A DNA stretch of 64,000 nucleotides from Struthio camelus (taxonomy: Eukaryota; Chordata; Aves; Struthioniformes; Struthionidae), in the NCBI RefSeq assembly GCF_040807025.1, contig NC_090944.1, forward strand, positions 113,708,238 through 113,772,237. The letters run 5' to 3'. Position 1 is the first letter of the stretch. Every line of letters begins with the position of its first letter. Below, in pieces: positions 1 to 64,000 of the stretch. The notes beneath the pieces are model-generated. The model searched no databases and was not told the DNA's origin. It was given only the letters and a program-made list of their open reading frames with translations. The translations under genes and the position numbers were made by a program.

Positions 1-440
1 GGGCTGGAGGAGCGTCGCTTCGCTGCAGCTCGAGGGTGGCTGTGCTGCCTTCGGTTTCTTGGTTTAAGAGGTGCCTTCGGTACGCCGTGAGCAATTAACA
101 AACACTACCGGCCTACGGTAACGTCTGTGGGGCTGTTATGCTGGAAAAACCAACTTGATCAGCTGCTTTGGGGAGCACTTTAGTCCCGGTGCGGTCCCCG
201 CCGCCCGAGGCCGGTGCTGGGCGAAGGCCGCCCGCTCTCCAGGCGCACGGAGACGTTGCCTCCTGGCCTGTTCGTCTTACTTCCCTCAAGCAACGGCGTT
301 GCCCTCTCCGAAGGCGCGGCAGGAACATCACCGCTGTAGCTTTACTGCGGGGCTACCAATAACGCCGAGCGCTACGCCGCGCTCCGGGGCCGGGGCCGGT
401 CCCGCCCGCGCCCCGCCCGCCCGCCCGCCCGCCGCCGGCG

Positions 441-450
441 GGGACTCCCC
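441..450 (+). promoter_or_regulatory. Consensus NF-kB site in the TRAF5 CpG island
   Basis: GGGACTCCCC fits the kB consensus GGGRNWYYCC at every position. With the preceding G it forms the near-palindrome GGGGACTCCCC (440-450). It lies 23 bases before an ISRE-type site. In such GC-rich sequence a chance match is possible. Confidence 0.45.
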
Positions 451-473
451 GGCCCGGCCCCGGGGGTTGCTGC

Positions 474-484
474 GAAACCGAAAG
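474..484 (+). promoter_or_regulatory. ISRE/IRF-type element in the TRAF5 CpG island
   Basis: GAAACCGAAAG has the GAAANNGAAA core bound by interferon regulatory factors. An A-rich motif is conspicuous inside a block that is otherwise nearly all G and C, which makes chance less likely than for the neighbouring kB site. Function is inferred. Confidence 0.45.
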
Positions 485-520
485 CGGCTCCCGGCGGCGG
501 CGCTGGCGCTTCCCCTCGCC

Positions 521-553
<33 letters not shown>
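521..553. repeat. (CCG)11 trinucleotide tract
   Basis: Eleven uninterrupted CCG triplets inside the TRAF5 CpG island, probably in promoter or 5'UTR DNA. GC-rich triplet tracts of this kind often vary in length and can form stable structures. Confidence 0.9.
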
Positions 554-554
<1 letters not shown>

Positions 555-1989
555 GGCGCACGGAGCCGCGCCCCGCGCAGCCAGGGGCGGCCGCAGACCT
601 CCCGCGCCCGGCGGCGGCGGCCAGCGCGGCCCGGCCCGGCCCGGCCCCGGAGGCAGCGAGCACCGGCGCAGGTGCGGCGGCGGCGGGAAACGCCCCCCCG
701 GGCCGGGCGGCTCCTGGGCAGCGGGGGGGCCGGGGCGGCGGCGCCGGGGCCGGGCGGGGTCGGCAGGTGCCGGCGGGCGGCGGCGCCGGGGCCGGGCTGC
801 GCGGGGGGCGCGTCACGCGTGAAGCCTTTTCTCCCCGCGCCCTTCCCGTCTCGGTAACGCGGGGGGAAGGCTGCGCTGCGCCTCGGCACGGTTTTTTCCC
901 TGAAAAAATGAGGCCTGTGTGTTTTTTAAACCCCCTCCCCCCCCCCCCCCCGGACTGCGTGCGCCGAGGATTTTTTCTTTTTTTTTTAATGTTTTCTTTT
1001 TTACTCTCGCCGCGCTGGGAGGTTTGTCTTGTTGAGAGAGCGGAGCTTTGGGTGTGCTCCGGTGCGGGCTGGCAGCGCGACCTCATCCCTCCCCTCATTA
1101 AGAGATGCACAGCAGCCAGCGGCCAGGCCCCTCTCTCCCGGCAGGGTTGTTGGGGAAACGTGGGCCGGTAGCATGCCCTGAAGGCTTACGGGCCTGAAAT
1201 TTTGGAAGATGAGAAGCAAAACCAAGCAAAAAACCAGGGACCGCCCTGACCAATGTCTCTGCGGCCGTGCTGACCTCTCTGAACTGCAGGGAGGCCGTAA
1301 CAAGCATCGCTGCTGGCGGCAGTTGGATTCTGCGGCGGGGGAGGAAATTCCTCATCTGCACGTGCACAAGCAGCGCACAAGCAGCTCTCTGACTTCTCCC
1401 TGATCAACAGCGTACTGGGACGGTACGGAGCCCCCAGGCCTCGTGCTGAGACCGGATACTTTCAACACATTAAGAGTTAGAAGGAAAAACGGAGAGTTTG
1501 CATTGCTGCCCTTCTTGGATTGCTTTGGCTGTTGTTAGTTTGGCTGCTCGTTCCTGATGTCAGCCAAGAACAACTTTCCTCACAATTTCCGTTTTGTAAA
1601 TGCAGGATGACTGAAAGATTGCAATAAGGCTCTAAAAATAACTCTCTTGGTGCGTTCAGGTCAGGCGCGTCTCTAGAATGGCAGCAGTAACACGTTTGTA
1701 ATTTTAAACCATTCTAGCTAACTCTACACAGTGCACCCAGATTTAAAGATAAGCAAAAAATTTGGGTGTCTGTCACGTTATTATGCTGGACTGCTGACCC
1801 GGATGATATTTTACTTGGTTTTGTTTCTTCTGTAGACGACGTTGCATTATTGCTTTTTATCTTAGGGTGAGTAATGGTGTTCATGTGCTACACTGAACCC
1901 AAGCCCACACAGAGTAACTTCCTTTACTGTTAGCCTTAATTACATTTGGTATTGTTGTCACGTGAGGAGCCTTTGTCATGGGTCAGGGC

Positions 1990-3110
1990 CCCAGTGTGCT
2001 AAGGGCTGTGCACACAGAGTAAAACTGCTGTCTGTGGCTGAAGGAGCATGTAGTTCCCATCAGGAGTGGGGGACACGGAGGGATGGAAGAGCAGTAGGAA
2101 GCAACGGGACCCTCTGCACCAATGTGACAGTCAGTGGTCATAGCTTCCGGGAAGCCCGTTATTTCCAGATACCTGGCAGAAGAGATTTGAGTAGAATCGC
2201 TTGCTAATATTCCTCCAAAATATCTGTCCTCCTGGTGCACTCTTGCTTGACAATAATAGCAAGTAGACAGCAGAGCCTGGTATCGTTGCCTGGCCGGAGA
2301 TGAAACTGGCCCTTTTAAACTCTCGAGGATGGCAGGGGACAAGGGCTAGGACCAGCTTTGCAACGAGGAGTTTCTGATGCAGCAGAGAAGGGGGAGATGG
2401 TGAAGGGATGGACAGAGAGTGGTGAGGTGGTTAAAGAAGTGGCCTAGAAAAATGATCTCTGCAGCAGCATTCTGGGTGGATGAATAAGTAAAGATTGCAT
2501 TTCCAGAGAACTGAGTTTTGGAAAATGAAAGGCGGATGGGAGCCCAGAGTAGAGTTTTACTTGCATAAGTAGACAAGAAATATTGTATTGTATGGGGGCA
2601 TCATGCAGGTATTTGTGAACCTCTAAAGCTTTAGGTCCAAGGCAGGGCCAAAGGTTATGAACCCAAGTGTAATAGGGGCAGGCTATCTCGATTTTAGCTA
2701 CTGAGAGAGGGATTGTGCAGAAGGGCTGGTTGGGGAGGGCTAAGGGCAGTAGGTTAAGTCTGAGTTGATGTCCACAGCAGAGATACTGGAGGAGAAGCTG
2801 AGACTGCAGCTTGTGCAGAAAAATAGTCTGCAGTAATATGGTAGATCTGTGTGTATTTGACACAGAAATTTTGGCTAGATAGTTGTTAACTGCCGAAATA
2901 CAAGATTCAGAGTAAAATCGTGACGAGAGGAAAGCTTGTGGCAGTCACAGAAACTGCAGAGAGCACGAGGAGGATATACCGAAGGAATAATTATGGAGTT
3001 TAGAGAGGGTGAGGAAGGGCATCCAAGAGGGGACAAGATTTTAAAAATTGTTGCTGGAGACTTTGAGAAAAGGAATTTCAAATAAGTGTAAAGAGCAGAA
3101 AACAGAGGTG
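1990..3110. repeat. Possible worn ancient interspersed repeat
   Basis: A purine-rich stretch of GAGGTGG, GGAGGAG and GGATGGATG-like wording that resembles, from memory, old amniote LINE-derived repeats of the L2/L3 type. The part beginning GTGCTAAGGGCTGTGCACAC resembles the 'GTGCTGTACAAACACA' portion of such elements. Boundaries and family are uncertain. Confidence 0.3.
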
Positions 3111-4238
3111 TCTTTATTTCACCCCGCATGCTTGATAGGTGGTGTCCTTAAGAGAGGAGCTAGTTGTTACCTAGCGGGCACAGCAGGGAGCTGTGAATGA
3201 GGTCGGCTGCTGTTATTTCTGTGCTGCATACCAGTGGTACACACGCTGGTGTGTTGCTGCAGACTTACAGGGTGCCTGATTTCCCAGCTTTTGCGCTGTT
3301 CTTGGCATTCTTTCTTTAAGCTAATCTATAACCCCTTATCTTCTTCAATTCTTTGTCTGGCCTTTTGATTATAAATAAGTAGACAATATTTCTCATCGAG
3401 GAATAGTTGACTGTGGACTCCTCTCTGTGGCCCTCCAGTGAGTCTGTGTGCGTTGCAGTATTTTATGGGCTCCTGATCTTCTTGGGGCAATAGTGGCAGT
3501 GATACTGGCAGTTTTTCACATGCGGCACCTCGTAGACATCGCAGTCTCAGCAGTGCTTACTGGCCAGCCCAGAGCATCGTGCTCATGCAAGGATGCTGCA
3601 TCAGGACCCAAGCCAGCTTGGTTGGGTGGTTGGGTATTGCATGCCCAAGGTGTGCTTGAGCTGTGCCCTGAGGAGCAACAGCATCTTCAGAACCTAACCT
3701 TGTCTGAGCCTTTTCTTTCCAAGTTTCTCCGCTAATGACCACAAGGAGTAAATGTTCCCGTTATTAGCTGTGCATTATCTGTACCAGTGGAGGTAGCAGT
3801 GTGCTGCTGTTGCACATTCGCCTTCCCTCTGTCCAGGGCAGGGGTGCTCAGGGAGATGAGGAAGCTGAATCATGCGTATTGTTAATAAAAATGGTACAAA
3901 AATTTCCATAGTCTCCACAGCTCAGTCTTGCAACAAGTAAATAAGTGTATGAGAAACTTGTCTGTACCCTAAGCCACAGTGGTTTTTGTATGGGACTGCC
4001 CAGAGTGCTTTCAAGTTAAGCGTATTTGTCTCTGTGTGTGGGACTGATTAACCTCATTTATATTTGTAATATAATGACATTTACAGGCAAGGGTTCTGTA
4101 AGGGTAAATACATTGCTCTGGATCATAATATCGAAATGAAAAATTATTGCTATTATACAAATCCTTCTAGTGCCTGAGCAAACTTCAAGGAGAGGAACAA
4201 TCTGCAAACCAGTTTTGCCCACAGTGATGACTGTGAGA

Positions 4239-4268
4239 CGCGCGCACGCACACACACACACACACACA
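4239..4268. repeat. (CA)n microsatellite
   Basis: Alternating CG/CA passing into about ten CA units, in TRAF5 intron 1. Confidence 0.9.
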
Positions 4269-7200
4269 GGGGTTCTTCACTGATAAGTCACACATGGTTT
4301 TCAGTCCTCTCTATTTTGAGAGGATATATTTGGGTTTCAGAAACAAAGTTTCTGCCCAAAACTGTAAATGTATCTGTGCGCTTGAAATTGAAATATTGGC
4401 CTTACTGAGTATGACGGAAACAAAAATCACAGATTTCATTTCTTAATGTTGTCTTAGAGACAGCAGAGATAAATGGTTATGGGACCACATATTCAATGGA
4501 AGATGGTATACAGGAGTATTGGGCATAATCTGTTAAAAAAAAAAAATCATCCTTTTGTCTGTCTCGCTGTCAGCAGTGTAACCTTGTGTCTTGGCAGCTT
4601 TTCACTGAGGAGTTACAAACATGGGAAGCTGGTGAAGCCTTGATATGCCTTGAGGACGCTAAAACTGTAGTGATGTTCTTCACTGCCGAAATACAGAAAA
4701 TTGGTGCCAACTAGGAGAGCAGAGCAGGACGTTACCCGCAGCGTGTTAGCAGCCTTTTTGTGTTGCACCTCGTATTAGTAGCCTTTTTACGTTGCGTGTT
4801 GTCTGAGGTCACAGCAAGCCACTGCCTGGGGGCAGCTGGGCTCGCTAGTCCCGAGTGCTGCCGGAGCGACGCTGGGCCGTGAGCCCTGGCCGGGGCAGCA
4901 GAGCCGGGCGCCGCGGGCGGCCGCCGAGCTGTGGGACTGCAAGGCCTGCTCGGAGGAGGGCTGCGCAAAACCCCCAGTTTGTACTGCTGTAATTCTTCAG
5001 ATGAAATCAAACATGACGCGGAAAAACTGCCTTAGCAGAATTTTAGTTTATCCCAGAGATTTGGATGTGAGGTTACTGAAGAAACTGAGTTTTTCCAGAG
5101 ATTTCTGTGCACATGCTGATTAAATTACTCATTAAGACTAATTCGAATGATTAGGAGTGCAGAAAATTGAAATCAAGACTCTCTTATGCCTTGAATAGGT
5201 ATTAATGGCAAGCCAGCTGAAGTCCTGGAGAGTATATCCCCTTGGAGAGGTAGTATCCTCCTTGGAAGGGGAGGTAAAGTTAGAAGGGGAATTATGAATG
5301 CCCATCACTAAGACCCAGTCCTGCAAAATATGTAGTGGCCTACTTATTTGTTAGCAGAGATGAGGACTTTGCTTTGGCTCTGATTCACTTCCGTTCAAGA
5401 AAATAAATTTAAAAGCACTAATCATCTTACTCTCTGTCTGTCACCGTAACTTCTTTTCAATAACTTTTCTCTGTGTTGTTCTTGTATCTTCGTTTCTTTT
5501 CCTTCGTTCTGTTTCCTAAATGCTGTTGCTGCCTATTTTCTCACATGCCTTCGTCCCCTTGCGCGTGCTTTAAGTAAACTTTCTAATGCTCCTTAGTGGT
5601 TCCTGCCTCCATGCGCAGGGTCTTCGGCGCTGTGTTGGCAGGGGAGGCCACTGAAGGATGTGTGTGAATGGTAACGCCAGACTATTGCTTGCTACTCATC
5701 TGCAGAGTGAAATTGTTTAAAATTAAGATCCTGCTCCTACTCAACTTCTCCATTTGGGGTTTTCCCCAAAGCTTCCCAGAAGCAGCTGGCGCTTCCTGGA
5801 GCTGTGCTGGCGAGCGTTGCACTGGCGGCTGGGCGGCCTCCTCCGCGCCAAGCCGGCCGGGATCTCTCCTTCCTCTAGAGCAACCAGTTTCATGGAAACT
5901 CCTTGCGAAGTTGGTTTGCTCTTCTGATGTCAACCAGTGCTAAGGTTGTATACAGGCAACAGCTTGGCCAGGATGCGTCGTGAGGACGTGTATTGATTGC
6001 AAAGACACAAGGATGTCTTCTACTTTAAAAAACTTAACCACAGAAGCGGGCTTACATTGTATCTAGGAATACAACTGGCATCAATTTAATTGATCAAGAA
6101 GTGACATGCCTTCAAATGATGGCCTTTTCTCTTGGTCAGCGTTGCACTGACTTAGCGACAACTTGGCCGTTTCCGAGCTTCAGGGAAGGTTTGGGGAAAA
6201 CGCGTGGTAGGTGGAAGTGCCTCCTGTGAGGGGAGATTGAACCAGATTAGAAATGCTCTGGGAGCAAGTTCGACTGAAGGGAAGAGGCTAATGACTTGCA
6301 TTTTCTATAAGATAGAAAGAAGCTTTCTTTGGTGTACCAGTATCTTAAATAACAGGAATCCTATAAAATACTGCTTTTGTAGAAAATAAGATGCCTTACC
6401 TTAGGGGAAAAAAAGGTTGTTATCACTTTGTTTGATTGGGGGTTTATCTAATTGGCCAAGGAAAGCAAGGTAAAACGCTCAAGCTGATAGCTTTTTTTTT
6501 GTTTACATAGCAAACAAAATTAAAAGATAAAAATAGAAAGCCAAGGGAGGCAGCAGAGGAGAGTAAGGAATGGGTGAGGCTGTAAACTGAGCCTGTGGCA
6601 CTGCAGTAAGGGAAATACATTTTTGCCTGGGGAGAGGAGGCTGACATACAGAGAAATTGTGAAGAGGAGGACTGCCAGGAATCCTGCGTATGCAGTTAAG
6701 TTCGAGTTGTAAAATCAATAGGGAGTGCAAGCACTTTAATTATTACAAGCCCCAAAATAAACATCTATTTTCATAAAATTGATTTTATCTCATTTGGAAA
6801 GTTGTTGTAAATATAAAATGTCCAGGCAGCCTTCAGTGAAAGTTAGTGCAGCCTAACTTTACTGTGCTAACTTTAGGTTGGACCAGTGCACTTTCCTTGT
6901 ATAAGCAGTCCCCAGTCTTCCTAAAGTGAGTTGATCCCGCTGTGTTCATAAGGGCTACTTGCAGAGGGATTTTCAAGGTTGGACCTTGCTTTTCCTTACA
7001 TCCTCATGTGTTTCCTGCTGACCATTTTATTTTTAATTTGGTCACATCACTTGCTCCTTTTTCGAAAGTGATGCTATTAATGTGAAAACAAGAACTGTGA
7101 GGAAAGTTACTGGTAACCTTCTGCTGCTCCAAGAAATGAATTCTGCAGTCACTGCAGCACCTTAAGGGAAACTACTTTTCAATGGCTTGTCGTTTGTCCT

Positions 7201-10200
7201 AACACTTTGAAACATTTTTAGACATGATCTTTTCAAAGCTACGCTGGGGGATTTCCACGCCCTTGCTGCTTTAAAATGCTCGTACTGCTGTTTAACCACA
7301 GAGCTGACACTCACACACTCTCCCTCGCGCGCACGCTCTCGTTTTCTCCCCGTTAAGGATCAGCTACAGTTTTCAGGTATGGGTCTGTCAAAAGATAGCT
7401 TGTTAATTTGTTAATTATTGGCAGGACTCTGGCGATGTTATAATTATTTGCCGTCTTTAAATGGCTCTTCAGCTATTAACTGTTGCAGACTGATGTTTGA
7501 AAACCGTGCAGGTTTGTTAATACAAGGCTGGAGAATCTGAGAGATCTTAGACAGAGTTCGTCAGAAGGCATAGATACTGCCCAGAGTTTGTACGGCTCTG
7601 TAATGTCAGCGATGCTGGCTGGGGATCTTTTTATGTAAAGTTGTGTTGTTGCTGGGGAAGGCAGTAAAACATCCAGGTATTGATAAAGAAGTTTAAAGTG
7701 ACTGCCAAATTAAAGAATTACTCAGTTTTGTGGTGGGTTAGTCTGAGCAAGGAAGATCTGTATAAGTATATTCTTCAGGAGCATCAGTATTTACCAACTT
7801 GAAATGCAGATATTGAAAGCTTTTTTTTTTTTTTTTCTCAAGTAACTATGTTATTAAGGACCAAGTGTTTCACTGATTTTTCTTTTTCAATGGCTATTGA
7901 ATGTAAACTTTTTGTAGAGTGACTGCATGGATTTTAGGAACAAAATTATTTTCTAGCTGTGAAATGAGATTATTTTAAGACATAGTGTACAGATTACTGT
8001 AAGATAATATTGTATTGATTAGATATAGAGAGATTTCTTGGTAATACAATATAAATTCATTAATCAGTGATTAGGAGATCCATGGAAAAAAGTAGATGTA
8101 ACAAATAAGCAAGCAGGCCACAAAATCAAAGCTACTTCAGCGCTAGATACACTTTGTTAGTTATATGGATGTATTTTTAGTGTTGTATTTTAATGTTGCC
8201 CGTAAAAATGATGAAGTCTAGTCTTATGGGAATTTATTGTAATGCCTGGCTGTAAATCTATGCAAAGAAAACCATGTAGTCATATTCTCTTTAATGAAAA
8301 TTTGCTTATGGAGATTAGCAAGTTGATGCTTGTTTTACTGTGCTTTTAGAATAAGGTGATACGGAAATTTGAAGGGGATAAAAGTTGCCTGTATACCAAA
8401 GAAATCAAATTTGGTTCTGCCTGTAGCTACATCCCTTGTGGGTCCCCAGGCAGACATCCGGTAGGAAATTCCTGCTGTTAGAAATATTCTCTCCTGGGTA
8501 CCAGTTGGTCGCTGCACTGTGTTTTTTAAGGGATTAGGCTATTAGCAGAGGTTGCCTTGCTGCCAGGAGTGAGCCCTGCACGTACACGGGGAGCCTACTT
8601 CGATGCAGCGGCGGATCTTTTTCCTCCTCATGTAAGAAGCCACAAATGTGCATCCAGAATCCTTCCCCCCTGTGGGGACCCCACAAGTGGGTTTTGTTGT
8701 CACTGGTCAAAATATTGTCACTCTTCCTGTATCCGAAGGGACAAGGATGATCCCATAGTGACATCAGATGGCATCATCTGTTGTTTTTAGATGACTCAAT
8801 ATAATCTGCTGTATCTTAAATACATACATATTTTTAAGTGTGTAGCTATCTGTAGTTGGTCTTTTGCAGACTTTATTACCTTTACAGTTCTATACGTTAA
8901 GTGTAGGGGCTTATTTTCCCCACAATGCAGGGTTTGTGTGGAGGAGCCTTATATTATTAGTAAGTCATATAACTGGGTTATTTTCGTTCAAAAATACCAG
9001 AGACAGCTGATCTACCTAGCTGATAAGGCAGTTTGGAGAGAGTAATTTTAATGCAAGTTACATTCCCTTCCGTCATGTTTCTGTCTATCAACTCCCAATG
9101 GAATGAATTGGTCTCAGGCCTCTGAAGTATATTGAATTTTACAAACATTTTCCCCGTCTGGAGTAACACAGGCTTCCAGTTCTAATATGCCATAAAAGAT
9201 GGTTAATTTTTGAGGGAGGGGCAGAGAGTCTTCTCAGACCTGTCCCTGCCAAGTACCTTGGAGCAAAGGGATGTTGGTGAGCTAGAAGTGGGAGAGCATG
9301 ACTGGAAGTCTCTTTCCGTGCTCTGTCATATGCATTTTCCCATCATATGCTTGGGGAGCCAGCACAGTGCTTTCTACGGAGCAATGCTCCGGTTTGGGAA
9401 GGTAACCAGGCACGAGCCTCCCCGTACACGGAGCACTGGGCAGGGACCATGCTGCAGCCACTGCCACCCACCTCTTTGCTAGCCAGCGGGACCAAGAGTC
9501 CTGTTTTCTTGTCCAAACATAATGACCAAAGCTGTGGTAACAATTCACATATTTGCCCTCCTCGGTCTAAAAGACAAGGTGGTTTTTAGTGCTTGTGCTT
9601 CGGTCAGCCATCCTCGATGTTTTGGTCTATTTTCAGGCCAGTGTTACAGCCTGCCTGAGCGGCTGTTGCCCTTGTAGCTCATGCGGTAATCCGATAACTC
9701 CTCTTGGGAGCTTGATTTCACATGAGGGAAAACAGGGAAACATATTCTCTTAGAAAAGAATTACCGCATTATAGAGATGTTTTTACTCTGTGTGCACGTT
9801 TTTGTTGCCCAAACCGTTTCTCTGCCCAGTGTCGTGCAGTGTGATGTAGGTGTTGCACACTGTTTCTCCTCCCTTCTGACTGCTGGTGGCCCAGATCAGC
9901 AGCGTCGCCCCTGGGGGAGACGTCACGGGGAGCATCACTGCTGGAGGGGAACCGCTGTAACGGGGGTGTGAAAAGCGTTCATATGATGGCTGTGTTTTCA
10001 CAAGTGATATCATGCTGATTTTTCTCCTTATTAACACTGTCTGCTTGTGTCTTTCTCAGCACAATAAGATAAACCAAATGTGGACTATTTGAATAGAAAA
10101 TATTTGGCCTCGCTTTGGTGTGGTGGTAGTTAGGATAGCGCACGTTTAAAACAGCTTATTTTCACTATGAAAATTCTCCACCTTGGATTTTTCCCAATGA

Positions 10201-10260
10201 ACTTAAAAGCATCTGCGTACCACACGTTTATGGAAGAAGATGTTTCCGGAGCGTTCTGCC

Positions 10261-10304
10261 GTTGGTATGGGTGGCGGTATGGGTGTCGTTGGTATGGGTG
10301 GGGA
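10261..10304. repeat. GGTATGGGTG minisatellite-like tandem repeat
   Basis: Three imperfect copies of a GGTATGGGTG unit in a row, giving several closely spaced G-runs on the plus strand. Lies in TRAF5 intron 1. Confidence 0.7.
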
Positions 10305-13300
10305 TACTGAGGCGATACGGCAGCGTAGCTACGAGCTGTTTGTGCTGTGTGGCTGCTGAGGTCCCGCTGTGCGGTAGTTATTTGTACGACTTGGGCTTAG
10401 CTTCTAGTGGCTCAAACTACTTTTCCAATGTGAGGTCAGAATTCGTTCTGCTTATGCCAGGATATAGAAAGGAAGTTTTCGGACGTATAGATTTTCTGTG
10501 TCCCCAGAGCATTTCATTTTCTCTACGCTTTTCCAGTGGCGTTGCAGTGCAAGTCTATTTGTAGCGTTGCTGTGTGCGTTGTGCCCCTGCCACGAGCATC
10601 CTTATACAGTGGGAGTCCACCACTGTCTGACATGTTAAAGCAATATTACAGCTTGCATGCTAAGCAGCTGTAGCGTATGCAAAGAAGGGGATACCTTGGC
10701 TTTGTTCTTGGCGGCGTAGCATGCAGAAGTGAAAGCATACCTCACCTCCTGTGCGGGGCAGGCATTAGCGTCAGCAGGAAGCTGATTCAGTTAACCATGG
10801 GCGCTCTTTCTTTCACAAAGAGCACTTTTTCCTCTGACTGTTTCCCTTTGGTTTTGGTTGAGAGGGCACAGGCGGCAGACGCTTGAAGGCAGGCGTGGAA
10901 GAGGAGCTTCTGCAGTCAGCGCCGGGTCACACGTACGCGCTCGGACGGGAATCACGCTCCGCTTGTAATGGTTCGGATGACATCACTCTTAGCGCTGACT
11001 GCAGTCGGTTTGTCACAGAAATGTCATTTGTCGACGCCTCTGGAATAACGTCACCGCCCCAACGCACAGCGATTCTGGCAGGCGATCCGGTGAAGCGACG
11101 TAAGCCAGCAGTGACTCCAGTGCAGCAAAGGGACCCTTTTCGAAGTTATCCCAAACATCTCTAAGTCCCGACACCATTCACGGCCAATTTGCGTAGGAAG
11201 AGCTGATAATACCTGAAGGCTTCCACTGAAAAATAGAGGGAAGCCGGCAGGCAAGGTGCTGCCGTCGCCCCGGGGCTCCCAGCCGGACCCGTGAAGGGGG
11301 GAGCTCTCACCGGCCCCTTTCCGCTCGGAAAGCCACTGCAGGCGCCACAGCAATAACCGCCAGGCCGGCGGCGGTGCAAACGTCCTAAGCGCTCTGCGCA
11401 TCCGGACCTTTCCTGGCCTCAACCTCAGCAGCCAGACCCGCGTAGCGCCTAGAGCGCTCTGCCTGCGCCCGTGGCTCGTCCCTGCCTCGTAACGCAGCTG
11501 CTTGCTCTCTGAGCCGGGCTGGGGCGGAGGAGGAGGAGGAGGGGAAAAGCTGTGTGAACTAAGATGCTCAGAGGCTCGTTTTGAGGAATAGCTTTTCTTT
11601 TTTGGTGGGGGATATATGTGCATCTTGAAGGTGCTTAAGGAAAGAAGTGATCTCATTTCAGGAAAATGTGTGGAAGGTGTATTATATAAAGAAGTGCTTT
11701 CTTCAGAAAGGGATAGGAGTGAATGTTGTTGATTTAGTGAGCAGAGAGATCTATAAATGAGTTTCTGGATGGTATTTTGGGCTGGTAACTGTTTCTTCTT
11801 AACCTTGTTTTTGTTGCCTAGAATATTTATAACATTGTTTACCCCAGCTAGAAGTACATTATACAGTAAGGTAGACCCTAAAAGACAGAAACTGGTACAA
11901 CTGGATTTCTGGTGGGGTTTTACATGGTGCAGCATTAACTTGCTAAATCCTTAACGTCAGGAGCTCTGTCCTAGAGTGCAGTAGGATTCAGGAAGTTGGA
12001 TGTTATGTAAATGAGAAAAAGCATTAATAAGAAACTGAAAGGAAACGTGTTCTAGGGCTTTACCTGGCCGTTAACAGGGAGGGTTAGTAGGAGACGCGTC
12101 CTATAGGTGGTCTATGCTCTAGAAGTGACCGGTGACACTTACTTGTCTGTCTCAGAGGCAGCAGCACCGTCCGCTGTTGGAGCGAGTGACGGAGCTCCCC
12201 AAGGCGCCGGGCTGGTAGCTCCTCCAGGCTGCATCGCTGCGTCCCTGGTTGATGTGAAAAAAATGAAGTTGTTTCTAATTGAGCCTCAGAGCAATGGGAG
12301 ACCCATCTTTGGAGGAGAAAGGGCCAGCCATTTAAAAACTGAAGGAGGGAGATGGGCAATTGTCTCTCGTTCCAAGCAGAAGGCTGTTTGTTTGGAGCAA
12401 CCGAAGAGGGCTGTTTGCAAAAGATGTTCGCTGCCCAAGCAGTTCTCCGTGCGGGGGTGTATGCTGTGTCTCTGGTTGTTTAGCACACTGATTTTTTATT
12501 CTCATAATAGTATTATTAGGACTCATATTCCTGTGACATTAGATGATGATGTGCTTAGTTACGCTTGAGTAAATCTGACATTCGGTCTGGTAGAGGGCAG
12601 GGGGGCTCACACAAGCTGGCAGGTAAATGCAGCGATATAATAATGAGCTGTGTTTTGTGCTGTCGATAATGAGATACAGAAAAATGGCCAGAAGAGCAAA
12701 CCGTGAGTTAAATTTTTCATTGCGAGTAGGTTGCTGTGGCAGGTGCATTCAGCTTCTGTCCACATCCTCTCGGTAAGAAGGGTCTGCTGAAGGTGAAGTT
12801 GTAAGTAATCAGTGGCAAATCTTCAAGGTTTGCAGCTATTAGGGCTGGAAACACAGGTTGCTGTTTTTTCCTATTACAGAGCCAACGTTGGCTGCCTGTG
12901 CTGTGCGTGCTCCATCATGCGTGTTGGTGGGCTGAGAGAAAAACTTAAGTCACAATTCTGATTGCAGTCTTGCTTTTTTTTTCCCCCACCGCATCTTTCA
13001 GACAGGATTAATATAGCCAGGAACTCGCAAGTAAGTAAGATTTTGAAAAATAGTGTTATAATTTACTGCTATAAATGAGTGACCACCTGGAAAAAGAAAG
13101 ATGTCAAATTAAGAGGCTTTGGCTTCTGTTACACCTAAACTGAAGGTAAAAATCTTTCTGCTGCCCTTGTTTTGGTTCCTTGCTGTTAACCACAAAGCTG
13201 TGTTCTTTTTGAACCAGTGCAGTGAATTAGTAAGAAAGGGCGGGTGGGCTTTATGTTACATGTAGACTTTGCTGGCAGGCATTAGGGTCAAGACTTGACC

Positions 13301-13658
13301 TCTTCTGTCCCCAGCTAAATCTATGATAGTTTTAACTTTTTGCAACTAACAGCTGTTGCAAGAAAATTAGGAAAAAAGTCTCTCTTCAGGGGAGTAATTT
13401 TCAGGTTGTAAAATTCTTCCCAAAATGCGTTTTTGTACTGGTCACGTAACGAAGTGTGCATCATTTTGTAGTTCTCTGAGCTTTTTATTGCTCCTCCATA
13501 TTTAATGCTGCATTTCCCTCTGAAATCTGTTGAAACCTTCTGTAAATGAAAATCCTCAAATAACGAGCAGTCTGCTGCAAGCTGTAGCTGAGGTGATTTA
13601 ACCAACTGTAAATATTTAAAAGGCTTCTTTTTGCTTTTGGTTTTCTAGTATAGCTTCC

Positions 13659-13873
13659 ATGGCCTGTGACGAATTTACTGGTCTCTCAGACATCTTCACA
13701 CGCCAAAACTCTGCCAGCGGTGTTTCTCTAGACTTCGAACCCGACGCTGACTACAAGTTTGTCGAAACCCTAGAAGAGCGGTACAAGTGTGCCCACTGCC
13801 ACCTAGTCCTGCACAATCCTCACCAGACGGGATGTGGTCACAGATTTTGCCAGCAATGCATTCTTTCTCTGAG
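13659..13873 (+). CDS. TRAF5: TRAF5 coding exon 1 (start codon and most of the RING finger)
   Basis: Acceptor TTTTCTAG ends at 13648, leaving 10 nt of 5'UTR before the ATG. The exon encodes residues 1-72 (R72 split) through HNPHQTGCGHRFCQQCILSL, supplying six RING ligands. It ends CTGAG|GTTAGT. Open frame continues past the donor to 13925 but is intronic. Confidence 0.96.
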
Positions 13874-16800
13874 GTTAGTACGCATTCCTTCTCTATTTAC
13901 AAACTCCCCTTTCTCCCCTGATTAAAAAGAAGCCAGTACTTTCTATAAGTCAACTCCAAATGCCGTAACAATAGTAACGATTTGGTAAAAAGTGCAGGAG
14001 TCAATGGAAAGACTCTGTTGAACTCGGTCACTGCATACTCAGTGCTTTAAAGATGTCTCTAAAGACCTTACCTGGTGGGGGCAAGGAATATGGGATCACT
14101 TTGGTAATTGCGTAGAAGTCAGAGTAAGGAAATTTTTGCTGTGAACTTAAGCACGACTGAGTCAGATACTGTCTAGCAGCGCATCAAGGCTGTCTGTCTA
14201 TCACTGTACTGTGCAGGTGAGTTTGTTGCATTAAACTCCAATGGTTTTGGCACTGGTGGTTGGATTAAAGCCGTTTGCTTTAGTGTAGCTTCTTTGATTT
14301 TAGTGGAGTTATAAAACTGATGTTTGTATTACCCGATACCACAGTGAGACCACAAGGTCACGGGCATCCATCTGCTTGGGATTTATCTGCCCATGAAATG
14401 TGTTTACCCCGGAGACCTGTCTGGAAATTCATTACGTGTTGTTTGGTGTACCTGAGGTAGAATTTGGCCCAGGAGGACTACAGAGAAGCTTAATTATGTA
14501 GATGGATTTCACGGTTTACTTTTAATGTATTTTAGATGCTTCACGTTAGCCATTTGCTCTTTCAGGGCTGTCTCCCCATGGACACTGCCTCAGTAAGCGT
14601 TTTCTCATACGAGCCATAGGACTTCTGGGAGCTTTTTAAGATAGGAACCGTTTGAACTTATTTTACTGTCATAATAAGGAATGTACGGCTTGCGCTAGAC
14701 AAAGGCCGATCTTAATGCAGACTATGGGATTTTTCCAGATACGACATTTGTGAGCAACAGATGGCCACAGAGTGATAAAGTCCTCTTAATTAAAAAACAT
14801 CCTATTAACATGTGTAGCACAAACTCTGCTTTCTGTTACACTGTTGCAGCTTACTATGCTCTTAGACCTGTGGGCAGAATTTGGCTTTGTAGTTGCTAGA
14901 TCGGTGCGTTTTTGAAGTGCGGTTGGATTCTTATGGTATCCCACATGAGTGGGATATAGACAAGTGACATTCTTTCCATGATTTATTTTTACATCAGTTC
15001 AGGGTATGATCTTCTGTTGATTCATAAAGGAAAATGCCACTTTGACGTGAGTGCAGCAGGTAAGATTTATTTTAGCGTAGCGTTGCAGACGTAAATTAAC
15101 TTGTTATAAAGGTGAGTAAAATGTAGGAAATTAAAGATTTTTCTGCAAATCAAGAACTGGTGACATATTTCTTCTTGTTTGTGCCTACAGGTTCTTATAC
15201 TTGTTATGAATAGGCTGCATAAAGATTATCTGAAAAAGGCACATTGTGTATGGAAAATACGCAGATTATCTAGGGGTTTTGCACAGAACTGTTGTTGAAG
15301 AGTGCGAAAGTAGGATTTTAACGTATTTTCTCATATTGCCTCCTGGAAGCGCTCATGATGCTTGCTTTTTTCCTCACTATCCCCTATATTCAGGATTTTG
15401 TATTTCTCTCATAGATTTTTCACATAGCAAGACTGTTTTCACTTGTATTCTACCTGTCTGGTACTTATGCAAATGCCCAGATACATGTCTTATGAACACT
15501 GAAGGTATGCCTGATTTAGCCTTCTCTTCTATAACTTGTGAGTTCACAGGATGTTTTCTAACCAGGTATATATTTCTTGGATAATTTAACAAACAAGAAT
15601 ATGCATGATTTCAGAAGCTAAGTATCCCTGTGGTATAAAGCATCTGTTGACTTAAATAACAAACGTGTCAACAGATCCGAAAATCAGAGATGCTAAACTT
15701 CAGACTTCAAGATATTACTGACCATTTGAAAGGCTTCATAAAGAAAATCCTCCCCTTTACCCCTTGCAACACTGAAACCGAGCCACATAAATTATGAGAA
15801 TTTTCTCTCTTGATGCTGAAGCATCTAGTACCGACTCCTCCCAGAGTGGGGTTCTAGCAGGGCCCAATTTTGTAAAATAAATCAAGTGTTCTGTGAGCTA
15901 ACATGACTCTTTTTTGATCTAGAGAACTGAATGCAGTACCCACCTGTCCTGTCGACAAAGAAACAATAAAAATGCACGAGGTGAGTGGCTGTAGTTGCAG
16001 TTGCTTCAGCGATCAACATCCGCTTGAAAAAAGGAAGACAGCTAAGAAAAGGTGGCTCTTAGTCTCTTAGTCCTCAGGGGCAGAGCATCTTTTGTCTTCT
16101 GAAACAATGTTAAGGGAAACAGTGTGTTCAGTGATGTTCTGCAAGAAAGAAAGAAAGTATGGATGTATAGCTAAAGCTTTATTTTATACCCCATGTTCTG
16201 AAGTTAAATCATTTTAGTCCTTCGTATTTCCTGTAGAGTGGCCAAGAGTTTCATGGAGTTTTAAATCTTCTTTAGTGCTCAGTGTTTCCTTTAGTGGAGA
16301 ATTTACTTACTTACTGCTTAATCCCCCCGCTTGCTGGGGAAATCTTGTTTGTTTGCCTTTGATTTTGACTGGGCTTTAATTTGCTGCCTTAACTCTTTCC
16401 GATTTACCTCATTAGCCCCGCAGACTTAATTTACTTTTTTGGTAACTATTTGGAGCAAAAGACAAGTTCATGCTTCTTATTTTGTAAGCTACCGAATTTT
16501 TTGGAATGGATTAATTTGTCCTTATTTCTATGCCAAAGCTTGAAAGTATGCTACCTACTTGATCCTACCAGAATGTATTTTCCAGTGACATCGTATATAT
16601 CTCCTTCCTCTTTCTCCTATTCCTGATAGGAAATTGTAGTCTGAATGTCCATGAAGTTGTTGTTTTTCACTCACTCTCTCCTACACTGTGCAAATTTTGA
16701 GTAATGCAACAGTGAACAGCTTTATAATGCTTCTCATAGGAAGGTCTCTAAAGAAGACTGAAAGGTTGCTCTGAGAGCTCAGTTTGCTTCTGCTTACACA

Positions 16801-19800
16801 ACTGGCGGCAGTGCTGTTTCCTGGAAGCAATGGAAGGGGTGTCTCAGCATCACCTCTCCATCTCAAACATGCACTGCTCAAACCTCGGGGCTGCTCGTGC
16901 AAAGCTGGTCTGGTCTGGTCTGACGGGGGCTGTTAGCTCAGGCACGCCCTAAAAGTAGCATGGCAGCTCCTGAACTAATGATCCTGCTGGATCGGCATCT
17001 GTGGAATAAGTGTGTAGGAAAAAAAAATCCCTATGCCTAATAGAAAATTCACAGTAAACATTTTCGCTTATATTTTTAGGATACATTTTCAATATGACTT
17101 CTCAAGAACCATACCTGTGGTTATGGAGGCTACACTTTTGTGTTTAAAAGGTTTCCTGTGATGTTTTGCTGTCTTTTTATATTCTCTGTAACATCCTATA
17201 TAACCTCATATGAAGACTAGCTTACTTTCTTTACAGGTATTCAAAGACAACTGCTGTAAAAGAGAAGTTCTTAACTTGCAAGTGTTTTGCAAAAATATGC
17301 CTGATTGCAATTCAAAAATAATTCTGGGCCGATATCAGGTGAGTGAGTTTGATCAAATTTTGAAGCCTTTGATTTTCGTGCAATCTCTGATGTGTCTTAT
17401 ACGATCGACTTCAGTGATTGTCTTCAGGGTTATTGTAGCAACGTGGTTTAAGTGCGTAGATCGTGACTTACCTTGTCTGTAACAAATATCAACTGAAAAT
17501 ATTATAGCTGTAAGCTTGGTCCAGCTTTGCCTTAGGTTATTTAACAAGAACCGATTGCCTTTAGCTCACTGTGAATGCATCTGTATTTTTAAGTTCAGGA
17601 GGGTCTTAATGGGTGAAATGCTGAAGGTTTTCTTTGCAACAGTGAAAAAAATATTAATACGGGAATTTAAAACAGCAAGGATGATTCAGTCGCCTCAGGA
17701 TGTCTGCACAGTGTGATATAGCGCTAAGGAGAGAGACCCAAGATAATGCAGCACGTTGATACTCAGCCTAGCGTCATGGCCACGCTTCTCAGCAGGGCCT
17801 TGGTTCGGAGAAAGCTTCCTAGCCCAGCGCCATGGCAGCTGTGCTGCGCCAGGTATCCGAGGGGTGAGCTCAGAGATAGCTTTAGTATTGCCATAGTGCC
17901 CAGACATGACTTGTACGCAGTTTGACACTATGTGATGGATGCGCCATGAAAACTCACAGCTGCTTGCCAAGATATGCCAGGCATTGTGGGGTTTTTTTTT
18001 TTGGTGTACTGAGTGAAAAGCGGAAACCAAAGAAAGGGCTCTCCAAATGTTCAGGTTCTTCTGCTTACCCTACTTTTGAGACAGTACCAGGAAAGAGTAT
18101 TGTTTTGTTTGTTACCAAACTGCCAAATGTTTCTAGGTGCGTACTAGGCAAGTGAAGATGCAGTGAACCACGTTCCTAGCTGTGCTCGGTATTCATTCGT
18201 CTGCGAGTTTGATTTGCTGTTACATGTTGCAGGAGCATCTTCAGCAGTGTTTGTTTGAAAGCGTGCAATGCGCTAACGATGGATGTTGCGATCAAATTCT
18301 TCGGAAAGACTTGAAAGATCACTTAAGTCAGCACTGTAAATTTCGAGAAGAAATGTGTCAGTACTGTAATAAATACGTGCTCTTAATCAACATAAAGGTA
18401 AGATCATAAAACATTTCTTGGGAATCTATAGCACATGTTCGCCTCTTAATGTTGCAGAGTGAAAAGTTCCCAGCATTGTAAGGAGGCATTATAACTCATG
18501 AAATGGAATTTGGCCAACTACTTGAAAGAGAAAGCATAATAAATGTGTAAAATAAATAATACCAGTTGCCGTAGCTCTCATATGAACAACAAGCTGGTAT
18601 AGGGCTTGCACTTGTGGTTTTTGTGATTCCTTTCTGCATGCCAGCAATTAATAGCTTCCTTTATGTATACTACTTTACAAAAATAGAGAATGGTGTGTTA
18701 CAGGCAAGAATAAAGTAATATGTACATTTGAGGTACTTGCCTATTCTTGCTTATAATGTACTGTGTATCATTCTTTGATGTGATGTTCCTTGGGCCTGAT
18801 ACAAACCATTGCCTTTTTTTGTTTCTTTTTTTCCTCAGAATCATGAGAAAGATGATTGTCCTGACTATCCTGTGCCTTGCCTCCAAAACTGTTCACAGAT
18901 AATTCTGAAAAAGGAGGTACTAATAATTTTTTCACGTACCGTAATTCAGCAAACTGCACACTTCTATGAAAATTGAAACTTATGTCGCAGACCACATTGG
19001 CCCATGTCAATAAAATCGGTTTGCTCATTTGCTCTAAGTATTTTCTTTGTTTTGTCCTAAAAGTGTTATGTCTCATCTTACGAATGAGGCATTCAGTCGT
19101 GGCAAAACATTGGCATTGCAATGCCAATGCAACATCTGGCTTGCTTATTGACTCTGACTGCTCATTTTCCCCTTTATGCGATCAGTGGTATACTGACATT
19201 AGCCTTTATTCATCCTTTAGGCAGACACTTAATTTTTATCAATGTAATAAGTTACCTAATATTTATTTAATTAGCACTTTCTTTGTTAATATCTGCAGAT
19301 TGAAAAGCATCAGACTGTGTGTCCTGAGGCTGAAGTGGATTGTCCCTATAAACAGTATGGCTGTCTTGTAAAGGTACTGTTTTATAGGTCTTTGTTTGTA
19401 CTGAGATTGGGATTTGTCTCCCAAATCAATCGGAGTATTTACCAAAATAACCGTTTCTGTTCTTTCACGGCTATTTCTAGTATTGGCTAAAATAAAGAGT
19501 CAGGACTGCCATTCCCTCGCTTTCAAAGCACAGAGGGGACATTTTAAACTCTTGCATCAATAGCATTTTTTACTAAACAACCTCAGAAATGTTTACCTTT
19601 TTATTAGATTCTTTCACTTTCTCCTCTGCCTCACTAAGGTTAAAAGAGGAAAACTTGCTGAACATGAAAATGGTGCCCTGAGAGAACACATGCTGCAGAT
19701 TTTACAGAAGAACTCCAGACTGGAAGAACAGGCAAGTCACTTTTAATATGCATTCTTCAGCAGTTTTTGGCTGGTTGGAGGACGATATGAGATTTTTCAT

Positions 19801-22800
19801 TCGTTGCCTGTTTTAGCTCAACTGCATTTTAAAAGACTACTTTTATCTTCTGTGCGCACCTCAAAAGCCAGAATAAGCCCTTCCAGCGCAGTCAGTCAAT
19901 TAGATGGAAACCCTCCTGTGCTCAGGCACTTACGTTCTCCACCAAGCACAGTGGGAGGCTCGTTGCCACCTCTCACTTCATTTGCTTTCTGCCTTTGCTT
20001 ACAGTGGACAGGAGGTTTGCAGATAGAGCATTTTAAATTTCAGTGCTTGCTGAGATTGCAAGAACACACTGAAGAGGAGCCTTTTAAATGCCCATGTCTT
20101 GCCCTCTGCAGAGACAGGACTAGCTGCTGGCTGTGTCCTCTAGCAGAGCGGATCGCAAGCATTTTTCCTTACATGATCGTTTCCGCTGCTCCCAACAGGT
20201 GACACTGGGCATAGGCCTAATACTGCCGAAGTGAATGCATCCAGCTGATGGTTGACTTACTCTTTTGCTCTTTTATTTTAAACATGAGTGCCCCAAAACG
20301 CAACCATTTGGTGATCTACTGTAGTTCTGGAGTCAGTACTCCTCACTTACGCATGCCTTTTGCTTGTTAGACCCCAGTACAGAAAAAAATATATCTGTAA
20401 GTATACATTCATATATACATATACATACACACAGAAACACACATACACATATATGCGTGCCGGTATCTATACTCCCACAGCAGAGGAGAATGTGTCATCT
20501 TGACAGAGATGAGAGGTATGAGTCTCTCAGTACCTATTACCCCGCAGAGCTGTTAAGAAATATGGCTACCTTATGGCTTTCTTGGGAAATCTCGTCTTTT
20601 TTCCGCCTGGAAATTCTGTCCAGTTAGACTCCAGGAATTTTGCACTTCTACTGGCATTTCTTGACATCTGTCGTCTTGATTATGCTCCAGGGAGCATTAG
20701 CTCCAATGAGTGACGTTGACATCCAGCAATCCTAGACAGCCCTCCTGCGCATGAACACATGCACTACGAGGCTGTTCCCAGGAGATGTCACACCTACTGT
20801 GTACGTGCTGTCAAGCTAAAATCGCATGTGTGCAGTGAGTCCAAAAGGTCCCAAACGCACTGCAAGTCCCGTGCGTGTGCGCTTCCTGTGTGGAAGGTGC
20901 ACAGGGCACCCACGCTAATGGGAGGGCCGCTCCTGGGAGCAGGTGCAGCACATGCCATGGGCTCACATGTTTTTGTCTGGCAGATCCCCAACATAAATAC
21001 AGTAAATGTTCAGGAAAGACTGTTGCACTCTAAGCTCCTGCTTAAATCCAAGTTAACACCGTAGTACAGAGAAGCTTTTAGAAATCTTGCTTTGCAACCT
21101 GGGCAATAATAAGTCAGATTTAAGAGGCAGAGATGTTCAGTACTTACTAGTGCTTTTCCATGAATTTTGAATTAAGTAGTGCTATACATAGTTAAGTTAG
21201 AGCATTTACATGGTAAATGTTTTTTCTTGTGTAGTTGCATACATTTTTATTTGACTGTTGTATATTTTGGCCTACCTGGTGTTTACTCTGCTTTTTTTCC
21301 ATCTGTAGATATCTGACCTGTGTAAGAGTCTGGAATGTAAAGAGATAAAAATCCAACAGCTAGCAGAGGCAGTTAAGAAGTGCGAGAAGGAATTCAGGCA
21401 GTTTACACAGCTGTTTGGAAAAAATAGCAATTTGATGGTAAGCACACAGGTAAGACGTTTCACCTTTCTGGCCAATTGCTTTCTTGCGTCCTGGAATATG
21501 TTTATCCAGTGGTGGTTGTCATTAATATCAGGATGGTAACAAATACTGTCTCCCAAACTCTTCACAAGCTCTTCTTATTTTTTACAATATAATATTATCT
21601 TTTCATTTTATCCAAAAACGAAGTTTGGATATCTGGCTTGGGCAACAAGCACTGAATAAATCCTTCATGACCAGATCCCCATGGCAATTTTGCAGGTGTA
21701 AACTTGAAAAAAAATGGTTGAATGAAGTAATGCAGTGTGAATGGAACTGAATGAGGGTGGTTTCTCAGCGAGTAAATGCTGAATGAACCACGAGGGAGCA
21801 TTTGGAAACATTCCAAAGGCAACCTACACAATATTTTCGCATCTAGCATGTAGTGGATATTGCTGACATATTAAAGACTTCTTTATCTTATTTCAAATGA
21901 AAGACTGATTTTATGAATGTCTCTTGTCTCTGCTTCTCACACTCTTCCAATGGCATTAATTGGGAAGGCTCTTGCCAGTCACCTGGATAAATCTGCACGA
22001 CTGGAGTCACAAGTAAAGCAGTTAATACAAATGGCAAACCAGCAACAAAGTAAATTAGACTTGCGACCGCTGTTTGACACAATTGAAAATGTAAAACAGA
22101 AGATTGCCCTTATGGAGACATACGATCAGCGCTTAGGTATGTTGAGACTTTTGTTTCTTTTCTGCCTGGTTTTAGGATTTTTGTTCACTCAGTAGTGTTC
22201 GCAGAGGCCCTGATGCGATAGTTGGTTAACTGCAGCTCTTAGCTGGTAATCGCTTTCCTGTTCTTGATTTCTAAGAGCGATCGATGGTAGGGAGTGCTCA
22301 ATCCTCCCACCTTCCCTTACGCCTCAATGTTACTTCAGGCCCCAGCTTCTGAACTTCTGTGGCGCTGCAGGGTCAGAGATCTGGGGTTGGTTAGGCCAGT
22401 AGATTGTGATGGTAATAGCACTAGTATCCATAGTCAGGTGTTATTTCTGCCTAATAGTCATTGTTTTTTTCTTATTCAGTTATCAGCTGCGATTACAATA
22501 AAAAATTATCAGCTGTAGCGTATTATTTCCTTCTCCATCTGCTTTCTTGCTTCATGTGCATAATGTGAGCCTTGTAAATTAACAAACATCAGCCTTGTAA
22601 ATTAAATCAACATGTTTGTGAAACTTGTATGTACTTAACCAGAATTACTTGATTGTTTCAGCGGTAACAGTAGCCTTGATACTCAGGGTGGAAGACTGCT
22701 TTCACCTTTCCTTCTACATCACATAATTGCTTGCATTGCAGCCTGTCCTTTTAACCTCTACTTCCAGAGCTCCTTCTGCAAAAGAGTGAGGTAAAAAAGA

Positions 22801-24147
22801 GAGGCTAAGGTTTGGAAGAGAAGTTAATACAATCAGAGAGGAAACCTACTTGTATTCCAGAGGCTGTAAGTTACCTCCTACCCCTGCCCCTAAGAAGACT
22901 CACTGTAAATCAAAGAGCATCTTGTGGGAGGGAGGTAGATCAGTCAGGTAGGATGTGGCTTTCCGCATCAGTTTTTCCAGAGTAGGCCTCTAACATGAAT
23001 CTTTTAAACAGAACAAGCAGCTATTGTAGGTCAGCCTCTGTCCTTTACTGTTACAGGTCCAGCCAGGCTATGTTCTTCTTTTGCTTCCATGGCGTTACTT
23101 TAGGTTCTGATGTGAGTCAGACCCAGATTTGAGCCTGATTTTCACGTGGTTCTTGTTTCAGCCTGATAATGTTAGCATTTTCCAGGATGACACTGTCGTA
23201 AATAACGAGAACATAAATATGTATATCAAATGAGTCCAAATAAAGAACTTCTATAACCTTGGAATCTAGATGCAAGTTTTGCTTCTCAGTGCTGTCTCTA
23301 GGATGGGAGCGTTCAATATACAAATGGAGCTTTTTGATACTGACATTCAAGAGTTTGTCTTGACTCAATCATAATGTCGGCAAAAGGCTGAGTGGAGTGG
23401 CCTGTGCTACCAAGTCAGTTGTCTCTGAAAAGCTCTTGGATGTGATTCCACAGTTTAGTCTTCAGCCTGGGACTTGAGCAATTGAATATGGTCAACTCAA
23501 GTCTGGTTGCTCTTTCTATCCAGGGTTCTGACAGTTTTATTTAACTGAATGTTTCTCTCTTTTCCCCAGTTGTTTTGGAAGGTCAGTCCAACAAGCATGA
23601 TCTCCAGATCAATATTCACAAAGCACAGCTCAATAAAAATGAAGAACGATTTAAGCTTCTGGAAGGCACATGTTACAATGGAAAATTAATCTGGAAAATC
23701 ATGGACTACAAGATGAAGAAGAAAGAAGCAGTGGAAGGCCGTGTCCTCTCTATATTCAGCCAGCCCTTTTACACCAGCCGCTGTGGGTACAGGTTATGTG
23801 CAAGAGCCTATCTGAACGGGGATGGCTCAGGAAAGGGAACACACGTCTCTCTCTACTTTGTAGTGATGAGAGGGGAGTTTGACTCACTGCTACCATGGCC
23901 TTTCAAACAAAAAGTTACACTTATGCTTTTGGACCAAAGTGGGAAAAAAAATCACATTGTGGAAGTCTTCAGAGCTGACCCCAATAGCAGCAGTTTCAAA
24001 AGGCCAGATGGAGAAATGAATATTGCCTCTGGATGTCCACGTTTTGTGCCACACACGGTTCTAGAGAACGCAAAGAATACCTACATCAAGGACGACACTC
24101 TGTTCTTGAAAGTAGTTGTGGATTTAACTGATCTGGAGGAGTTGTGA
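13659..24147 (+). CDS. TRAF5: TRAF5, TNF receptor-associated factor 5 (complete, ten coding exons)
   Basis: Cytoplasmic RING/TRAF adaptor that, from family knowledge, links TNF-receptor-family members (such as CD40, CD27, OX40 and LTBR) to NF-kB and JNK signalling. Joined exons: 13659-13873, 15923-15980, 17237-17338, 18233-18397, 18839-18916, 19299-19373, 19639-19731, 21309-21449, 21968-22136, 23570-24147. The total of 1674 nt gives 557 residues, the length of human TRAF5. Layout: RING at about 44-83 (ligands C44, C47, C59, H61, C64, C67, C80, D83), TRAF zinc fingers at about 100-240, coiled coil at about 245-400, and MATH/TRAF-C domain at about 405-550. The start ATG is in good context (CTTCCATGG) and matches the family N-terminus, with RQNS and SLDFEP motifs shortly after. 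All introns have GT-AG ends except intron 7, which is GC-AG. No frameshift or missing key residue was seen. Confidence 0.97.
15923..15980 (+). CDS. TRAF5: TRAF5 coding exon 2 (end of RING)
   Basis: 58 nt, too short for open-frame detection. Acceptor TTTTTGATCTAG, donor GAG|GTGAGT. It completes R72 and reads ELNAVPTCPVDKETIKMHE, supplying the last RING ligands C80 and D83. Confidence 0.95.
17237..17338 (+). CDS. TRAF5: TRAF5 coding exon 3 (first TRAF zinc-finger segment)
   Basis: 34 whole codons, VFKDNCCKREVLNL through IILGRYQ. Acceptor TTTACAG, donor CAG|GTGAGT. The VFKDNCCKREVLNL segment is the same as in human TRAF5 as I recall it. Confidence 0.96.
18233..18397 (+). CDS. TRAF5: TRAF5 coding exon 4 (TRAF zinc fingers)
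   Basis: 55 whole codons, EHLQQCLFESVQC through KYVLLINIK. Regularly spaced Cys/His pairs of TRAF-type zinc fingers are visible. Acceptor GTTGCAG, donor AAG|GTAAGA. Confidence 0.96.
18839..18916 (+). CDS. TRAF5: TRAF5 coding exon 5 (TRAF zinc finger)
   Basis: 26 whole codons, NHEKDDCPDYPVPC through QIILKKE. Acceptor TTTTTCCTCAG, donor GAG|GTACTA. Confidence 0.95.
19108..19129. other. Perfect 22-base palindrome in TRAF5 intron 6
   Basis: CATTGGCATTG followed immediately by its exact reverse complement. It contains ATTGG and CCAAT ends, TTGGC/GCCAA half-sites and a central ATTGCAAT. It could bind a symmetric dimer or form a cruciform. Confidence 0.8.
19299..19373 (+). CDS. TRAF5: TRAF5 coding exon 6 (TRAF zinc finger)
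   Basis: 25 whole codons, IEKHQTVCPEAEVDCP through GCLVK. Acceptor ATCTGCAG, donor AAG|GTACTG. Confidence 0.95.
19639..19731 (+). CDS. TRAF5: TRAF5 coding exon 7 (last zinc finger to coiled coil; GC donor)
   Basis: 31 whole codons, VKRGKLAEHENGALREH through NSRLEEQ, collinear with the human segment. Acceptor CTCACTAAG. The donor is CAG|GCAAGT, a non-canonical GC site whose other bases fit the donor consensus. The following exon joins in phase only from here. Confidence 0.92.
21309..21449 (+). CDS. TRAF5: TRAF5 coding exon 8 (coiled coil)
   Basis: 47 whole codons, ISDLCKSLECKE through LFGKNSNLMVSTQ. Heptad-like pattern rich in Lys and Glu. The in-phase donor is CAG|GTAAGA at 21450. A competing ATG|GTAAGC lies 13 bases upstream and would shift the frame. 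Confidence 0.93.
21968..22136 (+). CDS. TRAF5: TRAF5 coding exon 9 (coiled coil)
   Basis: 56 codons plus one base, ALASHLDKSARLESQ through TYDQRL. The acceptor is GGGAAG at 21967, after a TC-rich tract. It is an unremarkable site chosen because it gives phase 0 and aligns with human VFASHIDK. Donor TTAG|GTATGT. Confidence 0.88.
23570..24147 (+). CDS. TRAF5: TRAF5 coding exon 10 (MATH/TRAF-C domain and stop)
   Basis: Acceptor TTTTCCCCAG. Encodes VVLEGQSNKHDL, then the whole TRAF-C domain, including GTCYNGKLIWK, YTSRCGYRLCARAYLNGDGS, GEFDSLLPWPF and MNIASGCPRFV, ending DLTDLEEL and TGA. TRAF-C forms the trimeric receptor-tail binding domain. It is the most conserved part of the gene. Confidence 0.98.
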
Positions 24148-25345
24148 AAAAATACTTGATAACATGACTGCTTTAACTATTAAGAAGTGCTTTCTTGGTG
24201 GCCACCAGCCATGCAATAGTGAATTGCCACTAGTCAAGCTATTGATAATATTTTTGAGGCTTTTGGACTGTGTGACAGCTAATGAATTGCCAAAGCATCA
24301 GCCTTTCTTTTTTTAACTTTTTCAAGACTGCGGTTTTAAGGCAGCTATAAGTCCAGTTTGATGTTGTGAACGTGCATTCAAACCAGTGTTTTGACTCGGC
24401 TCAGTACTTGTTGGCGGTGAATGTTTGGCTCACATCAGAAAACTGGCATTTTGAGATGAATCTCCTCCAGTAAGCCCTTTGGAGCCCAAGCAGGCCTGTG
24501 GGTTCCCGTTATTTACGCAGAACCGATAGCATGCCCATCATCATAGTGTGCAAGTGCATTTCACTTTTCTGAAATGGAAACATTTCAGCATTAGGACGTG
24601 TGAATTAATGTATCACGATCCCTCAATTGCCTGAGTTTTTGAAGCAGGTAGAATGGCTTCAGCCAGGCAAGGAAAACCTTAGCCAAGGATCTTGCATTCC
24701 CTTTTTTTCTTTTCCTGAAAGTCCAGAGGAAGATGCCAATGCCTCTTGCTTTTCTAACCTGACATTTCAGCTGTATTGAGTACCCCTGGCTCACAATAGC
24801 TTTGTTAATGTCCTTTCTTTTCCTGCCTGGTGCCTTGGGACTGAGTCCAATCCATGATAAATATCCACAGTCCCTCCCATCTGAAATGAAAAGAAGCTGC
24901 ATGTGCTTATCACCTCTCAGGATATGGCCAGAAGCAGGGTACTCAGCCAGCCTCTCAGCTCTTGGCTGCTCTGCTGGAAGAAATGGGACAAAGCTCCAGT
25001 ATTTTTGCTCCAGCACCTGTGCAAAAGAAAGGTTTTCTGGCCTACCAGCTCTGCAGAAGGCAGTAAGAGCTTTGGATATCTGCTTGTGGAAAGTCCCACA
25101 TTACATGCACTGTTCCTCTCTGCTAGAAATTTGGATGCGTGGGGGTGGAGGGAGAAAATGGTTTAGGAGATGAGGTTGCTATATGAACCCAGTTCTCCCT
25201 GGTAGTGAAGATCTAGTATTTGTTAAAAGGAGAAATAGCTACTGAGTAACTACTGATAACTGTGAAGCGTTTCTGCAGCTCTTATTCCAAGCTCCTTCCA
25301 CACTGCAAGGGAGTATGTACACTGTATGTGGTTTACTGGGGACAG

Positions 25346-25351
25346 AATAAA
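25346..25351 (+). terminator. TRAF5: Candidate TRAF5 poly(A) signal (proximal)
   Basis: AATAAA about 1.2 kb past the stop codon, within GACAGAATAAAAATG. Confidence 0.4.
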
Positions 25352-26040
25352 AATGCCAAGATTAGGCACTGAGGAACAAGTAACAAAGAATATACGTGCC
25401 TTTCAAAAGCCTTATGGGTGCCTGTAAAGAGGGATTTAATTTTGCACACTCAGTCATTTTGTTGCTGCAAGTGACAAAATTCTGTCTCTGTCTTCTCTTA
25501 TAGATCAGATATTGAAACATCTAAACGTAATCCATTGCTCCTGCAGACCAGTGGCAGAGCAAACCTGGGACTTTTCAAAAGACAGCAAGAAATTAATCTG
25601 GTTTTGCAGTAAGAGTATACTAGGCAGGCTAGAAATCAAAATGGGGCACAGAACGCAAGGAATAAGGTAGAAAATTCAAGAAGGCAGCAAATGTGGCAAA
25701 ATCTAAAATGTCCAGACTTTCTGTGCAGAACGTTGGTATCAACTGAAATAATGAGATTTGGGAATTGATACTAAGATGAGGGCAAAACACACTATTTTAT
25801 ATCTGAAATCTCATTACTAGGCATTTGCTTTCCCATATGGTTTCTAAGACATAATTCAGACACAAATATTTTCAAAATTGGGGTGGGGGGAAAGAAGCCT
25901 AAGTTATGCATACATTCTGGTGGGTGAGCACATCTCAACACTGTTTCAATTTATATGGTACTTATGTCCTTTTTGCTGTAGAATGTCAGTGTGTGCTGGA
26001 CCACTGTAGGGGTTTTCTGTGTTCCCAGGGACAGATGATG

Positions 26041-26125
26041 AGGGCCAAATTTTATTCTCTTGTGCAGTCCTTATTGACTTTAACAGTCATTGAGTCTGTG
26101 CAATTGAGAGAAGTAGGCCTTATGT
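26041..26125. repeat. Possible worn sauropsid MITE-like repeat
   Basis: Wording such as GGGCCAAATTTTATTCTC, then TTGACTTTAACAGTCATTGAG, then AGTAGGCC resembles palindromic MITE remnants remembered from turtles and archosaurs (GGGCCAGATTCTGATCTC and TTGACTTCAATGGAG). Heavily decayed. Confidence 0.3.
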
Positions 26126-26340
26126 CCATAATACTTTGTTACATAAAGAATAAGCTTGTTGTTAAATGGTGTGGCATTCTAGGACATAAATTACAAGTCG
26201 TTGATGTGGGCTTCATGTTGATTATTACTTTAATATTTGCCATGTAACTTTCAAAGTGGCACAACTTGCATAATAACCACTAATACAGATGGAAATGTAC
26301 TACCCGTGTTTCCTAGAACTCTTTAATACCTTAAGTGTAA

Positions 26341-26346
26341 AATAAA
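26341..26346 (+). terminator. TRAF5: Candidate TRAF5 poly(A) signal (distal)
   Basis: AATAAA about 2.2 kb past the stop codon, within GTAAAATAAAGTGATAAGG. Confidence 0.4.
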
Positions 26347-26370
26347 GTGATAAGGAACTTGGAGAAGTGA

Positions 26371-28490
26371 GGCAAGAGGGAAACAGCGCAGTCTGTATTT
26401 CAGCAAATTAGTAACCCTCTGCCTCCACCACCCCAAATGCAGAAGTGTTAGGAGTATTTAAATGTTTGTGGAGAATTTTGAGCATGACAGGAGCTAAGTA
26501 TTATTAAAACTCCATTTCTAAGTGTTAGAATAGGTGATGGCACTGTGATGTTGCTAAGTGTTTGGTGTGTTCTTGGAGAGATTTTGAAAGCATATTTAAT
26601 TTTAACCAATTCATACTGCAATCGCTCTTCCTCTACTTACCAGCTCGTTTTAGTTTTTTGCCGTGAATAGTCCTTTTAAAATTTTGAAGCACAATGACTC
26701 ATTCCGGGTGATGGAGACATCCCTTTTGAAATACTGCCTGTTTTATAAAGAATTAGTTAAGAAAATTAATTTTTTAAAGACAACTTTATTTAAATTGGTT
26801 CATTTTATTAAAACAGTTGAGAGTTTTATGTTTAGTTTTTCAGAGTTTTTTACTACTGTAAGCTGGATTTTAAATAACATCCCATTCGTAATAAAGAAAA
26901 AATGTTGAATAGCATGAATATTAGGGAAGAAGTTAGATGTTGCATGAAAAACACCAAAAAACTTTTCAATGATACCGTACTGGGTAAGTAACTGAAAGAG
27001 CATACGGTATTCCTACATCAGCACAGTATGTTTTTAATGTATTTATTGACAGATTTGTAGTTGTTGGAATATCTCTTACTACCATACAGACATTTTTCTA
27101 GCCAAATGTCATAACTGTATACATAAAATATGTAAAAATAAATAATATTACCGTATTTCTGCAGTAAGTGTGACATATACTCCTTTAAGCTGAATTTAAA
27201 GAGACTTTTTACAAGAGTGGGGGGTGCTGCATATTTGCATCTGAAATTGTGTTTACAGTCCAAAGAAAACTTTAGGTTAAGAATCAGTATGGTTCATAAA
27301 TATTTTGGTTTGTGCTTTAATGTCCTAAAGCAGTGCACATACAAATTAAGTAAATTCTAAACTAGATCAGACCAGTGATCTCTTAGGTCTGGTATTCTGT
27401 TTCTGATAGCAACAGCTAGCACACTGGATATTTTAGCAGAAGTTTCAACCACAGAATCAAACCAGTATATTATTTTTGTTTGGAACAGATATGCGTTCAG
27501 TTGAGATTGGATTTGCTCCTGTTCAGGCCAGTTACACTATAATTGTTTCCCCTGACCAGCTGATGTTTGAGAACATGGTATTTAAAAATGGGAATGTAAA
27601 ACTTCATGGGGTTATGAGCAAAGTGTTGGAAATCAGCCTGGGAGAAGTGTTAGCGCTGACCCCCTGTTCCTCTGCAAGAGCTCAAGCACCCACTCAGTGC
27701 CAGCGGTTCTCTCAGCTCCGTAAATATGACCTGTGTGGTGCCCAACAGTCAACTTACTTACATCTGCATGCCCAGAGATAAAAGAAAGGCACAAGGTATG
27801 TGTCCCTGTATTCATGTACAGTTAACAGGAGTGCTGGGGAAAGCTTAGGCTAATGGGGCTTGTTGGCAGCAGTAACACCCGGCTCTCCGTGATGGGGGAG
27901 CAGGAATCCAAGCCAGCTAGAGCGGGTCTCTGGGCAGTTGCGAAAGCCTGTGCACTGGGTTGAGTCCTGCTAGGACTTGCGGAGTTGAGCAGCACGGCAT
28001 CACAGTGCAAACGCACGCGTCGTGTGCTGAGAGATGGGGAGGGTGCTCTGCAGATCCTAGGAAGCACGAGCAATAAGCCCTCTTCCAAAGAGGTTCCTCA
28101 CAGGAGTCATTAGTTTCCTGGACAGGTACCCGGAACAAATATTTTTGGGGTTCGTTCTGGGTGAGGTTCAACAAAGGCTTCAAAATAAAAGTTCAGCACC
28201 ATTTTATGGTTGAAGTTAAGGTTGAAGCCAACGTCAGCTTGGATTTGCTTCAACTGTTTCCCGGAAGACACCTGGCCAAGCATGCAATATTGTATACAAA
28301 AGCAGCCTTTTTTTAGGAAGTTAGCGGTAGGAAAGTATATTCACAACCGTCCTTTCATAGCTGCCTGCTCGGCCACATGGCGTTAAGCTCTGACCTGCTG
28401 GACAGAGCTGTGTGGGGCCCTCACCCCCACGTGCCAGGCACGTACCCTTCCCTCTCCACTGCAGACACCCTCCGCGCGCGCAGCCCCTGA
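26371..28490. other. Intergenic region between TRAF5 and the next gene
   Basis: AT-rich with no supported gene. It includes a worn LINE-end fragment at 27362-27450. An open frame at 27476-27781 has no recognisable domain and lacks support. Confidence 0.5.
27362..27450. repeat. Worn LINE-end fragment (L3/CR1-like), copy 1
   Basis: AGATCAGACCAGTGATCTC, then GTATTCTGTTTCTGATAGCA and CAGCTAGCACACTGGAT. This is the same text pattern as 55910-55995 and as the sauropsid repeat remembered as 'GGACCGGTCTGACCGGTCCA ... TATCCTGTCTCTGACAGCAG'. Confidence 0.4.
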
Positions 28491-28499
28491 AGCAGCTCT

Positions 28500-29100
28500 G
28501 GCTTCTTCTTTAATCCAACGTCAAAAGCGAAGGTTGCTCGGCACCTTTGGCCGGCCTCCCCAGCGCCTCGCCTTTCTGCGCGCAGCACAAAGCAATAAAA
28601 CGCAGGCTCCTCGGCGGGGCCCCCAGCTGCGGAGGGGCCTCCGCCTGAAGAGAAAGGGGTTTTTCGGTTTGTTTGCTTGTTTTTGCCTCAAAACGCAGGT
28701 GAAGTGCCGCCAACTTCACGGGCAAAGCGCCGCCTGCCGTTAAACGCCGCGATCCCCCGCGGCACAGCCGGGTAGCGGGAAGCCTTCGCCCCGGCGGCCG
28801 GCTGCCACCAAGCTCGCGTTCAACGCGCGCGCCAACGGCCGTTAACGGCCCTCCCGCCGCCCGACTCCGTCCGGGTCGCTGCGGCGGAAGCGGCGGCGGC
28901 GCCCCCGGGCAGCCCCAGCTCTTCCGGGTGGCCGGCGGGGCCCGGGCGGCGGCTGGGGTGAGTGAGTGAGTGCGGGCCGGGGCCGGGGCCGTGTTTCCCC
29001 CCGCAGGGCGGCGAGCCTGTCCGCAGGCGCAGCGCCGGCCGCGGAGCGGGGCCAGGGCCGGTGCCTCCGCCGCCCTCACGGTCTGTACAGCCCCAAGGGT
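28500..29100 (+). promoter_or_regulatory. CpG island and probable non-coding first exon of the Ser/Lys-rich gene
   Basis: Dense CpG block about 400 bases before the first coding exon of the plus-strand gene at 29452-36363. A perfect donor, GGCTGGG|GTGAGT, ends a likely 5'UTR exon at 28957, and the downstream acceptor is at 29449. Minus-strand open frames across the island are GC-rich artefacts. Confidence 0.65.
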
Positions 29101-29451
29101 TTGGCCTGTAATCGATGAGTAGTGCTAAACGCGAGCCTATAGTCAATTAGTAGTCTTAAATGCAACTTATGTGCTCCCTCCCCCCCCCCCACCCTTCCTC
29201 AAAAGCGACTGTGCTAACTTCTTCACGTTTATGGAAAATCGCACAAATCCAGGGTTTTGGCCTCAGATTCTTGACTTACGAGGTTGAGAGGCTGCACAAG
29301 GGCTGAACTGTTGTGTAAAGCGCATGGTTAGAAATGGCGATGGTGCTGATCTTGCAGAGGTTCTCTGATTTCCTCTATCTCTGCACCAGTCTTTTTCCTT
29401 ACCAAGAGTTTTGGAAATGTGCATTGAACGTACTTTTGTCTCGTACTAGGA

Positions 29452-29521
29452 ATGGATAACAGGAAGGAGGAAAGAAGTAGATCGCTATGTGCAACATCAC
29501 ACGAAGAGCTGAAAGTCCGAG
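29452..29521 (+). CDS. Ser/Lys-rich gene, coding exon 1
   Basis: Acceptor TCGTACTAG ends at 29449; the ATG is two bases into the exon. Encodes MDNRKEERSRSLCATSHEEL and on to VR, with G24 split. Donor CGAG|GTAAGC. Confidence 0.8.
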
Positions 29522-32500
29522 GTAAGCGTTTCTCTGTTGCAATGCTATGGTATTATTTGTATTATCCCTTATGCGTTTGAGTATGACGTTTAGCATGATG
29601 ATATATGATGATATTAGACTATGACACAATGGAAGAGGTCAAAAAGCTTCCTCAAAAATAAGAGTTCATTGTGTTTAACCTCTATGAGGTTAAAGTCACC
29701 ATCGTAGAGCAGCTGTTAGCATGCTTGTCACTGTTGCCTTGTGTTATCCTAAGGAAAAGAAAAAGGGAAACGAAAACGTAGTAGAAACAGATCATCATCA
29801 GTTTCATCCACATCATCTTCTAGTGCTACCGTGTCCTCCACTTCTTCCTCCTCATCACGCTCGTCATCGAGGTCTTCTTCAAGTAGCAGGGGTAAGCTGC
29901 CACTTGTGTACAAGTGGTTTTTACCTGTGTTGAGAGCATTCTTGGAAACATGTAGAGCTTATTTTAAATGTGGCTACGCTGCCACAAAACGATACTACAG
30001 ATTACAAATATTACGTGTTGAGAGTGTTTTCTTACAACCGTTTCCTTTGGTAATGTTAAGGTGCCTCCTTATCCACCATATGCAATGCTCCTGTGTTAAT
30101 TTAAATGTCTTCAGAAATAAAAGCGTCTTATTTTGTTTGAAGAAATGCTACTTTGGTAAGAATATACATAAGTATACGTTTAAAGCTCTGGGTTTTTTTT
30201 TAAGTAAACTGAATACAGATCTTTTTCTACTTCACCTCTTTAGACCAGAGTTAAGGTTTTTGTTTTGGTCTTACTGTGATCTTGAAGTTTCAAACACTTA
30301 AATATAAGGACTTACAAAAGGTATATTAATACAAATAACTGAGTTCAGTGGAAACACATCCAAGTGTTGTAGGATTAAGACTTTCCTATTAAACTGCTGC
30401 TTACTCAGAGGACTTGGAGTAGCTTTGATCTTTTAAAAAAGATAAAATCTGGAAGTAAGTGCAGGTTTTCTGTATGGCTCCAGCTTGTGGCTTCAAGGGA
30501 AACGTATTGCTGATTATATCAAGACTGCATTATTTTGATGTTCTGTTTTGAAATATTTTATATCATTGTAGGTAAAGTGAGCAGATTGCCCTTTTTAAGT
30601 ATAATACATGAGGCTAAACACTGAAGTGTGTTTTTTTTCTTTTTACTGTGATTGGGAGGAAGACTCTATGGACCACAGTTCGCTTGACTACAACTCTTTA
30701 GCTTCAGGGTCAGATGAAGTTTCACTGTGCCATACTGGACCTCATATTTGTGAATATAAATTTTTTGCCATATATAACTAAGATTTTCTAATCTTTCCGT
30801 AATGCAAGGTTATAGATCGATTATTTCTTGGACAGTGCTTCAGGAATCATATATTTGCTAAGATTATCGGCCCAACTGAACCGCATTCACTTGTATACAA
30901 CTCAGTAGAGCTGGAATACCTGTAGTAGAGGAGGAAGAAAAGGGAGTACTTTCTTAATGCCACAGATGAACAAAGACTAAGTTCCACTTCTCTTGAAGTG
31001 GATTTAATGTCTACATGGAAATATTATTTTTTCTTCGTACTTCAGTGACTGATTCAAAGTGTCTGACCGTTATTATTTTCTGAAAATGTTCATACTTGTG
31101 AACTTGTACATTACAAGTTCCTGTCTTTTTGAATTAATTTTATGCCATGTGACATACTCTGAAATTTTTGAAAAGAATTAAAATGTCATGTCAGGCACTG
31201 GCTGTGTGATGATTCTTGGCATGCTTTCTGGCACACTATGTTCTTAGTTTTTGAGACTGTATCATTAGAAATATAATTTTTTAAATTCAACAGCCTCTCT
31301 TTGTTTGTTGTTTTCCAAAGTATATTACTGCATGGTTATAAAGAAAGTTATCAAGCGATGTCCAGAGGGTTAATGGCACACAAAAACAGAAGGGAGGGTT
31401 TTTGTAATGTATAAGCATGCTGTTGAAGCGTTGCACTGATGATGAGCAATACAGAAGATGACTGTCATCTGCTATGATTCTCTTACCCCAACAGTTACTG
31501 TTTGAGATTTTACTTAGCCCTGCCAGCTCTGACAGTTGTCTGGCGTAAAAAATAGCATTTCCATATCCCATTCCAAAACCTTATTTCTGATATTTTGATA
31601 CACCAGCCTTGGACATCTTACTAAAATTTTACATTTTGGCCTCCAACTAGACTAGGCAGAAAAAAACTGAAAAAAGATTGAAAAAAACCCAACAAAATAA
31701 GTCATTCAGAATTTATCAGTCTTTTAGAAGGATGGCAAGAAATATGTTATCTGGGGAAAAAAATCATTCTGAATTAGGCCCAAGTTATCAATTTGCGTGC
31801 TTGAAGATTTGCTAAAACTTCACAGACAAAACATTCCCTAAATTTTCCATTCACAAGGGAGAGAGAAGATCTAGAAAAAATGTCCTACAAGGGCATGTTT
31901 AAACAAGTCAATTTACTCAATTTAGATTGAGAGGAAAAGACATGAGGCAATCAAGTTAAGACAGATATATATCTATGTGTATGTATATTGACGAGGTCTG
32001 ATGTGTCAGCTATAACAAAGTTGGAGTTGACCTTCCTTGGGATAGCAGAATAGAGGTTTCTTCTGTCCTTGTTTTTTATATTATTCTCTTTTCTTATTTA
32101 GAGACTGCAGCTGCAGTTCTGGCTGTTAAGTACTGTAAAAGTATCTGGGAAACCTGAAAGGAGAGTGGGGGAAACTCTTCTGCTTTCTGAGTGATATCCC
32201 CCACCTGCCTTCTCCAAACTTCTTGGTGATGTAGATTGAATGGAAAATAAAGCTGTCTAATTTGAGTGCAGAAGGGACATTGCTGGAAGAAAAGACACTG
32301 GGATATGGAAATTTGACTGCAGCCTAGTAAAGAGGTGGAGCAGGGAAGGGCGTTCTCCTGGGAAGGGAAGGAAGCAGACAGACCAGATGCCAGAATGTGG
32401 AGAGGTGGGATAGCTGAGTTCGGAAACTGAGACTGAACCAGTGAGAAGGCAAGATGGGGAGGGATGCTGACTCAAAAAGAGTGAGCAGGAGGAAAAGTTG

Positions 32501-35500
32501 GTCTGGCTGGGCCAGGAAATCAACAGTTGGGAGCAGGCTGGAAACTAACTGCAGCTGAAGTCTAGAGTAGTTGGTCTGTGGTTCGTCATCATGATGACTG
32601 TGGCTAGGATCATAGCAGATGAAAACTGAGGCTGGAGGAGGTGTGGATGAAGGAATCAAGCTAGGTGAATGGGCAGAAGTGTCTGTGCTCATCACAGTGT
32701 ACTACTTTTCAGAGCCTGGAAGGAAACCCAGCGTTCTTAAATGTGCCCCTTTTCCTGATGTTGGTAAATATTTGTAAAAACCGTCTGGTGAGTTACATCC
32801 TCCCCTTTGGGCTCTTAGTCCAGTCTGTTTCTACCAGGAAACTGAACAGAGTGATACCATTCTCATGGGTTCTTTTGACACCGTTATGTTGCATTTGTTA
32901 TTAGGAGGCCAAAAAAAGCCTTCTTGCTTGTGCAGCCTCACCTTAGACCTTCTTAACTTTTGAGTCTAGCTGTGCTCCTGTATATTCTGTAATTGATCTT
33001 TTGCTTGGAATTTATTGCGAAGAAACTGCAGAGCTTGAAGGCAGTCTGTTGGAATACTAGAAATTGTTTCTCAGTCCCTTTAGGCTTACAGTCCCCATAT
33101 TCAAAGTTAGTGCTTCAGAATCAGCTTCCTCACGTACCAGTGACAGTGTAAGATGTAAAAGGTATGATCAGCTTATAGAATTTGTGGGTTTCTGTTTTAC
33201 AAGGTTTATATCTTGAAGTTGAAAAGTGAGCTAAGTAAGTACAAAAAGGACTTTTTCATCGCCTTAAACAGTGATAATGTTTTCGGTGGCTTGTCAGCCC
33301 CTACAGTACATTTTGGGGACTCCTCTCTGAGTTTGGATCCCTGGTTGTAAAACACTAATGTAAGATGGCGTGTTAGAGAGATTTGTAATCTGTAAAGCAT
33401 AGCTGCAGAAAGAGAAATTCTATCTCTAATATATTGATGTAAGTAATCGCTGCGCAAATCAAGTATTTTCAGTGTCCACGTTAGAACAGTAAGTGGCAGT
33501 AAGTTAATGATGTGTTGCATTTCTCAGGATTACTTTCAGCCAGTGTTTAATATATTTAGCAGAATTAAAGCATTTTCTTCTTATGCACTTCATATAGAAT
33601 CTTTCTTATGTTTTATGTTCTACATACTTTTTCTGTAAAATCAAATCTCTCTTTCAGAATACTAAAATTGCAGGATTTGTTTTTGTTTTTGTTTTTTTTT
33701 AGATTCTCCTAAGTCTAAATCAAAGAAAAAGAAAAAAGAAAAACACAACAAAAAGGTAAACATTTGCTGAGAGGAATAAGTAGTTAACTGAACAGAAAAT
33801 AGATCTTCATAACCTTAAATCTCATGTAAGATTTAATGCTTTTGTCTGTTATGGACATGTCAAACAGGCTTCTGGAGCAATCGCAGATCAACTGATAGGT
33901 AATTTTGCATACAGTTGAGTTTATATTAGAACAGAAATAATTTAAGGTTCCTTTTGCCAGTCTGTAGATTTGTTTCAGCTAGAATTTAGAGCAATCCTCA
34001 AAGAAAAGAGAAATGGGAAACTTGATATTTAAGACAGTATTGTCTGACAGAAATTCGATATAGTCAGTGAAAGAGAGTAATGGACTCTCACTGGTGTAAT
34101 TTTTTTTCGTTTCTATAGGATCTTCTGTTCCAGGTTTTTATACATTTGGAGTACATTAGAATAAGAGATAGAATCAGTGATCATACCATTTTTACTTCTC
34201 AAGAGTCTAAGTCTTGCTAACATTGCTGCGCTACTTTCTGTGTGCTTCAGGTAGTATGCGCTCAGCAGTGGTAAGGGTAAGCACTAGGCGCTGTCTGACT
34301 AGCCAGGGCAGTAAAAGGCTACTCGTGGGTTGCTTTTTTTACCCTTTGCATCTGTAAACAGTTGGGATATATTTCTTATACTTGTAGAAGAGGAAAAAAG
34401 AGAACAAAATGAAGAAAAAGAAAGAAAAGAAGAAAAAGAGAGAGAAAGCGGGACCTGTCCAGCTTTCCAAGGTATGCTGGTGTGCATTATAACATCCCAT
34501 TATATTCCTCATCTACACAATCTGCCCTGTCATAAAAATGTCTGTAACCACATCAATTTTGTCATCAAGAAATGAAAACAGTTTTTAATTTTTTGGACAA
34601 TTGGACAATAACCTTTTATACTTCTTATAACTGTTGTTAAGATTAGTAATGTTTCAGAACAAAGGAAAGCTGATTTCCTTCTAATATGTGGTTTCATTTT
34701 AGTTCTTTAAAAACAAAAAGAAGAATGAAAACTACAGCATGATAACAGGAAAGAAAATAAAGATGAAGATAAAGAAGACTAAGAAGGATAAAGAGGTAAT
34801 GATTGAAAATAGTCCTTACGTCCCAAGGGACAGTCATATCTCTTTTCATATCTCTCTTTTTCTTTTTTCCTTAATATTTGTATTTTTCAGAAGAGTGGAT
34901 CTTATACTTAAGAGTTTTAATTTGAATGTAGCTTTTAATGCGGCTATGGTGCCACCTGAGAAATCTAAATTCATTCTTTTGGGCATATGTTTTGTGATAT
35001 GTGAGTGGGCTTGGAATATTCGGGCATGAATAGATAACCAAGGATGCCTGTGCAGGTCTGCAGAATTAGTTTGTCATGCTTAGCTAATTTGTGTCTTTTC
35101 CCATTGATTAGCTTGCACTGTTTTTAATTGTCCTCCTTTCTTTCCAGTCTCTTGTAATCAGAAGTGGTAGCTGCCGCTTTTGTCTATTTTTATAATGAGA
35201 GTGAGACTAGCTATTATTTAGAGAGGAAGAGAAAAAGATGATAGCGTTAGGACCGCATGCTCATGCATTCTCTCAAAAGCAGTCGGTTTTTTTGCTGATA
35301 TCCTCGGGGAACTGGATATCGTAAATAGCGTTTTGTGCTATTGGTATGGGTATTTAGACTCGGCGCATAAATAATAGGTGTGCTCTTTTCAGCAGTTTCC
35401 ACGCCTTAGAGTGATCTGCAAGAGCGTGTCAGATACTCATCAATATGTGTTAAGTGTTACTTTGAGGTATCCAGTTTGGTGGATTCTGATTCAGCCATAA

Positions 35501-36363
35501 TAATTCATTCTTTAGCTGCCAAAATACACCTGAGCATTCTAAGTTCCATTTAATCAAAGCTATTTTCAGTGGCACTAAAGTTTGTGTTAATTTATGCTGA
35601 ATCCGATTTGCTAGTCCTCCTTGTTATAATTTTTCGATGCCAAAGATGTTGGCCCTTCTTTGCTTGGGTTGGGTGGCCATGGTCGTTAATGTGCTGAATT
35701 GAACAACGTGTTATTCACAGTATTTTAACCTGCAATGGTTCTGTAAATTGTGACTTTAAAACAGTGGAACCAAGTGTTTTGGCTGTTTGGGGCATTTTTT
35801 ATGGTGCTTCTTTGCATCTCATATGATGCCTAGTGGGGCATCTTTAGAAGGTGCCTGAATTCATGATTCCTTTCTATTAATCGACAAGCTGCTGCTCATG
35901 AATAGAAAACCTGAGGCTTCCCAGGACACAAGATTTGCTCTGTGTAGAGTATAAAGAAAGGGATGAAAAAGGTGGCAGACCGGAGAAAGTTGCCTCAGAC
36001 ACCAGAGCAGGCTGAGAGCTACATGTTGACAACCACATGGAGCCTCTGCAGGGAGCCACTTAGAAATACCATGAAATAGTGACAATGACAGCTTGTCTTC
36101 TGTAGCATCTGTCCAGAGTACCCATTGCCTTGCACTTGCTCCAGACGTTCACACCTGTCTAGTAGCTAGTAATACCTAGCCGTTTGAATGCGGTGGCATT
36201 TCTTGTGCCACTTACTGAATTGTGAAAACCCACACAGAAGGCAGGCTTATGCAGCCTTGGCCCATTGAGTACAGGCCTATTGAACCGTTCCCTCTGCTTT
36301 TCTGCTCTACAGAGAGACCGGAACCGTGCCGAGCTCCTTGAGTTTCTGAACTCTGCCTTATGA
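29452..36363 (+). CDS. Unnamed Ser/Lys-rich basic protein gene between TRAF5 and RD3 (complete, six coding exons)
   Basis: I do not recognise this protein. Joined exons: 29452-29521, 29754-29891, 33703-33755, 34388-34471, 34703-34795, 36313-36363. The total of 489 nt gives 162 residues and all phases agree. Layout: acidic/basic N-terminus (MDNRKEERSRSLC, about 1-24); GKRKRSRNR, then a serine-rich tract with interspersed Arg (about 25-70); lysine-rich segments (about 71-108); a non-repetitive motif AGPVQLSKFFKN (about 108-119); a basic stretch with SMITGKKIKMKIKKTKKDKE (about 127-146); and the C-terminus RDRNRAELLEFLNSAL. Composition suggests a nuclear, RNA- or chromatin-associated protein, loosely like FAM133 or ARL6IP4 in style, but I claim no homology. 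Start choice: first ATG of exon 29450-29521, with G at +4. Syntenically it sits where human has LINC00467. Confidence 0.82.
29754..29891 (+). CDS. Ser/Lys-rich gene, coding exon 2 (polyserine tract)
   Basis: Acceptor ATCCTAAG, donor AGGG|GTAAGC. Encodes KEKGKRKRSRNR followed by a long Ser/Thr run with spaced Arg. The serine codons are mixed (TCA, TCT, TCC, AGT, AGC), so the run is maintained as protein rather than being a simple DNA repeat. Confidence 0.82.
29892..33702 (+). other. Intron 2 of the Ser/Lys-rich gene
   Basis: AT-rich, 3.8 kb. GT at 29892 and AG at 33702 after a long T-rich tract. A purine-rich stretch at 32160-32700 may be an old repeat. No coding sequence recognised. Confidence 0.7.
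33703..33755 (+). CDS. Ser/Lys-rich gene, coding exon 3
   Basis: 53 nt with a strong polypyrimidine acceptor. Completes D and reads SPKSKSKKKKKEKHNKK. Donor AAG|GTAAAC. Confidence 0.8.
34388..34471 (+). CDS. Ser/Lys-rich gene, coding exon 4
   Basis: 28 whole codons, KRKKENKMKKKK through KAGPVQLSK. Acceptor TACTTGTAG, donor AAG|GTATGC. A second frame (EEEKREQNEEKE...) is also open here, but it meets a stop at the start of the next exon, so the lysine frame is chosen. Confidence 0.8.
34703..34795 (+). CDS. Ser/Lys-rich gene, coding exon 5
   Basis: 31 whole codons, FFKNKKKNENYSMITGKKIK through KTKKDKE. Acceptor CATTTTAG, donor GAG|GTAATG. Confidence 0.82.
36313..36363 (+). CDS. Ser/Lys-rich gene, last coding exon
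   Basis: Acceptor CTGCTCTACAG at 36312. 17 codons, RDRNRAELLEFLNSAL and TGA. The amphipathic, non-repetitive C-terminus joins in phase and argues for a real coding exon. Confidence 0.75.
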   Translation, partial: RDRNRAELLEFLNSAL

Positions 36364-39300
36364 TGGAGAAAGTGCTGACCAAGGACTTGCAAATCTACCA
36401 AGCCAACAATCATCATGCCTCGTAAAACCCTAAAGGGAAACTCAGGGAAAAGGGCACCAAGTTGGACAAGACCAGACTCTCCTGCTGTGAAGACAATCAG
36501 GATGTCCTTTTTAATGGCAGAACGAAGAGTAACTAATACCTTGTTAGTGAAAGATCCATGTCCTCCTTTTGAGATCCTAAGGTAATAGCCAGGCTGTGAT
36601 ATTTTAAAAGAGCGTAAGAGTGTGTCATTGACAATGATAAGAAATGATACACTGAGGTCCAATTATGTAATCCGTACCGTAGCTGCATGCAGAATGCACT
36701 CATAATTTCAAATGTCTTAATGTTTCTAGTAGCTTAAGTGAAGCGAAGTATTTGTAAATGTTTATTTGAAAGATGAGGCATTTCTATATGTATATATTTT
36801 TTTTTTCCACTAGTAGTTTTACTTGTCCTAAAGAGCAAGCTGACCTTTGTAAATAGAACATACTTTTAAATAGATGATTCTTTGACAGTTCATTCATTAA
36901 TATATTATTTTCTTTCATAGTTTGAGATATGATCCTTCTCTGGACAGTTTATTGCTCTATATCACTAGAAAGTGTAACAGTAAAATATTCTGGAGTAATA
37001 GAGGTAGCTGAATATTTTTATCTTGAAATAGGAGCAGGAAAGGTGTTTGGTTTTGTTTGCTTATCTGGATCAGCTGTTCAAAGGCAGCATGCACTCCCAA
37101 TAGTTTGCCACCATGCCTGCAGTTGCTGATACCAGGGCTAAAAACATTGGAGATCTGGCCTGCCTTTCTGATCCTGTGAGCTGTGTTTCAAATCTTCCTC
37201 TGTCTGAGGAGCCTCAAAACATACCACGTATCTTAGCCTAAAAGAGCCATAAGAGTGATCCAGAGGCAGGTAGTGGCAGTGAACCTCTAAGTGTGCTGCT
37301 AGTCCACTGTAAGAGGAGACTGGTCTAGATATGTAGCTGGACCTGAACATAACGTGAGCGTGTGTGTTAGCCTTGGTAGTTCACTCACTGCTCGCCCACC
37401 CTTGAATTTTGAATACCCAACAGGCACCTCTTTTTGAGTATGTGACATAACCCCGATGTGGGAAGTCTGCTTGAATTGCTTGTGTAGCAAGTGCTCCTCA
37501 AGAACTACGGTTTAGGTACACCTAAAAAGAATAATTGATTTTCGTGAGAACATTGGGTTTACAGTGGTCAGAGTGTGGGGAGTTTGTTAAAGAGCAAACA
37601 AAAAGAAAACTCTTTGTATCTGTGTCTACTTGAGTGTTTTGGGTAGATCTGAAGATGCACGCCACTGTTCAAGGGATAATTTTTAAACTACTTGATGTGT
37701 GAAACCTTCTGAAAATGCCAAAAGGCTGTCTTTTCTGTAGTTTTTGTTGCAAAACATTTTTTTAATTGTTGCAGAGATGTAACTCTTTAGAGACTAAGAC
37801 CCTGATTCCCAAGAGCACGAGCTTATGTTCTTCCTTGATTCATGAAAAGATATAGGTAAAAACTGGAGTTTCCTTGACTTTTATAACCTTGTGATGGAAA
37901 CATTTTTTGGAAGCACTGTTGAAAAACAAAAAGAGCCCCGAGCTCCTCCTTTGCTTCATCGGATCATGCTTTCGTTCTTGCTACTTTGGTATCTTGTATC
38001 TAGAGATGCCAAAATATTTTGCCCAGATAAGCAATCAGCTTTTGTCTCTTGGCTTCTCTTAACAAGCTTAATTCCAAACACGCTCTTATAAGATATCAAC
38101 ATCCTTGCCATTCCATAGGTTACGTTATAGGTAAAGCTAGTATTATTTCCTGGACAAAGGAGAAAAAAGTGCAGCAAGATGGGAGCTAGTCCAGACGCAA
38201 ATAGGAAATGGGAAATCCAGAAATCTCACTTTATGAAGAACTTCATTGGTTAGAAGGTTCAAACTTAATTGAAATAATCTGCTTTTTGCTGTCTTACTCA
38301 GAATCAGTCTGGCTTGTGAAATCTTGCGAAAACTCCTGCAGTATTGGGCTAGTAGGGAAAAGGCAAAGGACCTTTAGTAACCTTTGGTAACATGATGTGG
38401 TTTGTTCTTCCTTTAGTTTAGGTTTTTGGTACTTGCCCACTCTGACTGTACAAAAATGAGTCAGACCCCTTTTTCTTAAGGGAAAAAAATTGAGAAACTT
38501 TTATTTGCTGTTTTGGAGCAGAGGAATTTTACCTGTTTGATTTATACGTTCTGAGTATGCCTTTGTCATGCTTTGAAGTATTTCTGTGTTAGGTTTTATT
38601 TTTAAGCTAGCGTTTCTGTTAGAAAATCAAGCTTCAACTTCTGTTGCTGTAACCTATTTTTTTTCTTTCCCGTCCAAAAAGGTCTGAGTGCTGACTGAAG
38701 CTTCCCTATGGTTGTTGCTTCTATAAACCTCCTTTTCTTTCCTACCCTTCTTCATGTGAATTTTGGGTGTCTAAAGAGGTTGGAGTTCACATTGCCTCCT
38801 TCCTTCCCCATCCTTTGCCAGAAGCACAGAGATCCCGCAGGGCTGCTATGCATGCAGCTTGGTGGGACTATAGTACCTTTGAGATTGCTGGTTGGTACTG
38901 GCCAGTAGGTTCCAGCATCACTAGTAGGGATAGGCCCATACAGCCAGAGTAATTGTACACACCTTGTCTCCTCAGGAAAGAATTTCCCTTGGGTTGCCCC
39001 TTTAACTAAAGAATAGCTTCCTAATACTGCTTCAAGTTATTGTTGCAGCTGGTAGAGACTGAAGCAGATGAGATGATGATTGTAAGGTAAGAGATGTAGA
39101 GGAATCTGATGAAATACAGTTCTAGAAAATTATATGAGGGAAGCATGTAATTACATGAGGGAAGCATGTGGCAGTACCAGATGTCGACGTGATATACAAA
39201 TAGATGATAGAGAGCCTTGTTACCAGGGCTCAGAAAAGCAGGTGTCATGGGGGAAGATGAGAGGATCGAAAAACAGAAAAATCATGAGATATGGATGGAT

Positions 39301-42300
39301 GTGGTGCATCAGAAGCAGGAGCAGAGGACAGGTGATAAGAGGCTGCAAAGGCTTAGCTGGCTGGAGAAGTTGAAATTCCTGTTAAAATGATAAATACTAG
39401 AAGTCCTTCAGATGTGAAACTTGCATTTTTTGTGTGATGAAATCCTCCCTATCCCTCCCCTCTCTGTTGCCCTGCACTGTTTTCTATTTTGGGAATCATG
39501 ACAGAAATTCCAGAAACAGAAGTCACTGTTGGAAAAAAAAGATATAGTCTGTGAGCTGTTGCTGCCATGGCCTTCCTCTTTGGCTCTTTAATAAGTATTT
39601 TCTTCCATTATGAACAAGATGTGCCACAAGCAGCAAAACTGATAAAACCTGGTCCCTTGGGATTTGTGTTCTTTGCTCTCTAAGCCTTTGCTACCACACT
39701 AGCCCTACCTGCCGCTTGTGCTGTAGTTAGGCAGGCACACATGTATAATGGCTGTATGCTTTTCATCTTTCCCACGGCGGGAGTGCTCATTTGGACCTCC
39801 TGGATCTAGTTGCTAATTGTCATGAAACAGGAAAGGAACCTATTCTTTTTGAAGAGCTCTCCACCTAAACAGGATACAAATTTGTAGTGGGCTTAAAAGT
39901 TGTTGGGAGGGGACACGGCACAGTTACGTAAGATTCTTTTCTTTGGCTAAACCCCAAACATTAAAGAATGTTTGATGTAAGTAATGAGGTGATTCAGCGA
40001 GTTCTCATGGGTAATGCAATCTTTTGTTACTCTTCTGTTTCCTTTATGGTTTGCTTGAACTTGACTTTCTTGCCTGTGCAAAAATGTACAAGAGATCAAA
40101 ATGACAAAATACTAATAAAATACCATTTTCTCTTGGAGGTGCTTGCCTCCATTGAACTAGGATGTATCATCCTGCAGAGCTGAGCAGGGCCTGCGGTTTT
40201 GCCATCTGTTCCATACTGACTACAGTTCAACTTGGGACAAGTTGTGCTGTTTTGATGTTCTTGTACGGTTCATGTTGCAGGAGTATATGAGTTTCCCAGT
40301 CATCCACATAACGTCTCCATCTGCAGCAGGGAAAACTGAATGATTTCTGTATCCAGGGGAAAACTGAAGGGCTGGCATGATTCATGGGAGACCACCTGGA
40401 AGGCCTGCTGAAGTGGCCCTGGAGAGGTGTGGGTGGGGGCCCTGGCCACTGGATGGAGCTCTGACACTTACTGTAGCTGTTAAACATACTCCTCCTGCTC
40501 TTGCTCAGTGTATTTAGAAACACGTTTCCAAAATTCTTGCTCGGCTCTCAAGGTTGGGAGCTTCACTCTTATTTGGGCACTCTATGAAATAGCTGAATTT
40601 TAAGTAGTAGTGGGTTCTCCTGAAAGTATATGAGGTCCTGGGCACACCTGAATATGCTGCCATCTGATACTCATTTATATTTGAAGCTGTGGGATGATGA
40701 GCTTTTGAAGAGCAACTCCTTGATTAAAATTATGAGCAAATACCCAGCTGTATATATCCATATCTGGACAAAATGAGTCATCAAAATTAGTTTCCAGGAG
40801 AGATTGTTATTTATTTGGCTGTTGAGAGCAGGGTGTGGGGGTTTTGTGTTTGTTTGTGTTTTGGTTTTTTTTTTTTTTTTTCCTTACCTGTTTGGTTCTG
40901 GCCTTCTTAAATTGTGATTCACAAGGAGTGTGAAGCATCTAGACTTTTCCGTGGGAGAGCAGGGCATGGTGCCGATGGCTCTAAGCAAGCATGTTTTCAG
41001 CCTTTTTAAGCAGTGTGAAGAACATTCATCTCCAATCCAAAAAATGTGCATTAGCTGCTGAGGTACATTGCTTAAGAAGACAACTGTTCTGACATCATGC
41101 CAGCTGCTGGTTCTACCTTCCAGTATGGCATTAAACCCTACGACTAATATCAGTTGTGTTTATTTTGCTCTTCATTTGTGAGCTGTTCTCTAGGTGACAG
41201 TGATGTGGAAGAACAGTAGTGTAGGCCAGGCGCTGTGCCAGAGTAAGGAATGTGTATGTGTGAGGACAGGCCAGGTTACAAAGTTGCTGGCTGTTTTCTG
41301 GTTAATCGCTCGCTGCTCTAAAATCTACCAGCAGATGGCATGGCTGTCCAGACAGACTGGCAGGGAAAAGTGGGGTTTTTGTTTGTTTTTGTTTGTTTGT
41401 TTTTTTCCCCTTTGGACATTGGCTTTTTGCTTTCTTATTCTGAAACCCTATGAAGGGTTATAAAGCCTGAAAAGACTTAATTACATGTTGTTTATAGGAC
41501 ACATTTGTTATTGCTGGCCTATGAATTTAATCCTGTGTGTGTTCGTTTCCCCCTGTTGGCTGTTTGGCTGTGCTGGGGACAGACAATAACCTCTCGTGCC
41601 ATGTCTTGTCTACAGAGGCAGAGGAGAGCCTTTAACTTCAAAGCAGTTGAATGCAACAGGAGCAATCAGCCGAGTGCCAGTAGGGACCTGGAAGGACCAG
41701 CTGTTCTCCTTGCACTGCCCTTACCTGGGACTGCTGAGTTCTTTAAAAACTGAGCTGTGATCTTTTCCACCTGTTAAATAATTTTAGAGCTCCAGTGCCA
41801 GAGTATAAAAACCTGAGAAGTATTTCACTGTCACTGCATCATACCACATCTGGTTATTTAAGCTGTCCTCAGGTGCAATCTGTTGCTTCAGGTAGCCTTA
41901 CACTGCTGAGAAAGAGTACTTTGGAAAAGGTACTCTATATGGACCTTGACCTGATGGAGGCCTCTAATAGCATGGTGTAATGGTCACTAAATAGTTGTAA
42001 CAATAATTAAGTTCTGAGAGTAGATATTCTGATATAGAAAGCATGCATGCTCTTTCCCATGTTTCTGCAATATCTCTCACTGGGCCAGGTTAGATTTATT
42101 TGGTTGCAGCGAAATGTAATTGTGACTAAAATACAGAGGTGAGATACTAGGTTGAGTACTATAATCTGGTTATCCGGCTAAGACCCTAGGGATCTGTAGT
42201 TTTATTAATTGTACTGTGTTCATGAATCACTGCATGATTCACTGTGTTTCTTGTAGCACCTTTCCTCACCCTTCTCTGTTATGCTTATTAAGATCTGATC

Positions 42301-45300
42301 TTAGAAAGATTTTTTCCCCGTAGTTTGAGAATATCTTTATGCAGCAATTGCACAGAAAATACATGCCAGGGTCTGTGAGACACCTGGGTCTGAGACCCAG
42401 TTCTTGGAGTGAGCACGGTCTCATTCTGATGTGAGCCAGCTTGAAACCCAGCTTGTGTGATCATACAAAGGAACAACCATTCCCTTGTGCTGGCAGCCCA
42501 CAGTGCGGACGGCAGTACCAGGGAAAGGCAGGCATGGAGATGGCGATGTCGCTGCCTGGCACAGCGGGGTGGGGCTGCGGGGAGGGGGAGGGCCGGATAG
42601 TCCTTCTCCTATGGCAGGCACAGCCAGCAAGTGTTCTCTGACTCTTGCAGTCCAGTGTGCTTCCCAAAATGCTTTTTAGGCAAAATCATAGTGCAATGAT
42701 GTGCTTTATCTGGGAGGTGAAGCAGAATACAGGAACATCAGCATGGCTTTCCATTCAAGGCTCAGCCCTCCATAGCTCATAAGAGAGGCCTGTAGCAATG
42801 TTTTGGGGAAATAGGGTAAGAAACAACAGCTATTGTGCTGGTCCCCTAGTATGTTTTCACAGTTTCTGGCAAGGAATGGGGGCAGGGCCTGTGCTGTAGG
42901 CTCCATCGTGACCGCTGTGGTTAACTTACCCTCTGAACTTGTGTAGTCCCTTTTTGGCTCCATTCATCTCTCTGATCTCCACAACGTGCTGAGTAATGTG
43001 AGCTGCACTTTGGTGATACTTTGTGTGTTGGGGGCGGGGGGGGGGGGGAATATGTCTTCTTGTTTATCACTTGCATGCTTTGCATATACAGTGCTTAGCA
43101 TGAAAAGCCCTGATACAGCTGAGGCCTCTGCTAATAAGAAGGGTTTCTAGTAGCCAGGATCAAGTACAGAACTCTTAAAAAGTAGCTGAAGACAAAATAT
43201 ACATTTTTGTCACTTATAACTCCACATTTTGTGGTAATACTGATTAAACTAAGATGTGCTTGGAAGCATGTTGATGAAGACTTAAATTAAAGGTTGTATC
43301 TATAAGCCACTTGACTTCAGAGAATTTCAGACCTTTGCAGTTGTTTAATACTAGCTATGTATCTCCTTAAATCGTAGCATCTGTTTGTTTCCCTGGGTGG
43401 AAGCAGCAGGGTAGAACGCAGGTGGCTGCATTCATACCTTGTGGTGAGAGGATGTCTTCTGTTTAGCTGAAGTCTCTTTAGCCACTCTTGCCTTGATACA
43501 TACACAGTTGTGCAGCAGGGCATTGGAACAGCTGTTGTGTCTGGCTAGATGTAGACAGATAAAGTTTCAAGAGCCCTTTAATTAAGGACGACAAATACAA
43601 AAATTTGGTTTGTATTTTACAGCTTTACTTTAATTCTCTTTGACGCTCCATGATGTAATATAGAAACAGTGCAATCACGGCAGACAGGTATTTCCTGTGA
43701 CGCTCACTCCGGTGCCCCAGGGCTTGATGGCGCTGCCCAACTATATGCTGACACTGGTGAGGAACTTCACTTCCTGCACATCTTTGCAGGCTACCATGAC
43801 CTGTGGGCCAGGCCTGTCAGCAGAAGCAGGGCTGCATAATCTCTCCCAGGTGAGTAGCAGCTCAGGAGTTTTAGCCCCTTGAAGCTGAGCAGTGTAGCTG
43901 AGGAGCTGTAGAGGTGTTGTCCTTACTTGTTTGAATGGATAGTAAGTCAAGGGCTGCATCTTTCCTGAGGTAACAGAACGTCCTTTGGCTAGTGTTGTAA
44001 CGCTAGCATTGATGGGGCAACAGCCGATGCATTGGGTTAACACCAACATCCTTGCTTGGTTATGAAAGAATGGTTGAGGATTTGGAATGAGTCTACTTAA
44101 GTTCATTTGTTTGTTAATGGAGTTGTGCCCCTATTTGATGTTTTATCCTTTAAGAATTAGGACACTGGACTAGCTCTCAGGAGGGACTAAGCCCAGTAGA
44201 ACAGAGATTTTGCATCCAGTCTGTGTAGGAATGTTTGTTTATATTTGCAAGTAGTGCAGCCTAAGAGGAGCAGAGCTGTAGAGGAACACAGTTATTGCTG
44301 AGGTCCTGATGTTCAAATTGTACGTGTTTCAGACAAGTATTATGTATGTATGTGGCGCAGACAAAAAGAAAGATTTGTCTCCTCTTGCTGACTGTAAAAC
44401 AAGAGCACTGTCTATCTGTTAGCTGAAGATTATTAATGAAGCACATACTATGGCTGTAAGGCGTTCTGACTGATAGTATGAACACCTTTCAGGTGAATCC
44501 CTTGGCCTTGTACAGTGGTGTAGGGAAGTTAATTCCTCCTGATTCTCCTCAGGAAAGAGTGAGCACATTACAGACACAGTACAGTAACAAGAAGCTTTAT
44601 ACCTCTGTATCAGAATGACCCTCCTCTCCCAGCAGTCCATCAAATATTGCATCAATACAGTCAATACTGAAGGTGTCAAAATAGAACACGAATGCAAATA
44701 AAATGACTAGAGACCCATAGGGTGAAATTAATGACCCTATCTATCTCAGCTTTCAGTGCCATACAGTGTCTTGCAAATAAATAAAAAGATGCTTAAAACT
44801 TACTTACTTTTAAAAACAATATTTTTTTTTTGCAAATTGTGGTGATCCCTTGGTTAAAGATCAAACAGCTTCTAGAGAGCTAAGACTACACTAAATATGA
44901 CAGGCTTTTGTTTTTACTTCATTTTCACAGCCACATATTTCTGCACAAGGACACACAGCTGAAAAACACCAAGCTGATTGTCAGAAGGCATTAAACTCTC
45001 TCTCATTGACCTGGAGTTGAAGTAGCCCAGCCCAAACTGAATGCTGTAGTTGGAAGCCCTGAGTTTTTGATGAAAACCAGCCTCGGCTCGCTGTCCATAG
45101 GGCTGCTGGCAGCAGTGTTTATCAAAGGACTAGATGCTCCAGCCTGATGCTAGTGGGAAGGCCACAGGTTCAGGCTTGGCTTGCCCGGAAGAGAAAGAGG
45201 AAGAGCCAGAACTCCACAGTCTTAGAGAGCTGTTAAAGATTTGATCTTGATTTTTGTTTTATGCTACCCTCCTCCACCAGTGGAAGAAGCTGTAGATTTA

Positions 45301-46850
45301 TAGTCTAGGCTAGATTTCATGTGCTGGAATTCGTCCCAGAGTTGGCACAGCCTCAAAGGGTTTTATCTTGGCTGTAGTACCCACATGCTGCTGCAAAGAT
45401 CCCCAGGGAAGGGAGTCAGAAAGAGGCAAAAGAACAACAAAGCGGGGTGGGGGGCGGGGGGGCCACGAGAAGGCTATATCCCACTGGGATGACTCTCCAA
45501 AAGCCAGTCATAGAGGGAGATCTTCCTTCCCCTCCTGCTGCTGGTCATCACAAAGTACACTAGCTCTTAGCTTCTCTACAGGAACCACAACGTTCAGAGT
45601 GCCATTCCTTTTCCTTTTCTGCTGAAAGTTCTTTCTAAGGATGCTGAGTTAGCAGGATTCTCCTCAGTGGCATTTTCCTGTTTCCTTGAAGTGTCATTTC
45701 AGAACTGTGTTGGCCTACAGGCTACTCCGTCTGTGAAGGAGATTGCATCTCCTTCAATAGTATCAGCTCACTGGCCAACAGCCTCTGATACATCAGAAAG
45801 CTGCCTTCTGAGCACTCATGAGGGAAGGATTAGGGAACAGACCTTCATCAACCCGAGCCCTTCAGTCGCTCACAGCAGCAGCTTGTTAAAATGCCCTCAA
45901 CTCTTTGGCCTGTACAAAGACCCTTGTAGGTGAATGCAAATTCCCTTCACCCTTCTCCTCTGTATAGTGATATTGTATTCCGCTGTTCTTTCAAACGCAG
46001 TGATAAACATTAATTTCAGCCTACTGGGTTATTACTGGGACATGGGGTGGAGCACTTACTTAACACAGAACACAGAGGACTGAGCAGTGTGCTTGACACA
46101 GCGCTGATGTACGTGCTGGTATATCTACACAGCAGGTTGTTAGATTTCTATCTGCTTGGCATGTGCTATATTTGGAGGTGTCTGCCTGCACAAAAAAAGA
46201 AAATACCCAAGAAACCTAAGCATGCATGAACTGGTTGCTGTGGAATAATGTTGGTTCTTCCTCTCCAAAACCTTGGGTCTGTTTCTACTCAGGTTTGATT
46301 GCTAAATAATTGTCAGCAAAAAAAGTTGATCAAAAGCAGGACTACATTCACATGTGAAAAGTTGCCTGTAGCACTAAGGAAGGCTGTTAGGAAAGTTCAG
46401 TTCTAACTCATAGGCCTGATCCTGCAAGCCTTACTCATGCAAGCAGCCTCTTCGCTTTGAGCAAGCTTGCTGTAGCCAGCAGCTCTCACTAGTTTGGGCC
46501 AAAAGCTTTTATCGATAAGTACATCCAGGCTGGGGGAAGGAAAGTGGGAGAAGGAGAAGAGAGACATCACAAAACTAATTAATCTCCCATAGGAAAGCAG
46601 TAATAAAAAAAAAAAAATGAGACAGTGACGCTTGCCCTTAAGGTTACTGAATCGTACTAAATTAAAGGAAAGACTAGCATGTTCGGTAATAAATTGTGTC
46701 ACAGACCACATGCATCAGCAGCAGTTACTATGGACACAGCTTCCAAGAGGGGCAGAATGGAAGAGAGAGCTGGAACAAAGATGGCAGAGATAAAAAAGGG
46801 TTGACTGGGAGTTTAAAGATCACTGTCTAAAAACTTTGTTCTATGTAGAA
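36364..46850. other. Convergent intergenic region between the Ser/Lys-rich gene and RD3
   Basis: No supported gene. It must hold the 3'UTRs of both flanking genes, but no poly(A) signal could be assigned confidently. A minus-strand AATAAA near 42202 is one possible RD3 end. Simple-sequence items: T19 at 40865-40883, GTTT-rich at about 41375-41407, G-runs at 43029-43048 and 45443-45462, A-run at 46605-46617. A short tandem duplication of ATGAGGGAAGCATGT lies at about 39133-39170. Confidence 0.5.
43029..43048. repeat. G-run
   Basis: Twenty bases that are all G apart from one C, able to form a G-quadruplex. Confidence 0.85.
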
Positions 46851-54276
<7,426 letters not shown>

Positions 54277-55909
54277 TCATTGGGAGCGGGGAGGAGAGAA
54301 AAGGAACAACAGTGCCATGATCAACACAGTTCAGACAACAATATTCTCACCCCACACTACTCAAGTCTGCTGTTCACCCAAAAGTGCTACTGGATTAGCC
54401 ACTTGGAACCAGCTGAGCACCTTAAGAAATCTCACCCATAGCAGCTAGTTTGTGCCGAGGGAGAGGCAAAGTGCACAGGGGAACCATTTCCCTTGAACTT
54501 GCAGTCATCACATAACTAAAATGACAGTCACAGTTCCCATGTCTGAAGGTAAGCCGGAAGGATACCTGCTCCCTCCACGTTAGGCCGGAGAAGCGCGCTC
54601 TACCCCAGGGAAGAGCTGAGGCTAGGGCTTGCCTGTCTGAACCTCCACCAGAGGGCATGATCTCACAGCACCGTGCAAAAACTCGGCATATGGAGTCAAG
54701 GGTTTACAGGTATTCCTGGGAGCCACGTTCCAGCCAGCAGCGGATTCTCAGCGGGTAGGGCAGGATAGATGACCTGGTCTGGTTTGCTGCTACCATGACA
54801 GAAATGGTAGAGCTCCTCTGTACTTAGCCTGCACTGGCAGGAGCAACAGTTGCATTAACTCCAAGATCAGCCAGAGCTCTTAAAATTATTCAGCAAAGGA
54901 GTTGCATGCACAGAAGAAGGCTACTCCATCTTCTGCAAACAGAGGCCAACCGTTGGTTATGCTGGGAAAGCACACCTTAGGCGCTACCACCAGCGCCAAG
55001 GGAACTGGGGCTGGGCTGGCAGGGAAGTAGCAGCACAGAAATAATAACAACGTAAACCTTGGTAAGAGGGATGTTTCTGCTGCTGGGGATTTATGCAGCA
55101 CTTAGAAGGCAGAACAAACTGCACCAATCAGCTCAGCAAAGGACTGAATTAACTTCCCTCCTACCCAATCCCTTCACGTAGTCTTTTTAAGAGGACAAGG
55201 CACGGAGCAAAGTTATTAACTATTTTATTTGAATTTAAAGACAACGGAGTCCAAAGCAGGCCCTAGGGACCTGAACAGGACCAAAACAGCAACAGCATGT
55301 GTCACATGGCACACTTACATGCCTTGTTCCTCCCATCCATTAGACCCCAGGGAGAAGGGATGGCACAAATTATGGCTGCAGCTGGGATTTACTAAAAGGC
55401 TCTTCCTGGCAGCAGCCCAATCAGGACATGGCATCAAAAGTTAACATAAGGGCAGTGGATTAAAGAGCCTGCTTCTGCATGGTCTGAGCAAATTCTTACC
55501 ACTTAGAGACACAATCATGAAGACTGGGAGAAAAATAATGCTTTTGATTTATGTTATCTTGGGGCTTAGAGTCTTTAGTCACTGTGCAAATCACCAGAAA
55601 TTCATAACTACCCAGTACTCTCACTAAAGCTGAGAGCTAGGAGCTCCTGGACTCCTGAGTCTCAAGAAAACCGTTGCCATTTGCATTGGGCAAGAAGGCT
55701 GCTTCAGATGCTTCCATGCCTTTGCCATTTCACCTTGCAGTAACGCAGCCTTATTTTCTTTCAGAAGTGTTCCTATTATGTAAATATGGCACACCATTCA
55801 AGGAATAAGCTCCAAAGGCCTGGATAGTCTGTAGAGTGTCTCAAGTTTGAAATGATTTCAAGGTCTACTCCTCAGGCTTTTCTAGAATCAGTAAGTTTGG
55901 CAAACTGCA

Positions 55910-55995
55910 TCAAAGGACTGGTTTCACCAGTCCAATATCCTACCTCTCACAGCAAGCAATATCTGTTTCTTCAGAAGGAAGATATAAAAGCCTGA
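55910..55995 (+). repeat. Worn LINE-end fragment (L3/CR1-like), copy 2
   Basis: CATCAAAGGACTGGTTTCAC, CAGTCCAATATCCTACCTCT, CACAGCAAGCAATATCTG and CTTCAGAAGGAAG follow in order a repeat remembered from turtle, crocodile and bird genomes. Same family as 27362-27450. Confidence 0.55.
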
Positions 55996-56775
55996 AGACT
56001 TCCACAGGACTCAGATCTAGCTGCCTAGGCTTGTAAGGCTGCACATGCTCTCGGACTGTATGAACAGTAATGCCTTTGCTAGTTTACAGCGCCATACAGG
56101 AGGGATCCCTGTAGCAACTGGTTTTTGGCCCTAAGTACCAGATACGATTGCTCTTCTGATATTAGCCATAGCCAGCAGCAGCAGCTGGAAGTCATCCTGC
56201 TCCTATCTAACTTCTGTGTGCTGTAGGAGGAGCAGCAGCAGGTCCTTTCATTTGCTTTCATCACCAGCTGACCCCAGCTACCAGCAATATCTTGCTCTCA
56301 TTATCACAGCGCTTTGGCTGCCTGCTGCTGGCTTATTTGCCCAAGCCAGTGAACACAGGCTGGAAGCGATGCGCTGACAGCTTCAACTCTACAATCCTAC
56401 CATCCTAAAACATAGCAGGATCTTGTTACATGGCGGCAGCCTTCACTCATCATTACAGGTTTTTAAGGGTGAAGATCCTGAAACCCTAAGACCCCTTCCA
56501 TAGTCTTATCACTCCCTGAATGCAGCATAGGTGAGCTGCCTGCTAGCAAGTGAGCAGCAGAATAGATCACAAACCGTTGCAAAAAGGTTTAAAAGCCTTC
56601 TGTCTGTTTTCAACCCATGTGAATAGCAATTTATCATAAGCAATTGGTCAGGTATCTGACCAATTAAATTATCATCGCTATTTTCATCAGTACCTTCACC
56701 TGATGAGGCTGAGCATGCTCTATTACTTGTGGTATTTTACCAGCCAAAGAGTTAGCTTACTCTGTTTTTATTCTG

Positions 56776-56830
56776 GCTGTGACCTGGTCTCACACTGGTT
56801 TAACTCTGCTGACTTCAGTGGCATTAGCTG
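56776..56830. repeat. Possible MITE-like remnant
   Basis: GGTCTCACACTGGTTTAACT followed by CTGACTTCAGTGGCATTAG resembles the palindromic sauropsid element 'CACACTGGTGTAACTCCACT GACTTCAGTGGAG'. Confidence 0.35.
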
Positions 56831-56937
56831 AGGAAAGTCAGTATAAAGAAGCATCAGCTGTGAAGCTAAGGCTGTTCTTCCTTCTCCCAGCTATTCGTAG
56901 CTCACCAACTCTTTCATTACAAGAGGGATGAGGGAGT

Positions 56938-57060
56938 AATTTAGTGGTTAGAACTGGGAAACAAAGCAAGGAGGAGGCCTGGGCTCTGACTTGACCCACC
57001 TTGACTTTCACCTGGTCCTGGGCTCTTCTTACTGCCTTTTTGTTTCATCTCTCAGTCCTC
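56938..57060 (+). repeat. MIR/L3-like fragment
   Basis: TAGTGGTTAGAACTGGGAAA, GAGGCCTGGGCTCTGACTTG and CACCTGGTCCTGGGCTCTTC match the order of MIR-type text (GTGGTTAGAGCACTGG, CCTGGGTTCT, CCTTGGGCAAG). Confidence 0.45.
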
Positions 57061-60000
57061 CCTCAAAGCAAGCAGATCTGTGCAAGAAGGACTCTTTTGC
57101 TTAGCACTTACGCTGAATATCAAGGCCGTTCTGCAGAGGACAATCAGTTAGAAAAATATTTCAGATACGTTGTCAGAGCACGGCCTGCTGAACCCAAGCT
57201 CGGCACTAGCAGAGAGCTTTCATAAAACACTAGTGACAAGTAGATTAGCTTTTGCAAAAGAACCCATGTGATACAGGAACATGGATACTACTGACTCTGA
57301 ATGGGGCTTGCACTTTTCTCCCATATGTTATTTGAAAATCCACTTCTAAGTGAGAAGAGTATGAAGTAAGGAAAACATCTCACCTGCAATTGAAATGGCC
57401 TGTTCTCAAATGAAGGCAAATCTTATTCAAGCATTTTAGGCTCAGTGGCTGCTTTTGCCAGCTGTTCCTAAGGGAGCCTTGTTTGTATGAGATTGTTTCC
57501 TTCCCCATCCCTCATCCATCATTTCCTCCTCTTGAGAGCTGGAAACTGGCCATCTCTATTTAGCAGGATTGACAAGCCACCACTCTCCCCACTACTGGTC
57601 CTTGCAGCCTGCAGGAGGTACCATGGGCTCCACTAATTGTAGCTGCTGTTTTCAATTTAAAGTTCACATGCAGGCTAATCATTAAATGACTCAAAATGGC
57701 TTTCCTATTAGGAAAGATTCAAAGGCCCGTTAGCAGCATGTGGCCAACTAAAGGGAGGGAAAAAGGTTCAGAATTACCTTCTTATTGGGGAAAAGGACCA
57801 AAGTGCATTTTGCAAGTATTCATATTAAAATTACTAAAAGAGAGAGACACTGCCCCATCTGATATTTATGCTGTACAGTCGGCGAATCTTCTGGCCCTTT
57901 ATAACAGACTAGCCTGGGAGCTGACTAATTCAGCTGATGAACTGGTCAAGTGCTATTCGAGCAAAATTTTAAGAGTGGTTTATAGAAGTTCCACTCCAGA
58001 AGCAGTTCCGAGTTTCAAGATTTTTGTGTCATTGACTGTACTAGAAGCCAAACCTTCCCTTCACACTGTTAACTACAAGTCTGGCCAACTACCTCTCAGG
58101 GTTTTAAGCATCCTTTTATGTTAGTTACGTTAAAGCCTGGAATTCCTGACTTCTCTCTCACACACAGACTCTGAGGGTTTCCTTCAATTTTTTAGCAATT
58201 GTTAGTAAGCACCTTTGAGTCTCAAAAAAACATTTTGTCTCTTTCTAAATCTCATTTCTCAACAATTGCTGCACTTCTCTCCTTCCCACCTCCTCTAGAG
58301 CTTTGTCCGTTCTGTTCTCACCACATGCTCTGTACTACTACCCCAATTCTTCCACTTCTTGCTCCAGAGACTGCACAAAGGAGTCAGCAGTAGTATCAAG
58401 GTCTGCTTGGCTCACTCTGTTTCTCACCTTCCCAAAACAGAATCACAGCCTTTCCTAGCTCTTTTTCTAACAAAGGAAATATTGTTCTGTAGCTTGCTCT
58501 CTGGCTATTGTTTGGTCTGCTGGAGGCTGTTCATATAACTGGACAGACATCAATCTCCTTCAGGCTCTTGCAAGCAGGATGACCACTTGCTAAGACTTGT
58601 TACATCAGGGCTGCTGTCTGGTAAGCCATGAGTCAATCAGCAGCACCTGCTTCCCTGGTAGAAACTGAACTTCTGAGAACGAAGAATTCCCTTTCCATTG
58701 ATCCTTCTCCTGGCTTCCAGCTTCCAAAGCCCTCCAGGACTGGAAAGGAGTAGGCAGAGAGTGGGATCTGCATTTGTTAAAAGTGAGAATATAGCTTGAC
58801 TCTCGATAAAGATTTCTTCTCAGTTTGACAGGTCTCCTGTGGTTTGCCTTTCTCTTAGCAGTCTGTTAATCTAGGAGCGCTACTGATAATCCTTACTGAT
58901 TTACAGTAGTCCTCAGAGTAAGTCAGCTGTGTCAGGGCAGAGGGAGACAGTTCTTGAGGGCTTGGACGAGTGGGAGCCTAAGCCAAAGTCCAGTGACGTC
59001 AGTGGTAATAGTGTCATTCATTTCAGTTGGCTATAGATAGAGTCCGAGGAAATCTACTGTCAGCCGGGCAAAGCATGCCTACAAATTAGGCTGAGGAGCT
59101 GGGAAATGCCTTCTCTCCCATCTTGTGGGTGGTAGTTCCTTACTACTAGCAGCAGAGAGCAGAGAAATAGAACTTGTTCATGCACTCAACCTTTTTCCAC
59201 ATATGCGGGATCAGAGAGTAACAAATAGAGGAATATGATTTCTAAAAGAAGTAGGACAAGCCCCATCCCCAAATTGTGCTGATAATCTGAGCCATTTTTC
59301 AAGGAACTGGAGTCACAGGAAAAACAAAAGATGTGAAACTGTGGGTCATACGAAAATAATGAATTAGTTTTTATTTTCTGCTTCGGTAAAGTTTGGATTA
59401 CATCCTCCAGAAGAGTCAGACAGTGTCCTCCAGACAGCAAAGGGTATCTAAGTTATCTCTCTACACTGCAACTCAAAGGTAGATTAAAGCTGGTCTGACT
59501 ACACCCATCTCAGAAGTTTATATGTGATAACTGATGCAACATTTAACCAGCTTCTCGGGCAAGGTTTGTGTTGTCAGGGCTGTGCTGCTAGCTGTACCTG
59601 CAGGAAGCAGTGTAAATAGTGACAGCATCATGGATGAATCCCAAATGCTGTTTTTGTTGTGACAAAGATATTTTAATTTTGTTCCAAATGAAGAATCTTA
59701 GCACAGTTCTAATGAAGAAACTGCTGTCAACACCTTCCCAATTTTATTTATATAACCCACCCTAACCTCATAATAGAATCCCTGCTTTCTGTTCTCCACC
59801 ACTTTTCTGCAGAGTTAGTTATCGTTATCCTCTGCATGTGGAGGTTTACCTCCCCAGGGCCCAGAGAAAGCCACCTCCCCTCTGGATGGAATCTCTCTTA
59901 TTGCTTAGCAATGTGGAAGGCTACGGTGTTTACAATTACTTGCTGCGCTATTGTAATCTCAGTGGAAATTATGACCTCAGATTGAGAGCCCACACCTATC

Positions 60001-61277
60001 CCCCTAACCTTGCTGGGAGACAATTAATGCTGCAAAGCGTTTGATAGAGCTTTTCGATCAAGATACTTAAAAGCAATGCAAATATTCCGGTAGTAATGCA
60101 ACAGCACTCCTCACCCTGAACTGCTGAATAGAGAGGATTCTTGGGGAGGCCCAGGGGTCTGCTTTTAGACCACATCAGAGAACGTATTTCACTTTATGAG
60201 CATACCTGTTCTCTTGCTTTGAGGGACACAAGCTATTTGTGGACAAAGAATTTTCACAGTCGTTAATATATATCCAAGGGCATGACCCTGTTTCAAGCAG
60301 CAGGGAGTTTTCAATAACAGAAGCGTAGGGGATCAAGCCAGTGCTTTAAATGAAGCATTATTTATTGTCAGGTCTTCATGGCTGCAGGTGTTAAAGAATG
60401 ACAGATAGAGCCTGACAGCAGTGTCTGAGAGTGCTAATGGGAGCAGGGACACTATGGCACCCAGCAGGCACTCATGTGCCAGGTAATGCTGGCCCCCCTT
60501 GCTTAGGTCTGGACCAGCCTGCTGCAGGCTGATGGCTCCTGCCACTGTGCTGGTTTGCTTCTGAATGACAGGATCTCTCGGAGATCTGTGAGGTGCATAC
60601 TGCCATTCTGCATACAGTCCAATTCTCATATTCCGTATGATTCTTTTCTCCACTAGACTCTGCATTCTCAGCATTATAGAAATGGGCTGCCTCTTTGTCT
60701 GGTGTAATTGCCACAGAGTTATGAGTCACTTAAGCCACTTATGAAATGTGCTCAATGGTGTAAATATATAAATGTATATAAATGTATATATACATGTCTG
60801 TGTGTATATATATAAAACCTTTTAGTAGCATAACAGAAGGGCAGCCACAGCATACCTTGCTGAAAGAAGGGCTGCAAGATAAGAGAGGAATAAAAGTGAT
60901 ACCATTTCTACCAAAGGAATGTTTGAACAGCCTTTTGAAACTACCACAATGGTTATGGCATACATAGTTATGTCACGTTTTCTACAGTTAGTAGCTCTGA
61001 AAAGATTTATTTGTAATGAAACTCTTTAAAATTGAGAATACAAGTAAAGCGTAAAGAATAGAAGTGTTGCTCTGACTGCATGTGTATAGTTTTCTAATAC
61101 ATTCTTCGAGCATCAGTCTTTTAGAAAACAAATATTTCTGGTGCATTTCATATCCGGACTTACACTGCAAGAGGGCTAAAGACACAAGAACTTGGCCTGA
61201 ACTGGGCTCAGATGTCAGTGAAAAAGCTGTTTTTAAATGACCAGTCAAAACAACATAGGCAGAAAAGGTAGCTGATC

Positions 61278-61324
61278 AAAACTGGTACAGCTTCATGATC
61301 TTCAGTGAAGCTGGACTGATATAA
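61278..61324. repeat. Possible MITE-like remnant
   Basis: ACTGGTACAGCTTCATGATC then TTCAGTGAAGCTGGACTGAT has the imperfect palindromic 'CATTGACTTCAGTGAAG' core of sauropsid MITEs. Confidence 0.3.
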
Positions 61325-63479
61325 AACAGATTTCCTTCACTGAAAATAAATAAACAAACAAATAAAAGAGCTGTGTCGGTTAACTCCAGATAAAAATCCA
61401 GGCTACAGATCTTGAAGGAAAAGTGAACGAACAGCCCAAGAGCCTAGAGCTCTCGTTATGGCTGGAACTCTCTACAGAAGATAATCTTCCTGTTATCTGC
61501 AGAAGCAAAAGGGTGGGTGGTTTTCAAATCTGCTTACATAGCACAGTGGCTTTTTACAGTTTGCCTACTTATCAGAGCAAATAAGTTCCATCTGCTGAGC
61601 ACCAGGACTACTTCTATGCCAAATTCCCACTCATGTTTTAAGCAATAAATATTTTCTAATATCAACCATAAAAATATCGTATAAGAGTTACACTAGATTG
61701 TTAGTTAAACCTGCCAAAGCCAGGAAGTTAAAATACACACTGATTTGCTGTTTTTTGCTCAGACAAGGCTACCTTGCTGGTGGTACATCAAGCACACCTT
61801 CAATACTATAGCCTAGTTTGCTCTCTACAGACTGCAAAGTCAGGCTTTCAGTGGTATATAGGGACCTAAAGTATTCTTCATCAGTCATGTAAATGAGAGA
61901 TCCCAGGTAATATAGGCACAGAGCTTTCCTGTTACTAAAACTACACAAACCACAAAATGCTACCATAAAGCAACAGTAAGCATCTGATGCAAGTCTCCAA
62001 CACAAAATGATTTCAAAATTAAAACTCGGGGAGCTCCGCAGCTCACTTTTTTCTATTATACAATTCCTGTAATATACTCTGTTATTAAAGGGGCAATGAT
62101 GCCACAAACTCTGGAGTTTCCAATATTGCCATTCACAGTAGATACTTATATCTGCAGAATTAAGTGAAGCACGAGCTTGAAACTCAGACCCAAAAGCACA
62201 TTATCAACAGTTGTCAGGTCCACTAAAGTATTTCTTATGTATATATTGTGGCACAGACGAGACTAAGTTCTGTGAAAATGGATAGGACTGATTCTGCTGC
62301 GAAAGCGAGAGTAACTCGTAAGGTGAGAATCCATTTTAACAGATGCCTGTATGTTTCTTCTGTTCAGTACTGAATCTTGGTTACAGTATCTATCAGAAGG
62401 AGTAGTTACTGGAGAGCTTCAAAGTTGCAGTCTCAGTTGACAGGAGAACTATTAACCTATGTGGGAGTTGTGCCCGTATTGGGGAATACTAGGATCAGGG
62501 TTGAAATTTGATCCTTGTGACAGGAGTTACTTAAAAATACACTTTTTTTTTAAATTAGCCCTCATAAGAAGAATGCTAGACTTACAGTATGAAAACTTAA
62601 GCCACTCTTCATAGAGATCACAAACAGCGTAGGGAGCAACAGGCAGAGCTCTGGGAAACCTCGCGCTTCTCTTCTGCAACAGCTGTGCGACCCACCTACG
62701 GCCCGTCCGCAGGCAGCGGCCATCCAAGGAGCCACCAGCGCTGCTGCTGCCTTGAGCCAGACCTTAATTAACGTGGTAGCACTAAGGGATGTAAAGGTGC
62801 AGTCTGTTCTCACTCACACCGCCATAGATCCAAAGCTACCTGACTGGCCTTAGCGGGACCACTCGGGGGTTACTGAATTCTGGACTTCAGCCCTCAGAAA
62901 CGCTTAGTGGGGCAGGTGTCAGATCTGAAACAAGCAGCACAAGCCCTACCTTCCTCCTAATTTCCTTTTCTTTACGTAACCAGTCACCCAGTGCTAAGCC
63001 CCCGAGCTCGGACAGCCGTCTGCGCGCCCCGGCCCCCCGCCGTGCCCACTCACCCCGCTCACCTTGGGCAGCCGCGCACCCGCTGCTCGTGCAGACGGAC
63101 GGACAGACGGACCCACACCAGCGCTAGTGACCAGGGCACCAGAGAGAGGGCCTGGCTTGAAGTCAAGCCCTCGAAACTGGCACGGCAAACTTAAACCCGC
63201 GTTTGGATATGGATTAGCCCTGGTGACCAGCATTTAAAGGGATAACAGCTGAGCTTACAGCAGATTTTCCTTCGAGCTATCGGGGCTCGGTCTGGTACCT
63301 CTAAGACATATAACAGCCTGTCAAGAAGGTGACGCCCATTGACTTGGCCGGATTCAGTATCTGTTTAAAAATCCCACACACACCCCCCCAAAAAAAAGCA
63401 AAAAACTGAGAACTTTGTGGGGTGTTCAAACCTGAAGCCGAGCACATTCCCCGAGGAGATGAACGCGTTGTACTGAACT

Positions 63480-64000
63480 CGGCCTTTACAAAGCCCTGAA
63501 ACCCGGCCCGCCGCCCCCGCCGGCCGTTGGCGCTAACGGCTCTGCCTCCAGCGCCCTCCGCGCCCGACTCCGCGGCCCGCGGCACCTCCCCGGCCGGGCA
63601 GCCGCCGCCGCCACCACGCGCAGAAAGTCGCCGGAGCGGGGACGCGCGGGAGCCGCTCAGCGGGGCAAGCCCTCTCCCCGGGGGCGAAGCCGCCGCCTTC
63701 TTCCCAGAGAGGGCCGAGAAACGCGGCGCTGCCCTCCGCCGCGCACCGCCCCCCGTCCCGCCGGCCCCGCCACGGCCAGCGCGCCCCCTCCGCCTTACCG
63801 CGGCGACCCGCTCCCGCGCCGCCGCCTCGCGCCGCCCCTACCGCCGAAGTTGAGCGGAGCCGCCGCCGCCCGCCGCCCTGCGCCGGCGGCTCCGGGCGGG
63901 CTGAGGCGCTCCCCGCGCCCCCCGCCGTTGCCATAGCGACCGCGCCAAACCGCCGCGGCCCGGCGGCGGCGGGCGCCCGTGGCTGAGGCGGGCCGGGGCC
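63480..64000 (-). promoter_or_regulatory. RD3: CpG island with a minus-strand donor, probable RD3 5' end
   Basis: Dense CpG block running off the right edge. On the minus strand it has a strong donor CCGCG|GTAAGG (exon ending at 63799) and a weaker GGCG|GTAGGG (ending at 63842). The span from here to the RD3 stop, about 17 kb, is close to the human RD3 gene as I recall it, which has a non-coding first exon. A different minus-strand gene, or a divergent promoter for a gene off the edge, cannot be excluded. The long GC-rich open frames here are not accepted as coding. Confidence 0.45.
63927..63940. promoter_or_regulatory. RFX X-box-like motif
   Basis: GTTGCCATAGCGAC fits the X-box GTNRCC-NN-RGYAAC with one mismatch in the second half. 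RFX factors use such sites at promoters of ciliary genes, which would suit a photoreceptor gene. Function is inferred. Confidence 0.4.

Follow-up and report, generated by a model that had tools for sequence, protein, structure and literature searches.

A probable Lys- and Ser-rich protein gene between TRAF5 and RD3 of Struthio camelus, in the interval of human LINC00467

Four exons out of the six in a candidate gene of the Struthio camelus genome show a bias towards in-frame codons; this gene is located on the plus strand between TRAF5 and RD3 and is probably protein-coding. The preferred reading, to which as a whole we assign a probability of roughly 0.72, is a real, CpG-island-driven six-exon gene, encoding a 162-residue, highly basic, mostly disordered nuclear RNA-associated protein.

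The locus and the predicted gene

The window, i.e., the whole 64-kb stretch of DNA that was analyzed, is part of a 148-Mb contig in the S. camelus genome (1.45 Gb, 262 contigs). The following features were found in it.

23545..24147, plus strand: last coding exon of TRAF5 (containing ORF), the upstream neighbour; TRAF5 4gjh, E 7e-108, and Pfam TRAF/MATH
28400..29200, no strand: CpG island, presumed promoter; GC 0.62-0.80 and CpG observed/expected 0.76-1.01 in 200-base steps
28768..28957, plus strand: possible non-coding first exon, with an arbitrary start and only the 3' end supported (donor GTGAGT directly after 28957, 9.6 bits)
29452..29521, plus strand: coding exon 1 (the exon begins at 29450), ATG, residues 1-23 plus one base; GT-AG borders and open frame
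29754..29891, plus strand: coding exon 2, Ser/Arg-rich; TCN 21/21 and AGN/CGN 11/17 in frame
33703..33755, plus strand: coding exon 3, Lys-rich; AAG in frame 4/5
34388..34471, plus strand: coding exon 4, Lys-rich; AAG in frame 7/10 and the top purine content among 590 splice-bounded plus-strand segments
34703..34795, plus strand: coding exon 5, Lys-rich; AAG in frame 9/10
36313..36363, plus strand: terminal coding exon, C-terminus RDRNRAELLEFLNSAL and TGA; acceptor and open frame
46851..54276, minus strand: RD3 coding exons, the downstream neighbour, in the ORFs 53821-54276 and 46851-47177; Pfam RD3, E 3.6e-40 and 9.7e-07, and 6drf, E 5.3e-33

The flanking genes are certainly TRAF5 and RD3, and the Pfam search additionally detected the TRAF 2/3/5 RING in the ORF 13620-13925 (plus strand). 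An earlier sequence-only reading of this DNA had placed the candidate gene between these two genes on the plus strand, in agreement with the TRAF5 exons detected on the plus strand and the RD3 exons on the minus strand. Rfam searched at gathering scores gave 0 matches within the 64-kb window. GC-rich blocks were observed at window positions 1-2000 (GC 0.62) and 62001-64000 (GC 0.57), and they may be promoters, one for TRAF5 and the other for RD3 or the gene that follows. A stop-free minus-strand stretch of 299 residues (window 11051-11950) matched no Pfam family at E <= 1.

The six exons proposed by the same reading, with their borders, phases, strand (29452-36363, plus) and product, were all reproduced. 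The coding sequence of 70+138+53+84+93+51 = 489 nt encodes 162 amino acids followed by TGA, and the translation bears out the description of a basic Ser/Lys-rich protein (Lys 43, Ser 34, Arg 16 and Glu 13 of the 162 residues). The claim of well-formed splice sites is upheld by GT-AG borders in five of the five introns (232, 3811, 632, 231 and 1517 bases), though the donors GTAAAC and GTAATG do not have G at +5. The frame of exon 2 also runs open for 182 residues into the next intron (window 29753-30301, plus strand), and retention of the intron after exon 2 would lead to a different protein end.

The CpG island at 28.4-29.2 kb would be the promoter, and the ATG of the candidate gene is located about 0.25 kb past its end. 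The sequence scan detected no ATG in 28700-28957, and joining the presumed first exon to the chain produces the start context GGCTGGGGAATGG, with G at -3 and +4. The splice weights used here, in the donor PWM and in the spliced-ORF search, were entered by hand. Downstream of the stop codon, the first AATAAA is at 40114, while the variants AGTAAA and ATTAAA are at 36979 and 39960, respectively (8.6 kb scanned).

Codon bias and other tests of coding potential

For the shuffle test, the splice sites set the frame, and 3000 dinucleotide shuffles were drawn on condition that this frame stayed open; shuffles still closed after 400 tries would be retained, and the mean number of tries was at most 36. 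The triplet classes tested in exons 3-5 were four: AAG, AAA, GAA/GAG and stops. AAG is in frame in 20 of 25 cases in exons 3-5, a count reached by 0 of the 3000 shuffles, where the in-frame AAG averages 8.2 with a maximum of 18. Exon 2 contains 32 in-frame Ser and Arg codons, drawn from both codon boxes, and 0/3000 shuffles match this number. Taken by themselves, the AGN and CGN codons of exon 2, which could not come from a TCN repeat, are in frame in 11 of 17 cases, a number reached by 26/3000 shuffles. The total codon-position periodicity of the chain additionally exceeded that of 1000 out of 1000 single-base shuffles.

Four of the six exons are within the nine most purine-rich entries of the 590 splice-bounded plus-strand segments of the window. 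In a control set of 31 open, purine-rich segments, each with four or more AAG triplets, all three Lys-rich exons came within the top seven, the segments 21309-21449 (plus strand) and 29830-29940 (minus strand, opposite the Ser exon) are also high, and exon 1 ranked below 25th. None of the 21 stop triplets in exons 3-5 is in frame (0/9 in exon 5, the frame of which is open in 2.3% of shuffles) and the product of the six open-frame chances under shuffling is 1.3e-4, open frames being the original selection criterion.

No in-frame excess was found in exons 3-5 for AAA (17/45) or GAA/GAG (6/27). AAG is in frame in 1/5 cases in exon 1 and 0/3 in exon 2, and exon 6, which contains no AAG, has no independent codon support. 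Exons 1 and 6 being without codon support, the two ends of the gene are less sure than its middle.

The in-phase chain had been offered by the sequence-only reading as evidence by itself, and this argument fails, since the best chain of the opposite strand outscores that of the plus strand at all three penalties; in-phase splicing was rejected as proof of coding. The dynamic-programming spliced-ORF search of 29300-36700 returned chains longer than the claimed one, with the best scores of 79.8 (plus) versus 109.6 (minus) at the lowest penalty. The plus chain scoring 79.8 is not the claimed chain; it shares exactly 29452-29521 and 34388-34471 with it and differs elsewhere. The codon-position chi-square showed no preference for the claimed phases, which rank 134 of 243 phase combinations, and this failure may be because the Ser-rich and the Lys-rich exons differ in position preferences. 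The codon-usage score, built on a hand-entered human codon table, ranked exons 1-5 in the claimed frames at 236, 3453, 607, 310 and 832 among 4556 segment-frames. Once overlapping entries were dropped from the list, RD3, TRAF-C and TRAF5 RING stretches occupied places 6 and 9, 16 and 24.

Relatives and proposed role of the protein

The Pfam search detected no family at the cut-off for the 162-residue product. The search of the whole protein against its own genome gave 70 matches at E up to 10, with 150 of 506 candidates scored, so that a weaker relative could be missed. Among the scored candidates, the top hit away from the locus itself (E 0.004) is an exon on contig C17, belonging to a gene that Pfam assigns to SR-25 (E 1.6e-22 and 1.9e-26). 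In SR-25 (Pfam PF10500), which we take to be the gene ARL6IP4, a Ser run precedes a Lys run, a layout in common with the candidate protein; the likeness is one of composition rather than demonstrated descent, and the SR-25 gene on C17 is separate and distinct from the candidate gene. The gathering score of PF10500 was not reached by the query with one extra Lys (7.8 bits versus 40, profile positions 28-118 of 226), and with the exact 162-residue sequence PF10500 was absent at E <= 1. The match of the whole protein on contig C28 was rejected as low-complexity sequence with stops.

The C-terminal 56 amino acids were searched separately. In the own genome they matched exon 5 (E 2e-10) and exon 6 (E 0.88), followed by the next place at E 3.3, and no second copy was found there, the match being convincing at the own locus only. 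PDB sequences contained no relative of these 56 residues (three matches at E up to 10, the best at E 1.1). By tblastn, no relative was confirmed among 263 pattern stretches in the prokaryotic genome_contigs or among 79 pattern stretches in viral_contigs, both of weak scope for this protein.

The spliced DNA gave 51 matches in the own genome, namely the six exons and 45 places elsewhere, and this search found no retrocopy, which would have corroborated the splicing. The 45 matches outside the locus correspond to query positions 225-329, the A/G-rich stretch of exons 3-4, at 72-82% identity. We also observed a tandem array, C7:44395465-44914116, close to one end of its contig (44.97 Mb); its repeat unit is about 12.7 kb long, and the query matched 35 places in it, while the small contigs C182 and C235 have one match each at matching scores. 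Two adjoining units of the array are 99.8% identical over 9463 bases, and one unit contains a 409-aa Arg/Ser/Lys-rich ORF, for which no Pfam family was found at E <= 0.01.

The function and disorder of the candidate protein are suggested by its composition alone. Transcription would start from the CpG-island promoter and the six coding exons would be spliced, probably after a non-coding first exon. The long Lys/Arg runs may direct the protein to the nucleus or nucleolus and mediate RNA binding, the Ser/Arg-rich block of exon 2 may be tuned by phosphorylation in the manner of SR-like proteins, and the C-terminal DRNRAELLEFLNSAL could form a short helix docking on a partner. The role would be that of an accessory factor associated with RNA in the nucleus, similar in action to SR-25 but not itself an SR-25. 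We expect this gene to be present already in automatically generated annotations of bird genomes.

Relation to human LINC00467 and alternative readings

The candidate gene is flanked by TRAF5 and RD3 and has the orientation of TRAF5, as would be expected of an ortholog of LINC00467. TRAF5 is presumably the upstream neighbour of LINC00467 in human as well. The sequence-only reading had equated the interval and the strand with those of human LINC00467 (C1orf97), and published coordinates agree with this: LINC00467 is reported at chr1:211,382,736-211,444,093 (PMC9198549), on the forward strand (PMC9563794), with RD3 immediately downstream (PMC3929584). LINC00467 is treated as a lncRNA, while it has been reported to encode a 94-aa peptide, ASAP (PMC11499885), for which a mitochondrial location and binding to ATP synthase subunits were described (PMC8649637), in contrast to the 162 aa in S. 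camelus. Polysome association of LINC00467 and overexpression of a frame in it were reported in prostate cancer cells (PMC9634437), and one listed horse transcript resembles bonobo C1orf97 (PMC3726457). The human promoter fragment was described as Sp1-site-enriched and extends into intron 1 (PMC3929584).

According to Hezroni et al. 2017 (PMC5577775), protein genes that disappeared before mammals gave rise to some lncRNAs; there a coding gene outside mammals is set against a syntenic mammalian lncRNA, as the candidate gene would be here. The main text of that paper names neither LINC00467 nor C1orf97, and in the passages of open-licence literature covered, no paper was found that connects LINC00467 with a protein gene of birds or reptiles. 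The part of the sequence-only reading concerning the LINC00467 position thus stands in so far as a spliced plus-strand coding gene is likely from the codon bias and the slot and strand match, while the descent of the human RNA from it, i.e., a coding ancestor that decayed in human, is a hypothesis based on position. In its fullest form this hypothesis states that the gene is the intact coding ancestor of LINC00467, a small nuclear Lys/Ser-rich vertebrate protein lost in mammals, the promoter and transcription of which survived as a cancer-linked lncRNA, with the peptide as a remnant or a new frame; we regard this form as somewhat unlikely.

Three alternatives concerning the human gene are compatible with the preferred reading. 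Descent of LINC00467 from a protein gene, in which the promoter and some exons persist and the frame decayed or was replaced, appears possible and is proposed tentatively: the interval and strand are equal, the Sp1-site-enriched human promoter fragment (PMC3929584) is compatible with a CpG-island promoter here, and such an origin is reported for other lncRNAs in the work of Hezroni et al. (PMC5577775), but LINC00467 and C1orf97 are not among the names in its main text, and the match here is one of position. It is quite improbable that the human gene still encodes a shortened ortholog, as ASAP or another LINC00467 frame. The 94-aa peptide (PMC11499885) and the C1orf97-like horse transcript (PMC3726457) point in this direction, but a mitochondrial peptide bound to ATP synthase subunits (PMC8649637) does not correspond to a Lys-rich protein of likely nuclear fate. 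A sauropsid-specific or LINC00467-unrelated coding gene, with an independent origin of the human RNA at a comparable position, is rather unlikely in our estimation; the C-terminal 56 residues are without a relative in PDB, genome_contigs, viral_contigs and the own genome, a weak argument as no other vertebrate genome is among them, but the equal interval and orientation speak for a relationship.

The remaining alternative concerns the preferred reading itself, and proposes that no protein gene is present and a lncRNA, or nothing, lies here, the Lys and Ser runs being no more than a translation of A/G-rich and TC-rich simple sequence. The better spliced-ORF score of the opposite strand, the unsupportive phase test and codon-usage ranking, and the resemblance of the exon 3-4 stretch to A/G-rich DNA at other places in the genome are consistent with such an explanation, but the in-frame AAG bias and the use of both Ser/Arg codon boxes, in phases set by the splice sites, argue against it, and we consider it unlikely.

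Many cancer studies deal with LINC00467 as a non-coding RNA, and it is studied as a peptide source too. The candidate gene has the interval next to RD3 and the plus strand in common with it, and a coding counterpart outside mammals would provide a direct way to separate a decayed protein, a surviving protein and a true RNA function.
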